In this document: positions 1-64,000 of the stretch, in pieces | How positions within the stretch are numbered: position 1 is the stretch's first letter | Layout: each line of letters opens with the position of its first letter | Assembly (NCBI GenBank): GCA_033439255.1 | Contig: CM065886.1 | Coordinates: 496,001-560,000 of the forward strand | Length of the DNA: 64,000 nt | Direction of reading: 5' to 3' | Origin: Hericium rajendrae | Taxonomy: Eukaryota; Basidiomycota; Agaricomycetes; Russulales; Hericiaceae | Notes under the pieces: generated by a model | The model's input: the letters and a program-made list of their open reading frames with translations, nothing else | What the model was told of the DNA's origin: nothing | Database searches by the model: none | Made by a program: the position numbers and the translations under genes

Positions 1-1140
1 CAGACACTTACAGAAAGTAAATGGCCGTCGTCGAAGACGGCAAGACGCAGAGTGGAACATCCGAGCAGTCGGCGGTCGACGTGTGACATGACGTGACTAT
101 TTGGCGACTACAAACAGGTTTCTCGACGCGTCGACTGCAGACTGATATGCAAGGCACTGTACGACTCTGCAGCACCGCGCCAGACCATACACTTCCTTCC
201 TTCCTTCCTGCCGTGCTGCCTGCCATGTTGCCGTGCTGCCGTTGCCACCGGCTGTGAGCTAGAATCAAGCTCCACCTTGTATGTTGAACGTCCGACCAAT
301 GCATCAAAACCTGCCACAGAGGCCTATCGATTTGTAAACGGCTGTATCCTGCAATGAGTGAAGCAATAGCTGGAATTTTCGGAAAAAAAAAAAAGCTTTG
401 CTACCGGGCGCCTATATGCCATTTGAAGCCCCGAAAAGCCCCCGGAAAGCTCAAATATCCGTAGGAGACCGCAGCGGCATGTCGCTGGGATATAGCTCTC
501 ACCGGAGATTATGGGATTTGACGATTTGGTGTCTGAGAGATATGCCGGAGAGATCCGAAAATAGTCTACGTGTGATCACGAGAGATCCTGGGCAGGAGAT
601 CTATTTGGGATCCGACAAAAATGGCGGTGTAGTTGATGCATATCGCGCCTAAATCGGAAGAGAACAACGGACTGGAAGAGAACGTACAGGTGCCATCCGT
701 GAATATCTCCTATGCATCCCCAAGGCGCAAATATCATGTCTTGTCCCTGGTGCCCCGCGGAGAATGTATCGAACCCTGGACAGTCGGGCCAGAGTGGATA
801 AGTAGTTGCACGGACTCATATGGCCCCAGATGTCTTCCCAGCCCCCAAAGACTTTGTGGACTAAATCACATTCTATCGTTGTTCCAATCCGGGCAGTCTC
901 TGGCCTTGACATAGAGTTACAAGCGACCGTGAACCAAATCACATTCCATCTACGTTCCAGGCCGTGCCAAAAGCTGTAGTGTGTCAGAAACGTATCAGTA
1001 ACTTGTTGAATGCGGAATTTCGACGTTGTCCGATGCACGTCCATTGAATAACATCTTCGCATCCTGTAAAATTGCAACTGTCGAGTTGCTGCAAAGCCGC
1101 CTTCGACGCGATCTTCGTGGACGCGCAGATCGCCCGCACG
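1..1140. other. Left edge, no gene recognised
   Basis: No open frame here resembles a protein I recognise. A short low-complexity stretch at about 195-250 repeats CCTT and TGCCGTGCTGCC motifs. The 3' part presumably contains the promoter and 5' UTR of the methyltransferase gene that starts at 1141. Frames at 398-652 and 633-914 lack any family signature and are probably chance. Confidence 0.5.
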
Positions 1141-2437
1141 ATGTCCGGCTTCAAATTCGCCTTCGAGCTCGACGGCGAGCCAGACGACGCCCTGAAGGAC
1201 GTCTTCACGGCACCCTCATCTGAATCCTCAATATCAGCACAAAATGCCGCCGACACCGCGTCCGAATCCGCGCACCAGCCCTCCGCCGACGTCCCCCTCT
1301 CCGAGCTGGTGCGTCTGCGTTCTCTAAATCACACCCGGCACTGATCCCATCCAGCTAGCAGCGCTCCCAGAAAACATCTCCTACTCCCCCGTAGCCATCC
1401 CGGGCACGGGAAAGACGCTCGCGCGGCGCGATCTCTTCGATGCGCGCTTCCAGCTGATCGCATCCGAGGGCGAGAGCCCGCCCGCGCTGGACTTCGTCGA
1501 CGCGCCGTCCGATCTCGTACCGTGGGTGTATGAGGGCGGGCTGAAGACGTGGGAGTGCAGCCTTGATCTCGCGGAGTATCTGCACCGCGAGATGGGCGCA
1601 GATGAAGGGGCGTGGGTGCGGGGGAAGGCGATTTTAGAGGTGTGTTGTGTCGCGGGTGCTGGGGCAGGTTGGTGGGCAGGCGCTGATATTTTGTGCTGCT
1701 AGCTGGGGTGTGGGACGGCGATGCCGTCTGTGTTCCTCCTCTCGCAGCTCTTTGCGGCCGTGGGCCAGAATGAGAGCTCAAAAGACACCTATATCCACCT
1801 ACAAGACTACAACCGCTCCGTGCTCGAGCTCGTCACCCTCCCAAACCTCATCCTCGCATGGTGTACGCCCCCTCTTTCCGATCCCCACATCCCACCCACT
1901 CACTATTGTATATTCCCAGACATGTCCCCCTTATCCGCGCCCTACCTCTCCACGCACCCCCCTCCCTTAGACGACGACCCCGACACCCCGTCCGCACCCG
2001 ACCCGCACACTCCGGGTGACGTCGCCCTCACCCCCGCCCTCCTCGCCGCATTCGCGGCCTCCCTCGCCCAGCACCGCATCCACCTGCGCTTCTCCGCCGG
2101 CGCGTGGGACGGCCTCGCGCTCGCGCGGCGGTACGACGCGGTGCTGACCTCCGAGACGATATACCGCCCGGACAGCCTGCCCGCGCTCCTGCGCGCCCTG
2201 CGCGGCCCGCGGCCTGCAGATCTGGCGGGCCGCGCGGCGGGGCTGTCGCTGGAGGCAGGCCCGGCGGCGCCGCTGTGCCTCGTCGCGGCGAAGGTGCTCT
2301 ATTTCGGCGTGGGCGGGGGCGTGAAGGAGTTCGTGGAGGCCGTGGAGGGCGGCGGGCTGGGCGCGGTGGAGACGGTCTGGGAGAAGAAGGACGGCGTCGG
2401 ACGCAGGGTTATGCGCGTCGTCTGGTCCACATCGTAG
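1141..2437 (+). CDS. METTL18/Hpm1-like protein-histidine N-methyltransferase
   Basis: Exons 1141..1308, 1355..1639, 1703..1862, 1920..2437 give 376 aa in one frame. The SAM-binding motif I, ILELGCGTAMPS, spans the second intron (about residues 149-160). It is followed by LQDYN (184-188) and later by TSETIYR, all features of the METTL18/yeast Hpm1 branch of seven-beta-strand methyltransferases. Known members methylate a histidine of ribosomal protein uL3; that this one does is inference from family. I chose the ATG at 1141 because the product then begins with a family-like acidic FxFxLD segment; an in-frame ATG at 1072 is possible. The third intron (1863..1919, donor GTACGC) is 57 nt and has no stop, so its retention would keep the frame. 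The donor two bases earlier would create a stop. The gene ends 190 bp from the convergent gene at 2628-4247. Confidence 0.88.
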
Positions 2438-2627
2438 CTGTCACCGCAATCGGGAGTACAGTATGTGCTGCCTAAGGAATAGAATGGATATTGTAAATGC
2501 CAGTGCAATAATGTCGATACGTTGAAGGCGAATGCAATGCGTATGTATGCAGGTACAGTACAGTTGTTTACTCTCACCACTACGTCGAACCCCATGAAAC
2601 GAGCCGAACCAATCGACAGCGCGGATG

Positions 2628-4247
2628 TCACGACGGGACATCATAATCCGCAAACGGATCGCGCTTCACCTTTCCCTCCTTCCCCTTCTCCTCAAGCTCA
2701 TCCCGCTCCTCCTCGTCACCCTGCACATACACCATCCCCTTGTTCACGAGCCGCGCCATCCGCCGCTGCGCGCGGTCCACGCGGAACCGCGTCGCCGCGA
2801 GCGCGGGCGCGGGCGTCACGATTGGCAGGCGGAACGGCGAGCTCGAGGAGTACACGCTCAGGCTGCGGTCCGCCTCGGACGCGGCGTCCCAGTCCGAGCC
2901 GTCCGGCGTGTCCGAGCGCAGCGGTGACGGGGAGGAGCCAAGTGTGGTGAGCGTGGGCGGGGCGGAGTGCGTGAGGAAGCGCTCGAAGGCGCCCGTGCGG
3001 TTCCATTGGTGCGTGTCCAGGCCGCCGTCCCATTTCTCTTCCTCCTTGGGCTCGTCGTCTTCAGTGTCACCCGCTGCGTCGTCGTCGCTCTCATCCTCGA
3101 TTTCTGTGGGGACTTCGTCGTCCACGCCCGCCTCGTCGGCGTCCTCTGTTGCATCGAGGTCTTCCTCCTCGTCCGCGCGTCGGGCAGTCTGTCGGAAAAG
3201 GCCCTTCTGCGAGCGCAGAACGCGCGTCGATGGTACGAGCACCTTCTTCTTTCTCGGCGGTGAGGGACTCTTAGCAGATGGCCCGCGAAGACTGATGGTA
3301 CCGAAGGCGCGGAAGACGAAGGGCTTGTTCCCAACGCCTTTGCGGCTTTGGACCGACTGTGTACTCACGGTGACATGGATAGTCGTCCGCTGGTCATGTT
3401 GCTGCAAAGCACCTACGTCAGCCAAACGCCCCACGCAGGGTTGAAATGCAGCGCAACGCACATAGATGATGCCCCGCCGAAGGTCCCCTCCCTCCGGCCA
3501 CACATGCGCAACCGTAAAATCATCCTCATTCTCCCAGCTCCACTCGTCGTTCTCCCCATCCTCCTCCTCGAGCGTGCCGACGCCGTCCTCCGCCCGCTGC
3601 GCGAGATCGAGAAACGACTCGGAGTACAGCGGATCGCGCACGCTCGAGAGCTTCGCGCACGTCCGCCCCGCCTTGATGTGCCCGGGCTTATACCCCGCCG
3701 CAAACGACGCGACGCCCTTCTGCACCTCGAAAACGTACCCAGGTGTGTCGCCGCGGCGGGGCGCAGGCGCGGGGTCCGCCTCGCGGTCGAAGAGGAAGTA
3801 GATGAGCCGGTGCAGGTGCCGCATCGTGTAGGACAGCGGGACCTGCACGATGCGGTAGATGCCCTGCGCGGTGAAGTCCTCCGCGAGCGGGTCCGCCCGC
3901 CGGCGGCGCGCGCGCTTCTGGCGGCGCGCGGCCTGCGCGCGGTGGTGCGCCGGCAGCTCGGGGGCCTTCACGACTTGGAAGCGGAGTGCGAGGTGCTTGG
4001 AGAAGGACGTGGCTGCGGGGAGGTCGAGCTTTTGCGCGCGCCTGTGCGGGCCGAAGGGGTTCGTGGGCGAGTCGGAGGGGATGGAGTACGAGTAGGGCGT
4101 GTATGGTGTCGAGAAGAGGAAGTCGGTGGAGAGAGGTTGGCGCGCTGGCGTCCTGACCGGCGAGGAGTGCAGGCGTTTCGCGGGTGTTGGCTGCGACGTT
4201 GACGCCTCGGCTGCGTCAGAGTCTTCAAATGCACGTTTTCGAGGCAT
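2628..4247 (-). CDS. Hypothetical acidic protein, single exon, 539 aa
   Basis: An uninterrupted 539-codon frame on the minus strand. I do not recognise a named family. Residues 1-70 are Ser/Pro-rich with basic patches (PAKRLHSS), suggesting a nuclear protein. Residues about 85-230 look folded, with hydrophobic pieces such as GIYRIVQVPLSYTMRHLHRL and IYFLFDRE. This segment faintly recalls the pRiA4b ORF-3-like fold (IYR...H.L), which a profile search should test. Residues about 375-425 are a long Glu/Asp run. The C-terminus has a basic helix (RVDRAQRRMARLVNK) and ends KRDPFADYDVPS. A GTGAGT at 3368 down to 3363 resembles a splice donor, but no nearby acceptor keeps the frame, so I treat the gene as intronless. 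It is tail-to-tail with the METTL18-like gene. Confidence 0.72.
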   Translation of the reverse strand: MPRKRAFEDSDAAEASTSQPTPAKRLHSSPVRTPARQPLSTDFLFSTPYTPYSYSIPSDSPTNPFGPHRRAQKLDLPAATSFSKHLALRFQVVKAPELPAHHRAQAARRQKRARRRRADPLAEDFTAQGIYRIVQVPLSYTMRHLHRLIYFLFDREADPAPAPRRGDTPGYVFEVQKGVASFAAGYKPGHIKAGRTCAKLSSVRDPLYSESFLDLAQRAEDGVGTLEEEDGENDEWSWENEDDFTVAHVWPEGGDLRRGIIYVRCAAFQPCVGRLADVGALQQHDQRTTIHVTVSTQSVQSRKGVGNKPFVFRAFGTISLRGPSAKSPSPPRKKKVLVPSTRVLRSQKGLFRQTARRADEEEDLDATEDADEAGVDDEVPTEIEDESDDDAAGDTEDDEPKEEEKWDGGLDTHQWNRTGAFERFLTHSAPPTLTTLGSSPSPLRSDTPDGSDWDAASEADRSLSVYSSSSPFRLPIVTPAPALAATRFRVDRAQRRMARLVNKGMVYVQGDEEERDELEEKGKEGKVKRDPFADYDVPS

Positions 4248-6677
4248 ATCATGAGACGTGGAGAGGAAGAGGAAAACAGAGGTGGACGGAGGAGCGGAGA
4301 GCCCGCGACAGGAAATACGCGGCAGTCAACAAGTCGCGGTCACGTGATGATCATCTTTCCGCGTCTCCTCGCGTCTCCTACTCGATTTTTTTTTGTTCAT
4401 TCCTCTGCACAGCACGATGTGACCTTCATTCAAAAATGTGCAAGACGTAAGGCCACCGTGAGGATTGACAGAGTGGGTCCGACCCTCGCCAAAAGGCACC
4501 GGGGCTCCTGGTACATGTCATTGTAAGCCCAGTTACTGCACGTCGCGGCCACCCTCAGCTGGAATCAGTATTTAGCACAGTAATGGTCTTCCCCTTTCTA
4601 ATCATGTTATTGGGCCGCCAGATCGCCATGCTGTGCGGTTCCCCAAATTGCCCCTCTGCGCGTGTACGCCGAGTGGATTTGTTGTAATATGAGAGATACC
4701 TGAAGGAATCGGATCATACCGTCCTGGAACAAAGGATGAATTGCCACGGAGGAGTAAGTCGATAAAGTCTTGATGCAAAATGCATTGTCGCTGATATACT
4801 TCTCATATCCCGGTTATAAGGGACGTATCGGTCCATGGGACATGCCTAGGGCAAGTTACATCATGTCCCGCAGCCTCAGATTGCAATGAGCGAATAACCC
4901 ACCTATATGAAAGCCTGACGCTCTATCCGATTGAGCTACGCGAGCGATGGAAGGACGCGTATTGCCGTGACCATGACGGCGTGGAGGTAATCCGTGAAAG
5001 TGGGAAGACTCAGCGCTAGCTTGCTCACCTGGTGTGGTCTTTCAAGGTGTGATCTCGACGCTTCAACTACGCGGAAGGGGACTGAGAGGATGAAAGGTAT
5101 ATTTCGATCATGCGCGTACAGCCGAGGTGGTGATGCACTGCCGGTGGACGGGAATCGTCAGCTAGCATACCTTAATCATCCAAGGAGAGTGCACACGACA
5201 AAGGCAGAGCCAAATGACATCCATCTCAAATTCCGTCTCTGAAACTGTTTGAAGCCCGCGCGCGACCGGCGAAAACAAATGCATAAGCTTGATCGAAATT
5301 GGGCGTGCATGATGGCAAAGATGGGTTTTCTTTGGTTTTCCTCTCCTTCGCGGCGTGACGCTCATAATCAGGTGTTCGTGCTCTCTGGAAGTTGCGCATG
5401 CAGTGCGACACTGAAACATGTCTTCGCACACACGGTGTGAACTAAAAGAGGTATCAACGCAGGAAGACTGACAGAAGTGCAACTGTCCGTTATGTCCGGG
5501 AATGGGTGCATATGGAGAAATTAGAATCTTAAGGCGTATCCTAGGGAACAATTCCGAGCCCATCGACCGGCGAGCGTCATTTCTTTGGTCCCTCTTCTGC
5601 CTTCGATCGACTGCGAGTGCTGATGTGCCAAAACAACAAGACGATTTCAGTGTGAGTCGGAACGCACCAAGATTGGACGAACGCAGCCCGCAATCACCGA
5701 GCTTGCACGGAAACGGCGACATTGAAACTCCTTGCGGCATTTTTTGTCCAACGCCACGCGGGGAGCGCGAGAGCGTTGTGCGCGATCTGCGCTCGAACGT
5801 GCGGATTAAGACCGCTTCCTTGTTGTGGCAGAGTAAACGCCCAGATACGAGGATCGCCGTAGTGATTGATAACCTGGACCTGTGCGAATCAGCACTATGC
5901 ATCACATCTGATGACCATGAGGTCTACGCTCGCGACTGAGCGGAATGGATTCTGTCACAATGTGAATAGTGCCGGTGCTATACACACATCTTCGCAGCCT
6001 CACGAAGACGAAGCAGGTCCGAACAGGACTTGTCGGTATTTGTACTTTGCGGCGCCTTTCGGGAGAACCAGGCGTCTGCTGCGGCCCTAGACGTAGTCTC
6101 CAAGCAGACCCTATAAACACTCCTTCTATTTAAGGTTGGGGGGCAGTCGTGTATAAGGCCCTAGACGTCTAGATGGCTGCACTGGCCAGGCGTGGCAGAT
6201 AGCGCAGGCGTGGTAAGAGCTCTGGAAGAACAATTGAATGTGGAGTCCAGGTGGATGATCGCACGGTGACGCCGATGTCGAGGTCAGAGTAGCCATGCCA
6301 TCGATCAGAGAACTGCAGAAGAGCCAGAATACAACAGCTATCTCGATGCCGGCCTCGATACACTCAAGAAAATATTCTCTTTATAGGAGGCGCACAAGGG
6401 GAAGGCTGCAGAAATGTGCAGAACGGCCGAGGCGAGGACGATGAGTTAATTAACGCCGCTTACGTTCCGGGATTGTGATTGGCGGAGAGGGGCTGCGCCG
6501 TCCAAAAGAGGAAAATGTTGTGTAAGAAACGGCTGATGTAAGCAGAAGCTGACAACAAGACGCAACAGAGGGCCACGCACGTCTCGGCGCGGCCTCCTCT
6601 TCATCTCCCTCCATCAACATCTACCCGTTCTTTATCCTCCTATCGTCCACAGCGTCCCCGATAGCATTCTATACAGC
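4248..6677. other. Long intergenic region, ~2.4 kb
   Basis: Apart from a tRNA-like relic at 4871-4945, I see no supportable gene. A minus-strand frame at 5162-5905 (247 codons) is Ser/Arg/Cys-rich and shows no family motif or plausible introns, so it is probably chance. The 3' end (about 6400-6677) is the presumed bZIP promoter and contains an inverted CCAAT box (ATTGG, near 6478). Confidence 0.5.
4871..4945 (-). pseudogene. tRNA-like relic (5' half only)
   Basis: Read on the minus strand from 4945, the sequence shows an acceptor-like GCTCGCG, then TA, a convincing D-arm (GCTC AATCGGATA GAGC), and a GTCAGG anticodon 5' stem with loop CTTTCA. A possible 3' stem (TCTGA) comes only after an intron-like stretch. 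No TTCGA T-loop or matching 3' acceptor follows. This fits a decayed or truncated tRNA gene. A chance D-arm cannot be excluded. Confidence 0.35.
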
Positions 6678-8710
6678 ATGCTGGTCGACAATCCTCTCCA
6701 GCAGTCGCCATTCACCATGAACAACCCCGACATTTCCGAGTTTTTCAACTTAGAGCTTATGTTAGGCGGCAACAACCAGCAACCAATTCAACAACAAGCG
6801 TCGTCCTCCCGCTCCTCCTCCCATTCACCCCTCAGCACATTCTCGACACTACCATCGCCACATGCACCCTTCTCCCCTAACATTGCCGTCCCGGACAGCC
6901 AGGCGCACGACTTCTTCAACTTTTACCTAGAAGATGACTACACCAAAGTCGACCCTCTCGCCCCTCCCCCTATGCCTATCAGCGCAGCGCCCTTTGATTT
7001 TCTTGGTGCGATGGCGGGCAACGATGCGAGTCCCGAATCCGGCGGCGGAGTGGTTTCAGGCTCAGATCAGTCGCCACCCTTCTCCATCGATCCACAACTC
7101 ATGAACACGCCCTCGCCTTCGAAGGCGCTGAGCGATATCGATGAGCACGAGGAGGACGAGGCCGGCCATGAGGATGACGATGAGTCCTCTCGCGCTTCTA
7201 TTGCACCTGTCAAGGTCGGCGGCAAAGGCAAAGGTCGCCGTGGTACCGTCCAGTCGGGTGGCGTCCAAAAGAAGACCGCGCCCGTCGTTAGTGCGGTCGT
7301 CCGCAATCGAGACTTCGACGATGACAAGGAGGATGACTGGCGGCCGTCGCCCGAGGAATACAAGAAGATGTCTTCCAAGGAGAAGCGGCAGCTGAGGAAC
7401 AAGATCAGCGCGCGCAACTTCCGCGTGCGGCGTAAGGGTCAGTACTCATACTTATTTTTAAACATTCAACGTCCTGAACGATTGTTGGAATAGAGTACAT
7501 CACGACGCTTGAGGGTGACATCGCCGAGCGCGACCGCTTGATTGATGCGATCCGCAACGAGCTCGGATCGACCAAGAATGAGAACGTGGCTCTTCGCAAC
7601 GAGATCAGCACACTGAAGAAAGCTCTTCTTGCCGGTGCTGGCCGCTCCGAATCCCCCGTGCTCCCACCACCCGGCCCCATCCCGGCGCCCGCGCGTCCAG
7701 CGTCGACGGCGCCCGCTCTTGTCACACCCAACACGCACAAGGATCTGCCCATGTCGCCGCGCATCGGCAATGGCAAGGGCTTCTGGGGCGGCTCAGCGCC
7801 GTTTGGTGGTATCACGCCCGTGCACACGACACTTATCCCCGAGTCGTTCGCGCAGCCGCTGGTCGGCGTCAAGCCGTCGCCGAGCAAGATCCCCGCGCTG
7901 CAGGAGAACATCAACCCGTCGCTGAACGGTGGGAACTTCACAACTCCTGCGGCGTTTGGGGGCAAGGGCAAGCCGCCGGGCGCGGCATTCGACATGTTCG
8001 CGGATCAGAATCCGTTCACGATGAAGATGCTCGACGCGTGCGTATCTGTTTCCGCTTTGACTCTTTCTGCAGCATCTGATATCGTCCTTCGTAGTTACCG
8101 CATGCAGCTCTGGACCCGCATGGCAGCCCAGCAACAGCAGCCCAACTCCTTCCAGTCTGGCAAGGTGCCACAGGTACCCATCACGGGTCTCGCATCGAAT
8201 CTGCGTCCGTCGTACTTCACGAGCCCATCGACATCGAAAACTACTTTGCCGCCGACATCTTCGCTCTCGTCGCTGCTCGCGGGCAAGCACTACCCCACGC
8301 CGCCCGCGTCACCCAAGATGGACCCCATGGTCTCGGCCGCAGCGAAGCGCGATGCAGAGACTGCGATGATCGCCGCGATGGCGTCGCAGACGCTGATCGG
8401 GCGCCTCGGCAGCGCGTTCTGGGATGCATTCTCGGGGTCATCGTCGGCGAACAAGGACGCAGGTGCGTCTGGCCGTGCGGGCGTGAACTGGGACGCGGAC
8501 AAGGTGCGCCGCGTGCTGGAGGGCAAGGCCGTCGTGCAGGTCGTCGACATCGACGAGAAGGCGCCCGTGCCCGCCCCGCGGTCTGCTGTAAGGAGGATGC
8601 AGAGCGTGCCGCAGATGCAGGATGGCGTGAAGAAAGAGGGCCCATGCGACTGTCTGCAGAAGACGCTCGAGGAGAGCATGCGCGCGCTCAGCATCGGGAA
8701 GAAGAATTAG
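6678..8710 (+). CDS. bZIP transcription factor, MeaB-like
   Basis: Exons 6678..7437, 7494..8037, 8095..8710 encode 639 aa. The first intron lies inside the DNA-binding basic region. The spliced product reads RQLRNKISARNFRVRRKEY (residues 237-255), with the bZIP invariant pair N241 and R249. A leucine-zipper heptad region follows to about residue 290 (TLEGDIAERD, LGSTKNENVALRNEI). The form NKxSAxxFRxRRKEY matches the MeaB-type fungal bZIP group, whose founding member acts in nitrogen regulation; function here is inference. The N-terminus is Ser/Pro/Gln-rich with an acidic stretch (about 150-170), likely activation region. The C-terminus carries CDCLQKTLEESM. The second intron (8038..8094, 57 nt) is stop-free and in frame. 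A second in-frame ATG is at 6717. Confidence 0.88.
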
Positions 8711-9223
8711 GGCTGTCGTCGTCGTCGTCTTCGCACTTGTTTTCGTTCTATGCTTTTGCCGGTGTTTTGTGCCGTGCGTACACTTTCGTTCCCATCTTGC
8801 GCGTTTCATCGAAGTCCTCCCTCCCTCGTCCGTATAGCATCGTCTAATCGCGCCCCTTCCTTTCTTTCCGTGCATCTGATCCATCATCATCGAATCATTG
8901 TCCATACTTTGCATCGTCCGTCCCCGTCCGTCCATCCTTCATCGAACATAATCCCCGCTCCACTCCCGTCGTCGCTAATTATTATTCCCCGAGTCCGTCC
9001 CGCGTCCTTGTCTTTGTACCCGGTAGTCTTGATCTGCGAATTGAATTGAATTTTGTACATAAGATGATCCTTTCAGAGAGCGCCTTGAGCATCTCGACGT
9101 CGCAAGTACCTTTGTAAAGGAGCGTGGTAAGATGGCCTTCGCGAGCCTTAGCTAAAGTTAGCCGACAGCGCCTGCACGTTGCAACATGCGCACAGACGCG
9201 CGCGTCCTTGCACGCACGCTTCC
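8711..9223. other. Intergenic, pyrimidine-rich
   Basis: This gap holds the 3' UTR of the bZIP gene and the promoter of the DUF262 gene. It is rich in TCC/CATC runs on the plus strand (for example 8820-8960). I see no gene in it. Confidence 0.5.
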
Positions 9224-10873
9224 ATGGCCCCCAAGGACGACGACCTGCCGCAGTCCGACTCGGGCGCCGAGTCCGCGATGGAGGACGAGGACGTCGACGT
9301 CGACGCCGACGCGGGCGACCCGAACGTGTTCGCGATCCGCGGCGCGCTCGAGCCCTTCTGCGCGAGCGTGTTCACGACCGCCGAGCTGCACGGTGCGCCC
9401 CCTTCTCACGCCCTCTATGCATCCTGTACACGGCCGACGTTTCGCGTGCGCGCAGAGCAGATCATGTGTGCGGACATCGACCTGTCGCCGCCGTATCAGC
9501 GCGGTCAGTGCCCCTTCTCGCGTGTGTATATGCGTGTATGTGCTGATGGGAAGGGTGTGTGCGCAGGCGACGTGTGGCCGTCGGCGCGGCAGATGGAGCT
9601 CATCGACTCGCTGTTCCATAATTATTATGTACCGCCGGTCGTTTTCGCCGTCGCGGAGGACGAGGACGGGCGCGAGACGCGCGTGTGCGTCGATGGGAAG
9701 CAGCGGCTTACGAGCATCACTGCGTTTCTGAATGGCCAGGTGCGACGCGCTTTGGGCTGCTTGTTCTGTCTGTGCTGACTGAGCGGCCAGATTGCATGTA
9801 CGTTGGCCTTGTAGGTATGTATACTGTGCTGAGGCTGATGTGTGCGGTGCAGACCGCGATCCGGATACGAAGAAGCGGTGGTGGTATACTGTGTCGGAGA
9901 CGAATAAGGCGTCGAGGGCGCTCATGCCGGAGGAGGGACGCAAGCTGTTCGCGACGAAGGAGATAACATGCGGTGCGTGGCGGCTTGGCTCAAGCTCCGG
10001 AGCGACTGAACCAGGCTTGTCGTGCAGTCGAATACCGCGAGCTAAGCCCCGCCGCCGAGCGCGACGTCTTCCAGCGCGTGCAGCTCGGCATGAGCCTCAC
10101 CGTCGCCGGTCGGTCATCCCCCGTCTCTCAAACACCCCACTCACACGCGCCCAGAAAAAATGCAAGCCATCTCCTCGCCCTGGGCGCACTGGATCGCGCA
10201 GCTCGAGCAGGACTACGTCTCCGCGGACGGCGGCCTCCTGGACGCGATCCGGTTCGAGGCGTCGCGCGGGCGCACCTTCCAGAACGTCGCGTTCGTCGTG
10301 TACTGCTGCGCGGGCCTGCCGTGGGAGCGCCGCTTCCCGGGCTCGCCGAAGGTCGCGCGCTGGCTCGGCGCGCCCGACGCGCCGCACGCCGAGTTCCGCG
10401 CGCACGTCGCGGGCGTGCTCGCGCGCATGCGCGTGCTCGCGGAGAACCCGCACCTCAACATGGCGTTTCGCGCGCGCGACGTGCACCGCAAGGTCGCGCC
10501 CGCCGAGTTCGTGTTCCTCGGTGTGTGCGCCCCTCCATTCTCCGTGCGGCGGGATGCTGATGCGGATGTAGGCGTGCTGCTGTATGTGATGCGCGAGGGG
10601 TACGACGACGCGCAGCGCGCGCAGGCGGCGCATTTTCTGCGCGTCGAGCTGCGCAAGCAGTTCAAGGACGTGCGGCTGAACGAGCGCTCGAGCAAGGCGG
10701 CGTGGGAAATCATCGACCGCGCGGTGTCGAAGCGCACGGCCACGTCCGCGAGCAGCATTGCGCGCGCGCTGAACAACAGCCAGACGCGCAGGCGCAAGGT
10801 CGCGCCGCGCGAGGAGGAGGACGGGGAGTATCGGCCGTCGGCGAAGGGGCGTGGTGCGAAAAAGACGCGTTGA
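9224..10873 (+). CDS. DUF262-domain protein (GmrSD N-terminal / ParB-like fold)
   Basis: Exons 9224..9392, 9456..9503, 9567..9739, 9791..9797, 9853..9972, 10028..10108, 10155..10520, 10572..10873 give 421 aa with every junction in phase. The DUF262 signature is clear: PPYQRGDVWP near the start, then DGKQRLTS (residues 115-122), equivalent to the DGQQRLT motif of bacterial DUF262 proteins such as GmrSD restriction enzymes. A basic tail (RRRKVAPR, then KGRGAKKTR) suggests nuclear location. Whether it is a nuclease or a repair/chromatin factor cannot be told from sequence. The fourth exon is only 7 nt; without it the reading frame is lost before YRDPDTKK. Introns 1, 2 and 7 are multiples of three and stop-free. 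The start at 9224 is in a good context (TCCATGG); an in-frame upstream ATG is at 9179. Confidence 0.83.
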
Positions 10874-11419
10874 GGGTGAGCGCGGTCCTTTCTTGGTTGG
10901 TTCATAGACGGTCATAGAATATTATTTTAGTCGCGTCGATTCCCGTGTAGCTTCATAGACTGAGATTCACTTTCTGCATGTAGCATTTTTGGTTAATGTC
11001 ACTCATTCTATCGAGTTAAATATCCCTTTGCAGATTTCAATATAACGATAAGGCATTTCTACGCTTCGTATGTTTTCGCATAGAAATAACGATCAGGCCG
11101 CGCCTTGAGACAGTGTGTACTTTTAGACCACGAGGCAATAAAACCAGTCGTTGACGAAATTGGATGGGGTCACCAGTCGGGTATGATTGTGAATGATGGA
11201 AAGGGGATTCAGAACCATGGTATAATGTTTATGTATCGATTTTGATAGATTTGAGCAGGGGTCATATTTGATGGTTGAGCATATGTGCAGGACTCAGATG
11301 GGGAATGGGACATGAGATCCTGTCAGAGGGCGGAATCCATAATACGAGACACCTGTGGGCTTAGACAAGGGCACTTTAGAAATTTCCCTGGCCTTATGAA
11401 GTTCATCTAGGACATACCG
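10874..11419. other. Intergenic, convergent 3' ends
   Basis: The region lies between the end of the DUF262 gene (+) and the end of the F-box-like gene (-), so it should contain both terminators. It is AT-richer than the genes. No coding frame or repeat is evident. Confidence 0.5.
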
Positions 11420-12607
11420 TCATGTGGCTTGCCAATCAGACGACTGCCGAACACCCAAATAACAGTCTTCTTCTTTTGACGAAGGTAGAAGCGCCATGCT
11501 AGCGCCGCTACCAGCCCGGGACGATCCCGCGTCCTCCCAACAACCAGCACCTCCATGCGCGCGATCCACCCAATCGGCATACACACTCGTGAAAGCGCAT
11601 CCCGGACGGCTACCGTCAGGCGGCGGCAGATACACATACGTCTCGTCGCGCGCCTCCTGCGCCATGGCGCCGAGCAGCTGCACCATGTCGCTCATCCTGA
11701 AGTACCCCGAGCAGCACCCGCACAGGCGGTCCGGCGCGGGCGGGATCGGCCCCGGCTGCACGACCAGGCGCGCGAGCCGTGGGGGCAGCAGCGGCGCCCA
11801 GTCAACGGGCTCCGCCGCGAACGTGCGCGCGCCCGTGAGGCGCGGGGGCACGGCGTCGCGCGCCGCGAGCTCCGCGAAGAGCTGGACGGCGAGACGGTGC
11901 TCGGACGGGGAAAGCTCGGAGAGGCGCAGGCTCGCCAGCCTTGGCGCACGCGCGCGGATGTGGGGGAGGAGCGCGAAGGGGAGCGGGGCGATAAGGTGGA
12001 GATGGGTGAGCCTGGGCAGGGGATGCCCCGCGTCTCCGTCTCGGGCCTCAGGGACGCGCCGGACGTCGAGGCCGCCACGCAGGGTCAGCTCCTCGAGGTG
12101 GGCGAAGGGCAGGCGCGCGATGTCAGAGAAGAGGAGCCGGCCGGTGGGGCTCGCGTGGATGTCGTAGCACGCCAGCGTGAGCGTGCGCGCGCTCTTGGCG
12201 GCGTAGGCGAGGATGCGCTGCACAGCGCCGCGCCACGCGTCGGCTTCTGCGTCGAATGTGCGGTGGATCGCGCGCCGCTCGTCCATGTCGCGCGTGGCGC
12301 CCAGCGCGGCGTACCGCATGTCGAGCGCGGTGTCCTGCGTCCTGTTGGACACGAAGAGGTGGTATATCGGCCGCCTGCAAAAAATGGCCGCGGGGGACGT
12401 GGACCGGGCACCGCTCACGTCGTCCAGAAGCGCTGCGAATGCGACCGTCTGTCGCGTCCCCGCGATGGCGAGGGACTGCCACTGGAAGGGCGCAGAGACC
12501 TGGCGGACATATCGGGACACGGCAGCGAGTGCGCGGCCTGCGCTTCCGTCGTCAGTACACGCGAATGAGCAGATGAGGGCGAGGATCTCAGGGGGGCTGG
12601 TGTTCAT
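11420..12607 (-). CDS. F-box-like protein, single exon, 395 aa
   Basis: The first ~45 residues (PPEILALICSFA, then ALAAVSRYVRQVSAPFQWQSL) follow the degenerate F-box pattern common in mushroom genomes: a P-x-E-[IL] start, then L..VSR.....P..W. The rest has leucine-rich, LRR-like spacing (LEELTLRGGL, LTHLHLIAPLP, LASLRLSELS), typical of substrate-binding regions of SCF ubiquitin-ligase adaptors. A CGCCSGYF cluster occurs near residue 295. The family is large and fast-evolving in Agaricomycetes, so the substrate cannot be guessed. No intron is needed. The ATG at 12607 is the first in frame. Confidence 0.72.
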   Translation of the reverse strand: MNTSPPEILALICSFACTDDGSAGRALAAVSRYVRQVSAPFQWQSLAIAGTRQTVAFAALLDDVSGARSTSPAAIFCRRPIYHLFVSNRTQDTALDMRYAALGATRDMDERRAIHRTFDAEADAWRGAVQRILAYAAKSARTLTLACYDIHASPTGRLLFSDIARLPFAHLEELTLRGGLDVRRVPEARDGDAGHPLPRLTHLHLIAPLPFALLPHIRARAPRLASLRLSELSPSEHRLAVQLFAELAARDAVPPRLTGARTFAAEPVDWAPLLPPRLARLVVQPGPIPPAPDRLCGCCSGYFRMSDMVQLLGAMAQEARDETYVYLPPPDGSRPGCAFTSVYADWVDRAHGGAGCWEDAGSSRAGSGASMALLPSSKEEDCYLGVRQSSDWQAT

Positions 12608-13321
12608 CGAATGCGGGGAAGAGGTCGACGAGGGCCCTGCGGATCTGCGTCGACGCAGGAGGCTTTAAGCTATCCAGATGACGCGCCACATTACTCGCCC
12701 GCCTTGCATAGGATTAGCTCGGTCGCCTTCTGTTCCATAGGGTCCTAGGGTGTCCGCTGGCGCGGCTGGCCTGTGTGAATAAGATACGAGGCGACAGCGG
12801 ATCAGATTGGCTCAGGTGAGATGGGTACGCTACCTATGCGGAGACAGTGAACGCGTCACCCAGATACTATATCCTGCTGTGGTTGGAGATGAAGAAGGCA
12901 TGTTGCACGGATTCAGCAAGTTTAAATCAACCTTCTGAGATACGAGATGGTCGGCGGGAGTTCTCGAGAGATCTTACGACAGAAGCCGCCACGTATGGCG
13001 AGTAGAAGCGCGCTACAGCCAGCGAGGGCTGCGTCAATCAGATATGTTCATACGTTCTCAAGGACAATGACGATGCATTCGTGGTTCACATTCTGCGAAA
13101 GTGCCCTTGACAATTTAGTATAAAGCACCGATCACAAAACATGGAACCCACATATTATATGTCCGAGGCAGAAGAACGGCAACGTGTACAGTGATAATTA
13201 ATGAGTTCACGAACAATGAGACAAGAGCGCTTAAGAAGAAAAAAGTGAAGACGAGCGAAATGTGACGACACCCCAGCCTGCAGAACAACCCGGCACCCCA
13301 ACCGCACCTACAGCGAAGCGT
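12608..13321. other. Intergenic, ~0.7 kb
   Basis: This holds the promoter of the F-box-like gene on one side and the 3' flank of the calcineurin gene on the other. No gene, RNA or repeat was recognised. Confidence 0.5.
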
Positions 13322-15883
13322 CTAGCTCGGCGCCGCGTTTTCTTTCGTCGAGATCCTGCTGACGCCCACGCTCTCCCTGTTCTCCTTCGACTTCCCCGCC
13401 ACCTGGTCCGCCAGCGTCTCAAACTCCACGTCCGCCTCCCCCTTCCCGTCCGCCGCGTCCTTCAACAGCGACCGCGTGCTCTCGATGCTCCGCCTCCGCG
13501 TACTCGGGCTCGTCATCGTCGTGCCCAAGCTCGGCTGACGGCCGTGTCCCCGTCGGAACGGCGAGGGGATGGATGAGCCTGACGTCGGCGACACGGGCGA
13601 GCCGGGGCCAAGCGAGCCGGGCGTCGACGGGATCGACCCGCTCGAGATCGCCTCTTCGAGGGCGGCGGCGACGCCATTGGCGGGTGGCGGGGCGCCCTGC
13701 TCTTCTGAGGGTGTGGCGGGTTGCGACATGTACGCCTTGCCTTCCTCGGAGTCCGCGTCGACGAGCTCGGGAGGCAGGCGCTCGTTCTCGATATCCGACT
13801 TGCGTCTGCGGAGCAAAGGCTGTGATCAGCATGATTGACAGAAGGCAGACAGATACGTGCACATACGCGTCATCGAAGCCGTTGATGGCGTCCTTGATGC
13901 CCTCGGCACCTAAAGCCAGAGTGCCATAGGGCAATTTCGCTGAACCCGAGACGCTCTTGAGTTCGGAAACACGCTCGGACTCCTCGCTGAATCACAGAAG
14001 ATCGATCAACACAGGGCACTCAAGAGTCAGATGCGATGATCTTTACCGTAGCAGAGAGAACACCCTGGACATGCGGCCCACGGCAAGGATCTTGTTCCGA
14101 ATGACCTTACGTCTCTCGGAGACATCCTCGCTCGTTGCGGGCGAAACCACGTTCTCCTCGTCCGAGCCCTCTTCGAGCTCCTCCTTCGTGCAGGTATTAA
14201 GAACAGCAACCAACATATCGGTGACTGCAGCGCCGATATGAGTATCCAGTTTCCGACAAACGTGTGGAGGTACGTACTTTTTTCGCCGACGAATGGCAGA
14301 CTCCACGTAAATGCGTCCATGAAGTTCGGTAACCAGTAGGGATGTGGCGTGCAGTTGAACTGCCGAATGTTCAGAACGTTGCTTTCGTATTTAAGAATTG
14401 CTGCTTTGTTATTATATACGTCGAGGTAATTGGGTGCGGAGAAGAGAGTCATGACAGAAGGGAAGCCAGTTGTGCGGGTTTTCCGATACATGCGGTATCT
14501 GCAGAAGGTATGTATCAGTACAAAAGCAGCAAAACTTCAGAGGATACTCCTACCCAGCATCTTGAGCTTCGTGAGCACGAATGATGGAAAGCAGCCGGTT
14601 GCGCTCGAGGAACTGACAGGCGGCCTGGTAGGTGAAGAAATAGGAACAGCCCCGGACGTGGTTGTGTACGAAACTCTCCGTGATCTTCTCTTGCCCGAAG
14701 TCTTCCACGGGATCAGACCACAGAATGTCGCACATAAGCCCAGAAGTGGGAGGCTCGCGGAAGCGATCAATCTAAGCCACCAAACTCATCAGTTGATCCC
14801 TACGCCATAGTGACATCAGAGCTGCGCACGTTACGAATATCGTCGAGGGTGTTGAGCTCGGGCGAGAGACCGCCGTGAATGCAGAAGAACTGCTTGTTCA
14901 TGATGGCCGCGAGCGGGAGAGCGCAGAAGGAGTTCATGCATGCTTCGTAGATCCGCTCAGAATACTTCCGTTTGCCTTGATAACGTCAATATGAGTCAAG
15001 CTTGGGTCATCGCAAGGATGTCATGAAGCTCACATTCCAGCTTGAAAGTGAAGTAATCGGTCAGATGCCGACACTCGTGATTGCCACGAAGGAGGAATAT
15101 TGTGTCGGGGTACCAGAGTTTCAGCGACCATAAGTACAAGACGCACTATACACGGAATTGAACGGAATCCAGAATAGATGGTTCGAAAAGCGTACCTCGA
15201 TGCTGAAGTATCCTCTGTCAACATAGTCTCCTAGGAAGAGATACCTCGTTGTTGCTGGATTGCCACCAATCTCGAACAACTTCATCAAATCGTACTGGTC
15301 GTGCGATGTTAAAGCGCCATAAGATGATAAACAGATAGAGGATGCATACGTATTGCCCATGAATATCACCGCAGACTAAGAACAGAGATGAAGTATTAGC
15401 ATCGCACGAAACAATCCTAGGCACCTCGAGCGGTACGAGGATAGCATGTATGAGGAATGAGGCGCACCTGTGACTGGGGCGTCAACATTGAGCAAATTAG
15501 GCTCCGCACGCAAGACCTCCGAGGTCTTTTCAATGATATACAGGGCGTGCTCCTCCTTTAACCGCCCCTCGCGGTAGAAGTGGTTCTTCAAAAAGGCGAC
15601 ATCGGGCTTGGTGGGATCTTGCTTCGAGAAGAACTGCTCGTCGGTCGGAAGGTTCATCGCTGGGGCTTGCACCTATCCCGCCGCACACAACCGAAGATCC
15701 AACCGCCCATGAATGACCAGACAAGCCTCCCTGACGAACGCGGCGTACCTCCTTCACGACTCGTTCCTGCGTGCTGATCGTGTACCCATTCTCGAGCTGG
15801 TGCTGTGTGAAGTCGATCTCTGGCACTGGCGGTTTCTCTTGGATCTGGTTTATAGCCCGCTCGAGCTGTGTTTTCCCCGACAT
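13322..15883 (-). CDS. CNA1: Calcineurin catalytic subunit A (PP2B Ser/Thr phosphatase)
   Basis: Eleven exons, complement of 13322..13805, 13867..13986, 14047..14224, 14278..14498, 14554..14771, 14830..14975, 15034..15145, 15196..15294, 15350..15375, 15468..15672, 15749..15883, encode 647 aa. The metal-binding PPP motifs are intact: GDIHGQ (116-121), GDYVDRG (144-150), RGNHE (175-179), then CIHGGLSP and [11 protein letters not shown]. They are followed by the calcineurin-B-binding helix region and a calmodulin-binding segment (about 424-447, [16 protein letters not shown]). The C-terminus is long, Ser/Pro-rich and presumably regulatory. The enzyme is the Ca2+/calmodulin-dependent phosphatase that works with calcineurin B and, in fungi, dephosphorylates Crz1-type factors. 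One exon is just 26 nt (15350..15375) and carries part of the first catalytic motif. The start at 15883 gives the family-typical short N-terminus. Confidence 0.97.
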
Positions 15884-16334
15884 GATGCGACGATTTACTG
15901 GGGAAAGACACGGAGGTATGAGGAAGGGGCCACAAGGACAGAAAGTGAGAGGGTGGAGGGGACTTGGCGATGCCGGAAGCCCAAGGCGTTGCAGCGGTGT
16001 TTCAATTTCCTCATCATCCTCCCTGCTTTGGTAACCACTGCGCAACCGCATTTCTCGCCTCCAATCTCGCCTCGACTGTTGCAACCCGCCAGTTTTCACG
16101 CTGTCACAATCCAGGCGGATTATGGCCATCTGTATTGTTGTCATGCGGTGATTTTCGGCGTCGTGAGAGGACACCGTAGGCAGCCATAGGTACGGGATGA
16201 ATGTCATAACATAACACCCGCTGTCGATCTTACAAACGAAATTGTCAAAGATATAGCAACTTGCTTCGCATTTCAGTAGCTGGAACCAGATCGATTGTCT
16301 CTAATGAAGGGATGAGTCCATAATTTTCAATTTA
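15884..16334. other. Intergenic, ~0.45 kb
   Basis: Between the calcineurin start and the UNC-50 stop codon. It should hold the calcineurin promoter. I see nothing else supportable. Confidence 0.5.
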
Positions 16335-17536
16335 CTACGCCCCAAAATATGCAGTAAGTACACGCCGACCAACATTGAATCCTAGTAACGATACAATGTA
16401 GGCCCCAAACAACGGGAGCAGCGGCGCCAAGAGAAGCCCAGATCTGATGATAAACGGAAGCGCTATAGGCTTTTGCATGAGGAACCGATCTTCAAAGTGC
16501 AGATCATGTTGTGACGTACCACTGAGACCCAGATAGGTGCCATAGATGTACTGCGCGAATCTGAATAAAAATATGAGGAATAAGTACGGCAGAAAGATGA
16601 ACGTAGAGGCTACTTACGCTACAAGGTACAAGGTATTGCCTATCCATAGGCACACCCAGTTGTTCTTCATCACGATAGGCACGAGGAACAACTGAGCAAG
16701 ATATAATGTAAGGTATAGAGGGAAGAACGCGTTTGTGTGCACGTCGAAAGCATAGCCCCATTCAACGGCCGTATCCGCTGGTGATGTAGGCGAAGGTGGA
16801 GCCAGAAGAGCCCGATTGGCAAAGAACCTGAAGACGAAGTCACGTTGCAGAATGTACCAGACGAAAAAGGGACTGGACATACCAGAAGAACGTAGCCATC
16901 ACCAGTCCGACCAACAGGTAATCTCGAAAAATCATGAGAGCCGCCAGCCGTATCGCTGCTAGGGGCGTATATGACCACACCACTGACCATGCTATCGCTG
17001 ATACTAGTTAAAAGCGCCGAAGTCAGATTTTCCTCAAGGCGCGATGCAGGACCTCCACGTCAGGAAATCAAGGGCGCTAAAACGACAACTCACCGCATAG
17101 ACAGCCTGCGATAAGGATGAGTATTGCAGGGTCATCTCGCGCCCATGTGTTCTTTGTCTCTAATTTGTTGACGGTGAGAATGCATGAGCACGCAACGAAG
17201 CAATGCGACCCTACGTTTGTGGAAGTATACATTTCGGTACCTGCCCATGAATTCAACCAAAATAGAACACGCACAAGAAGCAGGAGCAGCTCACACTCTC
17301 TTTGGTGCCAGGCATAGATAAGTTAATTGCCAGGCTGCCAATTCAAAATCCTATGACATGGCGGTTCCAGCTCCTGAACGCGACCGGAGAACGCGGCTGA
17401 TAGTAGTACATACCATCTGTTGCACCCTCAAAAGCCTCCTAAATATGAGGGGCACGCGATTGCCCACAGACTGCGCCGGGCGCGCCGAGCCATTCTGACT
17501 TGGTATCGAATTCGAATTCACGGGGAGAAGGGACAT
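16335..17536 (-). CDS. UNC50: UNC-50 / Gmh1-family Golgi membrane protein
   Basis: Eight exons, complement of 16335..16462, 16520..16560, 16618..16827, 16883..17003, 17094..17159, 17215..17240, 17295..17350, 17414..17536, encode 256 aa, close to the usual UNC-50 length. Diagnostic pieces in order are LRVQQMDFELAAWQL, YRNVYFHKQTKNTWARDDPA, EWGYAFDVHTNAFFPL and IGNTLYLVA. Several hydrophobic segments fit the multi-pass topology. The family acts in the Golgi: yeast Gmh1 interacts with an ARF GEF, and animal UNC-50 aids receptor trafficking. The last junction uses CCTATAG as acceptor; an AG six bases earlier would put the conserved C-terminus out of frame. A 26-nt exon (17215..17240) is required. 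The gene is divergent from the WW-domain gene, with 362 bp between the two start codons. Confidence 0.95.
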
Positions 17537-17898
17537 ATCGGCGTACGCCCGAGGTCGACGAAAGCGCGGTATAGACAGTTTGGAGAGAAGTTGGTTTCAG
17601 AGTCAGAGAGTGGGCTTCTGCTAAGCTGTCGTCAAGGTTGCATAGGATATGGCGTCGCGTTGGAGAGGTTTTCCGTGTAAAGTCCTCGAAGGTGAGTATA
17701 GCAGCCTGGCCGGGCAGTACGTGCCGTTCGGCGATGGCCGTGCGAGCGGTGGCGGCGCGTTGCGGCGGAGTTTGAAGTGTACATCTCCGGTCGAAAGCGC
17801 GCTCCTAGGCTTGGCCAATTACGGCGTCGGGTTGTCGTCGACCAGCTCCTTCCTCCTTTCTCCTACCACCCTTTCCCCTTCCCCTCGACACTAACGCC
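17537..17898. promoter_or_regulatory. Shared divergent promoter region (UNC-50 / WW gene)
   Basis: The 362 bp between two head-to-head start codons must contain both promoters and 5' UTRs. A plus-strand frame at 17649-17894 (81 codons) ends just before the WW-gene ATG. It could be an upstream ORF but has no coding signature. The last 60 bp are pyrimidine-rich (CTTTCCCCTTCCCCTC). Confidence 0.5.
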
Positions 17899-20800
17899 AT
17901 GGACGACGACTCCGAGCTCCTCGACTGGGGTCAGGACGAGGAGAACCATTTCAATGGCGACCGGCATCACAGGTTTTCGAATTCGTACGACCACAAGCGA
18001 AATGGAGATCCAGACGACGTGGAGGACGCAGTATCTCTTGGAGGAGACGAGGACGACATCCAGGACTTCATTGCGCTGCCTTCCCATGCTGATCAGACAG
18101 GAGCAACGATAGAGCAGCGCGAGGCACCGGCCTCGTCCTCGGATCGCTTAGCGTCGCGCAAACGCGACGCAAATGCAGAGCCGTCTATCAGCCACCCGAA
18201 GGAACAGACGCCCCAGGTCCAGAGTCCCCCTCCGCAGAGCTCGCCACTTCGACCTCTCACCCATGCCTTGCCTCCGAAGCCTATCGTGTCTGATGCGTCA
18301 TTCCTCTCCTTGCCTTCGACGACGGCAGCGAGCCCGATGTCCATGGCACGCCGCGACAAGGAGCGACGAGCTAACGGTATTACAGCCCGGCATATAGAGA
18401 GTGCGGAACCGCTGTCGGCAGACTGGGAGATGAGGTATTCGCGTGGGTCAGACCGGGAGGTCTATTATTACAACCTCAAGACGCACGAGTCAACATGGAA
18501 TCGCCCTGGTACATCTCGCGCCGCATCTCCCAACTTGCGAGGTAGAGGTCGCTCTAGACCAGAGACTGCAGACTCCCGACCTGCGGGCAGACGTGACGTC
18601 GACAACGACTTATCGATGAGGGCTTCCGAGCGGCGTGGCCATCCAGAGCTTGCTGCAAACGAGCCATCTCATGAAGACCTTTCGAAGAAGGATCTATCTT
18701 ACAAAGACCGCCACTATCGCCCAGAAGGCGAGTCTGCCCCTGCAGCTGAGGGTCCGGTGCGCGAGCGCGAAGAGAAGGTGTCGGCTGCGCCTTTGCGCTC
18801 GCGCCGTGATCGGATCTCGCCAGAACGGAACGTAGAGCGTCCGCTGCTTTCTCGCAATGGTTCGCAGCGTGTCTCCGAAGATTCTAGGCGTCCTCGCAGA
18901 AGCTCGTCTGTGCCTCCTCGTGATGATCCTTCAAGACGCTTTATAGAAAGCGATTCGTACCGGGCAGGTCAAACGTACCGTTCTTCTGACACCGGGTCTA
19001 CTCAGGTCTATGCCAACTGCCCTCGCGACGCTTCTGTGAAGCGCGCACCTCCAGACTTCGACACTCGTCCCAAACATGCAGACTACGATGCAGCGCCATC
19101 TTTGCCGAAGGACCACTTCACGTCCATTCAAAACACTGGGAGATCATCGACTCTAAGTACGTTATCTACATCATGCCACCCCGTCCCTCCCGTCTCCTGC
19201 GCCATTGTTTCTGCCGAGGCGAATTGCCTAGCTTCGAGAAGCTTGGGGAATCGAGCTGCGCTGCATCCCCCTTTCCCTTTCGGTTTCTGCCCTCAATGGA
19301 CTTGTGGACGCGTACCATGGACATCTGCGTTTTCGCTTCCCCGCTTACTTTTCTGTGACCTTTCCTATCTCCGTTCTTAACATCTCTTTCTTTCTATCTC
19401 CCTTTTCTCTTATAGGACGCAGATCACCTTCCCCTCCACCGACGCAATATGCTCGTTTGGGTCCAGACCGGCGTGAGGGCGACTCGCGCTCAGCATTGCC
19501 GTACGTTCCGGCAGCTCCGATGCAATCCAGGCAGTCGAATCGTCCTGGGCGAGCCACGAGTCCTCCTAGAGACTGGTCTGATTCTCGAGTCCGAGACCGC
19601 GGTTCTTATGCGCCAGCTGAGATTCCACAGAGGAGAGGTCGCGATGTCGATCTGGGCCCTGACGAAGATAATGATGCAAAGCGTAGGCGACTCGACCGCC
19701 GCGGTGATTCCACCGTCAGTCGGCGTGCAACCGTAGATTCGGATGTCTTCCGCGATCGTGACTCTTCCGAGTCTATGTCGCCATTGCCTTCAGCCCATTC
19801 CGATCAGTCTCGTACGTATTTCATCGCCCTCACCTCAATCTTTCCTCATGTCAACTCCGGCTCCGTCTTCCTTTGTCGGCTGTCTTTGGTCCCTTTCTAC
19901 TAGGTCAACGCAAACGCCCTCCTTTGCCTTCGCAGAGTGACCGTTGGAAGGAATCGATTACTAAACCTGTCCCGCCCTCGCCTCTGGCTCCGCCTGCAGT
20001 GCCTTCTCCCGTCGATCGTCGCCCGTCTCACGCGCAACCTCCTCCGAAGTGGGTTGAGCTGCTTGTCGATGTAGATTCATGCTCATCGTCTTCGTCAGTG
20101 CACCGTCCGGTCCCCGGTCCACCATTGCACGGGAGCACGTTCCCGTCGAGTTTCCTCCTCCGCGTCGGCTGCAAGAGAATGCGCCCCCACCGCCTCGCAA
20201 TTGGGGTCGAGATAGTCGCAACCCGTCGTACTCGAGAGACTTTCCGGCTCGTCACGAAGATGCCATGGATGTAGACAAGCCGTCCCCACCAAGGCCTCCC
20301 GCCCATGAAGAAGCTCCCCGGCGGCTTTCAGGCTATGACAGACCTGTTCGGGAGGAGCCACCCATTCGTGAGCCTCCACCTCGCGCACCGCGCGCGATGG
20401 GTGCACGGCCTCCTGCGTCAGTCCCCACGACTGCATCTCCCACCTTATCGACCTTTCCTCGTGGTCCACCACCGTCTGATCATCCGCCGCGAAGCCAAAG
20501 GGACAAGTCGCCTCCGCCTGCGAGAAGTACCTGGGGTGACGACCGTCGCCCTCCCACCGAGCCTTCGCATTCCAGCCGCGTGCGGGAAAGCGACATGCGT
20601 GCAGCTGGAGAGCCGGAAAGGCGGCGTCTGCCTCGTGACGAGCCGTCAGACAGGCATCGTTACCCGGAACGAGAACGACCAGACTCGGGATACCAAGTAC
20701 GCTTGCCTTGTTCTGCGCGACTTCAGGTGCTGACGTGCCGTTTGCTTAGGGCCCGAAGGAATCGAGAGGTCCGCGAGGGCGGCTGAGCGACCTGCCTCCT

Positions 20801-22272
20801 ACTGGGCCAGCGGGAGGCAGACTGCCGCCCGACCTGAATGGTCCTGGACCCCTGGGTGGAAGAAGGGGACCCCCACCTCCTGCACCGCCAGACAGCTATC
20901 CGTCGTCTCCCATTGATCGGCGTGGCCCGCCGTCTCCTGTTGAGCGACGTGGACCATCCGGGGGAGGATATTTCGACTCTGGGCCGCCGAAGCCAGCTCG
21001 GGACTATCCCCAGCGTACTCCTGTATGTCTCTTGATATGAATGCAGCTGTACATTTCTGACTTGCGTGCGTACTTTAGAGTGGTTTAAGTAATGCCCGTG
21101 GTCTCCCACCGCCTCCGCAGAGACAAGAACTTCCTCCGCCTCGACATGAGCCTCCGCCGCAGCGTGACGAGCCTTCTTCGCAGCGGCACGAGCCTCCGAG
21201 CGCTGACAATAGTCGGGAACCAGTCAGTCATTCTGTTTGCAGGCGCATGAATTGTCAGCTGATCATTTGTGATTTAGAGTACTACTCAGTCAGAAGACAG
21301 CGGACCTTTCGGACACCGAGAGCAGCGTGTTGTAAGTGTCTAAACTGAGAACGATAGCCTCGACAGTAGCTAACAAGACAGTCTCAGTCTCGGTTTGGCC
21401 CTCCGAAGACCGCTGCGGGCCCTGCACCCGAGCCTCCTCGCATTTGGATTCCGCGCGACGCCATCGCCGATGCGAACTACGTCGTCGATGGCACTCGCCC
21501 ACCTCCACCGCTCCCTGGTCCGCCACCGCGCGCCGCGTCTGGCTCCTGGCCGAGGCCACCGGAGCAAGACACCCGTCCGCCTCCTGACACCCGCCCACCG
21601 CGACAGTCGCGCCCTTCACGCTTCGGGCCTCCTGTCGACGACCAGCGCATCAGAGACGGACGTGTGGAAGGCGGTGATCCCGCGGCACAAGGTGCTCCGC
21701 CGCCGCCCAGACGGACAGGTTCGTTCTCCAGCGAGCGTCGCCCCGGGCCAGGGTTTAACAGCAATGCGCCCCTGCATGCGCACGAGTCGCTCTCGCATCG
21801 CCCGCGCGAAAGCTTCCCGCCGCCGCCACGCCCTGATCAGAACCTCTTCATGCAGCCGCCGCCGCGCGGTTCGTGGAATGCATATGGTCCGCCGCGTCCG
21901 CGTCCACTGCAAGGCGACCCTATCGAGCCGATGTGGCGAGATACGGAGATCAAGCAGCCACCGTCGCCGGCCGCGCAGACGGTCGAGGGCACCACCGCCG
22001 CCCCCGCGCCGTCGGCCGACCTGCCCACGCGCGCCTCGAAGCCCGTGAAGATCCGGCGGCCCGCGCCCGACGCTGGCGAGGAGCCCGCGGGCGCGGAGGC
22101 CGCGAAGGCGCAGGGGCCGGGGATGTCGCGGCGGCTGTCGCTGCTCGACCGGATGTCGTCGGACGAGCAGGGCGCGTCGCTGCAGGAGCGGATGGAGGAG
22201 GGCGGGGAGGGGGAGGAGGAGGGTGGCGCGAAGAAGCGGTGGGTGAAGAAGGGGCGGAAGGCGAAGTGGTAG
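17899..22272 (+). CDS. Very large WW-domain protein, Arg/Ser/Pro-rich, 1252 aa
   Basis: Eight exons, 17899..19156, 19416..19811, 19904..20048, 20099..20696, 20750..21022, 21079..21222, 21278..21331, 21382..22272, stay in one frame. A single WW domain lies at about residues 171-203 (first Trp 176, YYYN core, second Trp 200, P203), so it should bind proline-rich ligands. The N-terminus is acidic (MDDDSELLDWGQDEEN). Nearly everything after the WW domain is disordered and rich in R, S, P, D, with many RR, PPP and SRF motifs, resembling mRNA-processing or transcription-linked scaffolds; this functional link is inference. The C-terminus is conserved-looking: PVKIRRP, SRRLSLLDRM, and a final KKRWVKKGRKAKW. 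Intron 1 (19157..19415, 259 nt) is unusually long for this window. I cannot name the gene. Confidence 0.82.
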
Positions 22273-22475
22273 GCCGTGTTGGGCAGTGAAGATAGCATCT
22301 ACTATGTTATGGTCGGTTTATTCGTCAAGCGTTTGTGGTGAAGATGTTTGTGTGGCATTGGCAATTCATAATAATACCAGGTTTTCTTTATTTCGGTTTG
22401 ACTGGATTTGCAAGTAAGATTCTCGAACATGGGCCTCGAAGTACTTGTAAGTAATAGTACTACGGGGAAATCATT

Positions 22476-22481
22476 AAAAAA
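22476..22481 (-). terminator. Pol III poly-T terminator of tRNA-Val
   Basis: A run of six T on the minus strand lies 19 bp downstream of the tRNA-Val 3' end. This is the usual RNA polymerase III stop signal. Confidence 0.75.
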
Positions 22482-22499
22482 CATCTGGCTGATGACTAA

Positions 22500-22572
22500 T
22501 GGTTCAATCCAGGATCGAACTGGAGACCTTCTGTGTGTAAGACAGAAATCATAACCACTAGACCATTGAACC
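22500..22572 (-). tRNA. tRNA-Val (anticodon UAC), no intron
   Basis: The minus-strand 73-nt sequence folds as a canonical cloverleaf. The acceptor pairs GGTTCAA with TTGAACC plus discriminator A. The D-arm contains TAGTGGTTATGA (A box). The anticodon stem is TCTGT/ACAGA around loop CTTACAC, giving anticodon TAC. The T-arm is CCAGTTCGATCCTGG (B box). CCA is not encoded, as expected for a eukaryotic nuclear tRNA. Confidence 0.97.
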
Positions 22573-22790
22573 GACAACAGGAAAGGACACTAATATAATA
22601 TGAGGTGCTGAATGGTGTCAATGCATGCATGTGCTTTGGCGGCAGATGGGCGCTTGAGACTGGAATCAAAGCGTCGATGGCGTCCTTGTTCTCAAAAACA
22701 ATAATTTCTCCAGAATGTCCTGTCCCTCCTCTTTACTGACCACTATCACCCCGCAAGACCCCTCCACGCAATACTCGACACTGACACAGA

Positions 22791-24082
22791 ATGAGTCTCA
22801 TAAGCCCCGCACTCGACCCACTCCTCTTCGCGTCCCTCGCCCTCGCCACGCCCTTCATCTCCTACGCGGGCTCTCGCCTCATCGAGCGCTGCAAGGACTG
22901 GTGGAAAGAGCGCCCCCCCAACACATACCAGCGCCCCGAGGGCACGATGCGCACCGTGCTCGGCATCGTGCTCGCGCTGCACACCCTCTACACGTTCTAC
23001 GTCCTCGTCTTCGCCAAGCCGCCCAACCTCTTCACGGCCCTCGACATGCCCATCTCGGTCAAGCAGTCGCAGCTGCGCAAGACGATCGCGGCGCACGCCG
23101 ACGCCCCGCCCTTCCCCATCACGCCCTCGTTCGAGGCGCTCCTCTCGCGCCTCGCGTCCTTCGACGTCCGCGTGCTCTTCCTCAGGTACCCTCTCTCACC
23201 CCGCATGCGCGCCACACTGCCCGTACTGACTGCCGCCACACGCAGATTCGGGCAGGATACGCTGCAGACGTGCGCGCATTGCCACACGGAGACTGATTTC
23301 CAGCAGTACGCGCTCCCGCGCGCGCTGCTCGAGTACGTCCGCGAGGCCGCCGTCGTCGGCGTGCTCACGCTGCGGGGCTCCCGCCGCGAGCGCGCGCGCG
23401 CGGAGGCGATGAGCATCCTCATGTGTGCCATGCTGCTCGAGGGGTGGATCGTCTCGTATATGCCCGTGCAGATCGGGCTCCCGGGCGCGGAGCCGCCTAT
23501 GGTGCGCCATTTCCTTCCATTCCTCCTTTCCTTCCCTTCCACCCCTCTCTCCATCCATTCCTCCGTCTCTCCATCCATTCCTCCGTCTCTCCATCCATTC
23601 CTCCCTCCCTCCTTCCCTGCATTCCCTTCTTGCTTCCCCGCATACCCGCCGTGCTAACCCCCATCCAGCTGCACGACCTCTTCTGGACCCTCCGCCACCT
23701 CCTCTTCCTCCTCCTCCCCCTCGCCGTGCACTTCCTCCCGCCCACCCCCACGACCGGCCCCACGGCCCCCGAATCCCTCGCCGACGCCGACGCCGCCGCC
23801 ACATCCGCGCTCGCGCGCGTCGAGCTCCTGCGCACCACGCGCGGCGCCATCATGCGCGCGCCCGCGCTGCGGCGGCGCGCGGACGCCTTCTGGGCGGAGG
23901 GCGCGCGCAAGGGGCGGGTGATGCGCGAGTCGCGCGGCGTGCGCGATGCGGCGGGGCGCGTGGGCATTGAGGTCGATTATGCGAGTATGGGGCCGAAGAC
24001 GTATCGCACGACGGTGACGCGGGATATTTTGGAGATGTTGAAGGAGACGCCGATTGGGCAGGAGTGGGTGAATGGGTTGTAG
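22791..24082 (+). CDS. Conserved fungal membrane protein of unknown function, 354 aa
   Basis: Exons 22791..23185, 23246..23501, 23669..24082. The N-terminus has two hydrophobic helices (about residues 10-30, LLFASLALATPFISYAG, and 60-80, VLGIVLALHTLYTFYVLVF). A third lies in the last exon (LLFLLLPLAVHFLP). A CxxC pair occurs in TCAHCHTETD right after the first intron. Residues about 295-354 form a hydrophilic tail with basic and acidic helices (RRRADAFWAEGARKGRVMRE). I recognise it only as the kind of predicted multi-pass protein common to filamentous fungi and cannot assign a reaction. The second intron (167 nt) contains a pyrimidine tandem repeat. The ATG at 22791 is the first in frame, 218 bp from the divergent tRNA gene. 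Confidence 0.8.
23535..23625. repeat. Intronic pyrimidine minisatellite
   Basis: Inside the second intron of the membrane-protein gene, a roughly 20-bp unit, CATTCCTCCGTCTCTCCATC, is repeated about three times with flanking CTTCC-rich sequence. The plus strand here is almost purely C and T. Confidence 0.8.
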
Positions 24083-24939
24083 ATGCATTATCATACACGC
24101 AGGGATCGGTGTACTCTAGTGGACGGATGGACCATAGATCGGATTACTGCCTAATGGCGGACGGACCGTAGATTAGATGTAGAGTAGTGCTTGCGTTTGT
24201 AGTGTATTTTATGCGTATCTTTTGTCATTTAGTATCGGTAGCAATGTATCTCCATTTTTCGCCTTTCTGTCTACTCGTCTTTGAATCTACTCCAGCGTTG
24301 AGTCCTAGGCGGCGCCTGGATCTGCAATTCCCAGGTCTCCCGTACCGCAGCTGCACTCAAGGACCACATCGGTCTAGACCATACTTAGGCCATGCAGAAT
24401 GAGAAATGGACGCACCGCCTCCGTAGAGAAAGCTTCGTTCCTTTACTGCGCTTTGGAGGAGCGCCACGTACCCTCGGGCCTCGAAAAGCTCGCTTTCCGG
24501 CACGTAGCTCCTTTGGGACCCACAGGCAATGATGCAATGCCCATATCAGGGCGCAAGGGTTGAGAAGGCCGGCGAAATGCACGGCACCCCGCACGCAGAA
24601 GTACCATGCTGGTCCTCAGCGGGCAGAAAGACGAACGTGGTCGTGATCAGATGCCCGATTGTGCTGTGAATGATGGTATCATAGTTGTCGAATACGGCGC
24701 GCGGGACGGTGCGACCGCCAAGACTCGGTGTGTTATGTAGTCATTCGGCATGGAGTAATGGCCCCCCACCGTAACCGCATTCGTGCCGCCCGTCTCCCTT
24801 TGTCTCAGACCACCAGCCCCTCGCCTCGCCTCTCACTCTCTCCGCCGGGCTTGCTTGCTCGTGGTCTCTTGTTTTACACGCACGACGGATAGACGTTGTA
24901 ACGATACCGATACCCAGCGACAAACAGCGATACCGCACG
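24083..24939. other. Intergenic, ~0.86 kb
   Basis: This is the 3' flank of the membrane-protein gene and the promoter/5' UTR of the oxysterol-binding protein gene. No further gene or RNA was recognised. A GGACGGA motif with ATAGAT recurs near 24120-24180 as a short imperfect duplication. Confidence 0.5.
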
Positions 24940-27342
24940 ATGGCTGTCGACACGGAGGACGTCATCCTCGACACGGAGGACGTCATCCTCGACACGGAGA
25001 ACAACGTCCTCGACGAGTCGGAGGAGGCGGCTGGCCCGGCTGTGTCGGTCGCTGAGGACACGGGCGAGGGCGGCAAGCTGAAGATGATCGTGCAGCTCGT
25101 GAAGAGGTGCTTTGGCGTGAAGGACATTGCTACCATGTGAGTCGTCACTACTAGTCTCTATCCTCGTTCGCGACGAGCACGTCCGGAGAAGCCGTGTCGA
25201 AAATGCACCCTGCGCCGCGCAGCTCTGTCTGTCTGAGTATCGCTTTGTACGGTGGAGCGTCACAGTGCGCATACTCCCAGCACAGCTGCCTGCTGGGGCC
25301 TTACTGCGGATGGGAACAATGCGCCGGAACGTAATTTTCGAGCTCTTGGCTTCAGGAGCTCCGTGGGGAGCTCGGAAGACGGCGGCAGTGGTTATTCGCA
25401 TCGCCTGTTGCACTCTCGTTGCATCTGAGTTCATGCAGTACAGGCTGTCCAAGCTGCTCTCAAGATGCGGGGGATATGCATACGCGGCTCGGCCGTTCCT
25501 TTGACAGACCGGACATGATGTCCAATCTCCTTCGGCTCCCCCGTCTTGCTTGTTCTTGGCATCCGATGTGTTCGTCATCTGACTGTCTCCATACAGGCGT
25601 CTTTCACTGCCGGCTTCGCTATTAGAACCTATACCCAATCTCGAGTACTGGCATTATTTGGATAGACCTGACTTGTTCGCTGCGTGAGTGCTTTCTTTCT
25701 GACCAGGACGGCGCCCCCGTCCTTGTCATGATGCCTTTTTTAATCAGACGATGAGTGTACAATGTACATCGTGATCTCACTATCAGTCAAACTATTCTGA
25801 GCCCTTTTCTGACCGCATCTTTGTGTGGACTATGCTGACCTTCTTTCAGAATCAATGACTCTGCGGATCCTTTCGAGCGCATGCTCGCCGTCCTCCGTTT
25901 CACCTTCTCCAAAGACTTGCGCCATATTGTGTGTCCCCCTCGCATTGACGTCTTTCTCCCTCGCTGATCTCGACTCGCAGCGCGGCAAGGTCTGCAAGCC
26001 CTACAACTCCGTCCTTGGCGAGCATTTCCGCGCGCACTGGGACGTCCTCCCCGTCTCGTACGCCTCCGACCCGAGCCAGCCCCCCATCCAGCACCTCTAC
26101 CTCACACCCGACGCCGCCGCCTCGCGCCTCTCCACGCGCTCCTCCCCGCGGCCCTCCGACTCCCCGCGCGCGAGCGTGCGCATCTCCAAAGGCGGCTTCG
26201 GCGGGCTCATGGGCTGGAGCACGTCCGCCGTCGACCGCGCCTTGGCCGCCTCGCCCGTCGAGTCGAACGAATCCGCGCAGTTCTCGACCCTCAGCCTCGC
26301 GACGACAGGCGGCGCGTCCTCGCGCTCCTCCGCGCCCGAGCAGCCGCGCGTGCGCATCGCGTACCTCACGGAGCAGGTCTCGCACCACCCGCCCGTGTCG
26401 AGCTTCGCGGCCGCGTGCCCCGCGCGGCACCTCACGCTCGCGGGCGTCGACCAGATCGCGGCGAAGGTCACGAGCACGGCCGCGGTGCGCATCGGCGCGG
26501 GCGAGCGCAACAAGGGCCTGTTCGTGCGCGTCGGCGGCGGGCACGGCGCCGGCGAGACGTACCACGCGACGCACCCCGTCGCGCACGTGAACGGGATTCT
26601 GCGCGGGAACTTTTATGTCACGATGGGCGAGGCGACGGTTGTGACGTGCAGCGGCGGGCCGGGCGTCGGCGGCGGGCAGGCGCTGCGCGCGATCATCGAG
26701 TACAAGGAGGAGGTGCGTCCCTTCCCTTCCGTCCGCGTGCTCCCGCTCACGCGACCTCGTAACGCAGTCCTGGCTCGGCAAGGCGCACTTCGCGATCGAC
26801 GGCGTGATCCACACGTACGACCCCGCGGGGACGGAGCACCTGGACTGGACGCGCCCAAAACACGTCCCGCGCGCGCGCGTCCTCGCCGTGCTCGACGGCT
26901 CGTGGCGCGGCGCCGTGCGCTGGCGGCGCGCGGAGGCCGCGGAGTGGACGCCGCTGCTCGACCTCGGCGCGCTGGACGTCGTGCCGAAGGCGGTGCGGCC
27001 GCTCGCGGCGCAGGCGCCGAACGAGAGCCGGCGGCTGTGGGACGGCGTCACGCGGCGCTTGCTCGCGAAGGAGTATGGCGAGGCGACGCGCGCGAAGCAT
27101 GGGATTGAGCAGCGGCAGCGCGACGAGGCCGCCGAGCGCAGGCGGCGCGGCGTCGAGTGCGTCTTTCCCTTCTCCCCGTGTGCTGAGGCTGACAGGGTGT
27201 GTGTAGGTTTGTGCCGCGGTATTTCGAGGAGGACATCGAGTCGGGGATGCCGGTGCTGACTGCGCAGGGGCGCAAGGCGCTCGAGGAGGAGATGCGGGAG
27301 GAGGGCGAGTTTGCGCTGGAGGCGCTGCTTGTGGGTGAGTAG
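24940..27342 (+). CDS. Oxysterol-binding protein (Osh/Kes1-type lipid transfer protein)
   Basis: Exons 24940..25136, 25597..25683, 25850..25928, 25981..26712, 26768..27156, 27207..27342 encode 539 aa. Family marks include RLSLPASLLEPIPNLEY (sterol-lid region), KPYNSVLGE (127-135) and the OSBP fingerprint EQVSHHPP (252-259), which contributes to phosphoinositide binding. There is no PH domain or ankyrin repeat, so it belongs with short Kes1-like carriers that exchange sterol for PI4P between membranes. About 75 residues of Ser/Ala/Arg-rich sequence are inserted between the KPYN and HHPP motifs, longer than usual. The first intron is 460 nt, far longer than others here. The N-terminus contains a three-fold 7-residue repeat. 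The last exon ends in an acidic helix. Confidence 0.92.
24949..25011 (+). repeat. Three 21-bp coding repeats in OSBP exon 1
   Basis: The unit GACACGGAGGACGTCATCCTC occurs twice exactly and a third time with changes. It encodes DTEDVIL, DTEDVIL, DTENNVL at residues 4-24. Confidence 0.9.
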
Positions 27343-27677
27343 GCGGCTGGGATCGTCGCGTCACCGCGCGCGGGCGCATGGGTCCGCTGTGCTTGTTTAT
27401 TAGCCTCATGACCGTCACGATTCGATTGCTTTGCTTTCTTGGACATTTTATGCTGCTGCTGCGACCGATGGCCGCTGTTTTCTGCGTGAAGTTTAACGGC
27501 AAATGTGTGAAGTGGATCTGTATGATGTACACACGCCGATCTCGGGCATGAAGCTAAGGTTGAGACGTGCCTCTAGGACACTGAACCTGCACAACATTTG
27601 TACTGGGCACCTTGAAAGGCACAGGAAGAGTAGATCTCTCTGATTCAACGCATCGACCCCGTGCCCGCAAGCCGGCT

Positions 27678-30600
27678 AGTATTCTTAGAATTGAAGTCAT
27701 GCACTAGGAGTTTAACGGTATAGGATCGAGTGGCAGGAGGCATCAGTGTCGTTGGAAAGATCTACGCTATTTTTGACAAGAAATCATACCTACTGAATAA
27801 AACGATTGCGACAGAAGGACTACGTACGGGCAAAGCCTGCGAGTTTTGCTTTTCAACTCGCTTTTACTCCATTTCTCTCCATGGCCTATCCTCATTTGCC
27901 TCGGCCTCCTCAACATTGGCGGCAACACCCTGCAGGGTCATGTTTTGCACCCTCTGAGCGAGGCCGTTCATGTCGGCCTCGCCGCGGGCGCGAATTTCGG
28001 CGTCATAACCGCCGTCCTCGCGCACAGGCTCGTTCGGGTCCCAAGAGATGGGTGTGCCCTTCCAGCCACGATTGTTATAAATATAATTGAGGAAAGATCG
28101 CCATAGGGGATCTAGGGAAAGAACGGTGGGGTCGCCCACGACGATGAGGAGCGCTTGGGCTCGTGTCACGGCGACTGTCATATTCATAGTCAGTAAATGT
28201 GGCAAAGACAGGAATGCATCGTTCACCGTTAAAGCGACGTGGGTTGGCGACGAAACCTAGCGTATGTTTCAGGTCGTATTCGACGAAGCTTTTGCTGCTT
28301 CGGACCGTGGAGACGATGATGACCTTTCGTTCCTGAATTGAACGCAACGTTAATGAACAGAGTAAAAGGTCATAAAGGTAGATATATACCTGGCCTTGGA
28401 ATTCTTCAACACTACCAACCTTTATCTCGTCCGCTACAGCCCTCAGCACGGAACGAATCTTTTGACACTGGGCGTGGTAGGGCGCGATGATGCCGATATC
28501 GGCATCAGCTAGCACGCGGACGAAGTCAGCCTTATAAATGCGATGCTGTCGATATTGACGCACTTGTCCTAAACCTTCTGTCCGCCTTGAGAGCCTCGAC
28601 ATATGCTTTGACCTGCAAGACCTCTTCGGGATTGAAGAAGGACGGCGACGACGCCTCGCGCGTGTCTTTTCCGGCCATGCCGTGGAACACAATAGGGAAC
28701 GTCCTCGACACGAGAAGGGGACTGCCGATGTAAGAGTTGATCGTTCGTGGATCGCCGCAGGGCTCCAGTTCGCCGTCGTAGAACCGCTCGTTCGGATAAC
28801 GGAGAATCGCATTGTGTGATCGATAGTTCTTCGTCAGCTTCACCACGCTGCAGTGCATTGTGAGCAGTCCACCTCACAAGGAACTACGCTGAGGAATGAA
28901 ATAAACTTACGTGCACCCGCCACTATTTCCGGGCTTGTACGCGTCGCGATTGAGCAATCGTTCCATGTAGCTTATGTCCAGCTCAAGCCGCCGCGCGACC
29001 GCAGAGCGAATAATAGGCCCCAGTTGTTTTGGATCCCCTGAAAGGATAATGTTTGTCTTCAGGTCAGCCATGGTCTTGACGGATACCATGGCTTCTGGCT
29101 CTGTCGCCTGGCCTGCTTCGTCAATGAAAATGTGGGTGAAGTGTCCACGAGGAATCCCAATCCCGAAGGCAAAGCATGCAGAGATGCATGTGGAGACGAT
29201 GACTCTGTATCTGCGAACGATTGGCACTGGGGGGTGAGAGAAGTGACGCTCTGCGTTGATATGTGTGTAAGGAAGGAGCTCGTCAGGAACTGCGTTCCTG
29301 AACCGACTGGGAGCATAGAATCGAAATAGCTGATCGGTGCCCAGATCTTTTAGTTTCAAGGCTATGAGATCTGCTGCAGAATTGCTAGGTGCACATGCAA
29401 GGATCTTAGCGTTGGGGTCGTTCTTCAAGATCTGGAATATTGCTTCGACGGTCGTGACAGTTTTCCCTGTACCAGGTCTGGTACGAGGTAGAGGTCATGA
29501 TCCTGATCGGAAAAGGCAGAACTGAAATGACTTACGGCCCAAAGAGGACGAAGGGAGGTGAACCCGGGGGAAGAGATACAATCGCTTTGACGGCCCTTGT
29601 CTGTGGTGGATTGGTCGTAATAAGCCTGTTCTTCATGCTAATTGGTGCTGCAGGAGGGACCAGAGGTTTGACATCGCGCAGAACAGGGAATAGAATACGT
29701 TCCGGCACGAACGCCGAGTCCAGCGCCTGGTGTTGCCTCCGAACAGGGATGCGGTTGAGCCTGAAACGAACGTGATACATTTGGCCAATGCTTGGTTGCG
29801 GGAACGACCCATGAAACTGCAAGCCCACTTCTCGTTCACGGACGAAGTGAACATGTCCTTCGAACCACCTGCCCGACGTCTCGCCATTTTTTTGCACCAG
29901 CATCTGGTCGCCTGAAATGCATGTCTGCATAGGCAACTGCAGTCAATTGGGTGCTCATGCTCACCGGTCAATACGCTTGGTCTCTTTTCGGCCAAGCCTG
30001 GGACTTCGAGGCTGACAGGAAGGGTCATTAGGACACGGAAGTGTGGCGGCATAGTTGTCGGAGCTTACTAGTAGTATTGATTGCTTTTGATCAGCCGAGC
30101 ATTGGCTATATCATACGTCTGCAAATCGAACCTGAAAGATAAGAACGGAAGTCGTCAGCGCACTTCAGCAAATATTAATGTGGTATTACTCCATTCGATG
30201 CTCTTCGACCCAGAGTAAGGCCTTGAAGTGTCTGTTATAGGTCTCTGCTGCCAACGTAGTTGGTAAAACAGTTCGCTTCAGCTGGCCAACTATTTCAGCC
30301 ACAGACTGGGACGATAGGACCGAGAGAATCGGCTTTGGAATGAGAGCCCTGGGAAGCGGTACAGCCCATTTGATGGCACCAATGGAGGGAGGAGGGACAC
30401 CCTCAACAATGTCTTTCTCAGGCGTCCGAGGACCTCGTTGGCGTGGAACATAGGGCGCCTTGGGTTTGATGCGGTTGTAGTCGTCTCTATTCCCAACAAC
30501 GACACTAACTGAACGAACGATGACGAACCGTTGGGCAAGGCGGTGATCCTCGAAAGTGATCTCTAGCCTATCATCGGAACGGCCAATCTGAGAGACAACC

Positions 30601-31855
30601 TGTCTGAACGAAACTTCAACTGGCCTCTCGCGACCATATACCAGTCGCAATGGCAGAGGTAGAGCCGTCAAGGCAAATCTATGAAAATTATCAACACATA
30701 TCGTCGACACATAGTCAAGGAAACGCACGGTGAAGATCCAGCTGATGTCCACTTGAAAGCGACAATGCTGATTTGGGAAGTTGGCACGGTCAAGCGAACT
30801 AGCAGTTCCTTCCTATGGGAGCTTTGTGCATCAACAACCTCGATCACTCCGAAGTCGACTCCATCCTCGAGACCAGAAACGGACACGCCGTGTTTATCCT
30901 TCATAGCCTCATCCAGGACGGTCTTGTAAGCGAGGAACTTTTCAGCTCGGCGATGAGGGCGACCGTTGACGTGTTTATCCCATTGCGATGGAACATTAAC
31001 GTTGCATATTTCGCATTGGCGCTGGCCGTTGGCAGAGACAGCCTCCAAAGGCTGGACATCGGGGGGGAGAGACTCTTGAGCAGCCCTATCTCGATGAGCA
31101 TCGCTATGGACGTGTGCATTCCAAAAGTTACGCTGGATCTGCCTTGGGCCGCAAATCGGACAAGTGACCACAGCAAATGGCACGGACGCTCTGGCAAGGT
31201 GCCTCGAGGAACGCAAATGTACTTCGTAACCTGGTCGGTCGGTGAATATACGGCCACAAGGCTCGCAGGTCAGGATGTCATGTCGGAGAGAGCAGTCCCG
31301 GTTGTTGCAGATACCAGACTCGACTATGTCGCGGCAGAAAGCGACCATGATGAGGGAAAGGGCTGGAATGGCACAAGGACTAAGGGCGAGCGATGCCGTT
31401 CTATACAGCCTAAAAGAATCCGGGCGCGCCAGAAGAATAGACGTGTTCCTTGGAAAAGAACAGTCGTGAATGAGATCGCCGCTGCTTCTGCGCAGCAGAC
31501 ATGATGCCAGACGTACGCAACACGCGCCAATCGAGATCTTCTTTACTGGCCTCCTTGTGCGTCAAGCTACAACGCAACAACTGCGCCTGCAAATGATGAT
31601 CAGTGCAAGGCCGTTCGTGGCTAGTACGAGACACCAACCTTGCACGCAATTTTTTTTTTCGAGCTGATGGGCGACGACGCACACAAGGCTGTGGTAGGTG
31701 GGGTAGAAACTTGATCAGCACAACGTATACAATATACAACACTTACACGAGGTGGAGGCCAGGCAGCTAACTTAAGCTTGATGCGCTCCGCGCTACGCTG
31801 GAAGAACCAGGCCTGCACGTGGCCGCGTCAAGATAATGGGCTTACGGATTTGGAT
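27678..31855. repeat. Tandem duplication, copy A (~4.2 kb unit)
   Basis: The unit holds helicase gene A with its 3' flank (about 27678-27863, matching 31898-32084) and part of its 5' flank (about 31740-31855, matching 36010-36127). Shared flank landmarks are TTTGACAAGAAATCATA downstream and CGCGTCAAGATAATGG upstream of the genes. The unit lies head-to-tail with copy B. Confidence 0.9.
27864..31348 (-). CDS. MOV10/SDE3-like SF1 RNA helicase with CCCH and C2H2 fingers, copy A
   Basis: Ten exons, complement of 27864..28174, 28227..28332, 28390..28508, 28564..28847, 28911..29477, 29536..29911, 29965..30011, 30069..30131, 30190..30678, 30729..31348, encode 993 aa. The N-terminus carries a CCCH finger (C-x8-C-x4-C-x3-H, from residue 5) and three C2H2 fingers of U1/matrin spacing (TCEPCG, TCPICG, QCEICN). 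[11 protein letters not shown] is the MOV10/SDE3 beta-barrel hallmark. Helicase motifs follow: GPPGTGKT (531-538, split by an intron), [14 protein letters not shown] (about 650-655), [15 protein letters not shown] and VAVTRAQ. Relatives (SDE3, Armitage, MOV10) act in RNA silencing and transposon control, so that role is inferred. The motif V-proximal TTDADIG is recovered only with acceptor CGTGCTAG at 28509; this removes an apparent frame break. Confidence 0.93.
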
Positions 31856-31900
31856 GGGTGTCTGCCGGGTGACCGGGTGACCTTCGTACTTTTAGTATTC
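31349..31900. other. 5' flank of helicase A and duplication junction
   Basis: Includes the promoter side of helicase A and, at about 31740-31855, sequence homologous to 36010-36127. Between about 31856 and 31897 lies the junction with copy B, which contains a short direct repeat (GGGTGACC twice, 31868-31882). No gene was found. Confidence 0.6.
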
Positions 31901-34900
31901 AAGCCTTACATTAAAAGTCCAACGGTCAAGGATCAAGTGATAGGAGACATCAGTGCCGCTTAGAAAGATCTACGATATTTTTGACAAGAAATCATATCTA
32001 TGTACTGTCTACGTACTGGATAATACGGTTGCAACAGAAGGACTACACGGGCAAAGCCTGCTAGTTTTGCTTTCCAGCTCGCTTTTACTCCATTTCTCTC
32101 CATGGCCTGTCCTCATTCGCCTCGGCCTCCTCGACATCAGCGTTGGCGGCAACGCTCTGGAGGGTCGCGTTTTGCACTCTCTGGGCGAGATCGTTCATGT
32201 CGGCTTCGCCGCGTGCGCGAATTTCAGCATCGTAGCCGCCGTCCTCGCGCACAGGTTCGTTAGGGTCCCAAGTGATAGCCGCGCCCTTCCATCCATGATT
32301 GCTGTGGACATAATTTAAGAATGACCGCCATAAGGGATCTAATGACAGGACTGTCGGGTCGCCCACGATGATGAGGAGCGCTTGCGCTCGTGTCACTGCG
32401 ACTTGGGTTGCATCTGCAGTCAGCAAAGACAGCTGAGATAGATACGCATCATCATTCACCGTTAAATCGGCGCGGGTTTGCGACAAACCCTAGAGTATGC
32501 TTCAAGTCATATTCTACGTAGTCTTGGCTGCTTCGGACCGTCGACATGATGATGACCTTCCTCTCCTAGATCGACGGCCACGTAAACAAACCGAAGCAAA
32601 GAACGTTTGCCAAAGTAGATATTCACCTGTCCTTGGAATTCTTCGACGCTTCCGATCTTTATCTCGTCCGCCATGCCTCTCAACGCTGCGCGAATCTTCT
32701 TACATTGTGCGTGGTACGGCGCAACGATGCCAATATCAGCATCAGCTAGCACGACAAAGTCAGCTTCTATACTTCAATTTTGCAAACATCAGCGCACTTG
32801 TTCTGTCAGCCTTCAATTGTTGGACATATGCCTTGACCTGTAAGACCTCTTCGACGTTGAAAAAGGAGGGCGAAGACGCTTCTCGTGCGTCCTTTCCGGC
32901 CATTCCATGGAACACGATCGGGAATCTTTTCGACACGAGCAGGGGACTGCCGATGTACGAATTGATCGTTCGCGGGTTGCCGCATGGCTCCAGCTCGCCG
33001 TCGTAGAAATGCTCGTTCGGATAGCGGAGGATAGCATTGTGCGAGCGGTAGTTCTTGATGAGCTTCACCATGCTGTGAAGCAGTCGTAAGCAATCTGCCG
33101 GAACCAAAGCCCGCCAAAGTATGTATAGAGCTTACGTTGTCCCATCGCCATTTTCGCGCTTGTATGGGTCGCGGTCGAGGAGCCGTTCCATGTAGCTGAT
33201 GTCCAGCTCAAGCCGCCTTGCGACCGCGGACCGGATAATGGGACCTAACTGTTTTGGATCACCCGATAGAATGACATTAGTCTTAAGGTCAGCCATGGTC
33301 TTGATAGGTATCATGGCCTCTGGCTCTGTGGCCTGGCCGGCTTCGTCGATGAAGACATGGGTGAAATGTCCGCGAGGCACCCCAATGCCGAAGGCAAAGC
33401 ACGCCGAGACGCATGTCGAAACGATAACCCTAAACTTGCGCACGATGATGATTGGTGGATGCGAGAACGGCTCGGTAAGGAGTTGGACATCCTCTGAGTA
33501 CTCATTGTCCCCAACTGGCGAGTCATCCCGGACGTGAGTGAACGGAAGCAGTTCGGTTGGAACTTTGATCTTGGCACGACTTGGTGCGTAGAATCGGAAC
33601 AGTTGCTCTGGACCGAGATCCATGAGCTTGGACGCGATAAGGTCCGCAGCCGAATTACTCGGTGCGCACGCCAAGATACGAGCCTCTGGGTCCTTTTTCA
33701 AAATCTGCCAGATTGCTTCAACAATTGTTACAGTCTTTCCTGTACCAGGGCTATGGAGACGCAGGTTCAACGACATGAGAACAACTGCAGGCATGGCAAT
33801 CAAAACTTACGGCCCAAAAAGAATAAAGGGCGGAGAACCAGGAGAGAGTGAGACAATTGCTTTGATGGCCCGCATCTGCGGCGGATTACTGGCAATGAGG
33901 CTGTTTTTCACAGTCATTGGCGTCGCAAGGGGTTCCAACGCCTTAATATGACTTTGAGCGGGAAACAGAATGCGGTCGGACATGAACGCGCTATCTAACG
34001 CTTGATGCTGCCTGCGAACAGGAATTCGATTTAACCTGAATCGAACGTGGTACTGGCCGCCTTCTCGCCCTGCCGGGAATGATCCGTGAAAGCGTAGGCC
34101 AACTTCCTTTTGTTTGACAAAGTGGACGTGGCCCTCGAACCACTTTCCGACTTCTTCGCCGTGTCGTTGTACAAGCATGCGATCACCTAAAGAAGGTCCA
34201 GTGAGCCCTACAACTAGAGGCTATTGGCATTTTCAGTTACCTGTCAGGACGCTTGGTCTCTTTTCTGCGAGTCCAGGTATCTCAAGGCTAAGCAAAGGCA
34301 GTGTCTTAAGCTTCTAAGCGAGTAGAATAAACAATATGCTAGGTTTACCAATAGAAAACTCCGCGCTTTGTAAGCTTCGCATTGGGGATATCGTACGTTC
34401 CGAGGTCGAATCTGCGAAAGGAGACAGGCATGTGAGTCCGCGGAATTTCAGACGCCAACAGTACTCACTCCATACGATATTCTTCGACCCAAAGCAAGAC
34501 TTTGAAATGCGGACTATAGGTCTTCGCCGTCAATGCTCTTGGCAACGCCGTCCTTTGCAGCTGTCCAACTATCTCTGCGATGGATCCGGCGGAGACGATA
34601 GACATGATGTCCTTAGGAATGACAGATTTCGGAAGCTTCACAACCCACTTCACCGCATTCAGAGACGGGGGTCTGATGCCCTCGACGATCTTCTTCGCCT
34701 CCGATCTGGCACTGCGGATGCGTGGGACATACGGAGCCTTCGGCTTCAACATATCGTAGTCGGCCTTGCTGCCTACAATGGCTTTGACAGAGCGAACGAT
34801 GACAAATCGTTGCTCGAGCTGCGGATCCTTGAAAGTCATCTCAAGACGATCCTCGTATCGACCGACTTGTGTTTGTCGCAGGGTAATGGAGATATGTGTA

Positions 34901-36127
34901 GGCGATCCGTACTCCAAACGGACAGGCAAAGTAGGTGTCTTGACGGCGAAGCTGGCGATTTATAGTGGGCATTGCAGTGGGTCAGGATAAAACTAGTGCC
35001 ACTCACTATGCGGGAGATGCCCGGGCAGACGAGACAGAAGAGGACCACTTGACATCAACCAGGGAGATGCGAGATATCGGGACCGTCGACTGTAGCATCA
35101 CCTCACGCACAACTCCCGTAGTAGTATCAGCGAGTTCAACGACTGAGAAGTCAACACCCTCCTCCCGATTCGACACGGTGATTCCGTGTTTGTCCTGCGT
35201 AGCCTCATCATGAACTGCTTTGTATGCAAGAAATCGTCCGGCCCTGCGGTGTCTAGGTCCAGCAAGGTGTTCCGACCAATGCTCCTCGGGAATGTTCACA
35301 TTGCAGATATTACAAAGCCGAGCACCATCCAGGTCAGGAGGCGCCGAGGATTCATCAGGTCGCTCGATATTAGGGAATAGACCCCTGTTAGACGCCGCCT
35401 TGCGATGACGTCTGGAAATGACATGGCCAGACCAGTTGTAACCCGCAATAGAGATTTCGCATATGGGACAAAGAAAATGATTATATTTGCCAGAGACCGT
35501 TGCGAGGTGCCGACGGCCTTGGAGATGGCTTCGATATTCTGCTTCCGTTGACAGGACCAAGCCACAAGGCTCGCATGTAAGAGCGTTGTGGTTGAACCGA
35601 CAGTTTTGATTTTGGCATAGACCCGTCGAAAGAAATGCGGGACAAGTCTGCACCATGGTGATGGCTGAGTGCAAAGGGTGGGAGGAGGGGGTCGCTGCCA
35701 GCACTCGATCCTTATACAAACCCAGGCGCGTGGAGAACCGAGGGCGTTTCTCCTGGGAAAAGAAGGTCCATAGATTGCTGCGGCTTCTGCGAGGTCCCCG
35801 TTATGACATATGCTGAAAGACGCACGATCGAGATGGAGTATTGCTCACCAAATCCATTCCGCAGCAATGATCGTGATCCACCGTCGCCTTACGAGCAAAC
35901 GAAGACACTGCGCGCACAGTGAGCAAACCCTGTCAGTAAGCAGCAATTCTCTCGCTGAAGACAAAAATTGGACATGTGGATAGAAAATGAACCAATGAAA
36001 CGTGTTTAACGTACTGCACATACACGAGGTAGGGCCAGGCAACCTCCTTGATGTGCTCCGCGGTACGCTGTAAGAAGTGTGCGTACGCGTGGTCGCGTCA
36101 AGATAATGGTCTTACGGATTTGGACAT
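31898..36127. repeat. Tandem duplication, copy B (~4.2 kb unit)
   Basis: Second copy of the unit with helicase gene B. Homology to copy A begins near 31898 and ends near 36127, just short of the RPT6 stop codon at 36332. Confidence 0.9.
32085..35656 (-). CDS. MOV10/SDE3-like SF1 RNA helicase with CCCH and C2H2 fingers, copy B
   Basis: Ten exons, complement of 32085..32401, 32460..32565, 32627..32745, 32798..33072, 33136..33750, 33811..34186, 34241..34287, 34349..34411, 34469..34951, 35007..35656, encode 1016 aa. Exons 3, 4, 5, 8 and 9 have the same lengths as in copy A (63, 47, 376, 119, 106 nt) and all intron phases agree. The finger set is the same (CCCH from [11 protein letters not shown], then TCEPCG, LCPICE, LCNICN), as are the helicase motifs (GPPGTGKT at 539-546, [28 protein letters not shown]). 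Exon 6 carries 48 extra bases, giving an acidic 16-residue insert ahead of SHPP. The start at 35656 aligns with the copy A start; an in-frame codon at 35719 would add 21 residues. No disabling change is seen, so both copies look functional. Confidence 0.93.
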
Positions 36128-36331
36128 AGCCCAGCGGACGACAATAGTCCCGGAGACTTGAATAGCAACACGGGTAGATAAGGCAAAAAGCTAGTCCGAT
36201 GCTGGGCGATGACTTCTGTAGACCTTGCGACCATGTCAAAGGCTTATTAAGGTAGATGACCCGCGTCAAAGGATAGAAGGAAAAATGAATGCCAGAATAC
36301 ATGAAGTGTGGACAGAACGAAACTGGTACGA

Positions 36332-37881
36332 TTATGTGAACAACTTGTTTACAGACGTGCTGGCATCTTGACTCTTCTTCAACACCTGTAGAAATACCGT
36401 GTGAATATTGAATGAAACAGAGAAGAATCCAGAAATCACATACCTTTGCTACAGCAAACTCGAAATCTTCTTGCGTAACATGCTGTCTTCGTTCGCGCAG
36501 GGCGTACATACCTATTGAAGCAGCATCAATACTTCGGCGTTCGTTCCGACTGATATGAAGGAAAACGGCATACCAGCTTCGGTGCAAATACCTCGGACCT
36601 CGGCACCAGAGCACTGACCCATCTTCTCAGCCAGAGCGCGCAGATTGATACCGCGCTGCAGCGACATCTGATAGTGGTCTGTGAGTCCTGCACACCATTA
36701 AGCTATTCCAAGCCACTCACCTTGCGCGAATGGATTCTCAGGATCGCCACACGAGCTTCGGGCCCCGGCGGTGGGAATTCAATCTTGCGGTCGATACGCC
36801 CTGGCCGCAAAAGGGCCGAGTCCAAGATATCTGACAGACGGCGGTGTGAATCAGGGCAGCAAAGGGGGCATTTGAAATGCACGAACCTATGCGGTTAGTG
36901 GCCATGATAACCTTGATATTCTTGGTGGGCTCGAAGCCATCGAGCTGGTTCAGGAGCTCCAGCATCGTGCGTTGTACCTCGGAGTCGCCGCCCCCAGAGC
37001 CGCTCTCACCTCGCGAGGAGCCGATAGAGTCGATCTCGTCCATGAAGATGATACTTGGCGCATGCTCGCGTGCCATGACGAACAACTCGCGGACCATGCG
37101 GCTACCCTCACCAATGTACTTCTGCACGAGCTCCGAGCCGGAGACACGGATGAACCTGCAGTCCGTGTGATGTGCAACCGCACGCGCGAGTAGCGTCTTT
37201 CCTGTTCCGGGAGGGCCGTAAAGTAGCACACCCTTGGGCTGAGCGATACCGAGGGACTCGAAAAGCTCGGGGTGCTTCACGGGCAGTTCGATGACCTCCT
37301 TGATTTCTTTGATTTGCTTGTCAAGACCGCCGACCATCTCATATGTGCTGTCTGGAACCTTCTCCACCATCATGAGTGAGACAAGAGGGTCAACCTTGTT
37401 CGGGAGGATCTTGTGAATGGTGTACGAATCGGACCGAAGCGCTACCCGCAGAGAAGGTTTCAGGGCACTGAGTTCAATCTCTGGATCGAAGTCGACAACT
37501 AGCCACGATACCATGTCAGAAATGGCTAGAACTAAAGAGAGTTGGGACGCACTGTATTTGCCCTCGGGCTGGACCTTCACCAGGACCTTCTTCTTACTCA
37601 TGACCTTCACGACCTCGCCGACATAGCTTCCAGGCTCATGGAGAAGCTGCAATTCTTCCCGTAGCAGGCGCACTACCAAAAAAACATCAGTATGACCTTT
37701 GACCAGGACAAAATCGTGCACACGCACCTCTTGCATTCAAAGCATTCCGCTGGGCCTCTAACCGACGCAAGTTCTGTGTTTTCTGATTGATGAGGATTTC
37801 CGCGGCCTCGATCTTGGCCTGGTAGTATGCTTTGACACCACCATTTGGCGTGATTGGTTGACGTTGTACTGCGACAGGCAT
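36332..37881 (-). CDS. RPT6: 26S proteasome regulatory ATPase Rpt6 (PSMC5/Sug1)
   Basis: Seven exons, complement of 36332..36385, 36444..36511, 36574..36667, 36721..36830, 36887..37498, 37553..37672, 37728..37881, encode 403 aa, the normal Rpt6 length. An N-terminal coiled coil (about 20-65, [20 protein letters not shown]) precedes an OB fold. The AAA+ module has Walker A GPPGTGKT (186-193), Walker B IIFMDEID (241-248), the SRH with RPGRID, and a C-terminal helical region ending VNKLFT. Rpt6 is one of six ATPases in the base of the 19S particle that unfold ubiquitinated substrates; yeast Rpt6/Sug1 also affects transcription. Residues specific to Rpt6 rather than other Rpts include [18 protein letters not shown] and the GGVKAYYQ start. 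Confidence 0.97.
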
Positions 37882-39281
37882 GTTGTGGTGAAGTATGTGG
37901 TGTGTGTGGTGACGGAGGATGGCTTGCTCGTCGCGCGTACGGCTTACGCGTCTCCGCCAACGCGTGTCACGATGATGTCACGATGTCACGCTCCACGCAA
38001 ACATGTCAATCAATTATTCCAATATATTCACGGAGTCTGAAATATCCTGTACCGCCGTGTCGGCGCCTACGCCGGGGAAATACAGTATCTCTCGAACTAA
38101 GATGAAGGGCACGTCTAAAATCCAGGACTATGCCCACGGGGCTGCATTCAGGTATGACATTCAAAACAGCCTATCCAACTGGTAAACACACATTCGCAAT
38201 TTGACACCCACCAGGCCAAATATGCGGACCTCAGGAGCACCAGGGCCGACCCGTCGACAGACATCCCCCGCGTGCGTTCTTTCGCACTGATAGCGTCTCC
38301 ATATAGCGACGCTTCTGATCTAGCTAAATGGCACGTCTACCCGTGACCTCAGCACATCGATTGCGCTCCAAGAGAAGCAAAAACTCCCCGGCCAAGACGA
38401 TGGGCACAGGATAAGGCCTGGGCTGCTGCTGGCCGGGTGCGTGCTTGGATGACAAGCATAATCAAGATAAGCGCCGGTAATCTCAATGAATTGGTGAACA
38501 TGCATGCGTGGCCTCGAGGTCGGTGTGTATGGTCGCGCTGTCGCGCCATCGTTTGGATCATTGAACGATTCAGGGTGCATACCCGTATGGACTGAGGAAC
38601 GCTGTCAGTGGAGACGTCGAAGCACAAGGCCATGTCTGCTTTCGTCGGGAAGTGATGGTCAGCTCCCCCATCATTTGCAATTGACGAACACAACACTTAC
38701 GACAGGGCGAAGACTCTTTGAATAGATAAGCTCGCAGCGCAAGCACTCGGTAACAGTGGCCGTGTGGAAGTAGCGACAGCCATGGGGACGTCTGCACATA
38801 GCAGGCAACAGCCGACCCCCACGACATCCACCATACGAATGGAGAAAGTGCTTCGTCTGCGACCGAGAAAGGGGCCTCGTAAATGCGTGTTTTGAGGTCA
38901 TCGGCTAGAGTAATTCGGCCGATATCTGGGACTGTCAGCGGCCGAACTTTGCATGCAGGGCGTTGGGTTCCGAGGCGATGCTCGGACCCTGCTTCGCGCA
39001 AATACGATCGAGCACGGCGCATATCTAGCTCTCCACACAGGATGGAGCGGAACGGCTAAAAGAAGGCAAAATCGGTGAATTGCCAGCCTATATCGGTCCA
39101 GTCCAGACGTCCTATCACGGCACGTCGATACTGCTACACTCTTTCCTAATGAAAGATTTTCCGCGCACTGCGGCTACGGTGCTATCCGATGCTATCGGCA
39201 GCTACATGCATTTTACGGGTGTTGCGGCACCACCCTGCGGGATGCCGCATGTCTGTCTCCACCACGACATGCGTTTTGCAT
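37882..39281. other. Intergenic ~1.4 kb with an unassigned frame
   Basis: Contains the RPT6 promoter. A minus-strand frame at 38570-39022 has a piece, VRPLTVPDIGRITLADDLKT, that looks protein-like and includes a GTAAGTG donor-like site at 38702. It may be a gene remnant or an exon of an undefined gene. No family was recognised, so it is not called as a CDS. Confidence 0.35.
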
Positions 39282-40066
39282 TCACATACCATACTTCCTC
39301 TTTATTGCTGACCACCCCGCCGACGCGGCCCTGTAGGTGTCCACGAACTGCTGCATGTCGTGCTCGGGTATTCGGTTGGCGTCGATGCCGTTCCAGTAGC
39401 GCGTCATGCAGTAGACGATGTCGTGTGCATCACGATCTGAGCCGCGGCTGGGAGTACAGCAGCATTGTGAGACGGAAGATGACACGGGGCACGGAAAATG
39501 GCATACATGACCCATGCTTTCAGTTTTGCGCGAACGAATTCCGAGACAGTCAGGAATGGGATTCCACCCACAGTCGTCACAGTGAGGGCGTCCAGTCGTC
39601 GTGGACCCTCTTCCCCGGCCGGCAGGATTTCAATCTGCGAACGACATCTGCGAAAGAAAAATGGCTGGAGGTGCTAGTTGCTCACCTCGACTGGGGGTAT
39701 ATACCGGTGATACTTTGCATGTAGCCTAAAAATTTGTCCTATGAGAACAAGGCCAGTGCAATATTGTGAAAGCGCGTACCGATTGCTCCAAGGCGATGCC
39801 GTAATCGAAATGTCGGGACTGCCTGTGACGGCCTGGCGTACACGACGAAATGGATGAGAGCGGCCGCCGTCAACGATGCATGCCATTTCCTAAAACGAGT
39901 CAGCAACCGACTGGGACTCGAGCCGTGACCAACATACATCTGCTTGTGGGCTGTTGGCTAGCACAGCCGTGAACAAGCTCCCATAAAATGCATGGGGGAC
40001 TCCACTGGCTCGCAGGAGCCGGGAGAGGGCGCTGGCCGCCTCGAGATATCTCGCAGTCTCAGGCAT
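39282..40066 (-). CDS. Small nucleotidyltransferase-like fungal protein, 190 aa
   Basis: Five exons, complement of 39282..39447, 39507..39634, 39686..39725, 39780..39889, 39938..40066, all in phase. The N-terminal helix-then-HAFYGSLFTAVL arrangement resembles the IPHAFxGGxAxxxLG start of fungal proteins with a nucleotidyltransferase-like fold. Further pieces are DGGRSHPFRRVRQAV, IEILPAGEEGPRRL, GIPFLTVSEFVRAKLKAW and a C-terminus ending SAIKRKYGM. The GG-S signature and the D-x-D expected of an active enzyme are not evident: the second position reads YGSLF. It may be a diverged or inactive member. The family assignment is from memory of similar fungal proteins and should be tested with structure-aware searches. 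Confidence 0.65.
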
Positions 40067-40943
40067 ATCGAAGGAGGGGGGGAGGCGAAGAGCAAGGAAT
40101 AGACATGATATGACGGGAGGTCGAAAGGTTGAACTCTATCGCGAAGCGTCGAAAGAACGATTGGGGGATATGAACTGGTTCTGCGACCGAATGGACCGGG
40201 TGGGGGAACCAACCCTGTCGGGATTCGGAACCACGCTGAGGACTTGCCGATGCGGAAAGGTCCGATGAGTGGGGGACCAGCACGTTTTTGTAAAGGCCTT
40301 GCACGGTTGTGTCAAGAGGTCCAGCAATGGTGTCACATGCCGGAGGTGCGACGGGTATCGAGATAAACTCAGCCATGGCGGCGCAGGACGAGTGCCCTTA
40401 GCGCGCGAGAGCGCGAAGACCAAGCGACAGACTGCGAGAGACTCGCAGCGACATAAACGCCGGCCCCCCCTGAGGATGCGCCGGTCGAGCGTCAGCTGAG
40501 ACCGCTGACCTTCGCCGGAGTCCAGAACATCGCCTTGAACTTCTAGATCAACGGGGATTGTGAAGACCTTCACACCCCGGAGAATCAAGCCACACGAAGT
40601 CGGGACATTGGCTGTAAAGTGGTGCCGTCGTTCGCCGAACTTTGGATGATACTTTCGAGTACGCCAGCGGTGCGCATCGCTGTGTGGGGAAACGCAGACG
40701 CGAATGCGGGGATGGCGAAGGCCAGGAACCGACGAATTGGTTCTTCCCCGCCGTCTTTTTACGTTTAATGGTGAACCGGTGGTCATGTCACGCCCATTTT
40801 CAGATCGCACGTGTCACAACCGCGGGTCACGCATCCTCTGCGCACGACGTGACGGCTGTAAGCTCTGTCTTGCCTGCTCCATCTCCTAGCCTTCTTTCGC
40901 TGGTCCGAGTTCCTGCCAGTCGTTCCTTCTTGTCGACCCGCGC
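40067..40943. other. Divergent intergenic region, ~0.88 kb
   Basis: Separates the nucleotidyltransferase-like gene (-) from MRS2 (+) and should hold both promoters. A 224-codon minus-strand frame (40136-40810) overlaps it. It lacks recognisable motifs and I regard it as chance. Confidence 0.5.
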
Positions 40944-43147
40944 ATGCATACGGGACTCTGCAAGCACGTCCTGCGCAATGTGAAGCTCATTTCCCATCGA
41001 GGCGCACCGACTTCGACATGCCATGGCCTCCGGACTTACGCCCCGCGGAACGTAATATCTGGCGCAATGCGCACTCACGATTCATCTCGCAGCACGCGCA
41101 TCAGTGCTTCCCGATCATCACTAGATGTTCGTGTACGCGCGATGTCATGGGCAACGAGATTCAACCTGAGGACGCCTCCCAAAGAGCCTCCATTACCCTC
41201 AGACGCGCAGGAGGAAACGACGAAGGCAGCCATGCTGGAAAAATCCATAAAGGGTCGTCAGCCTACGGACCTCATGCTACGATGTACGTTATGCATTGCT
41301 TTGAAGCAATCAGATTTAATGAACGGGCTCGCTTAGGTACCATCATGGATGCAGACGGTGAGTTGCACGCGTCCACCCTTTGTCAGTGGTGGGAGGAGCA
41401 CCGTTCGGTTGATTCTTCGAATCACCGCTCAATTCAGTTGTAAAACCCGTCGAACGGATCATCAGCCGTTACCTCATCCACATATCTTTTTCCAATATAT
41501 AGCACCCGCAAACACTGGCGTCTCGAATTTGCCTCCTTTGTACTCAATGACTTACGTCTGTTCCTCCAGGAAACGTGAAGACCATCTCGGGCCAGTTCAA
41601 GAAGTCGGACCTATGCGCCGAGCACCGTCTAAACGTAAGGACTCAGGGTCCCCCTTCTCGCACATTCGCTGATGCAGGTGACGATTGGGCGTTCCAGCCG
41701 CGTGACCTACGCAAAATTGACTCCAGGATCCCCAACTTAGTTCCCACCATTCTCGTGCGTCGAGGCTATATCCTGGTACGTTCCCGCATCATCGCTCGAA
41801 TTAGCACATGCCATTTATGGAGCGCATGGGCAGGTCAACATCCTCCACATCCGTGCACTCGTGAAAGCGGACGCGGTGATCCTCTTCGACAGCTATGGTT
41901 CCACCGACTCACGATTGCACTCCGTGTTCCTATACCACCTCGAAGTAAGCCAGCCGCGCATCTGCACTGTCGCACGTGTCTCAACCCTTCTACCCAGCAC
42001 AATCTGAAAGCCAAAAATACCGGCATGCCCTATGAATTCCGGTGAGTCTCTCCGCCTCCGCTCCTTCTTGCGTCTTCTCACGCACGTCACCCAGCGCTCT
42101 GGATTCGATTCTGCTGTCCGTCGTAAGTGCGCTCGAGGCCGAGATGGTCTTCATCCGAAACCTCGTCGGCGGCCTGCTCGCCGAGCTCGAGGACGACATC
42201 GACCACGACAAGTTTCGCCGATTGCTGCACTACGCGCGGCGGCTCGCCTCCTTTCAGAATCGCGCAAAACTCGTACGTTACCGTTTCCACTCCTTGCCTT
42301 TCGGGATCTATGTCTCACCGAGGTATCTGCGCGCAGGTGCAAGAGGCGATCGAGGAGGTACTCGAACAAGGTCTGGATCTGCAGCTTTGCTCCCCTGGCG
42401 CGCTTTATTGAATTGACTTTTTGCTCTTCACAGACGAGGATCTCGCCGCGATGTACCTCACCGACCTGGCGCACGGCGTCCCGCGTCTCCCGAGCGACCA
42501 CGAGGAGCTCGAGGTTCTTCTCGAAACGTTCTCGAAGCAGGTCGAGGAATTCGTCAACGAAGCGGAGAACACAACAGTATGTGCCTAGGGATGCCTGCCG
42601 GGGAGCAGAACTGACGATGCATCTTTAGAGCAACGTGCAGTCGACGCAGGAGATCGTCGAGCTCATCCTCGACTCTAATCGCAACGCGCTACTTGCGCTG
42701 GATCTGAAAGTGCGCGTCACCCGTCGTATTTTCAAACACGATCACTGAGATATCTACAGGTCTCCATCGGGACTATGGGTATCGGCGTCGGCACGCTCGT
42801 CGCTGGCCTCTTCGGCATGAACGTATGCCCCTTCCCCCCTCTTCTTATTCACAATCTAACCTCGCGACCCCCCACAGCTCATGTCACATCTCGAAAACCA
42901 GCCCTATGCCTTCGCCGCGCTGTCCGTCCTCGCCACCGCACTCGCCGCGCTCTGGTCCTGGGCCGGCCTGCGAAAGTACTTTTTCCCTTTTCTCCACTTC
43001 CCATTGCAATTAATTTGCTGACCCGACCTCCTGCGCAGGCTCTCGAAGATCCAGAAGATCGGGCTGTCCGCGTCCGGGGACCGGAGGGCCCAGAGCGCGA
43101 AGCGGCGCACGGGCGCGTGGCTGCCGCGGCCACTGCGCCGGCGGTAG
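40944..43147 (+). CDS. MRS2: Mitochondrial Mg2+ channel MRS2 (CorA family)
   Basis: Thirteen exons, 40944..41283, 41337..41357, 41570..41634, 41698..41775, 41834..41944, 41998..42041, 42095..42272, 42337..42370, 42434..42576, 42629..42709, 42760..42822, 42878..42975, 43039..43147, encode 454 aa. The N-terminus is Arg/Ser-rich without acidic residues over about 70 aa, as expected of a mitochondrial targeting sequence. The core has RDLRKID, ILVNILHIRALV and YEFRALDSIL. The CorA/MRS2 hallmark GMN is at 384-386, at the end of the first transmembrane helix (TMGIGVGTLVAGLFGMN), followed by a second (YAFAALSVLATALAAL). A basic tail faces the matrix. The channel imports Mg2+ across the inner membrane. 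Exon 2 is only 21 nt and intron 2 is 212 nt. The start is the first ATG giving a presequence. Confidence 0.95.
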
Positions 43148-43639
43148 GCTGGCGGCTTCTGAGTCGGTCGTCGTGTCCCGAGGATGGTTGTCGCTATCTC
43201 TGCATTCCATCGTATACCCAGCATTTCAACACATACGTAGAGAGCCCGGTGCATAGATATTTATCTAGTTCCGTCTCCCTCCTCAGTAGAATAATTACGT
43301 CGCTAAGTACACATAGAGTTGGATACAATATACACCGCTGTACTGCAAACTTCTCGATTCGCGGCCGCCGTGCCTGTCTCGCCGCAATTCCACTTCTCGC
43401 CGGCCCAGGCGCGAAGCCGCGCGCACCGTTCTTCCTACGAACTTTAGCTTCGAGCCATCGAGCAAGCCTGCATCGCGCAATGCGATCCGCGACGCCGAGC
43501 GTGCCTCGGGCCTCAGATTTAGGTTTCCCGCCCTCGGACACCCGCCCCGGATCCAGACGCAGGGCGCGCGCGCACACACCTGTTCGCGTCCTCGGAGCCT
43601 TTACGCATGTGGGTGCCGAATAAGAGAACAAGCGATAAG
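43148..43639. other. 3' flank of MRS2
   Basis: Nothing beyond the presumed MRS2 3' UTR is recognisable. A long minus-strand frame (43194-43835) crosses it but shows no family signature. Confidence 0.5.
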
Positions 43640-44230
43640 CTCTGCACAAAGAGGTGCGCTCATACTGTGCCTGTGGACGATGACAGAACGGGGTCCAGGA
43701 CGTGCGGGACGGTGCTGCGAGGAAGGCGATGCTAGGGACCGTGTTGGAGGTTCTTGCGCTGGTTCTTCCGCATGTCGGGATTCGGGCGTGCTCTTCGTCG
43801 GGCTTGCGGGGTGGTGTGTGCTGGGAGTATGCCAAGTGGGTTCATATAATACAGGGATCGACATCCCCGCGCCCATGACTGTGCTAGAATATTTCGTGGG
43901 ATTGTGTGGGAGGCAATGGCATAACATGGAAAAGAACACCAGCATGCTGTCGGAGGAGTGGCACGAAAAGTCTTCTTCAAGAGCGTGTACTTTGCATTTT
44001 CCTGCACGCTCATACTGTGGAACCTGCGGACGAAAAGCCAGCATTATTCCTGCGGAAGGAAGGAATACTAGATACTCCGTCAGGAAGTTCTTGCGCTGGT
44101 TCCTGCGCTGAGTATCGGGATTCAGGTGTATACCTGCGTCAAGTGGCTTATATACCGTACTGGAAGTATGCCAAGTAGGACTGTACAATACAAGGATCGA
44201 CATCCTCGCGCCCAAAGTTTTCCTGGGACG
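43640..44230. repeat. Imperfect ~350-bp tandem duplication
   Basis: Two diverged copies, about 43640-43900 and 43990-44230. Shared words at constant offset are GCTCATACTGTG (43658 and 44008), TTCTTGCGCTGGTTC, AGTATGCCAAGT and GGATCGACATCC followed by CGCGCCCA. Offsets run from about 335 to 350, so small indels have accumulated. No coding content was recognised. Confidence 0.75.
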
Positions 44231-44459
44231 GTGCGGGCGGTGAGCCCTACTTACGCCTGGTTGTGCTCATCGTTCTGGAATGCGTTTGAGGGATCCTAAG
44301 GATATGAATGGTGAGGGCATGTCTACTCACTGTCTACGCCGCCTGAGAGACCGACTTCTGGATCTATCGGACGTGATGAGCGTCGAGCGAGCAGTATGTC
44401 TGCAATGATGATCACGAAAACACAAAGCAGGCAGGACAAACTCTCCAAACCAGTCAATG

Positions 44460-44645
44460 GTGTGACTTTGGCCGCAACCTACGGGCCAGACAAAAGTGGC
44501 CTAAGGCCGTAAGTTACGGGCTGGTCAAACCCAGCTGGAATGAGGGTTTTTGGTCCGTAAGCTACGGGCCAGCTGGATCTGGGAATAGACCATAAGTTAC
44601 GGGTCAGCTTATATAGATGTGTACCATAGGTTACGGTGGAGCTGG
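44460..44645. repeat. Degenerate TTACGGGC tandem array
   Basis: About five spaced, diverged copies of TAAGTTACGGGCCAG-like units (for example near 44473, 44511, 44556, 44590, 44627), separated by non-identical spacers. Confidence 0.75.
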
Positions 44646-44789
44646 CAGGGGGTATCTCTTGGGTGCCGGACTAATGGAATTAAATCAGAACCGGACTACT
44701 TTTTCTAACTTCGGACTGCTTTTTTAGGGCTCGGACTAGTGGTTGAAAATTGAACTGGATTACATAAGATAACACAGGACTACGGACTA

Positions 44790-45190
44790 TAGAAGATTAT
44801 GGAATAGAACCATCAGACAGGACTTCGGACTTGTATTGAATAAGACTTCGGACTATTCCACAGGACTTCGGACTACTCTATAGGACTTCGGACTACTCCA
44901 TAGGACTTCGGACTACTCCATAGGACTTCGGACTACTCCATAGAACTTCGGACTACTTAATAAAACTTCGGACTCTGAACTAGACTAAGGACTCTGGACT
45001 CTGGACTTCAGATTGAGAACTTTGGATTAAGGATTATAAAATAGGACTATAGACAACAGACTTTGGACTAGGACTTAAAACTCCGGAACATGACTCCGGA
45101 CTCTAGACTACTACAGATCAAAGACTTCGGACTCCAGACTCCGGACTTTGGACCTCGGACCTCGGACTATAGCCTTCGAACTTCAGACTG
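44790..45190. repeat. 20-bp GGACTTCGGACTACTCCATA array
   Basis: The core at about 44820-44965 has near-perfect 20-bp units (GGACTTCGGACTACTCCATA). It then decays into GGACTNNGGACT motifs through about 45190, and scattered GGACTATAAAATAG words continue to about 45360. Confidence 0.9.
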
Positions 45191-45619
45191 AACCATAAAA
45201 TAGGCATCAGGACTAATCTAATGATAAAATCAAATTAAGGACTACAAAATAAAAACAAAGGACTATAAAATAGAACTAAGGACTACAAAGACAGATTTAG
45301 AATCAGAAAATTAGCCTAAGGACTATAAGATCTATGATCAGACTATGGACTATAAGATAGAACTAAGAACTATAAATATATATTCTAAAATTATTCAACA
45401 GACTAATTTGTATATAAAAAAGGCTACTTGAGTTTTGAATTAAATTATTATAGGACGAAGAAAAAGAGCAGGACAAAACAATAGTAGCTAGTAACAATCA
45501 AACTTTCAAGTTGACGCGTCTTTAGTTGTACAGCCACAAGACCCATATCTAGATTCTCGGTATTTGAGTCATAACAAAGAGTATGTTCAGTCACTTAGTG
45601 CATTGAGGGAACGCCAGGC

Positions 45620-46345
45620 GAGCTTGACAAAGTGCCATTGTTGATTGGCCATCCTGCGCTGGCCTGTCTGTCACAATGTAGCAGTCATCCAATGACAGGC
45701 CTGCCCTTCCTATGTACCAATGAGTCATTGTCTGGCCTCTAGTCATTTAATCTGTAGTGTCCATTCATCATTGACCGGCCTGTCCTCTGATGTCCATTGG
45801 ATCATTGGCTGGCCCACTTGATCCCGTGGGATATCAGTTGCTCGGCCCGTCCTCTACCATCCATTGGGTCATTGGCTGGCCCATCTCCTTATAATGTCTA
45901 CTGGTCATTCATCATTGACGGGCCCGTCCTCTGATGTCCATTGGATCATTGGCTGGCCCTCTTGATCCCACGGGATATCAGTTGCTCGGCCCGTCCTCTA
46001 CCATCCATTGGGTCATTGGCTGGTCCATCCCCTTATAATGTCTACTGGTCATTCATCATTGACAGGCCCATCCTCTGATGTCCAATGGGTCATTGGCTGG
46101 CCCTTTCGATCCCGCGGGATATCAGTTGCTCGGCCCGTCCTCTACCATCCATTGGATCGTTGACAGGCCCATCCTCTTACAATTTCTACTGGTCATTGGG
46201 TCATTGGCTGGCCCATCCTCTTACAATACCACTGCATATTCATCATTGATGGGCCCATTCTCCACTGTCTAATGGGTCATTGGCTGGTCCACTTGATCCT
46301 ACAGGTTGTCAATTGCTCAGCCCATCCTCTACTGTCCAATGGGAT
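45620..46345. repeat. 144-bp higher-order repeat array (ATTGGCTGGCCC)
   Basis: Short units such as CATTGGGTCATTGGCTGGCCC recur throughout. A longer period is visible: CATTCATCATTGAC starts at 45762, 45906 and 46050, exactly 144 bp apart, each followed by CCTCTGATGTCCA. This is a small higher-order satellite. Frames such as 46078-46272 merely read through it. Confidence 0.9.
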
Positions 46346-47620
46346 GTTATTGGATCTCATGGAATCCTGCCAGACTCTATCTTAGACGTTTTCAGATCCC
46401 ATGTGATCCCATGGGATTCTGTTTTAGACATTTTCAGACCCTATGAGATCCTGTGGGATTCTATCTTAGACATTTTTGAATCTCATGAGATTCCACAGGA
46501 TTCTGTTTTAGACATTTTTGGATCCCATGGAATCTTGCAGGATTCTGTTTTAGACATTTTTGAGAATCCCACGGGATTCTCTTTTGGACATTTTTGGATC
46601 CCATGGGATTTTGTTTTAGACATTTTCAGGGATCCCGTGGGATTCTGTCTTAGACATTTTCTGACTGCATGAAATCCCGCGGGATTCGGTTTTAGACATT
46701 TTTAGAGATCCCGCGAGATTCTGTTTTGGATGTTTTTGGATCCCATGGGATTTTGTTTTAGACATTTTTAGGGATCCTGCGGGATTCTGTCTTAGACATT
46801 TTCTGACTACATAAAATCCCACGGGATTCAGTTTTAGACATTTTTGGAGATCCCGTGGGATTCAGTTTTGGACATTTTTGGATCCTATGGGATCCCATGG
46901 GATTTTGTTTTAGACATTTTTAGGGATCCCACAGAAATTTGTCTTAGACATTTTCTGACTGCATGAAATCCCGCGGGATTCGATTTTAGACATTTTCGGA
47001 GATCCCGCAGGATTCTGTCTTAGTAGACATTTTCTAACCACATGAAATCCCACGGGATTTTGTTTTAGACATTTTTAGGGATCCCGCAGGATTCTGTCTT
47101 AGACATTTTCTGACTGCATAAAATCCCGTGGGATTCAGTTTTAGACATTTTCGGAGATCCTGCAGGATTCTATCTTAGTAGACATTTTCTAACCACATGA
47201 AATCCCACGGAATTCTGTCTTAGACATTTTCAGGTATCTCGTAGGATTTTATCTTAGACATTTTTCGACCACATGAAATTCTGCGGAATTCTGTTTTAGA
47301 TGTTTTCAGATCCCATAGGATCTTGCGAGATTCTGTTTTAGACATTTTTAGATCCCATGAGATTCTGTCTTAGATATTTTCAGATCACATGAAATCTCAC
47401 AGACTCTGTCTTAGACATTTTTGGATCCCATAAAATTTTGTCTTAGATGCTTTTAAATTTCATAGGATCAAATTATATGAGATGTTGTTTTAGACAATTT
47501 CAGATCCTATCATGGGATATTACAGGATTCTGTTTTGGATAATCTTGTGAAATCTCATCTTAGACACTTTTGGATCTTATGGAATTCTGTAGAATTCTGT
47601 TCTATAGACTTTTGCTTCTC
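46345..47620. repeat. ~1.2 kb satellite-like array, TTAGACATTTT core
   Basis: Dozens of diverged units are built from GGGATTCTGTTTTAGACATTTT and short palindromes such as ATCCCATGGGAT and ATCCCGCGGGAT. Alternating GACTGCATGAAATCCC units give a longer period in the middle part. Divergence increases to the right, after about 47,340. Apparent ORFs here are repeats of DSVLDIF-like peptides and are not genes. Confidence 0.92.
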
Positions 47621-48486
47621 ACATTAGCAAACATGGTCATTTTTCTGACTCATTGACAGTGGTCTGACTCATCTGAAAGTAGTCTGACTTATGCAAATCA
47701 GACCATTGTCAGTGAGTCAGAAAAATGGTCATCTTTGCCTATCTCAGATATATTTATCTAGAAATTCAATCTGAGATACCAGAATAGCAAAGTAACAAGT
47801 GATATGTAAAAATAGTGATATGTGTCTTGAAGTGTAGTACAATGTTATCTGAGTGGTAGACAAGTGGTCTGACTGTCATAGCTGTCCTGGCTCACTTGCA
47901 AACTGCAAAATACTGGATAAAATACTTTGTGTAAAACAAAAATTTGTAAATATCTCAGTTAGTTCTGATCCAATTGATATAAAAATGTTACTATATAAAA
48001 GGTCTTTTAGTTTATTTGGTTTTTAAATTATTTAAGCTCAAAAACCTGCATCTAATCCAATATATTGCTAAACATATTCTCCAATTGAACTATAAAAAAC
48101 TGCAATATACTGATTTGTACAATTTTTAAGTATAATATTTGTATCATAACCTCAACCAGTCCTTATATAACTTAATGCATGTTATATTCAAATTGATTTT
48201 AAGAAATCATCTATCAAAAAGTGCATATAGTTGTTTAAGCACACATTTTCATATTTGGCAGTTAATATAAATAAAAAAGTGTTACATTTGAATTCAGCTC
48301 ACAAAATGAAGCAAATGTATATAGATATATTGTATAGTTAAGTACTAAACTTGACATAATTGCTTATAGAACAATTTGGATGTCAGATCTAAGTATAGCT
48401 TGAGATTCTTGGATAATTGCCAAATTGATAAATTACCATTGGATCTCATGAGATGACACTAAATTAGCATTTTGCAAAATATCATG
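47621..48486. other. AT-rich non-coding segment
   Basis: Strongly AT-rich compared with the rest of the window, with no gene. A short inverted copy pair occurs near 47,636-47,735: GGTCATTTTTCTGACTCA...GACAGTGGTCTGA against TCAGACCATTGTC...GAAAAATGGTCAT, which could form a hairpin of about 100 bp. Confidence 0.6.
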
Positions 48487-48862
48487 GTTGTCACGGATCG
48501 CTCCATTTCTCTCTGCCTTCTTCTCTGCCATCAAGGCATCGCGTCGGTCATGTGCTCCAGCAGCCCCATCACATGTTCACTTCCTCACATGACCTGGGGC
48601 TATCCTTCACCCATGCCCTTGTTCCCCTTTGGGACATCCTATTGTTCTCCCTCCCATTGTTCTCCTTTTGGCCACCATTGTTCTCACTCTATTGTTCGAC
48701 CGTTATGGTGTCCATTGTTCTTTTCCCATTGTCGTCCCAGTACTTATAGGCTCCCTGTCGCTCGCCTATTTCCCTAGATTGTCCATTTTGTCTGTACCGT
48801 ACTGTACCTCCAATACAGGTCACTGCGCTGCTAGTCGCTCTCTGCTCTCTCGCTCCCATCAT
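48487..48862 (+). repeat. Putative 5' LTR of the Gypsy element
   Basis: Starts TGTCACGG, a common LTR terminus in fungal Gypsy elements. It contains a TATA-like ATAGGCTC preceded by CTT at about 48745-48755, and could end near CATCATCG at 48855-48865. No second LTR is in the window for comparison, so the 3' limit is a guess. Confidence 0.4.
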
Positions 48863-49097
48863 CGCTGGTGACTTGGGTGGTTCTCTGCTGTCTACGACCG
48901 AGTCTTGACACCTGGACAATCTCTCATACACCCGCCTCACCTCCCTACTATCGCCCATCATACCTTTCTTCTTTGAACCCTTCACCGCCAACATCTTCAC
49001 CGAATCCTGACATCCATTCCATCAACCTCATCTCCCCTTTCCCATCGCCAACACCATCGAGGGTAGTGCACTCATCCCCCTCCTCCGCTATTGTGCT

Positions 49098-50640
49098 GTG
49101 AAGCGTTGGGAAGCCGAAGGAGTTTGGTTTCGATTGAGGTCGTGGAAACCATGTGCAGGTGCTATCTCCATTGCCTTATACGTTCGAATTCGAGTTTCCT
49201 TTGACGTCGACTTGCAAGAATTCACGTTCGGTGCCTCGGATATCGCTTACCACTGTCGCCAACCCAACCGAGGATCCCCTGCAAGTATCCTACCATCGAC
49301 CTCGTTCCCCTTTTGCACACTAGGTCTCTTCACCCCCGAACCCTCACCTGAGCCTGTGTGGGCCAGAGAACGCCTCGGCCACCGATTCCTCAGAAACCCG
49401 TACTCGGACCCCCTGTACCCTCGTGCTCTTGGTCGTCGCCCAGTTGCGGCTGACTTCTTCTAGACCTCACCATTGATCCCACCGACCCCCGTTTCCAGAC
49501 CACAGAACCATACCCACTCGGCGTCTTCGCCTCGCTCGACGAATACTTCATCTACACCCTTTCTGGCATCGTTCGAATAGACTTCGTCACTCCGGACGAG
49601 GACGACGACGGTCCCGCACAGTGGTACTTCGCCGATCGTGACGACCAGGCAGACCTCGAGCTTAACGACTTCGACGTCGCAGCTACAGAACACCGTCGCC
49701 AACACCCCGCTACCCCGCCGCTTCCCACCGTTGCCCTTCCTAGTGCAGATTCTCCCCCTGCTCGCACCACCCCACTTGTTGTTCCTCCAGGTATTACCTT
49801 CAACCCGGTAACCAACAACTACTACGCATACCGCTCCGACACCAATCGGCTTGTAGTCAGTTGGAGACCCAGCCTCGTAGAAGAAAGTGACCTGTGGTTT
49901 TGGCAGGCCAGTACCCTCTTCTTAACCACTGCAGAACTCGCACTCTCTCAAGCAGTTATAGAGAATCTCGCTCAGCAACAAGCTACCCGCCTCGATACCC
50001 TTCGGGCCCCACCACCACCACCTGTTTCGACGCCTACCCCAGTACCAGTCCCCTCACCTGCTCCACCCGTTGCCGCTGTTGCATCGACATCCACCGTCAA
50101 CGTCAAACCAACCATTGCCACAGCCCCCCCTGTTCAGCCATCCATCGACATGTCCAACCCTGAGATCGGCGTCAAACCTGCTCCCTTTGAGGGAGATCGT
50201 TCCAAGTCCAAGGAATTCCAGCTGCGTATTCGCTTATTCCTTCGCGCCAACTCCACCCGGTATAAAGATGATACCGCCCAGATCTCCCTCTTCCTCGACC
50301 TCTGCCAGGGCCCTATCGCCGGCCAGTGGGCCACCCAGCGCGTCGAGGAGATCCTTGAGGATGACGATCTCGTGGCTGCAAAAACATCTCCAGCTCATGT
50401 TCCCCGCTACGCCAACCTCACCGCCCTTCGAACTCGCTTCAACTTGGACTTCTCTCCCCTTGACGACTCCAAGGATGCCTCCCATGCTATCCAGACCCTC
50501 CAGATGGGTACGCGCCCGGTAGTCGACTACATCACCGAGTTTGAGTCCTTCGCCCCTCGCACCGGCTACAATGACGTGGCCCTGATCGACTGGTTCCTGC
50601 ATGGCCTCAACACATCTGGAAAAGACGTTGATTCTACAGG
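49098..50640 (+). pseudogene. Gypsy gag, frameshifted and 3'-truncated
   Basis: Frame 49098-49463 (ending VAADFF) and the continuous frame 49454 to about 50640 (starting LLLDLTIDP) appear to be two parts of one Gag joined by a frameshift near 49455. The second part has no ATG before 50150. It includes a Pro/Thr-rich linker and then a Retrotrans_gag capsid domain: FEGDRSKSKEFQLRIRLFL, GPIAGQWAT, LQMGTRPVVDYITEFESFA and DWFLHGLN. The reading stops making sense after GLNTS, where the neighbouring element begins. No zinc knuckle is reached. This is a dead copy. Confidence 0.82.
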
Positions 50641-51049
50641 GATCTATAGTAGCAATATTAATCTACAGTAGCTAAAAAAGGTCCCATAGATCATGTAGCT
50701 CTTGGTGACAAGTGGGTCTCTATATTTGCTACCTGTAGCAGATCTGTAGCAGTCTGTAGCAGTCTGTAGCAGCATATATATGTCAGAATTTACTGTAGCT
50801 ACTCAAAGCTATTGTAGCTATTCAATATTACTGTTGGCTACTATAATATCTTATAGCTACTTTGATCTATTGTAGATGCATAGGCTCTTATAGTATCTAC
50901 ATATAGGGTATAAAAGAAACTCTTTCAGTTTCAGAGATGATAGTCAGTCTGATAGTCTTCATTAGACTCTAATAGCACTCAATGTCATATAATAGCCAAG
51001 AAAGGATCAATAGCACTTGAATTATGCATAGCGTCTAAATATTAATCTA
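50630..51049. repeat. GTAGC-rich segment, possible element terminus
   Basis: Dense short repeats of CTGTAGCAG and TAGCTA/TGTAGCTAC occur in both orientations (three tandem TCTGTAGCAG near 50730-50775, others to about 50890). The array begins exactly where gag is broken. Clusters of short subterminal repeats are typical of CACTA-group and related DNA transposon ends, so I read this as the left edge of an inserted element. I could not match it convincingly to an inverted copy at the right side; only the 8-mer ACAGTAGC is shared with the reverse complement of about 63,780-63,800. Confidence 0.5.
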
Positions 51050-53385
51050 CTACCGGCTGCTGCCACTGCATCCAGCTGACGCAGTGGCGTTACGCTCTGC
51101 CACAGCTCTAGCCTCTATGGCTGCAAAATCTAAACCACCAGCGCTTCCATCGTAGACTCTGTTCTCGGTCGGACGTCCAATAGAGGTTCTAAAAAATAAA
51201 ACAAATATTTGTGTGAGCGACGAAAGAGGAAACAAAAATCACATCCTACAAAACATCATTGCGAAGCTTGGTAACTAGATTTTTCCAAAAAACTGGCATC
51301 TTCTCCTTGAAGTCTGTCAACATATCCTTGTAATAATTGTACCTATTCATCGTTACTTCTTTAGAATCTAGAAAACCTTAGACTATAATCATTTACCGAG
51401 AAAAGAATAGAGTGTCGCTGAACTCGATCTCCTTTCTGTAGCCGTCTTGAAACTCCACAATGCAATTTTCAATCTATAATATTTGCATTGGATGAGCGAT
51501 GCATTGCTAAGAAAAAAAGATTAAGATCATCACCGCTGAATATACCACAGCCAACAAAGAGATATTGAATTCTTGATAGTGTGCGGTGTATGCTCCTTTC
51601 AAGCCTTCACCTTTTTTACCGAACCATTGTTTTGCTATAATATTGACAAGGATAGGCGTGTTAAGAGCCTGAGACTCATCATATGTTCTGGCCTGTAGGC
51701 AGGTTAGTAACTATCTTGGTAGAATAGTAAAAGTGAAAAGCGTAAAGCGTACCTCTATATTTATGGCCCCAAAAGTGAAGACAGGAGCGCTACGCGATGC
51801 CGACACCAGCCACTTCACAGTACTCTTAACAGTATCAGTGTCGGATGTGGCCTGTAGCTTCTCTAGACCAAAAAAGTTCTTGCACGCGTCTTGAGCCTGC
51901 GTCTTGATCTGTCCGCGTACTTGAGAAACTCCAGCCCAAATCTATATTACATCGCTTCAGAAACTGAGTTCTAATAGAATCTATGAAGTACTCACAAAGC
52001 CTGTGATCTTTTCAAACTCCAGATGAAGTTCTTCATCGTGCTGAGACATGGCTTTGCTCAGCTTCTCGTACTCAGGCAGTAGAGAAGGACGTGTTGACAC
52101 AATGTATTTCATAGCTTCAAAAATGACCTTCTCCCTAGATTGGGAGGATAAAGGAAAAGCGTCCACAGTGCAGACCATGACGCGTAAGTATTGCCGTCCT
52201 AGAGAGCTGAGCATAGATGCCTCTTCGCCGAAGTTCCTTTTGATTTCGCCCAGATTCCAAGGCCCCTGCTTGAGAGGCGCACCAGATGCCAGAAGAGAAC
52301 TGGAGAAGCAGACATTTTCATCAGAACTCTAGGAACGTCCGATGGAAGATGCTTACCGAACCTTGGGTAGTTTGTCTGACTCGTCATCGACAGCAACAAG
52401 CTTTGATAACGAATGAGTCATAAACAATGTGGGTATACTAGTTATGGACATACCTTTGCGCTGCAGAAGGGGCCCTTACGTCCAGCACGTCCGGTGATGT
52501 TGCGCTTCTTTCCAACACCAGCGCTGACCTTCTCACTCTTAGATACCTTCTTTCTCTTCCTACCATCGTCTTCCTCAACCACTTCCACTTCAGACTCATT
52601 CTTGTCACTGACATCCTCCTCCACGTCAGACTCTTCTTGCGCGGCTACAACTATAGTGAGTTTGCCTGTTCTCAAATGATAGCAAAACATACTCTTATTG
52701 TCGGAGTCCTCCTCCTCCTCATCGCTCAGACCTTGTGCGATCTCCATCTCCTCATCATCTAGGCCACCATGGCCATCAGTGCTGAGGCCGTCTATTACAC
52801 CAACGTTGTCATCTCCATCGTCCTCCTCATCCTTGTTGGAATCATTATCGCGGTCGTCATTGGCTTCGGCATGGACGAGATTCAAGGTTCGCGCTGCCAG
52901 CTCTGGTAATGTAGATGTGAGAATGACGTTAAAAAAAATTATTAGAGCGACGCCAGTACCGACTGGCAATGGTGAACCAGCACTTACCTCGTTCCTCTTC
53001 TGCCAACTCCGCCTGAGTCTTTTTCTTCTTAATGGCCCTAGGCTTGGGCTTGGGCTTAGTTGGAGGGATAGGCTGGTCCTCATCTTCGTCTGAAACCTCG
53101 TCGTGTTCTCTTTTTTTTGCAGTTTTCTTGGCCGCTACAGCAGCTGCCTTAACAGCAGCCGCTGCAGCGGCAGCAGTTTTCTTTGTCGTCGTCGTGTCCT
53201 TGTATTATTCAAAATGTAAGCCTTTATTATCTCAACTGGCAGGCGTATGTACTCACCTTCTTGGGTAGCGTCTGCCCTGTCTGCACCTTGCTAGTATTGG
53301 CTCTTGTGTTCTTGGACGGTGGGCCCTTGGCAGGCTGAGTACTGGTACTCTTTGTCTGAGTCTGAGATCTGGTTTGGCCAGCCAT
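51050..53385 (-). CDS. DUF6532-type fungal protein, 583 aa
   Basis: Eleven exons, complement of 51050..51188, 51250..51342, 51397..51473, 51534..51692, 51753..51941, 51996..52299, 52357..52400, 52454..52650, 52693..52902, 52988..53198, 53257..53385, all in phase. Residues 1-260 are low-complexity nuclear-type sequence: Thr/Ser/Lys, an Ala run, KPKPKPKPR-like basic stretches and long Glu/Asp tracts. Residues about 265-540 match my recollection of DUF6532 from basidiomycetes: LRVMVCTVDAFPL, REKVIFEAMKYIV, a RGQIKTQA helix, TPILVNIIAKQWFG, IENCIVEFQDGY and YNYYKDML. Its biochemical role is unknown. Such genes are abundant in mushroom genomes, often near transposons. No disabling mutation is apparent. 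Confidence 0.75.
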
Positions 53386-53637
53386 GAAGGACGACGGGAA
53401 GGGTGGATGTAGATGAGAGAGTGAGAGAAGAAGGATGGACTACGTGGCTCAGGCCAAGCCTTCGAGCCGTCGCGCCACGTCGCATATCTACACCCGGTTT
53501 CCATCCTCCTCTAAGCGAGGGTGGGAATTATTTTGCTGTCCCCAACCAGTTCACACACTCTTGAAATTCAGACGTTGCACTCGAAACTCTGTAGGATTAA
53601 GAATAGCTGAATAAACTACGCCAAGCAAAGTAAAATG

Positions 53638-56549
53638 TCAGTGAAGAGTTTTGTTATCCTCCCATCCGTTCCGACTACGCATCCACTCTGCCATGGCAGC
53701 ATCTGTGTGAAAAACAAAGGATGCGCGCTCTCCGGAATAATGAAGATTAAGATGAGTAGTATCCTTCGAATTGAAGACAATGATGTCACCATTCTTCGCC
53801 TCAATCACCAGCCCCTGCTCGTACAACACAAGAGCACCACCCGTGAATTGACCGATGGGGATAACGAGACAATGAGAATTGTCCTTGTCATCTCGGTGAC
53901 CCTTTGTCGCAACGTTGATGTTGATGACGAAGCCTACAAAAGGGCGCACAATAGATTGAGAGTTGCCAGGGAGTTCCGATGAATAGTACGAAAGTTCCAT
54001 GTACTCCCATGGCAAACAGTCCAGAAGCTACGACATATATTTTAGTGGACAATTATTCTGAGCATGCGCAAACAAAAACTTACCTTAGCTTCAACCCATC
54101 CGAAAAGCTCCTGGAAAATTACCTCCATCTTCTCTAAGGTTGCAGCGTGCTTCTTCATGTCTGCGGACGTATATGGTATAAACTGTGAATAATTAGTCCT
54201 TGACGTGCCGTCCCGAGACAGATAGAGTGGTTGGACACTGGTGGGAGCGTTTGTGCCCTGAAATTAAAGTTAAAAAAGAAAATGCAGCAAAACAAATTTT
54301 ATACCTTGGTTGCATGTCGGTTGTACCAAGAAAAATGATAGGTGCCAAATTTCAAGGCTTCTCCATCCACACTGGAGTCTCGAGCGTGCATCATCTCTCC
54401 AACACAAGCCTTGAGCCCTGAATGCAAGTTGTCACGGATGTAAGACGGCAGAGACGTGCAGATCCAGGCCATAAGGCTTCTGTCGCTGTTCTCTAATCGA
54501 ACATTATCCCTAAAGATGAGTTCAAAAATATATAAATATAGTAGCAGAGAAATCAAATGTGTTCGTACGGAATGATGTCGGTAGAAAAACCAAGATAGGA
54601 CGTCAAATCCCGTCGAACACCGCTCTGATAGTGTGATTCCAACTGTAAAACAAATCAGATCATCTAGCCAACAAAAAAAAAGACAAAATCTACCTGGAAA
54701 GAAAGCTCTTCAAGAGATGTGGCAGCATGTGCCAGGCCCTCAGAAGCAAGCTCACGCTGTGTCTCTGTCCAAGTATAATTCTTGTCGTGGTCGACTACGG
54801 CAGAGGTTGCCAGATTGACCGGGTGGTCCTGCTCATACGTCGTATGGATGATGACGGCTGGTCCAGAGGGATCCATGTCCATTGGAACATCTACATCCAC
54901 AGATACGTCGGGTAAGGGCGAGAGCAAAGAAGCAGGCGTAGAAGGATTTGAAGGCTCCGGCGTGGGTAAAAACAAAGCTGACGGAGCATCTGAGAGTCCT
55001 CGCACGAGGCCAGTGTGACGAAGTACAACCTCCCTCAATGTTAGAGGAACAGTGGTTGATGATGGGGGGTTGAGCAGGCAGGGCGCCCATGCTTCTGGGT
55101 CCCTTGACAGAGGCTGAAAATTGCTAAGAATATACTTAGCACAGAATAATAAGTACCGGGGAACACATACTTGAACGGAATTATTTCAAAGAACCTGTCC
55201 GTAGTGTAGATTAAAACCGTCAAGAGAAGGAGGAATGCTCCAGGGCTGCAAGTCCTCAGGCGAAAATAGGCCTGTTAGATTCAAGGGAAGAATTTGGCTA
55301 AGATACGAAACGGCCGGAATGATTTTTGAGCGGATAATGACGCCGACATCCTGTGTACCAGGAGGTGGACGGCGAAGAAGATTGGCCATGGTGCTGGGGC
55401 TCAACTCGTCGATATGGTGCAATTTGTCGCGTAGGGTAAGCCCGGCGATGAGTACGAGAACGTACACAGATCCTGCAATTACATCAGTACAGGGCAAAGA
55501 CGTTGCCTATGGTCTCACCTCCAGACGCAATAGCAGCGTATTTACTGCCTTTGCTATGCCAGTCAAGGAATGTGTTGTACGTTACCGCAGGGAGATCGCG
55601 ATCTCCCTCCACGAAACGTTTCCAGAACGGATACTTGTGATGAATCCTGTGTTGCTTCAGGAGGCTAAACGCGGCACAATTATCATATATCCTACAAACG
55701 TAGAGCCAACACTTACTTCTCCACTCGAACAACGAGCGTCATAAAACTGATCATGGCGGCGAAAGTCACCCCGACTTGCCGACTGGTGATTGTCCAGCAG
55801 TGGTGTAGAGCTGTCTGAAACTCTGTAGCACCATCTCCGCTCCGACCTCCACGAGCAGGCCCCATTCCTCTATCCAACTCCAACCGCACGTCCTCCGCCC
55901 ACTGCTTCAGCCTGCCAAAATCAAGGACGTCGGCCGCGTCCTCCGAAGATCCTGCCCCTCTCTCTGGCTGCGTACGGCGCCGCCGACGCGATCCAATTCC
56001 GGTCGTACCCCACGCCCCAAGCATGGCAATAAACCCTCTAGCGTCCCTGGTTACGACAAAAGCCGGGTCGTTGTTAAGGACCCAGATGGGAATCCCTCCC
56101 CGCCGGCAGCCGTCATGCCAATAGTGCTGGACGTTGGGATCCCCGTTGCCTCCGCCTCCGCCTCCGCCCTCACCCTCTCCGCCGCATCCGCCCATCCGTA
56201 ACGCCAACTCATCGGCGTCGATCTCTGGCTCCCCGTCGGAGTCCGGCTCGCTACCGTCAAAAACTCGGAAGGGAGAAAGGTGGCCTGAAAGGGTTGGAGA
56301 CGTGGGCGGAGGGGTGCAAGGGGGAGGTGTGAGCGGCGTCGGAGAACCAAAGGGCAAGTCCTGTGGCGTGCTGGAGGGTGTTTGCGGCGAGGTGGTGCTA
56401 GTAGACAGATGGCCAGTGCTCTGAGCCAAAGACGTCAGCCGGCGTAAGAGCCGCGACGTACAGTTGGCAGCCTCTGCAGACTCCAAGCGCTGCAGGTTCT
56501 CTAGCGCCTGAAGCACGTCCCGCAGCACGTCGTCAGGGACTTCAGGCAT
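53638..56549 (-). CDS. TET/JBP-family 2-oxoglutarate/Fe(II) dioxygenase, 833 aa
   Basis: Eight exons, complement of 53638..54027, 54084..54257, 54305..54509, 54569..54642, 54694..55113, 55195..55472, 55519..55646, 55717..56549. The C-terminal 130 residues form the double-stranded beta-helix of fungal TET/JBP enzymes. H748 and D750 (GHRDDKD) and H796 (DTTHLN) are the iron ligands, R805 (GERASFVF) the 2-oxoglutarate-binding arginine, with GGALVLYEQGLV, NGDIIVFNS and an RNGW motif. Family members oxidise 5-methylcytosine or thymine in DNA; that activity is inferred. Upstream are FSWYNRHAT, typical of fungal TET genes, WTETQRELASEGL (about 525-537) and an N-terminal Pro/Ser/Thr-rich half with an IHHKYPFWKRF segment. 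The ATG at 56549 is the first in frame. The frame stays open without ATG to about 56916, across a possible 40-nt intron (56714..56753), so the true start may be further upstream. Confidence 0.88.
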
Positions 56550-56840
56550 TCCGGACGGGGTGACGGTGCGCCGCGTTCGTGGCGACTTGGTCGTGTGCGG
56601 TGCTAGCGGTCGGCGCTTGGCGTGTATGCTGGCGGCGAAGGTGGGCGGAATGGGGTGAGATGTCAGGCAGCCACCGGTACGCGTAGGAAGTTCGCGTCTG
56701 AGGGCTGCCTGGTCTGTGAGAGAGAATAGCAGAGAGTGGATGGCAAAACTCACGATTTGCAGGGAGGGTGCCAGCTAGTAAGGAGGAGCCTTGCGCGTTA
56801 ACATGCAGCTCGCGACTGGCCCGTCGCGGCGTGGGGGTCG

Positions 56841-56872
56841 TGGGAAACGTTTGGGTGTACCCAAACGTTTCC
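56841..56872. repeat. Perfect 15-bp-arm palindrome downstream of Ulp1 gene
   Basis: GGGAAACGTTTGGGT, a 2-nt centre, then its exact reverse complement. It lies between the stop codon of the Ulp1-like gene (56967) and the 5' end of the TET/JBP gene. Flanks (GGGGGTCGT and GCGCCCCC) partly continue the symmetry. Confidence 0.95.
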
Positions 56873-56966
56873 CGCGCCCCCTTTTCCAAAAATTTCTTAC
56901 AGTACAGCTGGACCACCGGGGGACGAAAGTGAATGATATTACGCCCAATAAACGGGCAATACTACG

Positions 56967-58779
56967 CTAAAGCATTTCGGTAGCGGAATCGTCGCCGTCA
57001 GAAACGCCAACCTCTCCGCTGCCCTCCAGCAGGCCCCTTTCCCCAGCCTCCTGCCCTTGAACGTGCCGACCTTCCTCCCGATCCCTCATGAGCTCCTCCA
57101 TGAGCAAAAGTCGTACGCCGTCCAATGAACGGGGGCCTCCAAACGTGAACGCATATTCGGGAGGGACCGTACGCGCATGCAGATCGCCGTGAAGGTGATG
57201 GAGGATAAAAAGCAGCGTGAACACACCGCAGTCTACCCCGTTGGACTGCGTGGGGCACTAGAGTAAAGAAGTAAATCAGCATCCACGTTATAGAAATTTG
57301 AAACAAAACACACCTGCGCATGCGGGCAAAGTTCCCAGGTCGGCCAGTAGTTTGATATGCGAATGCTATGGTATTTAGAGAGCCCCCTGAATAACCTGCT
57401 CACAAAGAATTTCAGTTTGGCTACGATGTGCCAATGGGTCTGCTCCTCAAGCGGCAAGTCTTTGTTTGCCTCGTAGATTCTGGGTAAGCTGTCGTAGACC
57501 TTGATATGTAGACGTTCGAAGTCGACGACCGCCGTTACCCAATGAGTTTCATCTCGCAAGTGAACCGGGATCAGAATTTGTTTCCAGGGAATGATTCCCT
57601 TGGCCGAGACGACCTGAAAGCAACATCAAATTATCAAGATACAAGGAAACAAAATATTGGAATACCAAACGTACCCTAAGACCAAGATGTTTGAGAATGA
57701 GGGATGGGTTCGGGGGTGGCACAGTGGGCAGACGGAGTGGCATGAACTCCGTACGCAACACCAAGCTGTCAGGGAAAAGGCCGCACCACTTGCAGGCGAA
57801 GTAATTGATGATGGCTTGATTGAGCATTGTGCGAGGTCGGAGTCGTTCCACGTCCAGCCGCTTGCAATCCTCAGTTTCGACCCTGCCATCCAGAAGGGCG
57901 CGGACCTCAACAACGAAATTGCCGACCAATTGCTCCTGTAACGTCTTCATGAATAGAATACATTAGCAGCGAGAAAGAGAAGAGGGAAACCACGAAATAT
58001 CACGCACCTGGTCGAGCACGTCCCTGACGTTCTTGCCTCCGATATCTCTCCAACTGATTACCTCTGACCGGATGCATAATCCCCACATCTTCACGGCCAC
58101 GATGACATCTCGCAAGCGACCTGCAATTGCGAGAAGGCCATCCTGTGGCTCTCCGTGTGGTACAAGCCTCATTATGATGGACTCAAAGTCCCGTGAAAGC
58201 TCTAGGCCATGCCTAACGCTGTCCTCATAGCTGGACTGGAGCGCGCGGACCAACGCATAACCATCTGTCGAGTCCTTTAGTACCGCAGTGACCTGGACCT
58301 GGATGTCACGCTGCTGTGAGAGTGCACCGTTATCAATATCGTTACTGGTCCACAACCACATGATATCGGATGCATCGAGCCAATCCCGTATACGGTCGAG
58401 GAAATTGACCACTTGTGACAAGGCCGGTCGGGAGAGCCGAATTGGAAGCTGGGATTTTCCAGAAAGGAGTTGGTGAGAGAGGTTGCTCAAAGACAGTGCG
58501 CGAGGACGAGACATGCGGCGTCGTACATGAGCCCGTGCATCTTGCTGTGTGATTTTTGCTGCCAGGGACTCGGAGGATGAATGGACAAAAATCGATCCGT
58601 TCGCCCACTTCTTGGCACGAGCTTGACTTAGAATATGCAAAGAAGTGAGCCATGTTCATCTTATTAGGGGCATATACCACTCACCTTGCCTTCTTCGCAT
58701 TGTACTTGTCCATCGACGCACGCTCCTCCTCGCTATACGGGACACCGGCGCTCGAGTGGGTTGAGCATGCACGAGCCAT
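56967..58779 (-). CDS. Ulp1-type SUMO protease (peptidase C48), 521 aa
   Basis: Five exons, complement of 56967..57257, 57314..57613, 57675..57935, 58008..58626, 58685..58779, all in phase. The C-terminal half has the C48 catalytic set: H349-W350 (DETHWVTAVVDF), D366 (KVYDSL, 17 residues after the His as in yeast Ulp1), Q429 and C435 (CPTQSNGVDCGVFTL). The N-terminal half is helical with no known domain. The family cleaves SUMO or similar isopeptides; transposon-borne relatives are common in fungi and plants. Catalytic residues are intact. Upstream of the chosen ATG, a frame reading VQHIDLGSTDMARA could extend the protein through an intron (GTAAGTAC...TTTAG, about 58801-58848), but I could not complete it to a start. 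The gene is enclosed by two strong palindromes. Confidence 0.87.
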
Positions 58780-58938
58780 GTCGGTGCTCCCGAGGCTAAA
58801 TCAATGTCAGTGATCAATCACTGAATGGAATAGTGTGTACTTACTCAATGTGTTGTACTCGTGGTTGCAGCCTCTAAGTACGAACCTCGTTAGCGTTCCA
58901 ACTGTTGGATGTTGAACTTACGGCTTAGTGCGGGCCGT

Positions 58939-58992
58939 GAGCTCCGTTTCATTTGAGCTACCAAATTTGGTAGCTCAAACGAAACGGAGCTC
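58939..58992. repeat. 26-bp-arm near-perfect palindrome upstream of Ulp1 gene
   Basis: The left arm starts GAGCTCCGTTTCATTTGAGC and the right arm ends GAAACGGAGCTC. The 26-bp arms differ at one position and are separated by 2 bp. Symmetry continues weakly outward (GCGGGCC on the left, GGGCCCGC on the right) to about 58930-59003. Confidence 0.95.
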
Positions 58993-60613
58993 GCGGGCCC
59001 GCGGACAACCGGGATAAGCCTGTCGAAGTTGGACTCGGCGTGCCCTCTCTGACATCTACCCCATTCCTTCTGTCCTGCAACAACCTGGATATTGCACGTA
59101 TCATATCCTCATGTCAGTGCCCATAAAACCCTACTGACCTGGCAGCAGTAAGTATAGATTTGATCTGGTCGCTGGTCGGTGAGTATCTTCACTTTGTTGC
59201 TCATTTTGCTTACCTTCGTGTGTCATAGGCTCTCCTCTACTTCTTCTTGCTTTTGCACCTCAATTTCACGCATTCCACCATATTCGCGAACACGTTTGCG
59301 ATGTTTGCGAAGCTCGAAGTCGAGTGTAAGAACAAGTGGAGTGAGCACGAGAAGCTGCCAAGGTGCGTCTGCCGTTCACTCTCTTCCAACTTTCTGCTCA
59401 CTCCCAGTCCTTCAACGCCTCGCCGTCACACCCTTCATCCACTCCAGCACAATTTATTGCTGCTGCTGGGAATGGAGCTTCTGCACATCGCTATGAATAG
59501 CGATGAGAACGCAGCAAGAGCAAGGCACGGCGTGAAGCTGCAGCAATGCTGCATGAGCACGATGCGAGCAGCGCGCGCTCGGTGGAGGTGAAACACGCAA
59601 CGTTGTGTGCTCGCATGGCGTGAAGGGCACTAATGAAGTTTGTTCCAGTCTTCCTCCCCGGTCTCCCTCCTGCTGTGCATGCCGTGCAGAGGGCAATCAC
59701 CTACAAGCTCCAGACACTCCATCGCCGTCCCACCTCATTATCCCTCCACACCCCCAGAGCATATCGCTAATTCCGGCGGGGCTCGCAGTTTCTCCTGAGA
59801 TGTGCGCATATACGTCTTTTTGCATGGTATCATAAGCTGACATCTGATGAATGCCAGCTGCCTCAAGGGCGTTTGGTACATCTATGTACTCTGCGCACAA
59901 GCCCTCTCAATGTCATGATATATCCAGCTCTGCGCAAGCCCTCTCAATGTCATGATATATCCAGCTGACCCATTCATATCTTCAGTGTGCGCGTTGCAGC
60001 ACATACGGATGCCATCCACCTCTTCAAGCATGGCAGCGCATCTTTTCCAGGACCTCAGATGGCCACCAAACGAACCTCTGAATGTCCTGATAGCGTCAAG
60101 TGATGTACGTATCCATCTTTTCATGTACAGCAAACCTCTGAATGTCATGATAGCATCGACCGACGTATCCGTCTCTTCACCGACGTATCCGTCTCTTCAA
60201 GTACAACACACCTCTAAATGTCATGATAACGTCAACGGACATATCCGTCTCTTCAAGGACGATGTAGGGCGACGGTGATAGTGACGCCATCTTTTCCGAA
60301 GGGCAAACCAAATGAGAGGAGTTCTGGAGGATTTGGGGATGGTACGGCGACTTTCAGATGGTGGACATATGGTCTCGCACATGTAGGTTATTACATGGAA
60401 TGTCATTTGTCTTGATTTAAGGTCTTTTTCGTGTTGGCTGGCCCTTTTGCTTGAGCGTGGGAATGACTTGGTTGCACCAGAACAAGTCCCACGACCGGGC
60501 CCCCCTCCCTAATACTCAATAAACTACCCGTCTGGGCTGTCCTTACATTCCAATTTTTGCGGGTAAGTGTAATTGCGAACAGACCCCAGTATAAACTCAC
60601 GTATGGTCAGAAA
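58993..60613. other. Non-coding spacer before the transposase gene
   Basis: Aside from the repeats at 59891-60265, I see no supportable gene. A frame at 59247-59591 has a protein-like start (NTFAMFAKLEVECKNKW) but no clear continuation. The last ~100 bp should contain the transposase promoter. Confidence 0.45.
59891..60265. repeat. Cluster of diverged short tandem repeats
   Basis: A 38-bp unit, AGCCCTCTCAATGTCATGAT plus ATATCCAGCT, is duplicated at 59891-59966. It is followed by three diverged longer units starting CCTCTGAATGTC (60075, 60134) and CCTCTAAATGTC (60210), each with GTATCC and CTCTTCA words. All share the core CTCTNAATGTCATGAT. Confidence 0.8.
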
Positions 60614-63600
60614 ATGGGTAAACGACAACGTATCTCCCTGGGTGGTTCCTACGTTCCCGGACAAGCCCCTGTCGATCCCACAGTCTGCGCCAATTGTGGT
60701 GGGCAGTTCAAGAGTGTTCGGGGCGTAATGTCACATCAGAAAACTTCAGGATCTTGCAAGGACTATCATATGGGCAAGAGGAAAGAGGTATGGCAAGCTG
60801 CGGAGGGTCAATGGGATGGCGTCAGAGCTGCTGCCCTATGGCCTGATCAGGTGGAAGAAACTGAGGAGGAGGATATATCAGAGGACCCTGCAGATGTCCT
60901 GGCTTCATTTCACGAAGAGTTCTATAGGTTTTTGCCTTTGGACGGCTCCGATCGACCTCCCTGCGATGAGGAGAAGCGCGATCTTGATCCCTCTCAGATG
61001 GCTTCCACTTCCCGTTGCCAACTCCCTGCGGTTGTGAATTCGCTATCGCTAGATGACAACGAAGACTCTCGTGTGGAGGATGTCCACAAAACAGCAGCCC
61101 GTGAATACGGAGAAGACCGAACGGCGGACGAGCGTTGGAAGCTCTTCTTCGACAAGATGGGCCAAGCAAGTAGCCCTGTAACCGGATCTTCGGCTTGGAC
61201 TCCCTTTGCCTCTGAGATGGACTGGCTTGTGGCGAAGTGGGTGGTTCAAGAAGGAGTGGGGCATAACAGTTTCGATAAATTCTTATCGATACCGGGGGTG
61301 CGTATGCAAGAACCTGCTGCTTGAATCTTGAATAACCTGTTGGCTGGGACATTACAGATGGTCCATCGACTGGGCATCAGTTACGACAGCTCTAGCGCTC
61401 TTCTGAAGATCGTTGACTCTATTCCAGCAAGGGCTGAATGGCTTACCAAGTATCTTATATTCCCTGACCGCCCCGACGAAGAACATTTTGTTCAATATCG
61501 AAATCCTTTGGACGCAATCCGCACACTATTAGGCAATCCAGCTCACAAGGAGCATATTGTTTATCGTCCTTCAAAAGTGTTCACCGACAGCAAAAGGAAA
61601 ACACGAATATATCATGAGATGTGGACTGGAAAGTGGTGGAATGCGGTGCAGGTAAGTATCTTCGTTCTAGTTCTGATCTTGGTAAAATATACTTACCAGT
61701 ACATCAAGCAACGTGTTTCAGAGGGGCATTGCATTGCTCCTGTGATCATTGCCACGGATAAAACACAGCTCACCCAGTTTACGGGGAACAAAACATCGTA
61801 CCCTGTGTATCTCACGCTGGGAAATATTCCTCGTTCTCTCAGAAGGCGACCAACGCAGAATGCCTGCATTCTTATTGGTTATCTGTCGGTGGCAAAGATT
61901 AAGAAGAAGGGGCTCACCAAGGCTGAGCGTAAGGCGCGAGCTCAGAGCGTATTCCACGACTCTATGCGCATGATTCTACAGCCTTTGAAGACAGCTGGCA
62001 AGAAGGGTATATCTGTCACTTGTGGTGATGGCAAGATTCGCAAGGTCCACCCCATCCTGGCAACCTACGTCGCCGATTATCCTGAGCAATGTCTTGTCAC
62101 ATGTACGAAGTACGGCACCTGTCCCAAGTGTAGGCCCAAGTCCATGGATGATCGAAAGCCTGGCACCAAGCGAACGCACAAGGAAACTCTAGATATCATT
62201 GCAGACATCGTGCAAAGACCACATCGCGCTCAGCATTCGCAGAGCAATGTCTTGCTAAGGACCTTGCCGGAATCGAGGAACCATTTTGGGTGGGCTTTCC
62301 CTACACAGACATTTACAAGTCCATTACACCAGACGTGCTGCATCAGCTGTATCAGGGTGTCTTGAAGCACATCCTGTCATGGTGCGGAAAGATGCTTACA
62401 TCTGTAGAACTGGATGAGCGAATTCGGCGCCTTCCTCCAGCCTTCGGTGTCCGACATTTCAAGAATGGCTTCTCAGCTCTAGCGCAAATATCGGGGACAG
62501 AACGCAAGAATATGGCGAAGATCCTTTTGGCCTGCTTGGTTGGACGGGTGCCTAATGCCGCGCTCATTGCTATTCGTTCCATTCTAGATTTCATCTACAT
62601 TGCTCAGTATCCAACCCAGGACGAAATCACCTTAGGTTATCTGGAGAAGGCTCTGGATGACTTTTATCAGCATCGCAACGTCTTTAAGCAGCTAAGGATA
62701 CGGAAGGACTTCGACATTCCCAAGTTCCACTCTCTCATTCATTACGTGGAATCAATACGGCTGTTTGGAACCACAGATAACTATAATACAGAAATGTTTG
62801 AACGATTTCACATCGACTTTGCCAAAAAAGCCTGGCGAGCTTCCAATCACCGTGACGAACGACCCCAAATGACACAATGGCTCAGTCGTCGTGAAAAGGT
62901 TGCCATGTTTGACGAGTTTCTTTTGCGGACAAAGGACAGTCCGTCTGTTGATGACTGGCCACCTCCGAAGTCAAAGCCAACTATTCAAATTGCAAACCGC
63001 CCTCCTCGTCCGAAGGTTGCCATCACAACAATTGAGCAGGAACATAATGCGCCCTTCTTCTCACTTGCTCTCAAGCAGTATATCAATCAATTTTTTCCTT
63101 CTTCTGAAAAGGCCACCCGACGACAAATCCAAGAGGGAAAACTTCCTTTTGACTACGTCTCCGTGTATAATGGATTCAAGTTTTTGCGCACAGAGTTGGG
63201 ACACACGACGTGATGAGAGCTAAGGATGAAGATCGAGAGACTGCGAAGGCTCAGCCTGCTGTTGGAAAACGCCCTGCACGTTTTGACACTATGATCGCCT
63301 GGTACTCTGACAACGCAGAGTCCACTGGCGTAGAAGGTGGGGGTTTCTACTCTACACTCAGTATAATATACTAACTGCACATAATTTATAGGAACACGAG
63401 TTGGACGTATCAAAGTTATATTTAAGCTACCGGAGAAAGTGGGATATTTCAAACCAGCCTGGCCCTCTGATCCCCTAGCATATGTGCAGTGGTACACACC
63501 ATTTCAGCACACAGCGAACGAAAAACATATGATGTATACCGTCTCAGTCCCTAGAGACGGAACTGGACAGATCATACCTCTTACCCGTATACGTCAAACA

Positions 63601-63729
63601 TGTCAACTTATTCCTCATTTTCCAGAGATTGTAGACAAATCTTGGGCATCAGAGATGGTTCTAGATCAGGCTCAGACTTTCTTCGTGAATAACTGGGCCA
63701 GCATGTATGCATATCAGACCATTTGGTAG
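60614..63729 (+). pseudogene. Plavaka-type (CACTA-group) transposase, two frameshifts
   Basis: Exons 60614..61297, 61358..61651, 61700 to about 62220, then about 62221..63206, about 63207..63336 and 63392..63729. It begins with a C2HC finger (C25, C28, H41, C48). The core follows basidiomycete Plavaka transposases: WTGKWWNAVQ, VIIATDKTQLTQFTGNK, YPVYLTLGNIPRSLRRRP, LIGYLSV, VADYPEQCLV, CPKC, ITPDVLHQLYQG, DFDIPKFHSLIHYVESIRLF, DNYNTEMFERFHIDFAKKAW and ASNHRDERPQMTQWL. A C-terminal LAYVQWYTPF domain follows after the last intron. Two places (about 62,205-62,225 and 63,205) need a one-base change to keep the homologous frame, and no intron explains them. The copy is therefore probably inactive, unless these are sequencing errors. 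Its low overall decay points to recent insertion. Confidence 0.87.
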
Positions 63730-64000
63730 TCTTGTTTTGAATATATTGCTTGATTTGTCTTAATTTAATATCACTTCTACTAGTGCTACTGTACCCATAT
63801 TGATGCTCTCCATAATGACGTATCTTCATCAGGTTCTGCAGTACGGCAATCATAGAGTACCGGTCTTCTATTTGTAGCCAAGCCTCGGCTACAGAAGGCA
63901 GACTTCGGCTATCATCCAAAAGGACGGTTTTCCAGATGCAGCGCCCTGCGCGATGATTGCCAGCGCAGCTACCCCACGCCCACCACCCTGGCTGAGTGGA
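63730..64000. other. Right edge, downstream of transposase
   Basis: AT-rich to about 63,790, then non-coding DNA with a pair of inverted TAGCC...GGCTA words near 63,880-63,895 (AGCCAAGCCTCGGCT). The right terminus of the element may be here or beyond the window. Confidence 0.4.

Follow-up and report, generated by a model that had tools for sequence, protein, structure and literature searches.

A Plavaka transposon of Hericium rajendrae carries a TET/JBP dioxygenase gene, probably to escape silencing

The stretch of Hericium rajendrae DNA analysed here, 64,000 nucleotides of contig CM065886.1 that we call the window, contains a four-gene Plavaka DNA transposon whose cargo includes a dioxygenase of predicted TET/JBP fold. 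We propose, with a probability of roughly 0.68, that the enzyme oxidises 5-methylcytosine (5mC) at the CpGs of its element family and so keeps the transposase genes expressible; in other words, the transposon probably carries TET to escape silencing. The window copy is itself both young, being 99.8% identical to a sister copy, and apparently broken.

The element sits inside a single LTR retroelement, which BLAST of the copies against the window and the next 10 kb showed to be split at 50612/63939. An uninterrupted retroelement copy on contig C2 represents the empty site, and its CA is duplicated around the Plavaka insertion, whose inverted ends are 11 bp long. The features are (window coordinates, strand, description):

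48489..50612, +, interrupted LTR retroelement, left part (gag PF03732 in 49454-50671); it resumes at 63939 and runs past the window
50611..50612, no strand, left CA of the target site duplication (the empty site has one CA)
50613..63938, no strand, Plavaka DNA transposon of 13,326 bp with four genes (the sister on C4 shares both ends; the uninterrupted retroelement copy has the empty site)
50613..50623, +, left terminal inverted repeat CATCTGGAAAA
51053..53385, -, acidic/DUF6532 (PF20149) protein gene, limits approximate (two consecutive exons match PF20149 at profile positions 51-101 and 105-158)
53638..56549, -, TET/JBP dioxygenase gene, eight exons, frameshifted in exon 3 (exon borders match sister and diverged copies)
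56842..56873, no strand, palindrome GGGAAACGTTTGGG... upstream of the TET gene (diverged elements retain it, its centre changed)
57000..58655, -, Ulp1-like (Peptidase_C48) gene, approximate limits (PF02902, E 1.6e-05, 25.3 bits, cut-off 20.7)
60614..63371, +, Plavaka transposase gene, limits approximate; the reading frame of the window copy breaks near 62.2 kb (PF18759, E 2.4e-85)
63928..63938, -, right terminal inverted repeat TTTTCCAGATG
63939..63940, no strand, target site duplication CA, right copy

The sister element has identical ends at another site, plus an extra 2.7-kb insertion, and three diverged elements measure 12.4 kb, with ends that have at least CATCTGGAAA in common. All five element copies have the termini CATCT..AGATG and 2-bp target duplications, in keeping with the 2 or 3 bp of Plavaka transposons, and in each of them the frame of TET or of the transposase is broken. 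The window transposase matches the Plavaka profile PF18759 at 287 bits (cut-off 26.3), and a Pfam scan of its pieces found Plavaka and no KDZ, so that a KDZ transposon was rejected as the carrier; the nearest KDZ on the window contig, among the matches listed, lies 1.2 Mb away. The initial annotation had placed a TET/JBP enzyme inside mobile DNA, which the ends, duplications and empty site of this four-gene element bear out. It had also named a link to KDZ transposons, which fails for the window element; KDZ transposases lie beside a different TET type in the same genome.

Other repeats were noted in and around the element. Its left end (50613-50820) recurs at 40 places among the matches listed (itself and the sister, 24 at 79-95% and 14 at 68-70%) and its right end at eight including itself, also among the matches listed, the left end being common to other elements. 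The insertion in the sister (locus L015, 5466-8206) has CATC..GATG-like ends and is probably a nested Plavaka-type element. Dense minisatellite arrays with spacings of 20, 42, 76, 144 and 155 bases (44820-47620) adjoin the retroelement, and a gene at 27826-31854 and 32047-36124 is in tandem duplication with a period of about 4.2 kb, its copies being 70-92% alike in pieces; judged by eye, it seems to encode zinc fingers together with an ATPase region of helicase type.

The four genes travel together. Ten window frames taken from the four genes were all recovered by tblastn in one diverged element (C4a); conservation is highest in the catalytic exon of TET (84% over 126 aa) and in the core of the transposase (76-82%). 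A second, diverged element family preserves the linkage of TET, Ulp1-like and DUF6532 genes, the two families being 64-69% alike in aligned pieces. PF20149 scored 24.9 and 24.5 bits in the two consecutive exons of the acidic gene (cut-off 24). DUF6532 also lies behind the TET part in gene models of two Suillus species and of Dentipellis, and a Hericium alpestre gene model fuses the Ulp1-like protein with TET. Between the genes, the palindrome upstream of TET, which is matched at 81% in two further places on C9, is possibly a promoter element; just past the Ulp1-like gene, two directly adjoining 34-base inverted arms (58932-58999) are 91% complementary.

The closest TET homologues are found in Hericium alpestre (90%) and Dentipellis. 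For a host gene 50 kb away, the top match is a Dentipellis protein (49% identity), other Russulales genera come next and no Hericium protein is among the matches listed, which points to a host in Russulales, perhaps in Hericiaceae. The family keeps the HxD...H iron ligands and the arginine for 2-oxoglutarate, residues that hhalign pairs with the corresponding ones of CcTET-like proteins, and the predicted structure of a homologue is a double-stranded beta-helix whose nearest neighbours are TET/JBP structures. The profile search proposed in the initial annotation did return a Tet_JBP match with the ligands in the catalytic exon, at a score (30.4 bits for the window exon alone) below the cut-off of 34.9; among 14 homologues scanned, eight scored 15.1-30.3 bits against the same cut-off and six were not listed. 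A sequence search of the PDB with the family returned no TET structure up to E 10. Because the Pfam scores fall below cut-off and the PDB sequence search was empty, membership rests on sub-threshold Pfam matches, hhalign and the predicted homologue structure, and on this modelling the dioxygenase has a TET/JBP fold. The N-terminal half of about 550 residues, described before as lacking any nameable domain, can be amended in part: a 205-residue stretch of a homologue, corresponding to about residues 246-460 of the sister protein, is predicted to form a helical domain (pLDDT 82.1), and PDB searches gave no convincing match for it.

Evidence for methylation of the elements comes from the substitutions between copies. 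5mC deamination at CpG leaves CpG transitions. Window and sister differ by 17 substitutions, 14 of them at CpG, dinucleotides that account for 10% of bases (p 8e-12); when the three diverged elements are compared only among themselves, 44 of 56 substitution columns are at CpG. The CpG observed/expected ratio is 0.17 in a decayed TET relic on C18 and 0.90 in the TET gene of a diverged copy. Judged from these alignments, the CpG transitions are a trace of past CpG methylation, not of its removal. The host genome has five PF00145 methylase matches, one of which was viewed as protein. The coding sequence of TET is itself conserved: between the sister and a diverged copy, dN/dS is 0.086 over 819 codons and 0.056 for residues 561-851, ratios that are rough because dS is saturated, and pN is 0.18 versus a pS of 0.72, a clear difference. 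As read from this comparison, TET is under purifying selection between the two element families.

A model consistent with these data is that the host methylates the CpGs of the element, as the decay pattern suggests, and that TET made by open-frame copies elsewhere in the genome oxidises this 5mC. From the fold and the pocket described below we infer the oxidation, and we infer likewise that methylation would then not be maintained, leaving the transposase genes expressible. The Ulp1-like and DUF6532 proteins may help, for example by removing SUMO from silencing factors, which is speculation. Since each of the five copies is broken in TET or transposase, present TET activity, if any, would act in trans, and the window copy, being broken, could only profit in trans. 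Points against this anti-silencing model are the breaks in all five copies, the sub-threshold family membership and the CpG decay itself, of which a well-protecting TET might leave less than is seen.

An unlikely alternative is that TET is a passenger or a host-serving cargo, its 5mC oxidation mattering for host genes and not for the element. TET genes are indeed pervasive. The Tet_JBP profile gave 46 matches in the genome, 38 above cut-off, and we assigned their neighbours by distance to KDZ (PF18758, among the matches listed) and main Plavaka (PF18759) matches. At least 36 of the 46 lie within 6 kb of a KDZ transposase among the matches listed, hence by a different transposon class; two further low-scoring matches, on C2 and C10, are among those by KDZ. 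Four are by neither KDZ nor Plavaka among the matches listed and may have further neighbours. In addition, oxidised methylcytosine is reported to be enriched in several element classes of L. bicolor and C. cinerea, according to the available text of PMC8889193. Against a passenger role, the six remaining matches, which are the window, sister and three diverged copies and a C14 copy reading HRDGKD, each have a Plavaka transposase at a distance of 7.0-7.7 kb (the decayed C18 relic left out), none being within 8 kb of KDZ among the matches listed, and two families that have diverged as far as stated above retain the same set of genes. The KDZ-linked TETs occur in groups of copies with identical or near-identical scores (loci L003-L008), which hints at recent mobility of the KDZ elements.

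For the substrate pocket, we aligned 34 rows of the family, 31 of them ungapped, and assigned the second pocket position by its spacing in NgTET1 and CMD1. All 31 ungapped rows have HxD, an Asp five residues past the first His (H+5) and a Cys at H+9, the column before the Cys being without Asp. In the available text of PMC11040006, the H+5 position corresponds to Asn1387 of hTET2, Asp234 of NgTET1 and Asp350 of CMD1, holds N4 of 5mC and blocks 6mA, while CcTET has Gly331 there, compensated by Asp337. The CcTET-like loci of the same genome have Gly and Asp at the CcTET 331/337 positions in eight of eight read; six are identical in the pocket stretch and lie by KDZ, and two lie by none among the KDZ matches listed. 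The Asp at H+5 and this pocket comparison predict a conventional 5mC enzyme of the NgTET1/CMD1 kind, not a CcTET-like 5mC/6mA enzyme. That the enzyme instead uses another substrate (6mA, thymine or RNA), or yields another product on 5mC as CMD1 does, we consider improbable. Enzymes of the same fold do so, CcTET oxidising 6mA and CMD1 adding a glyceryl group (PMC12730594, available text), and the invariant Cys is unlike the residue placed at that position by spacing in four named enzymes (Thr1393, Ser238, Thr354 and Asp337; PMC11040006, available text); yet by the argument published in the latter source an Asp at H+5 would clash with the 6mA methyl group, and the CpG-specific decay between element copies shows that 5mC was available.

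These conclusions concern the gene family, and the state of the window copy must be considered separately. The TET parts are (all on the - strand):

56549-55717, 55664-55519, 55472-55171, 55123-54694, -, exons 1-4
54642-54569, 54509-54305, 54257-54084, 54027-53638, -, exons 5-8
55171..55472, -, exon 3, two bases short relative to five related copies, which throws the gene out of frame and gives a stop at codon 422
53638..54027, -, catalytic exon, encoding the HxD, H and R residues; Tet_JBP match

We placed the exon borders from an alignment of the window with the C18 relic and three diverged copies, of which C2 holds two and C4 one, and then transferred them to the near-identical sister copy (contig C4, 348877-352179); splice donors and acceptors align across the window and related copies, and the start and stop coordinates of the window gene are exact. 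Under this eight-exon model the sister has 851 codons and no stops. The diverged copies C2a and C4a are open, their homologous first codon not being ATG, C2b is out of frame over part of exon 1 and the relic has several stops, so that the frame is open in three of five full-length element copies. Exon 3 has 302 bases in the window versus 304 in the sister, the three diverged copies and the relic, a deficit that may be a biological loss or an assembly error. The active-site residues H-x-D, H and R named in the initial annotation are in place in the catalytic exon; its claim of an intact copy with eight in-phase exons is not supported, given the two-base frameshift relative to the sister and four other copies, and the suggestion that this copy may be functional passes from the window copy to its family (open frame in three of five copies; dN/dS about 0.09, with dS saturated). 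Very improbable is the earlier model of a window copy that is intact and functional through an additional intron in exon 3: a 52-nt GT-AG stretch (55306-55255) does restore the frame and yield 833 aa with H748, but in the sister and diverged copies this stretch encodes conserved residues, 47 different GT-AG choices (17 + 10 + 20) restore the frame on paper, and its donor GTATCT and acceptor CCTGAG are weak by eye, so that the catalytic exon is intact and the gene, in the window copy, appears broken.

In one genome, then, two transposon superfamilies go with two TET types, which differ in a pocket residue whose structural role is known. This opens to experiment whether transposons recruit enzymes that remove different marks, and also whether a TET encoded by a transposon shields its own family or methylated DNA in general. 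We tentatively suggest, at slightly worse than even odds, a fourth, undescribed transposon-borne TET type (HxDxxD...C), carried in Agaricomycete Plavaka elements with Ulp1-like and DUF6532 genes as a conserved anti-silencing cassette, its TET being a conventional, 5mC-specific enzyme, beside a separate KDZ-linked CcTET-like 5mC/6mA system in the same nucleus. Full-text searches, judged by titles and abstract starts, gave no description of Plavaka combined with TET, Ulp1 and DUF6532, and the available text of Kojima 2025 (PMC12730594) has no complete Plavaka element from Russulales that carries a TET of the HxD type.

According to that text, published transposon-borne TETs are of PU, AG and PE types, Plavaka, among others, falls under the PE type (HxE) and only TET+ Kyakuja is reported from Russulales. 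The proposed type is set apart from AG and PE by residues and is putatively distinct from PU; no rust protein was among the named homologue matches. The PE type was rejected for the window family, which reads HxD and not HxE in 31 of 31 ungapped rows, as was the AG type (Gly/Ser and Asp at CcTET 331/337), since all 31 of these rows combine an Asp at H+5 with a Cys at H+9. TET+ PlavakaB of Agaricus bisporus and Gymnopus confluens shares the Plavaka transposase, 2-bp duplications, CATC..GATG-like ends and TET cargo, and differs in its HxE enzyme, its hosts (the window host belongs to Russulales) and its ends, CATCA..TGATG versus CATCT..AGATG, one base apart (PMC12730594, available text). The AG-type TET of Kyakuja and CcTET resemble the window family in fold, in having HxD, H and R and in the spacing of these residues. 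AG/CcTET-kind proteins are present in the same genome, mostly adjoining KDZ transposases among the matches listed; in CcTET and the eight CcTET-like loci, H+5 is Gly and H+11 is Asp, in contrast to Asp at H+5 and Cys at H+9 in the window family, and the transposon superfamily of the AG type is a different one. NgTET1, hTET2 and CMD1 share the fold, the ligands and Asp/Asn at H+5, and the second pocket residue follows four positions later, as in NgTET1 (234, 238) and CMD1 (350, 354); the window family differs in lying beyond PDB sequence search, in its Cys as second pocket residue, in being transposon-borne and in a predicted N-terminal helical domain that has no convincing PDB match. Finally, Iyer et al. 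2014, as summarised by Kojima, implied Plavaka-associated TET/JBP in Serpula, Fomitopsis and Trametes species, from which Kojima did not recover a TET+ Plavaka family (PMC12730594, available text). The window protein family has members in all three genera, proteins alone being compared, and the H. rajendrae copies supply complete Plavaka elements for this earlier implied association.
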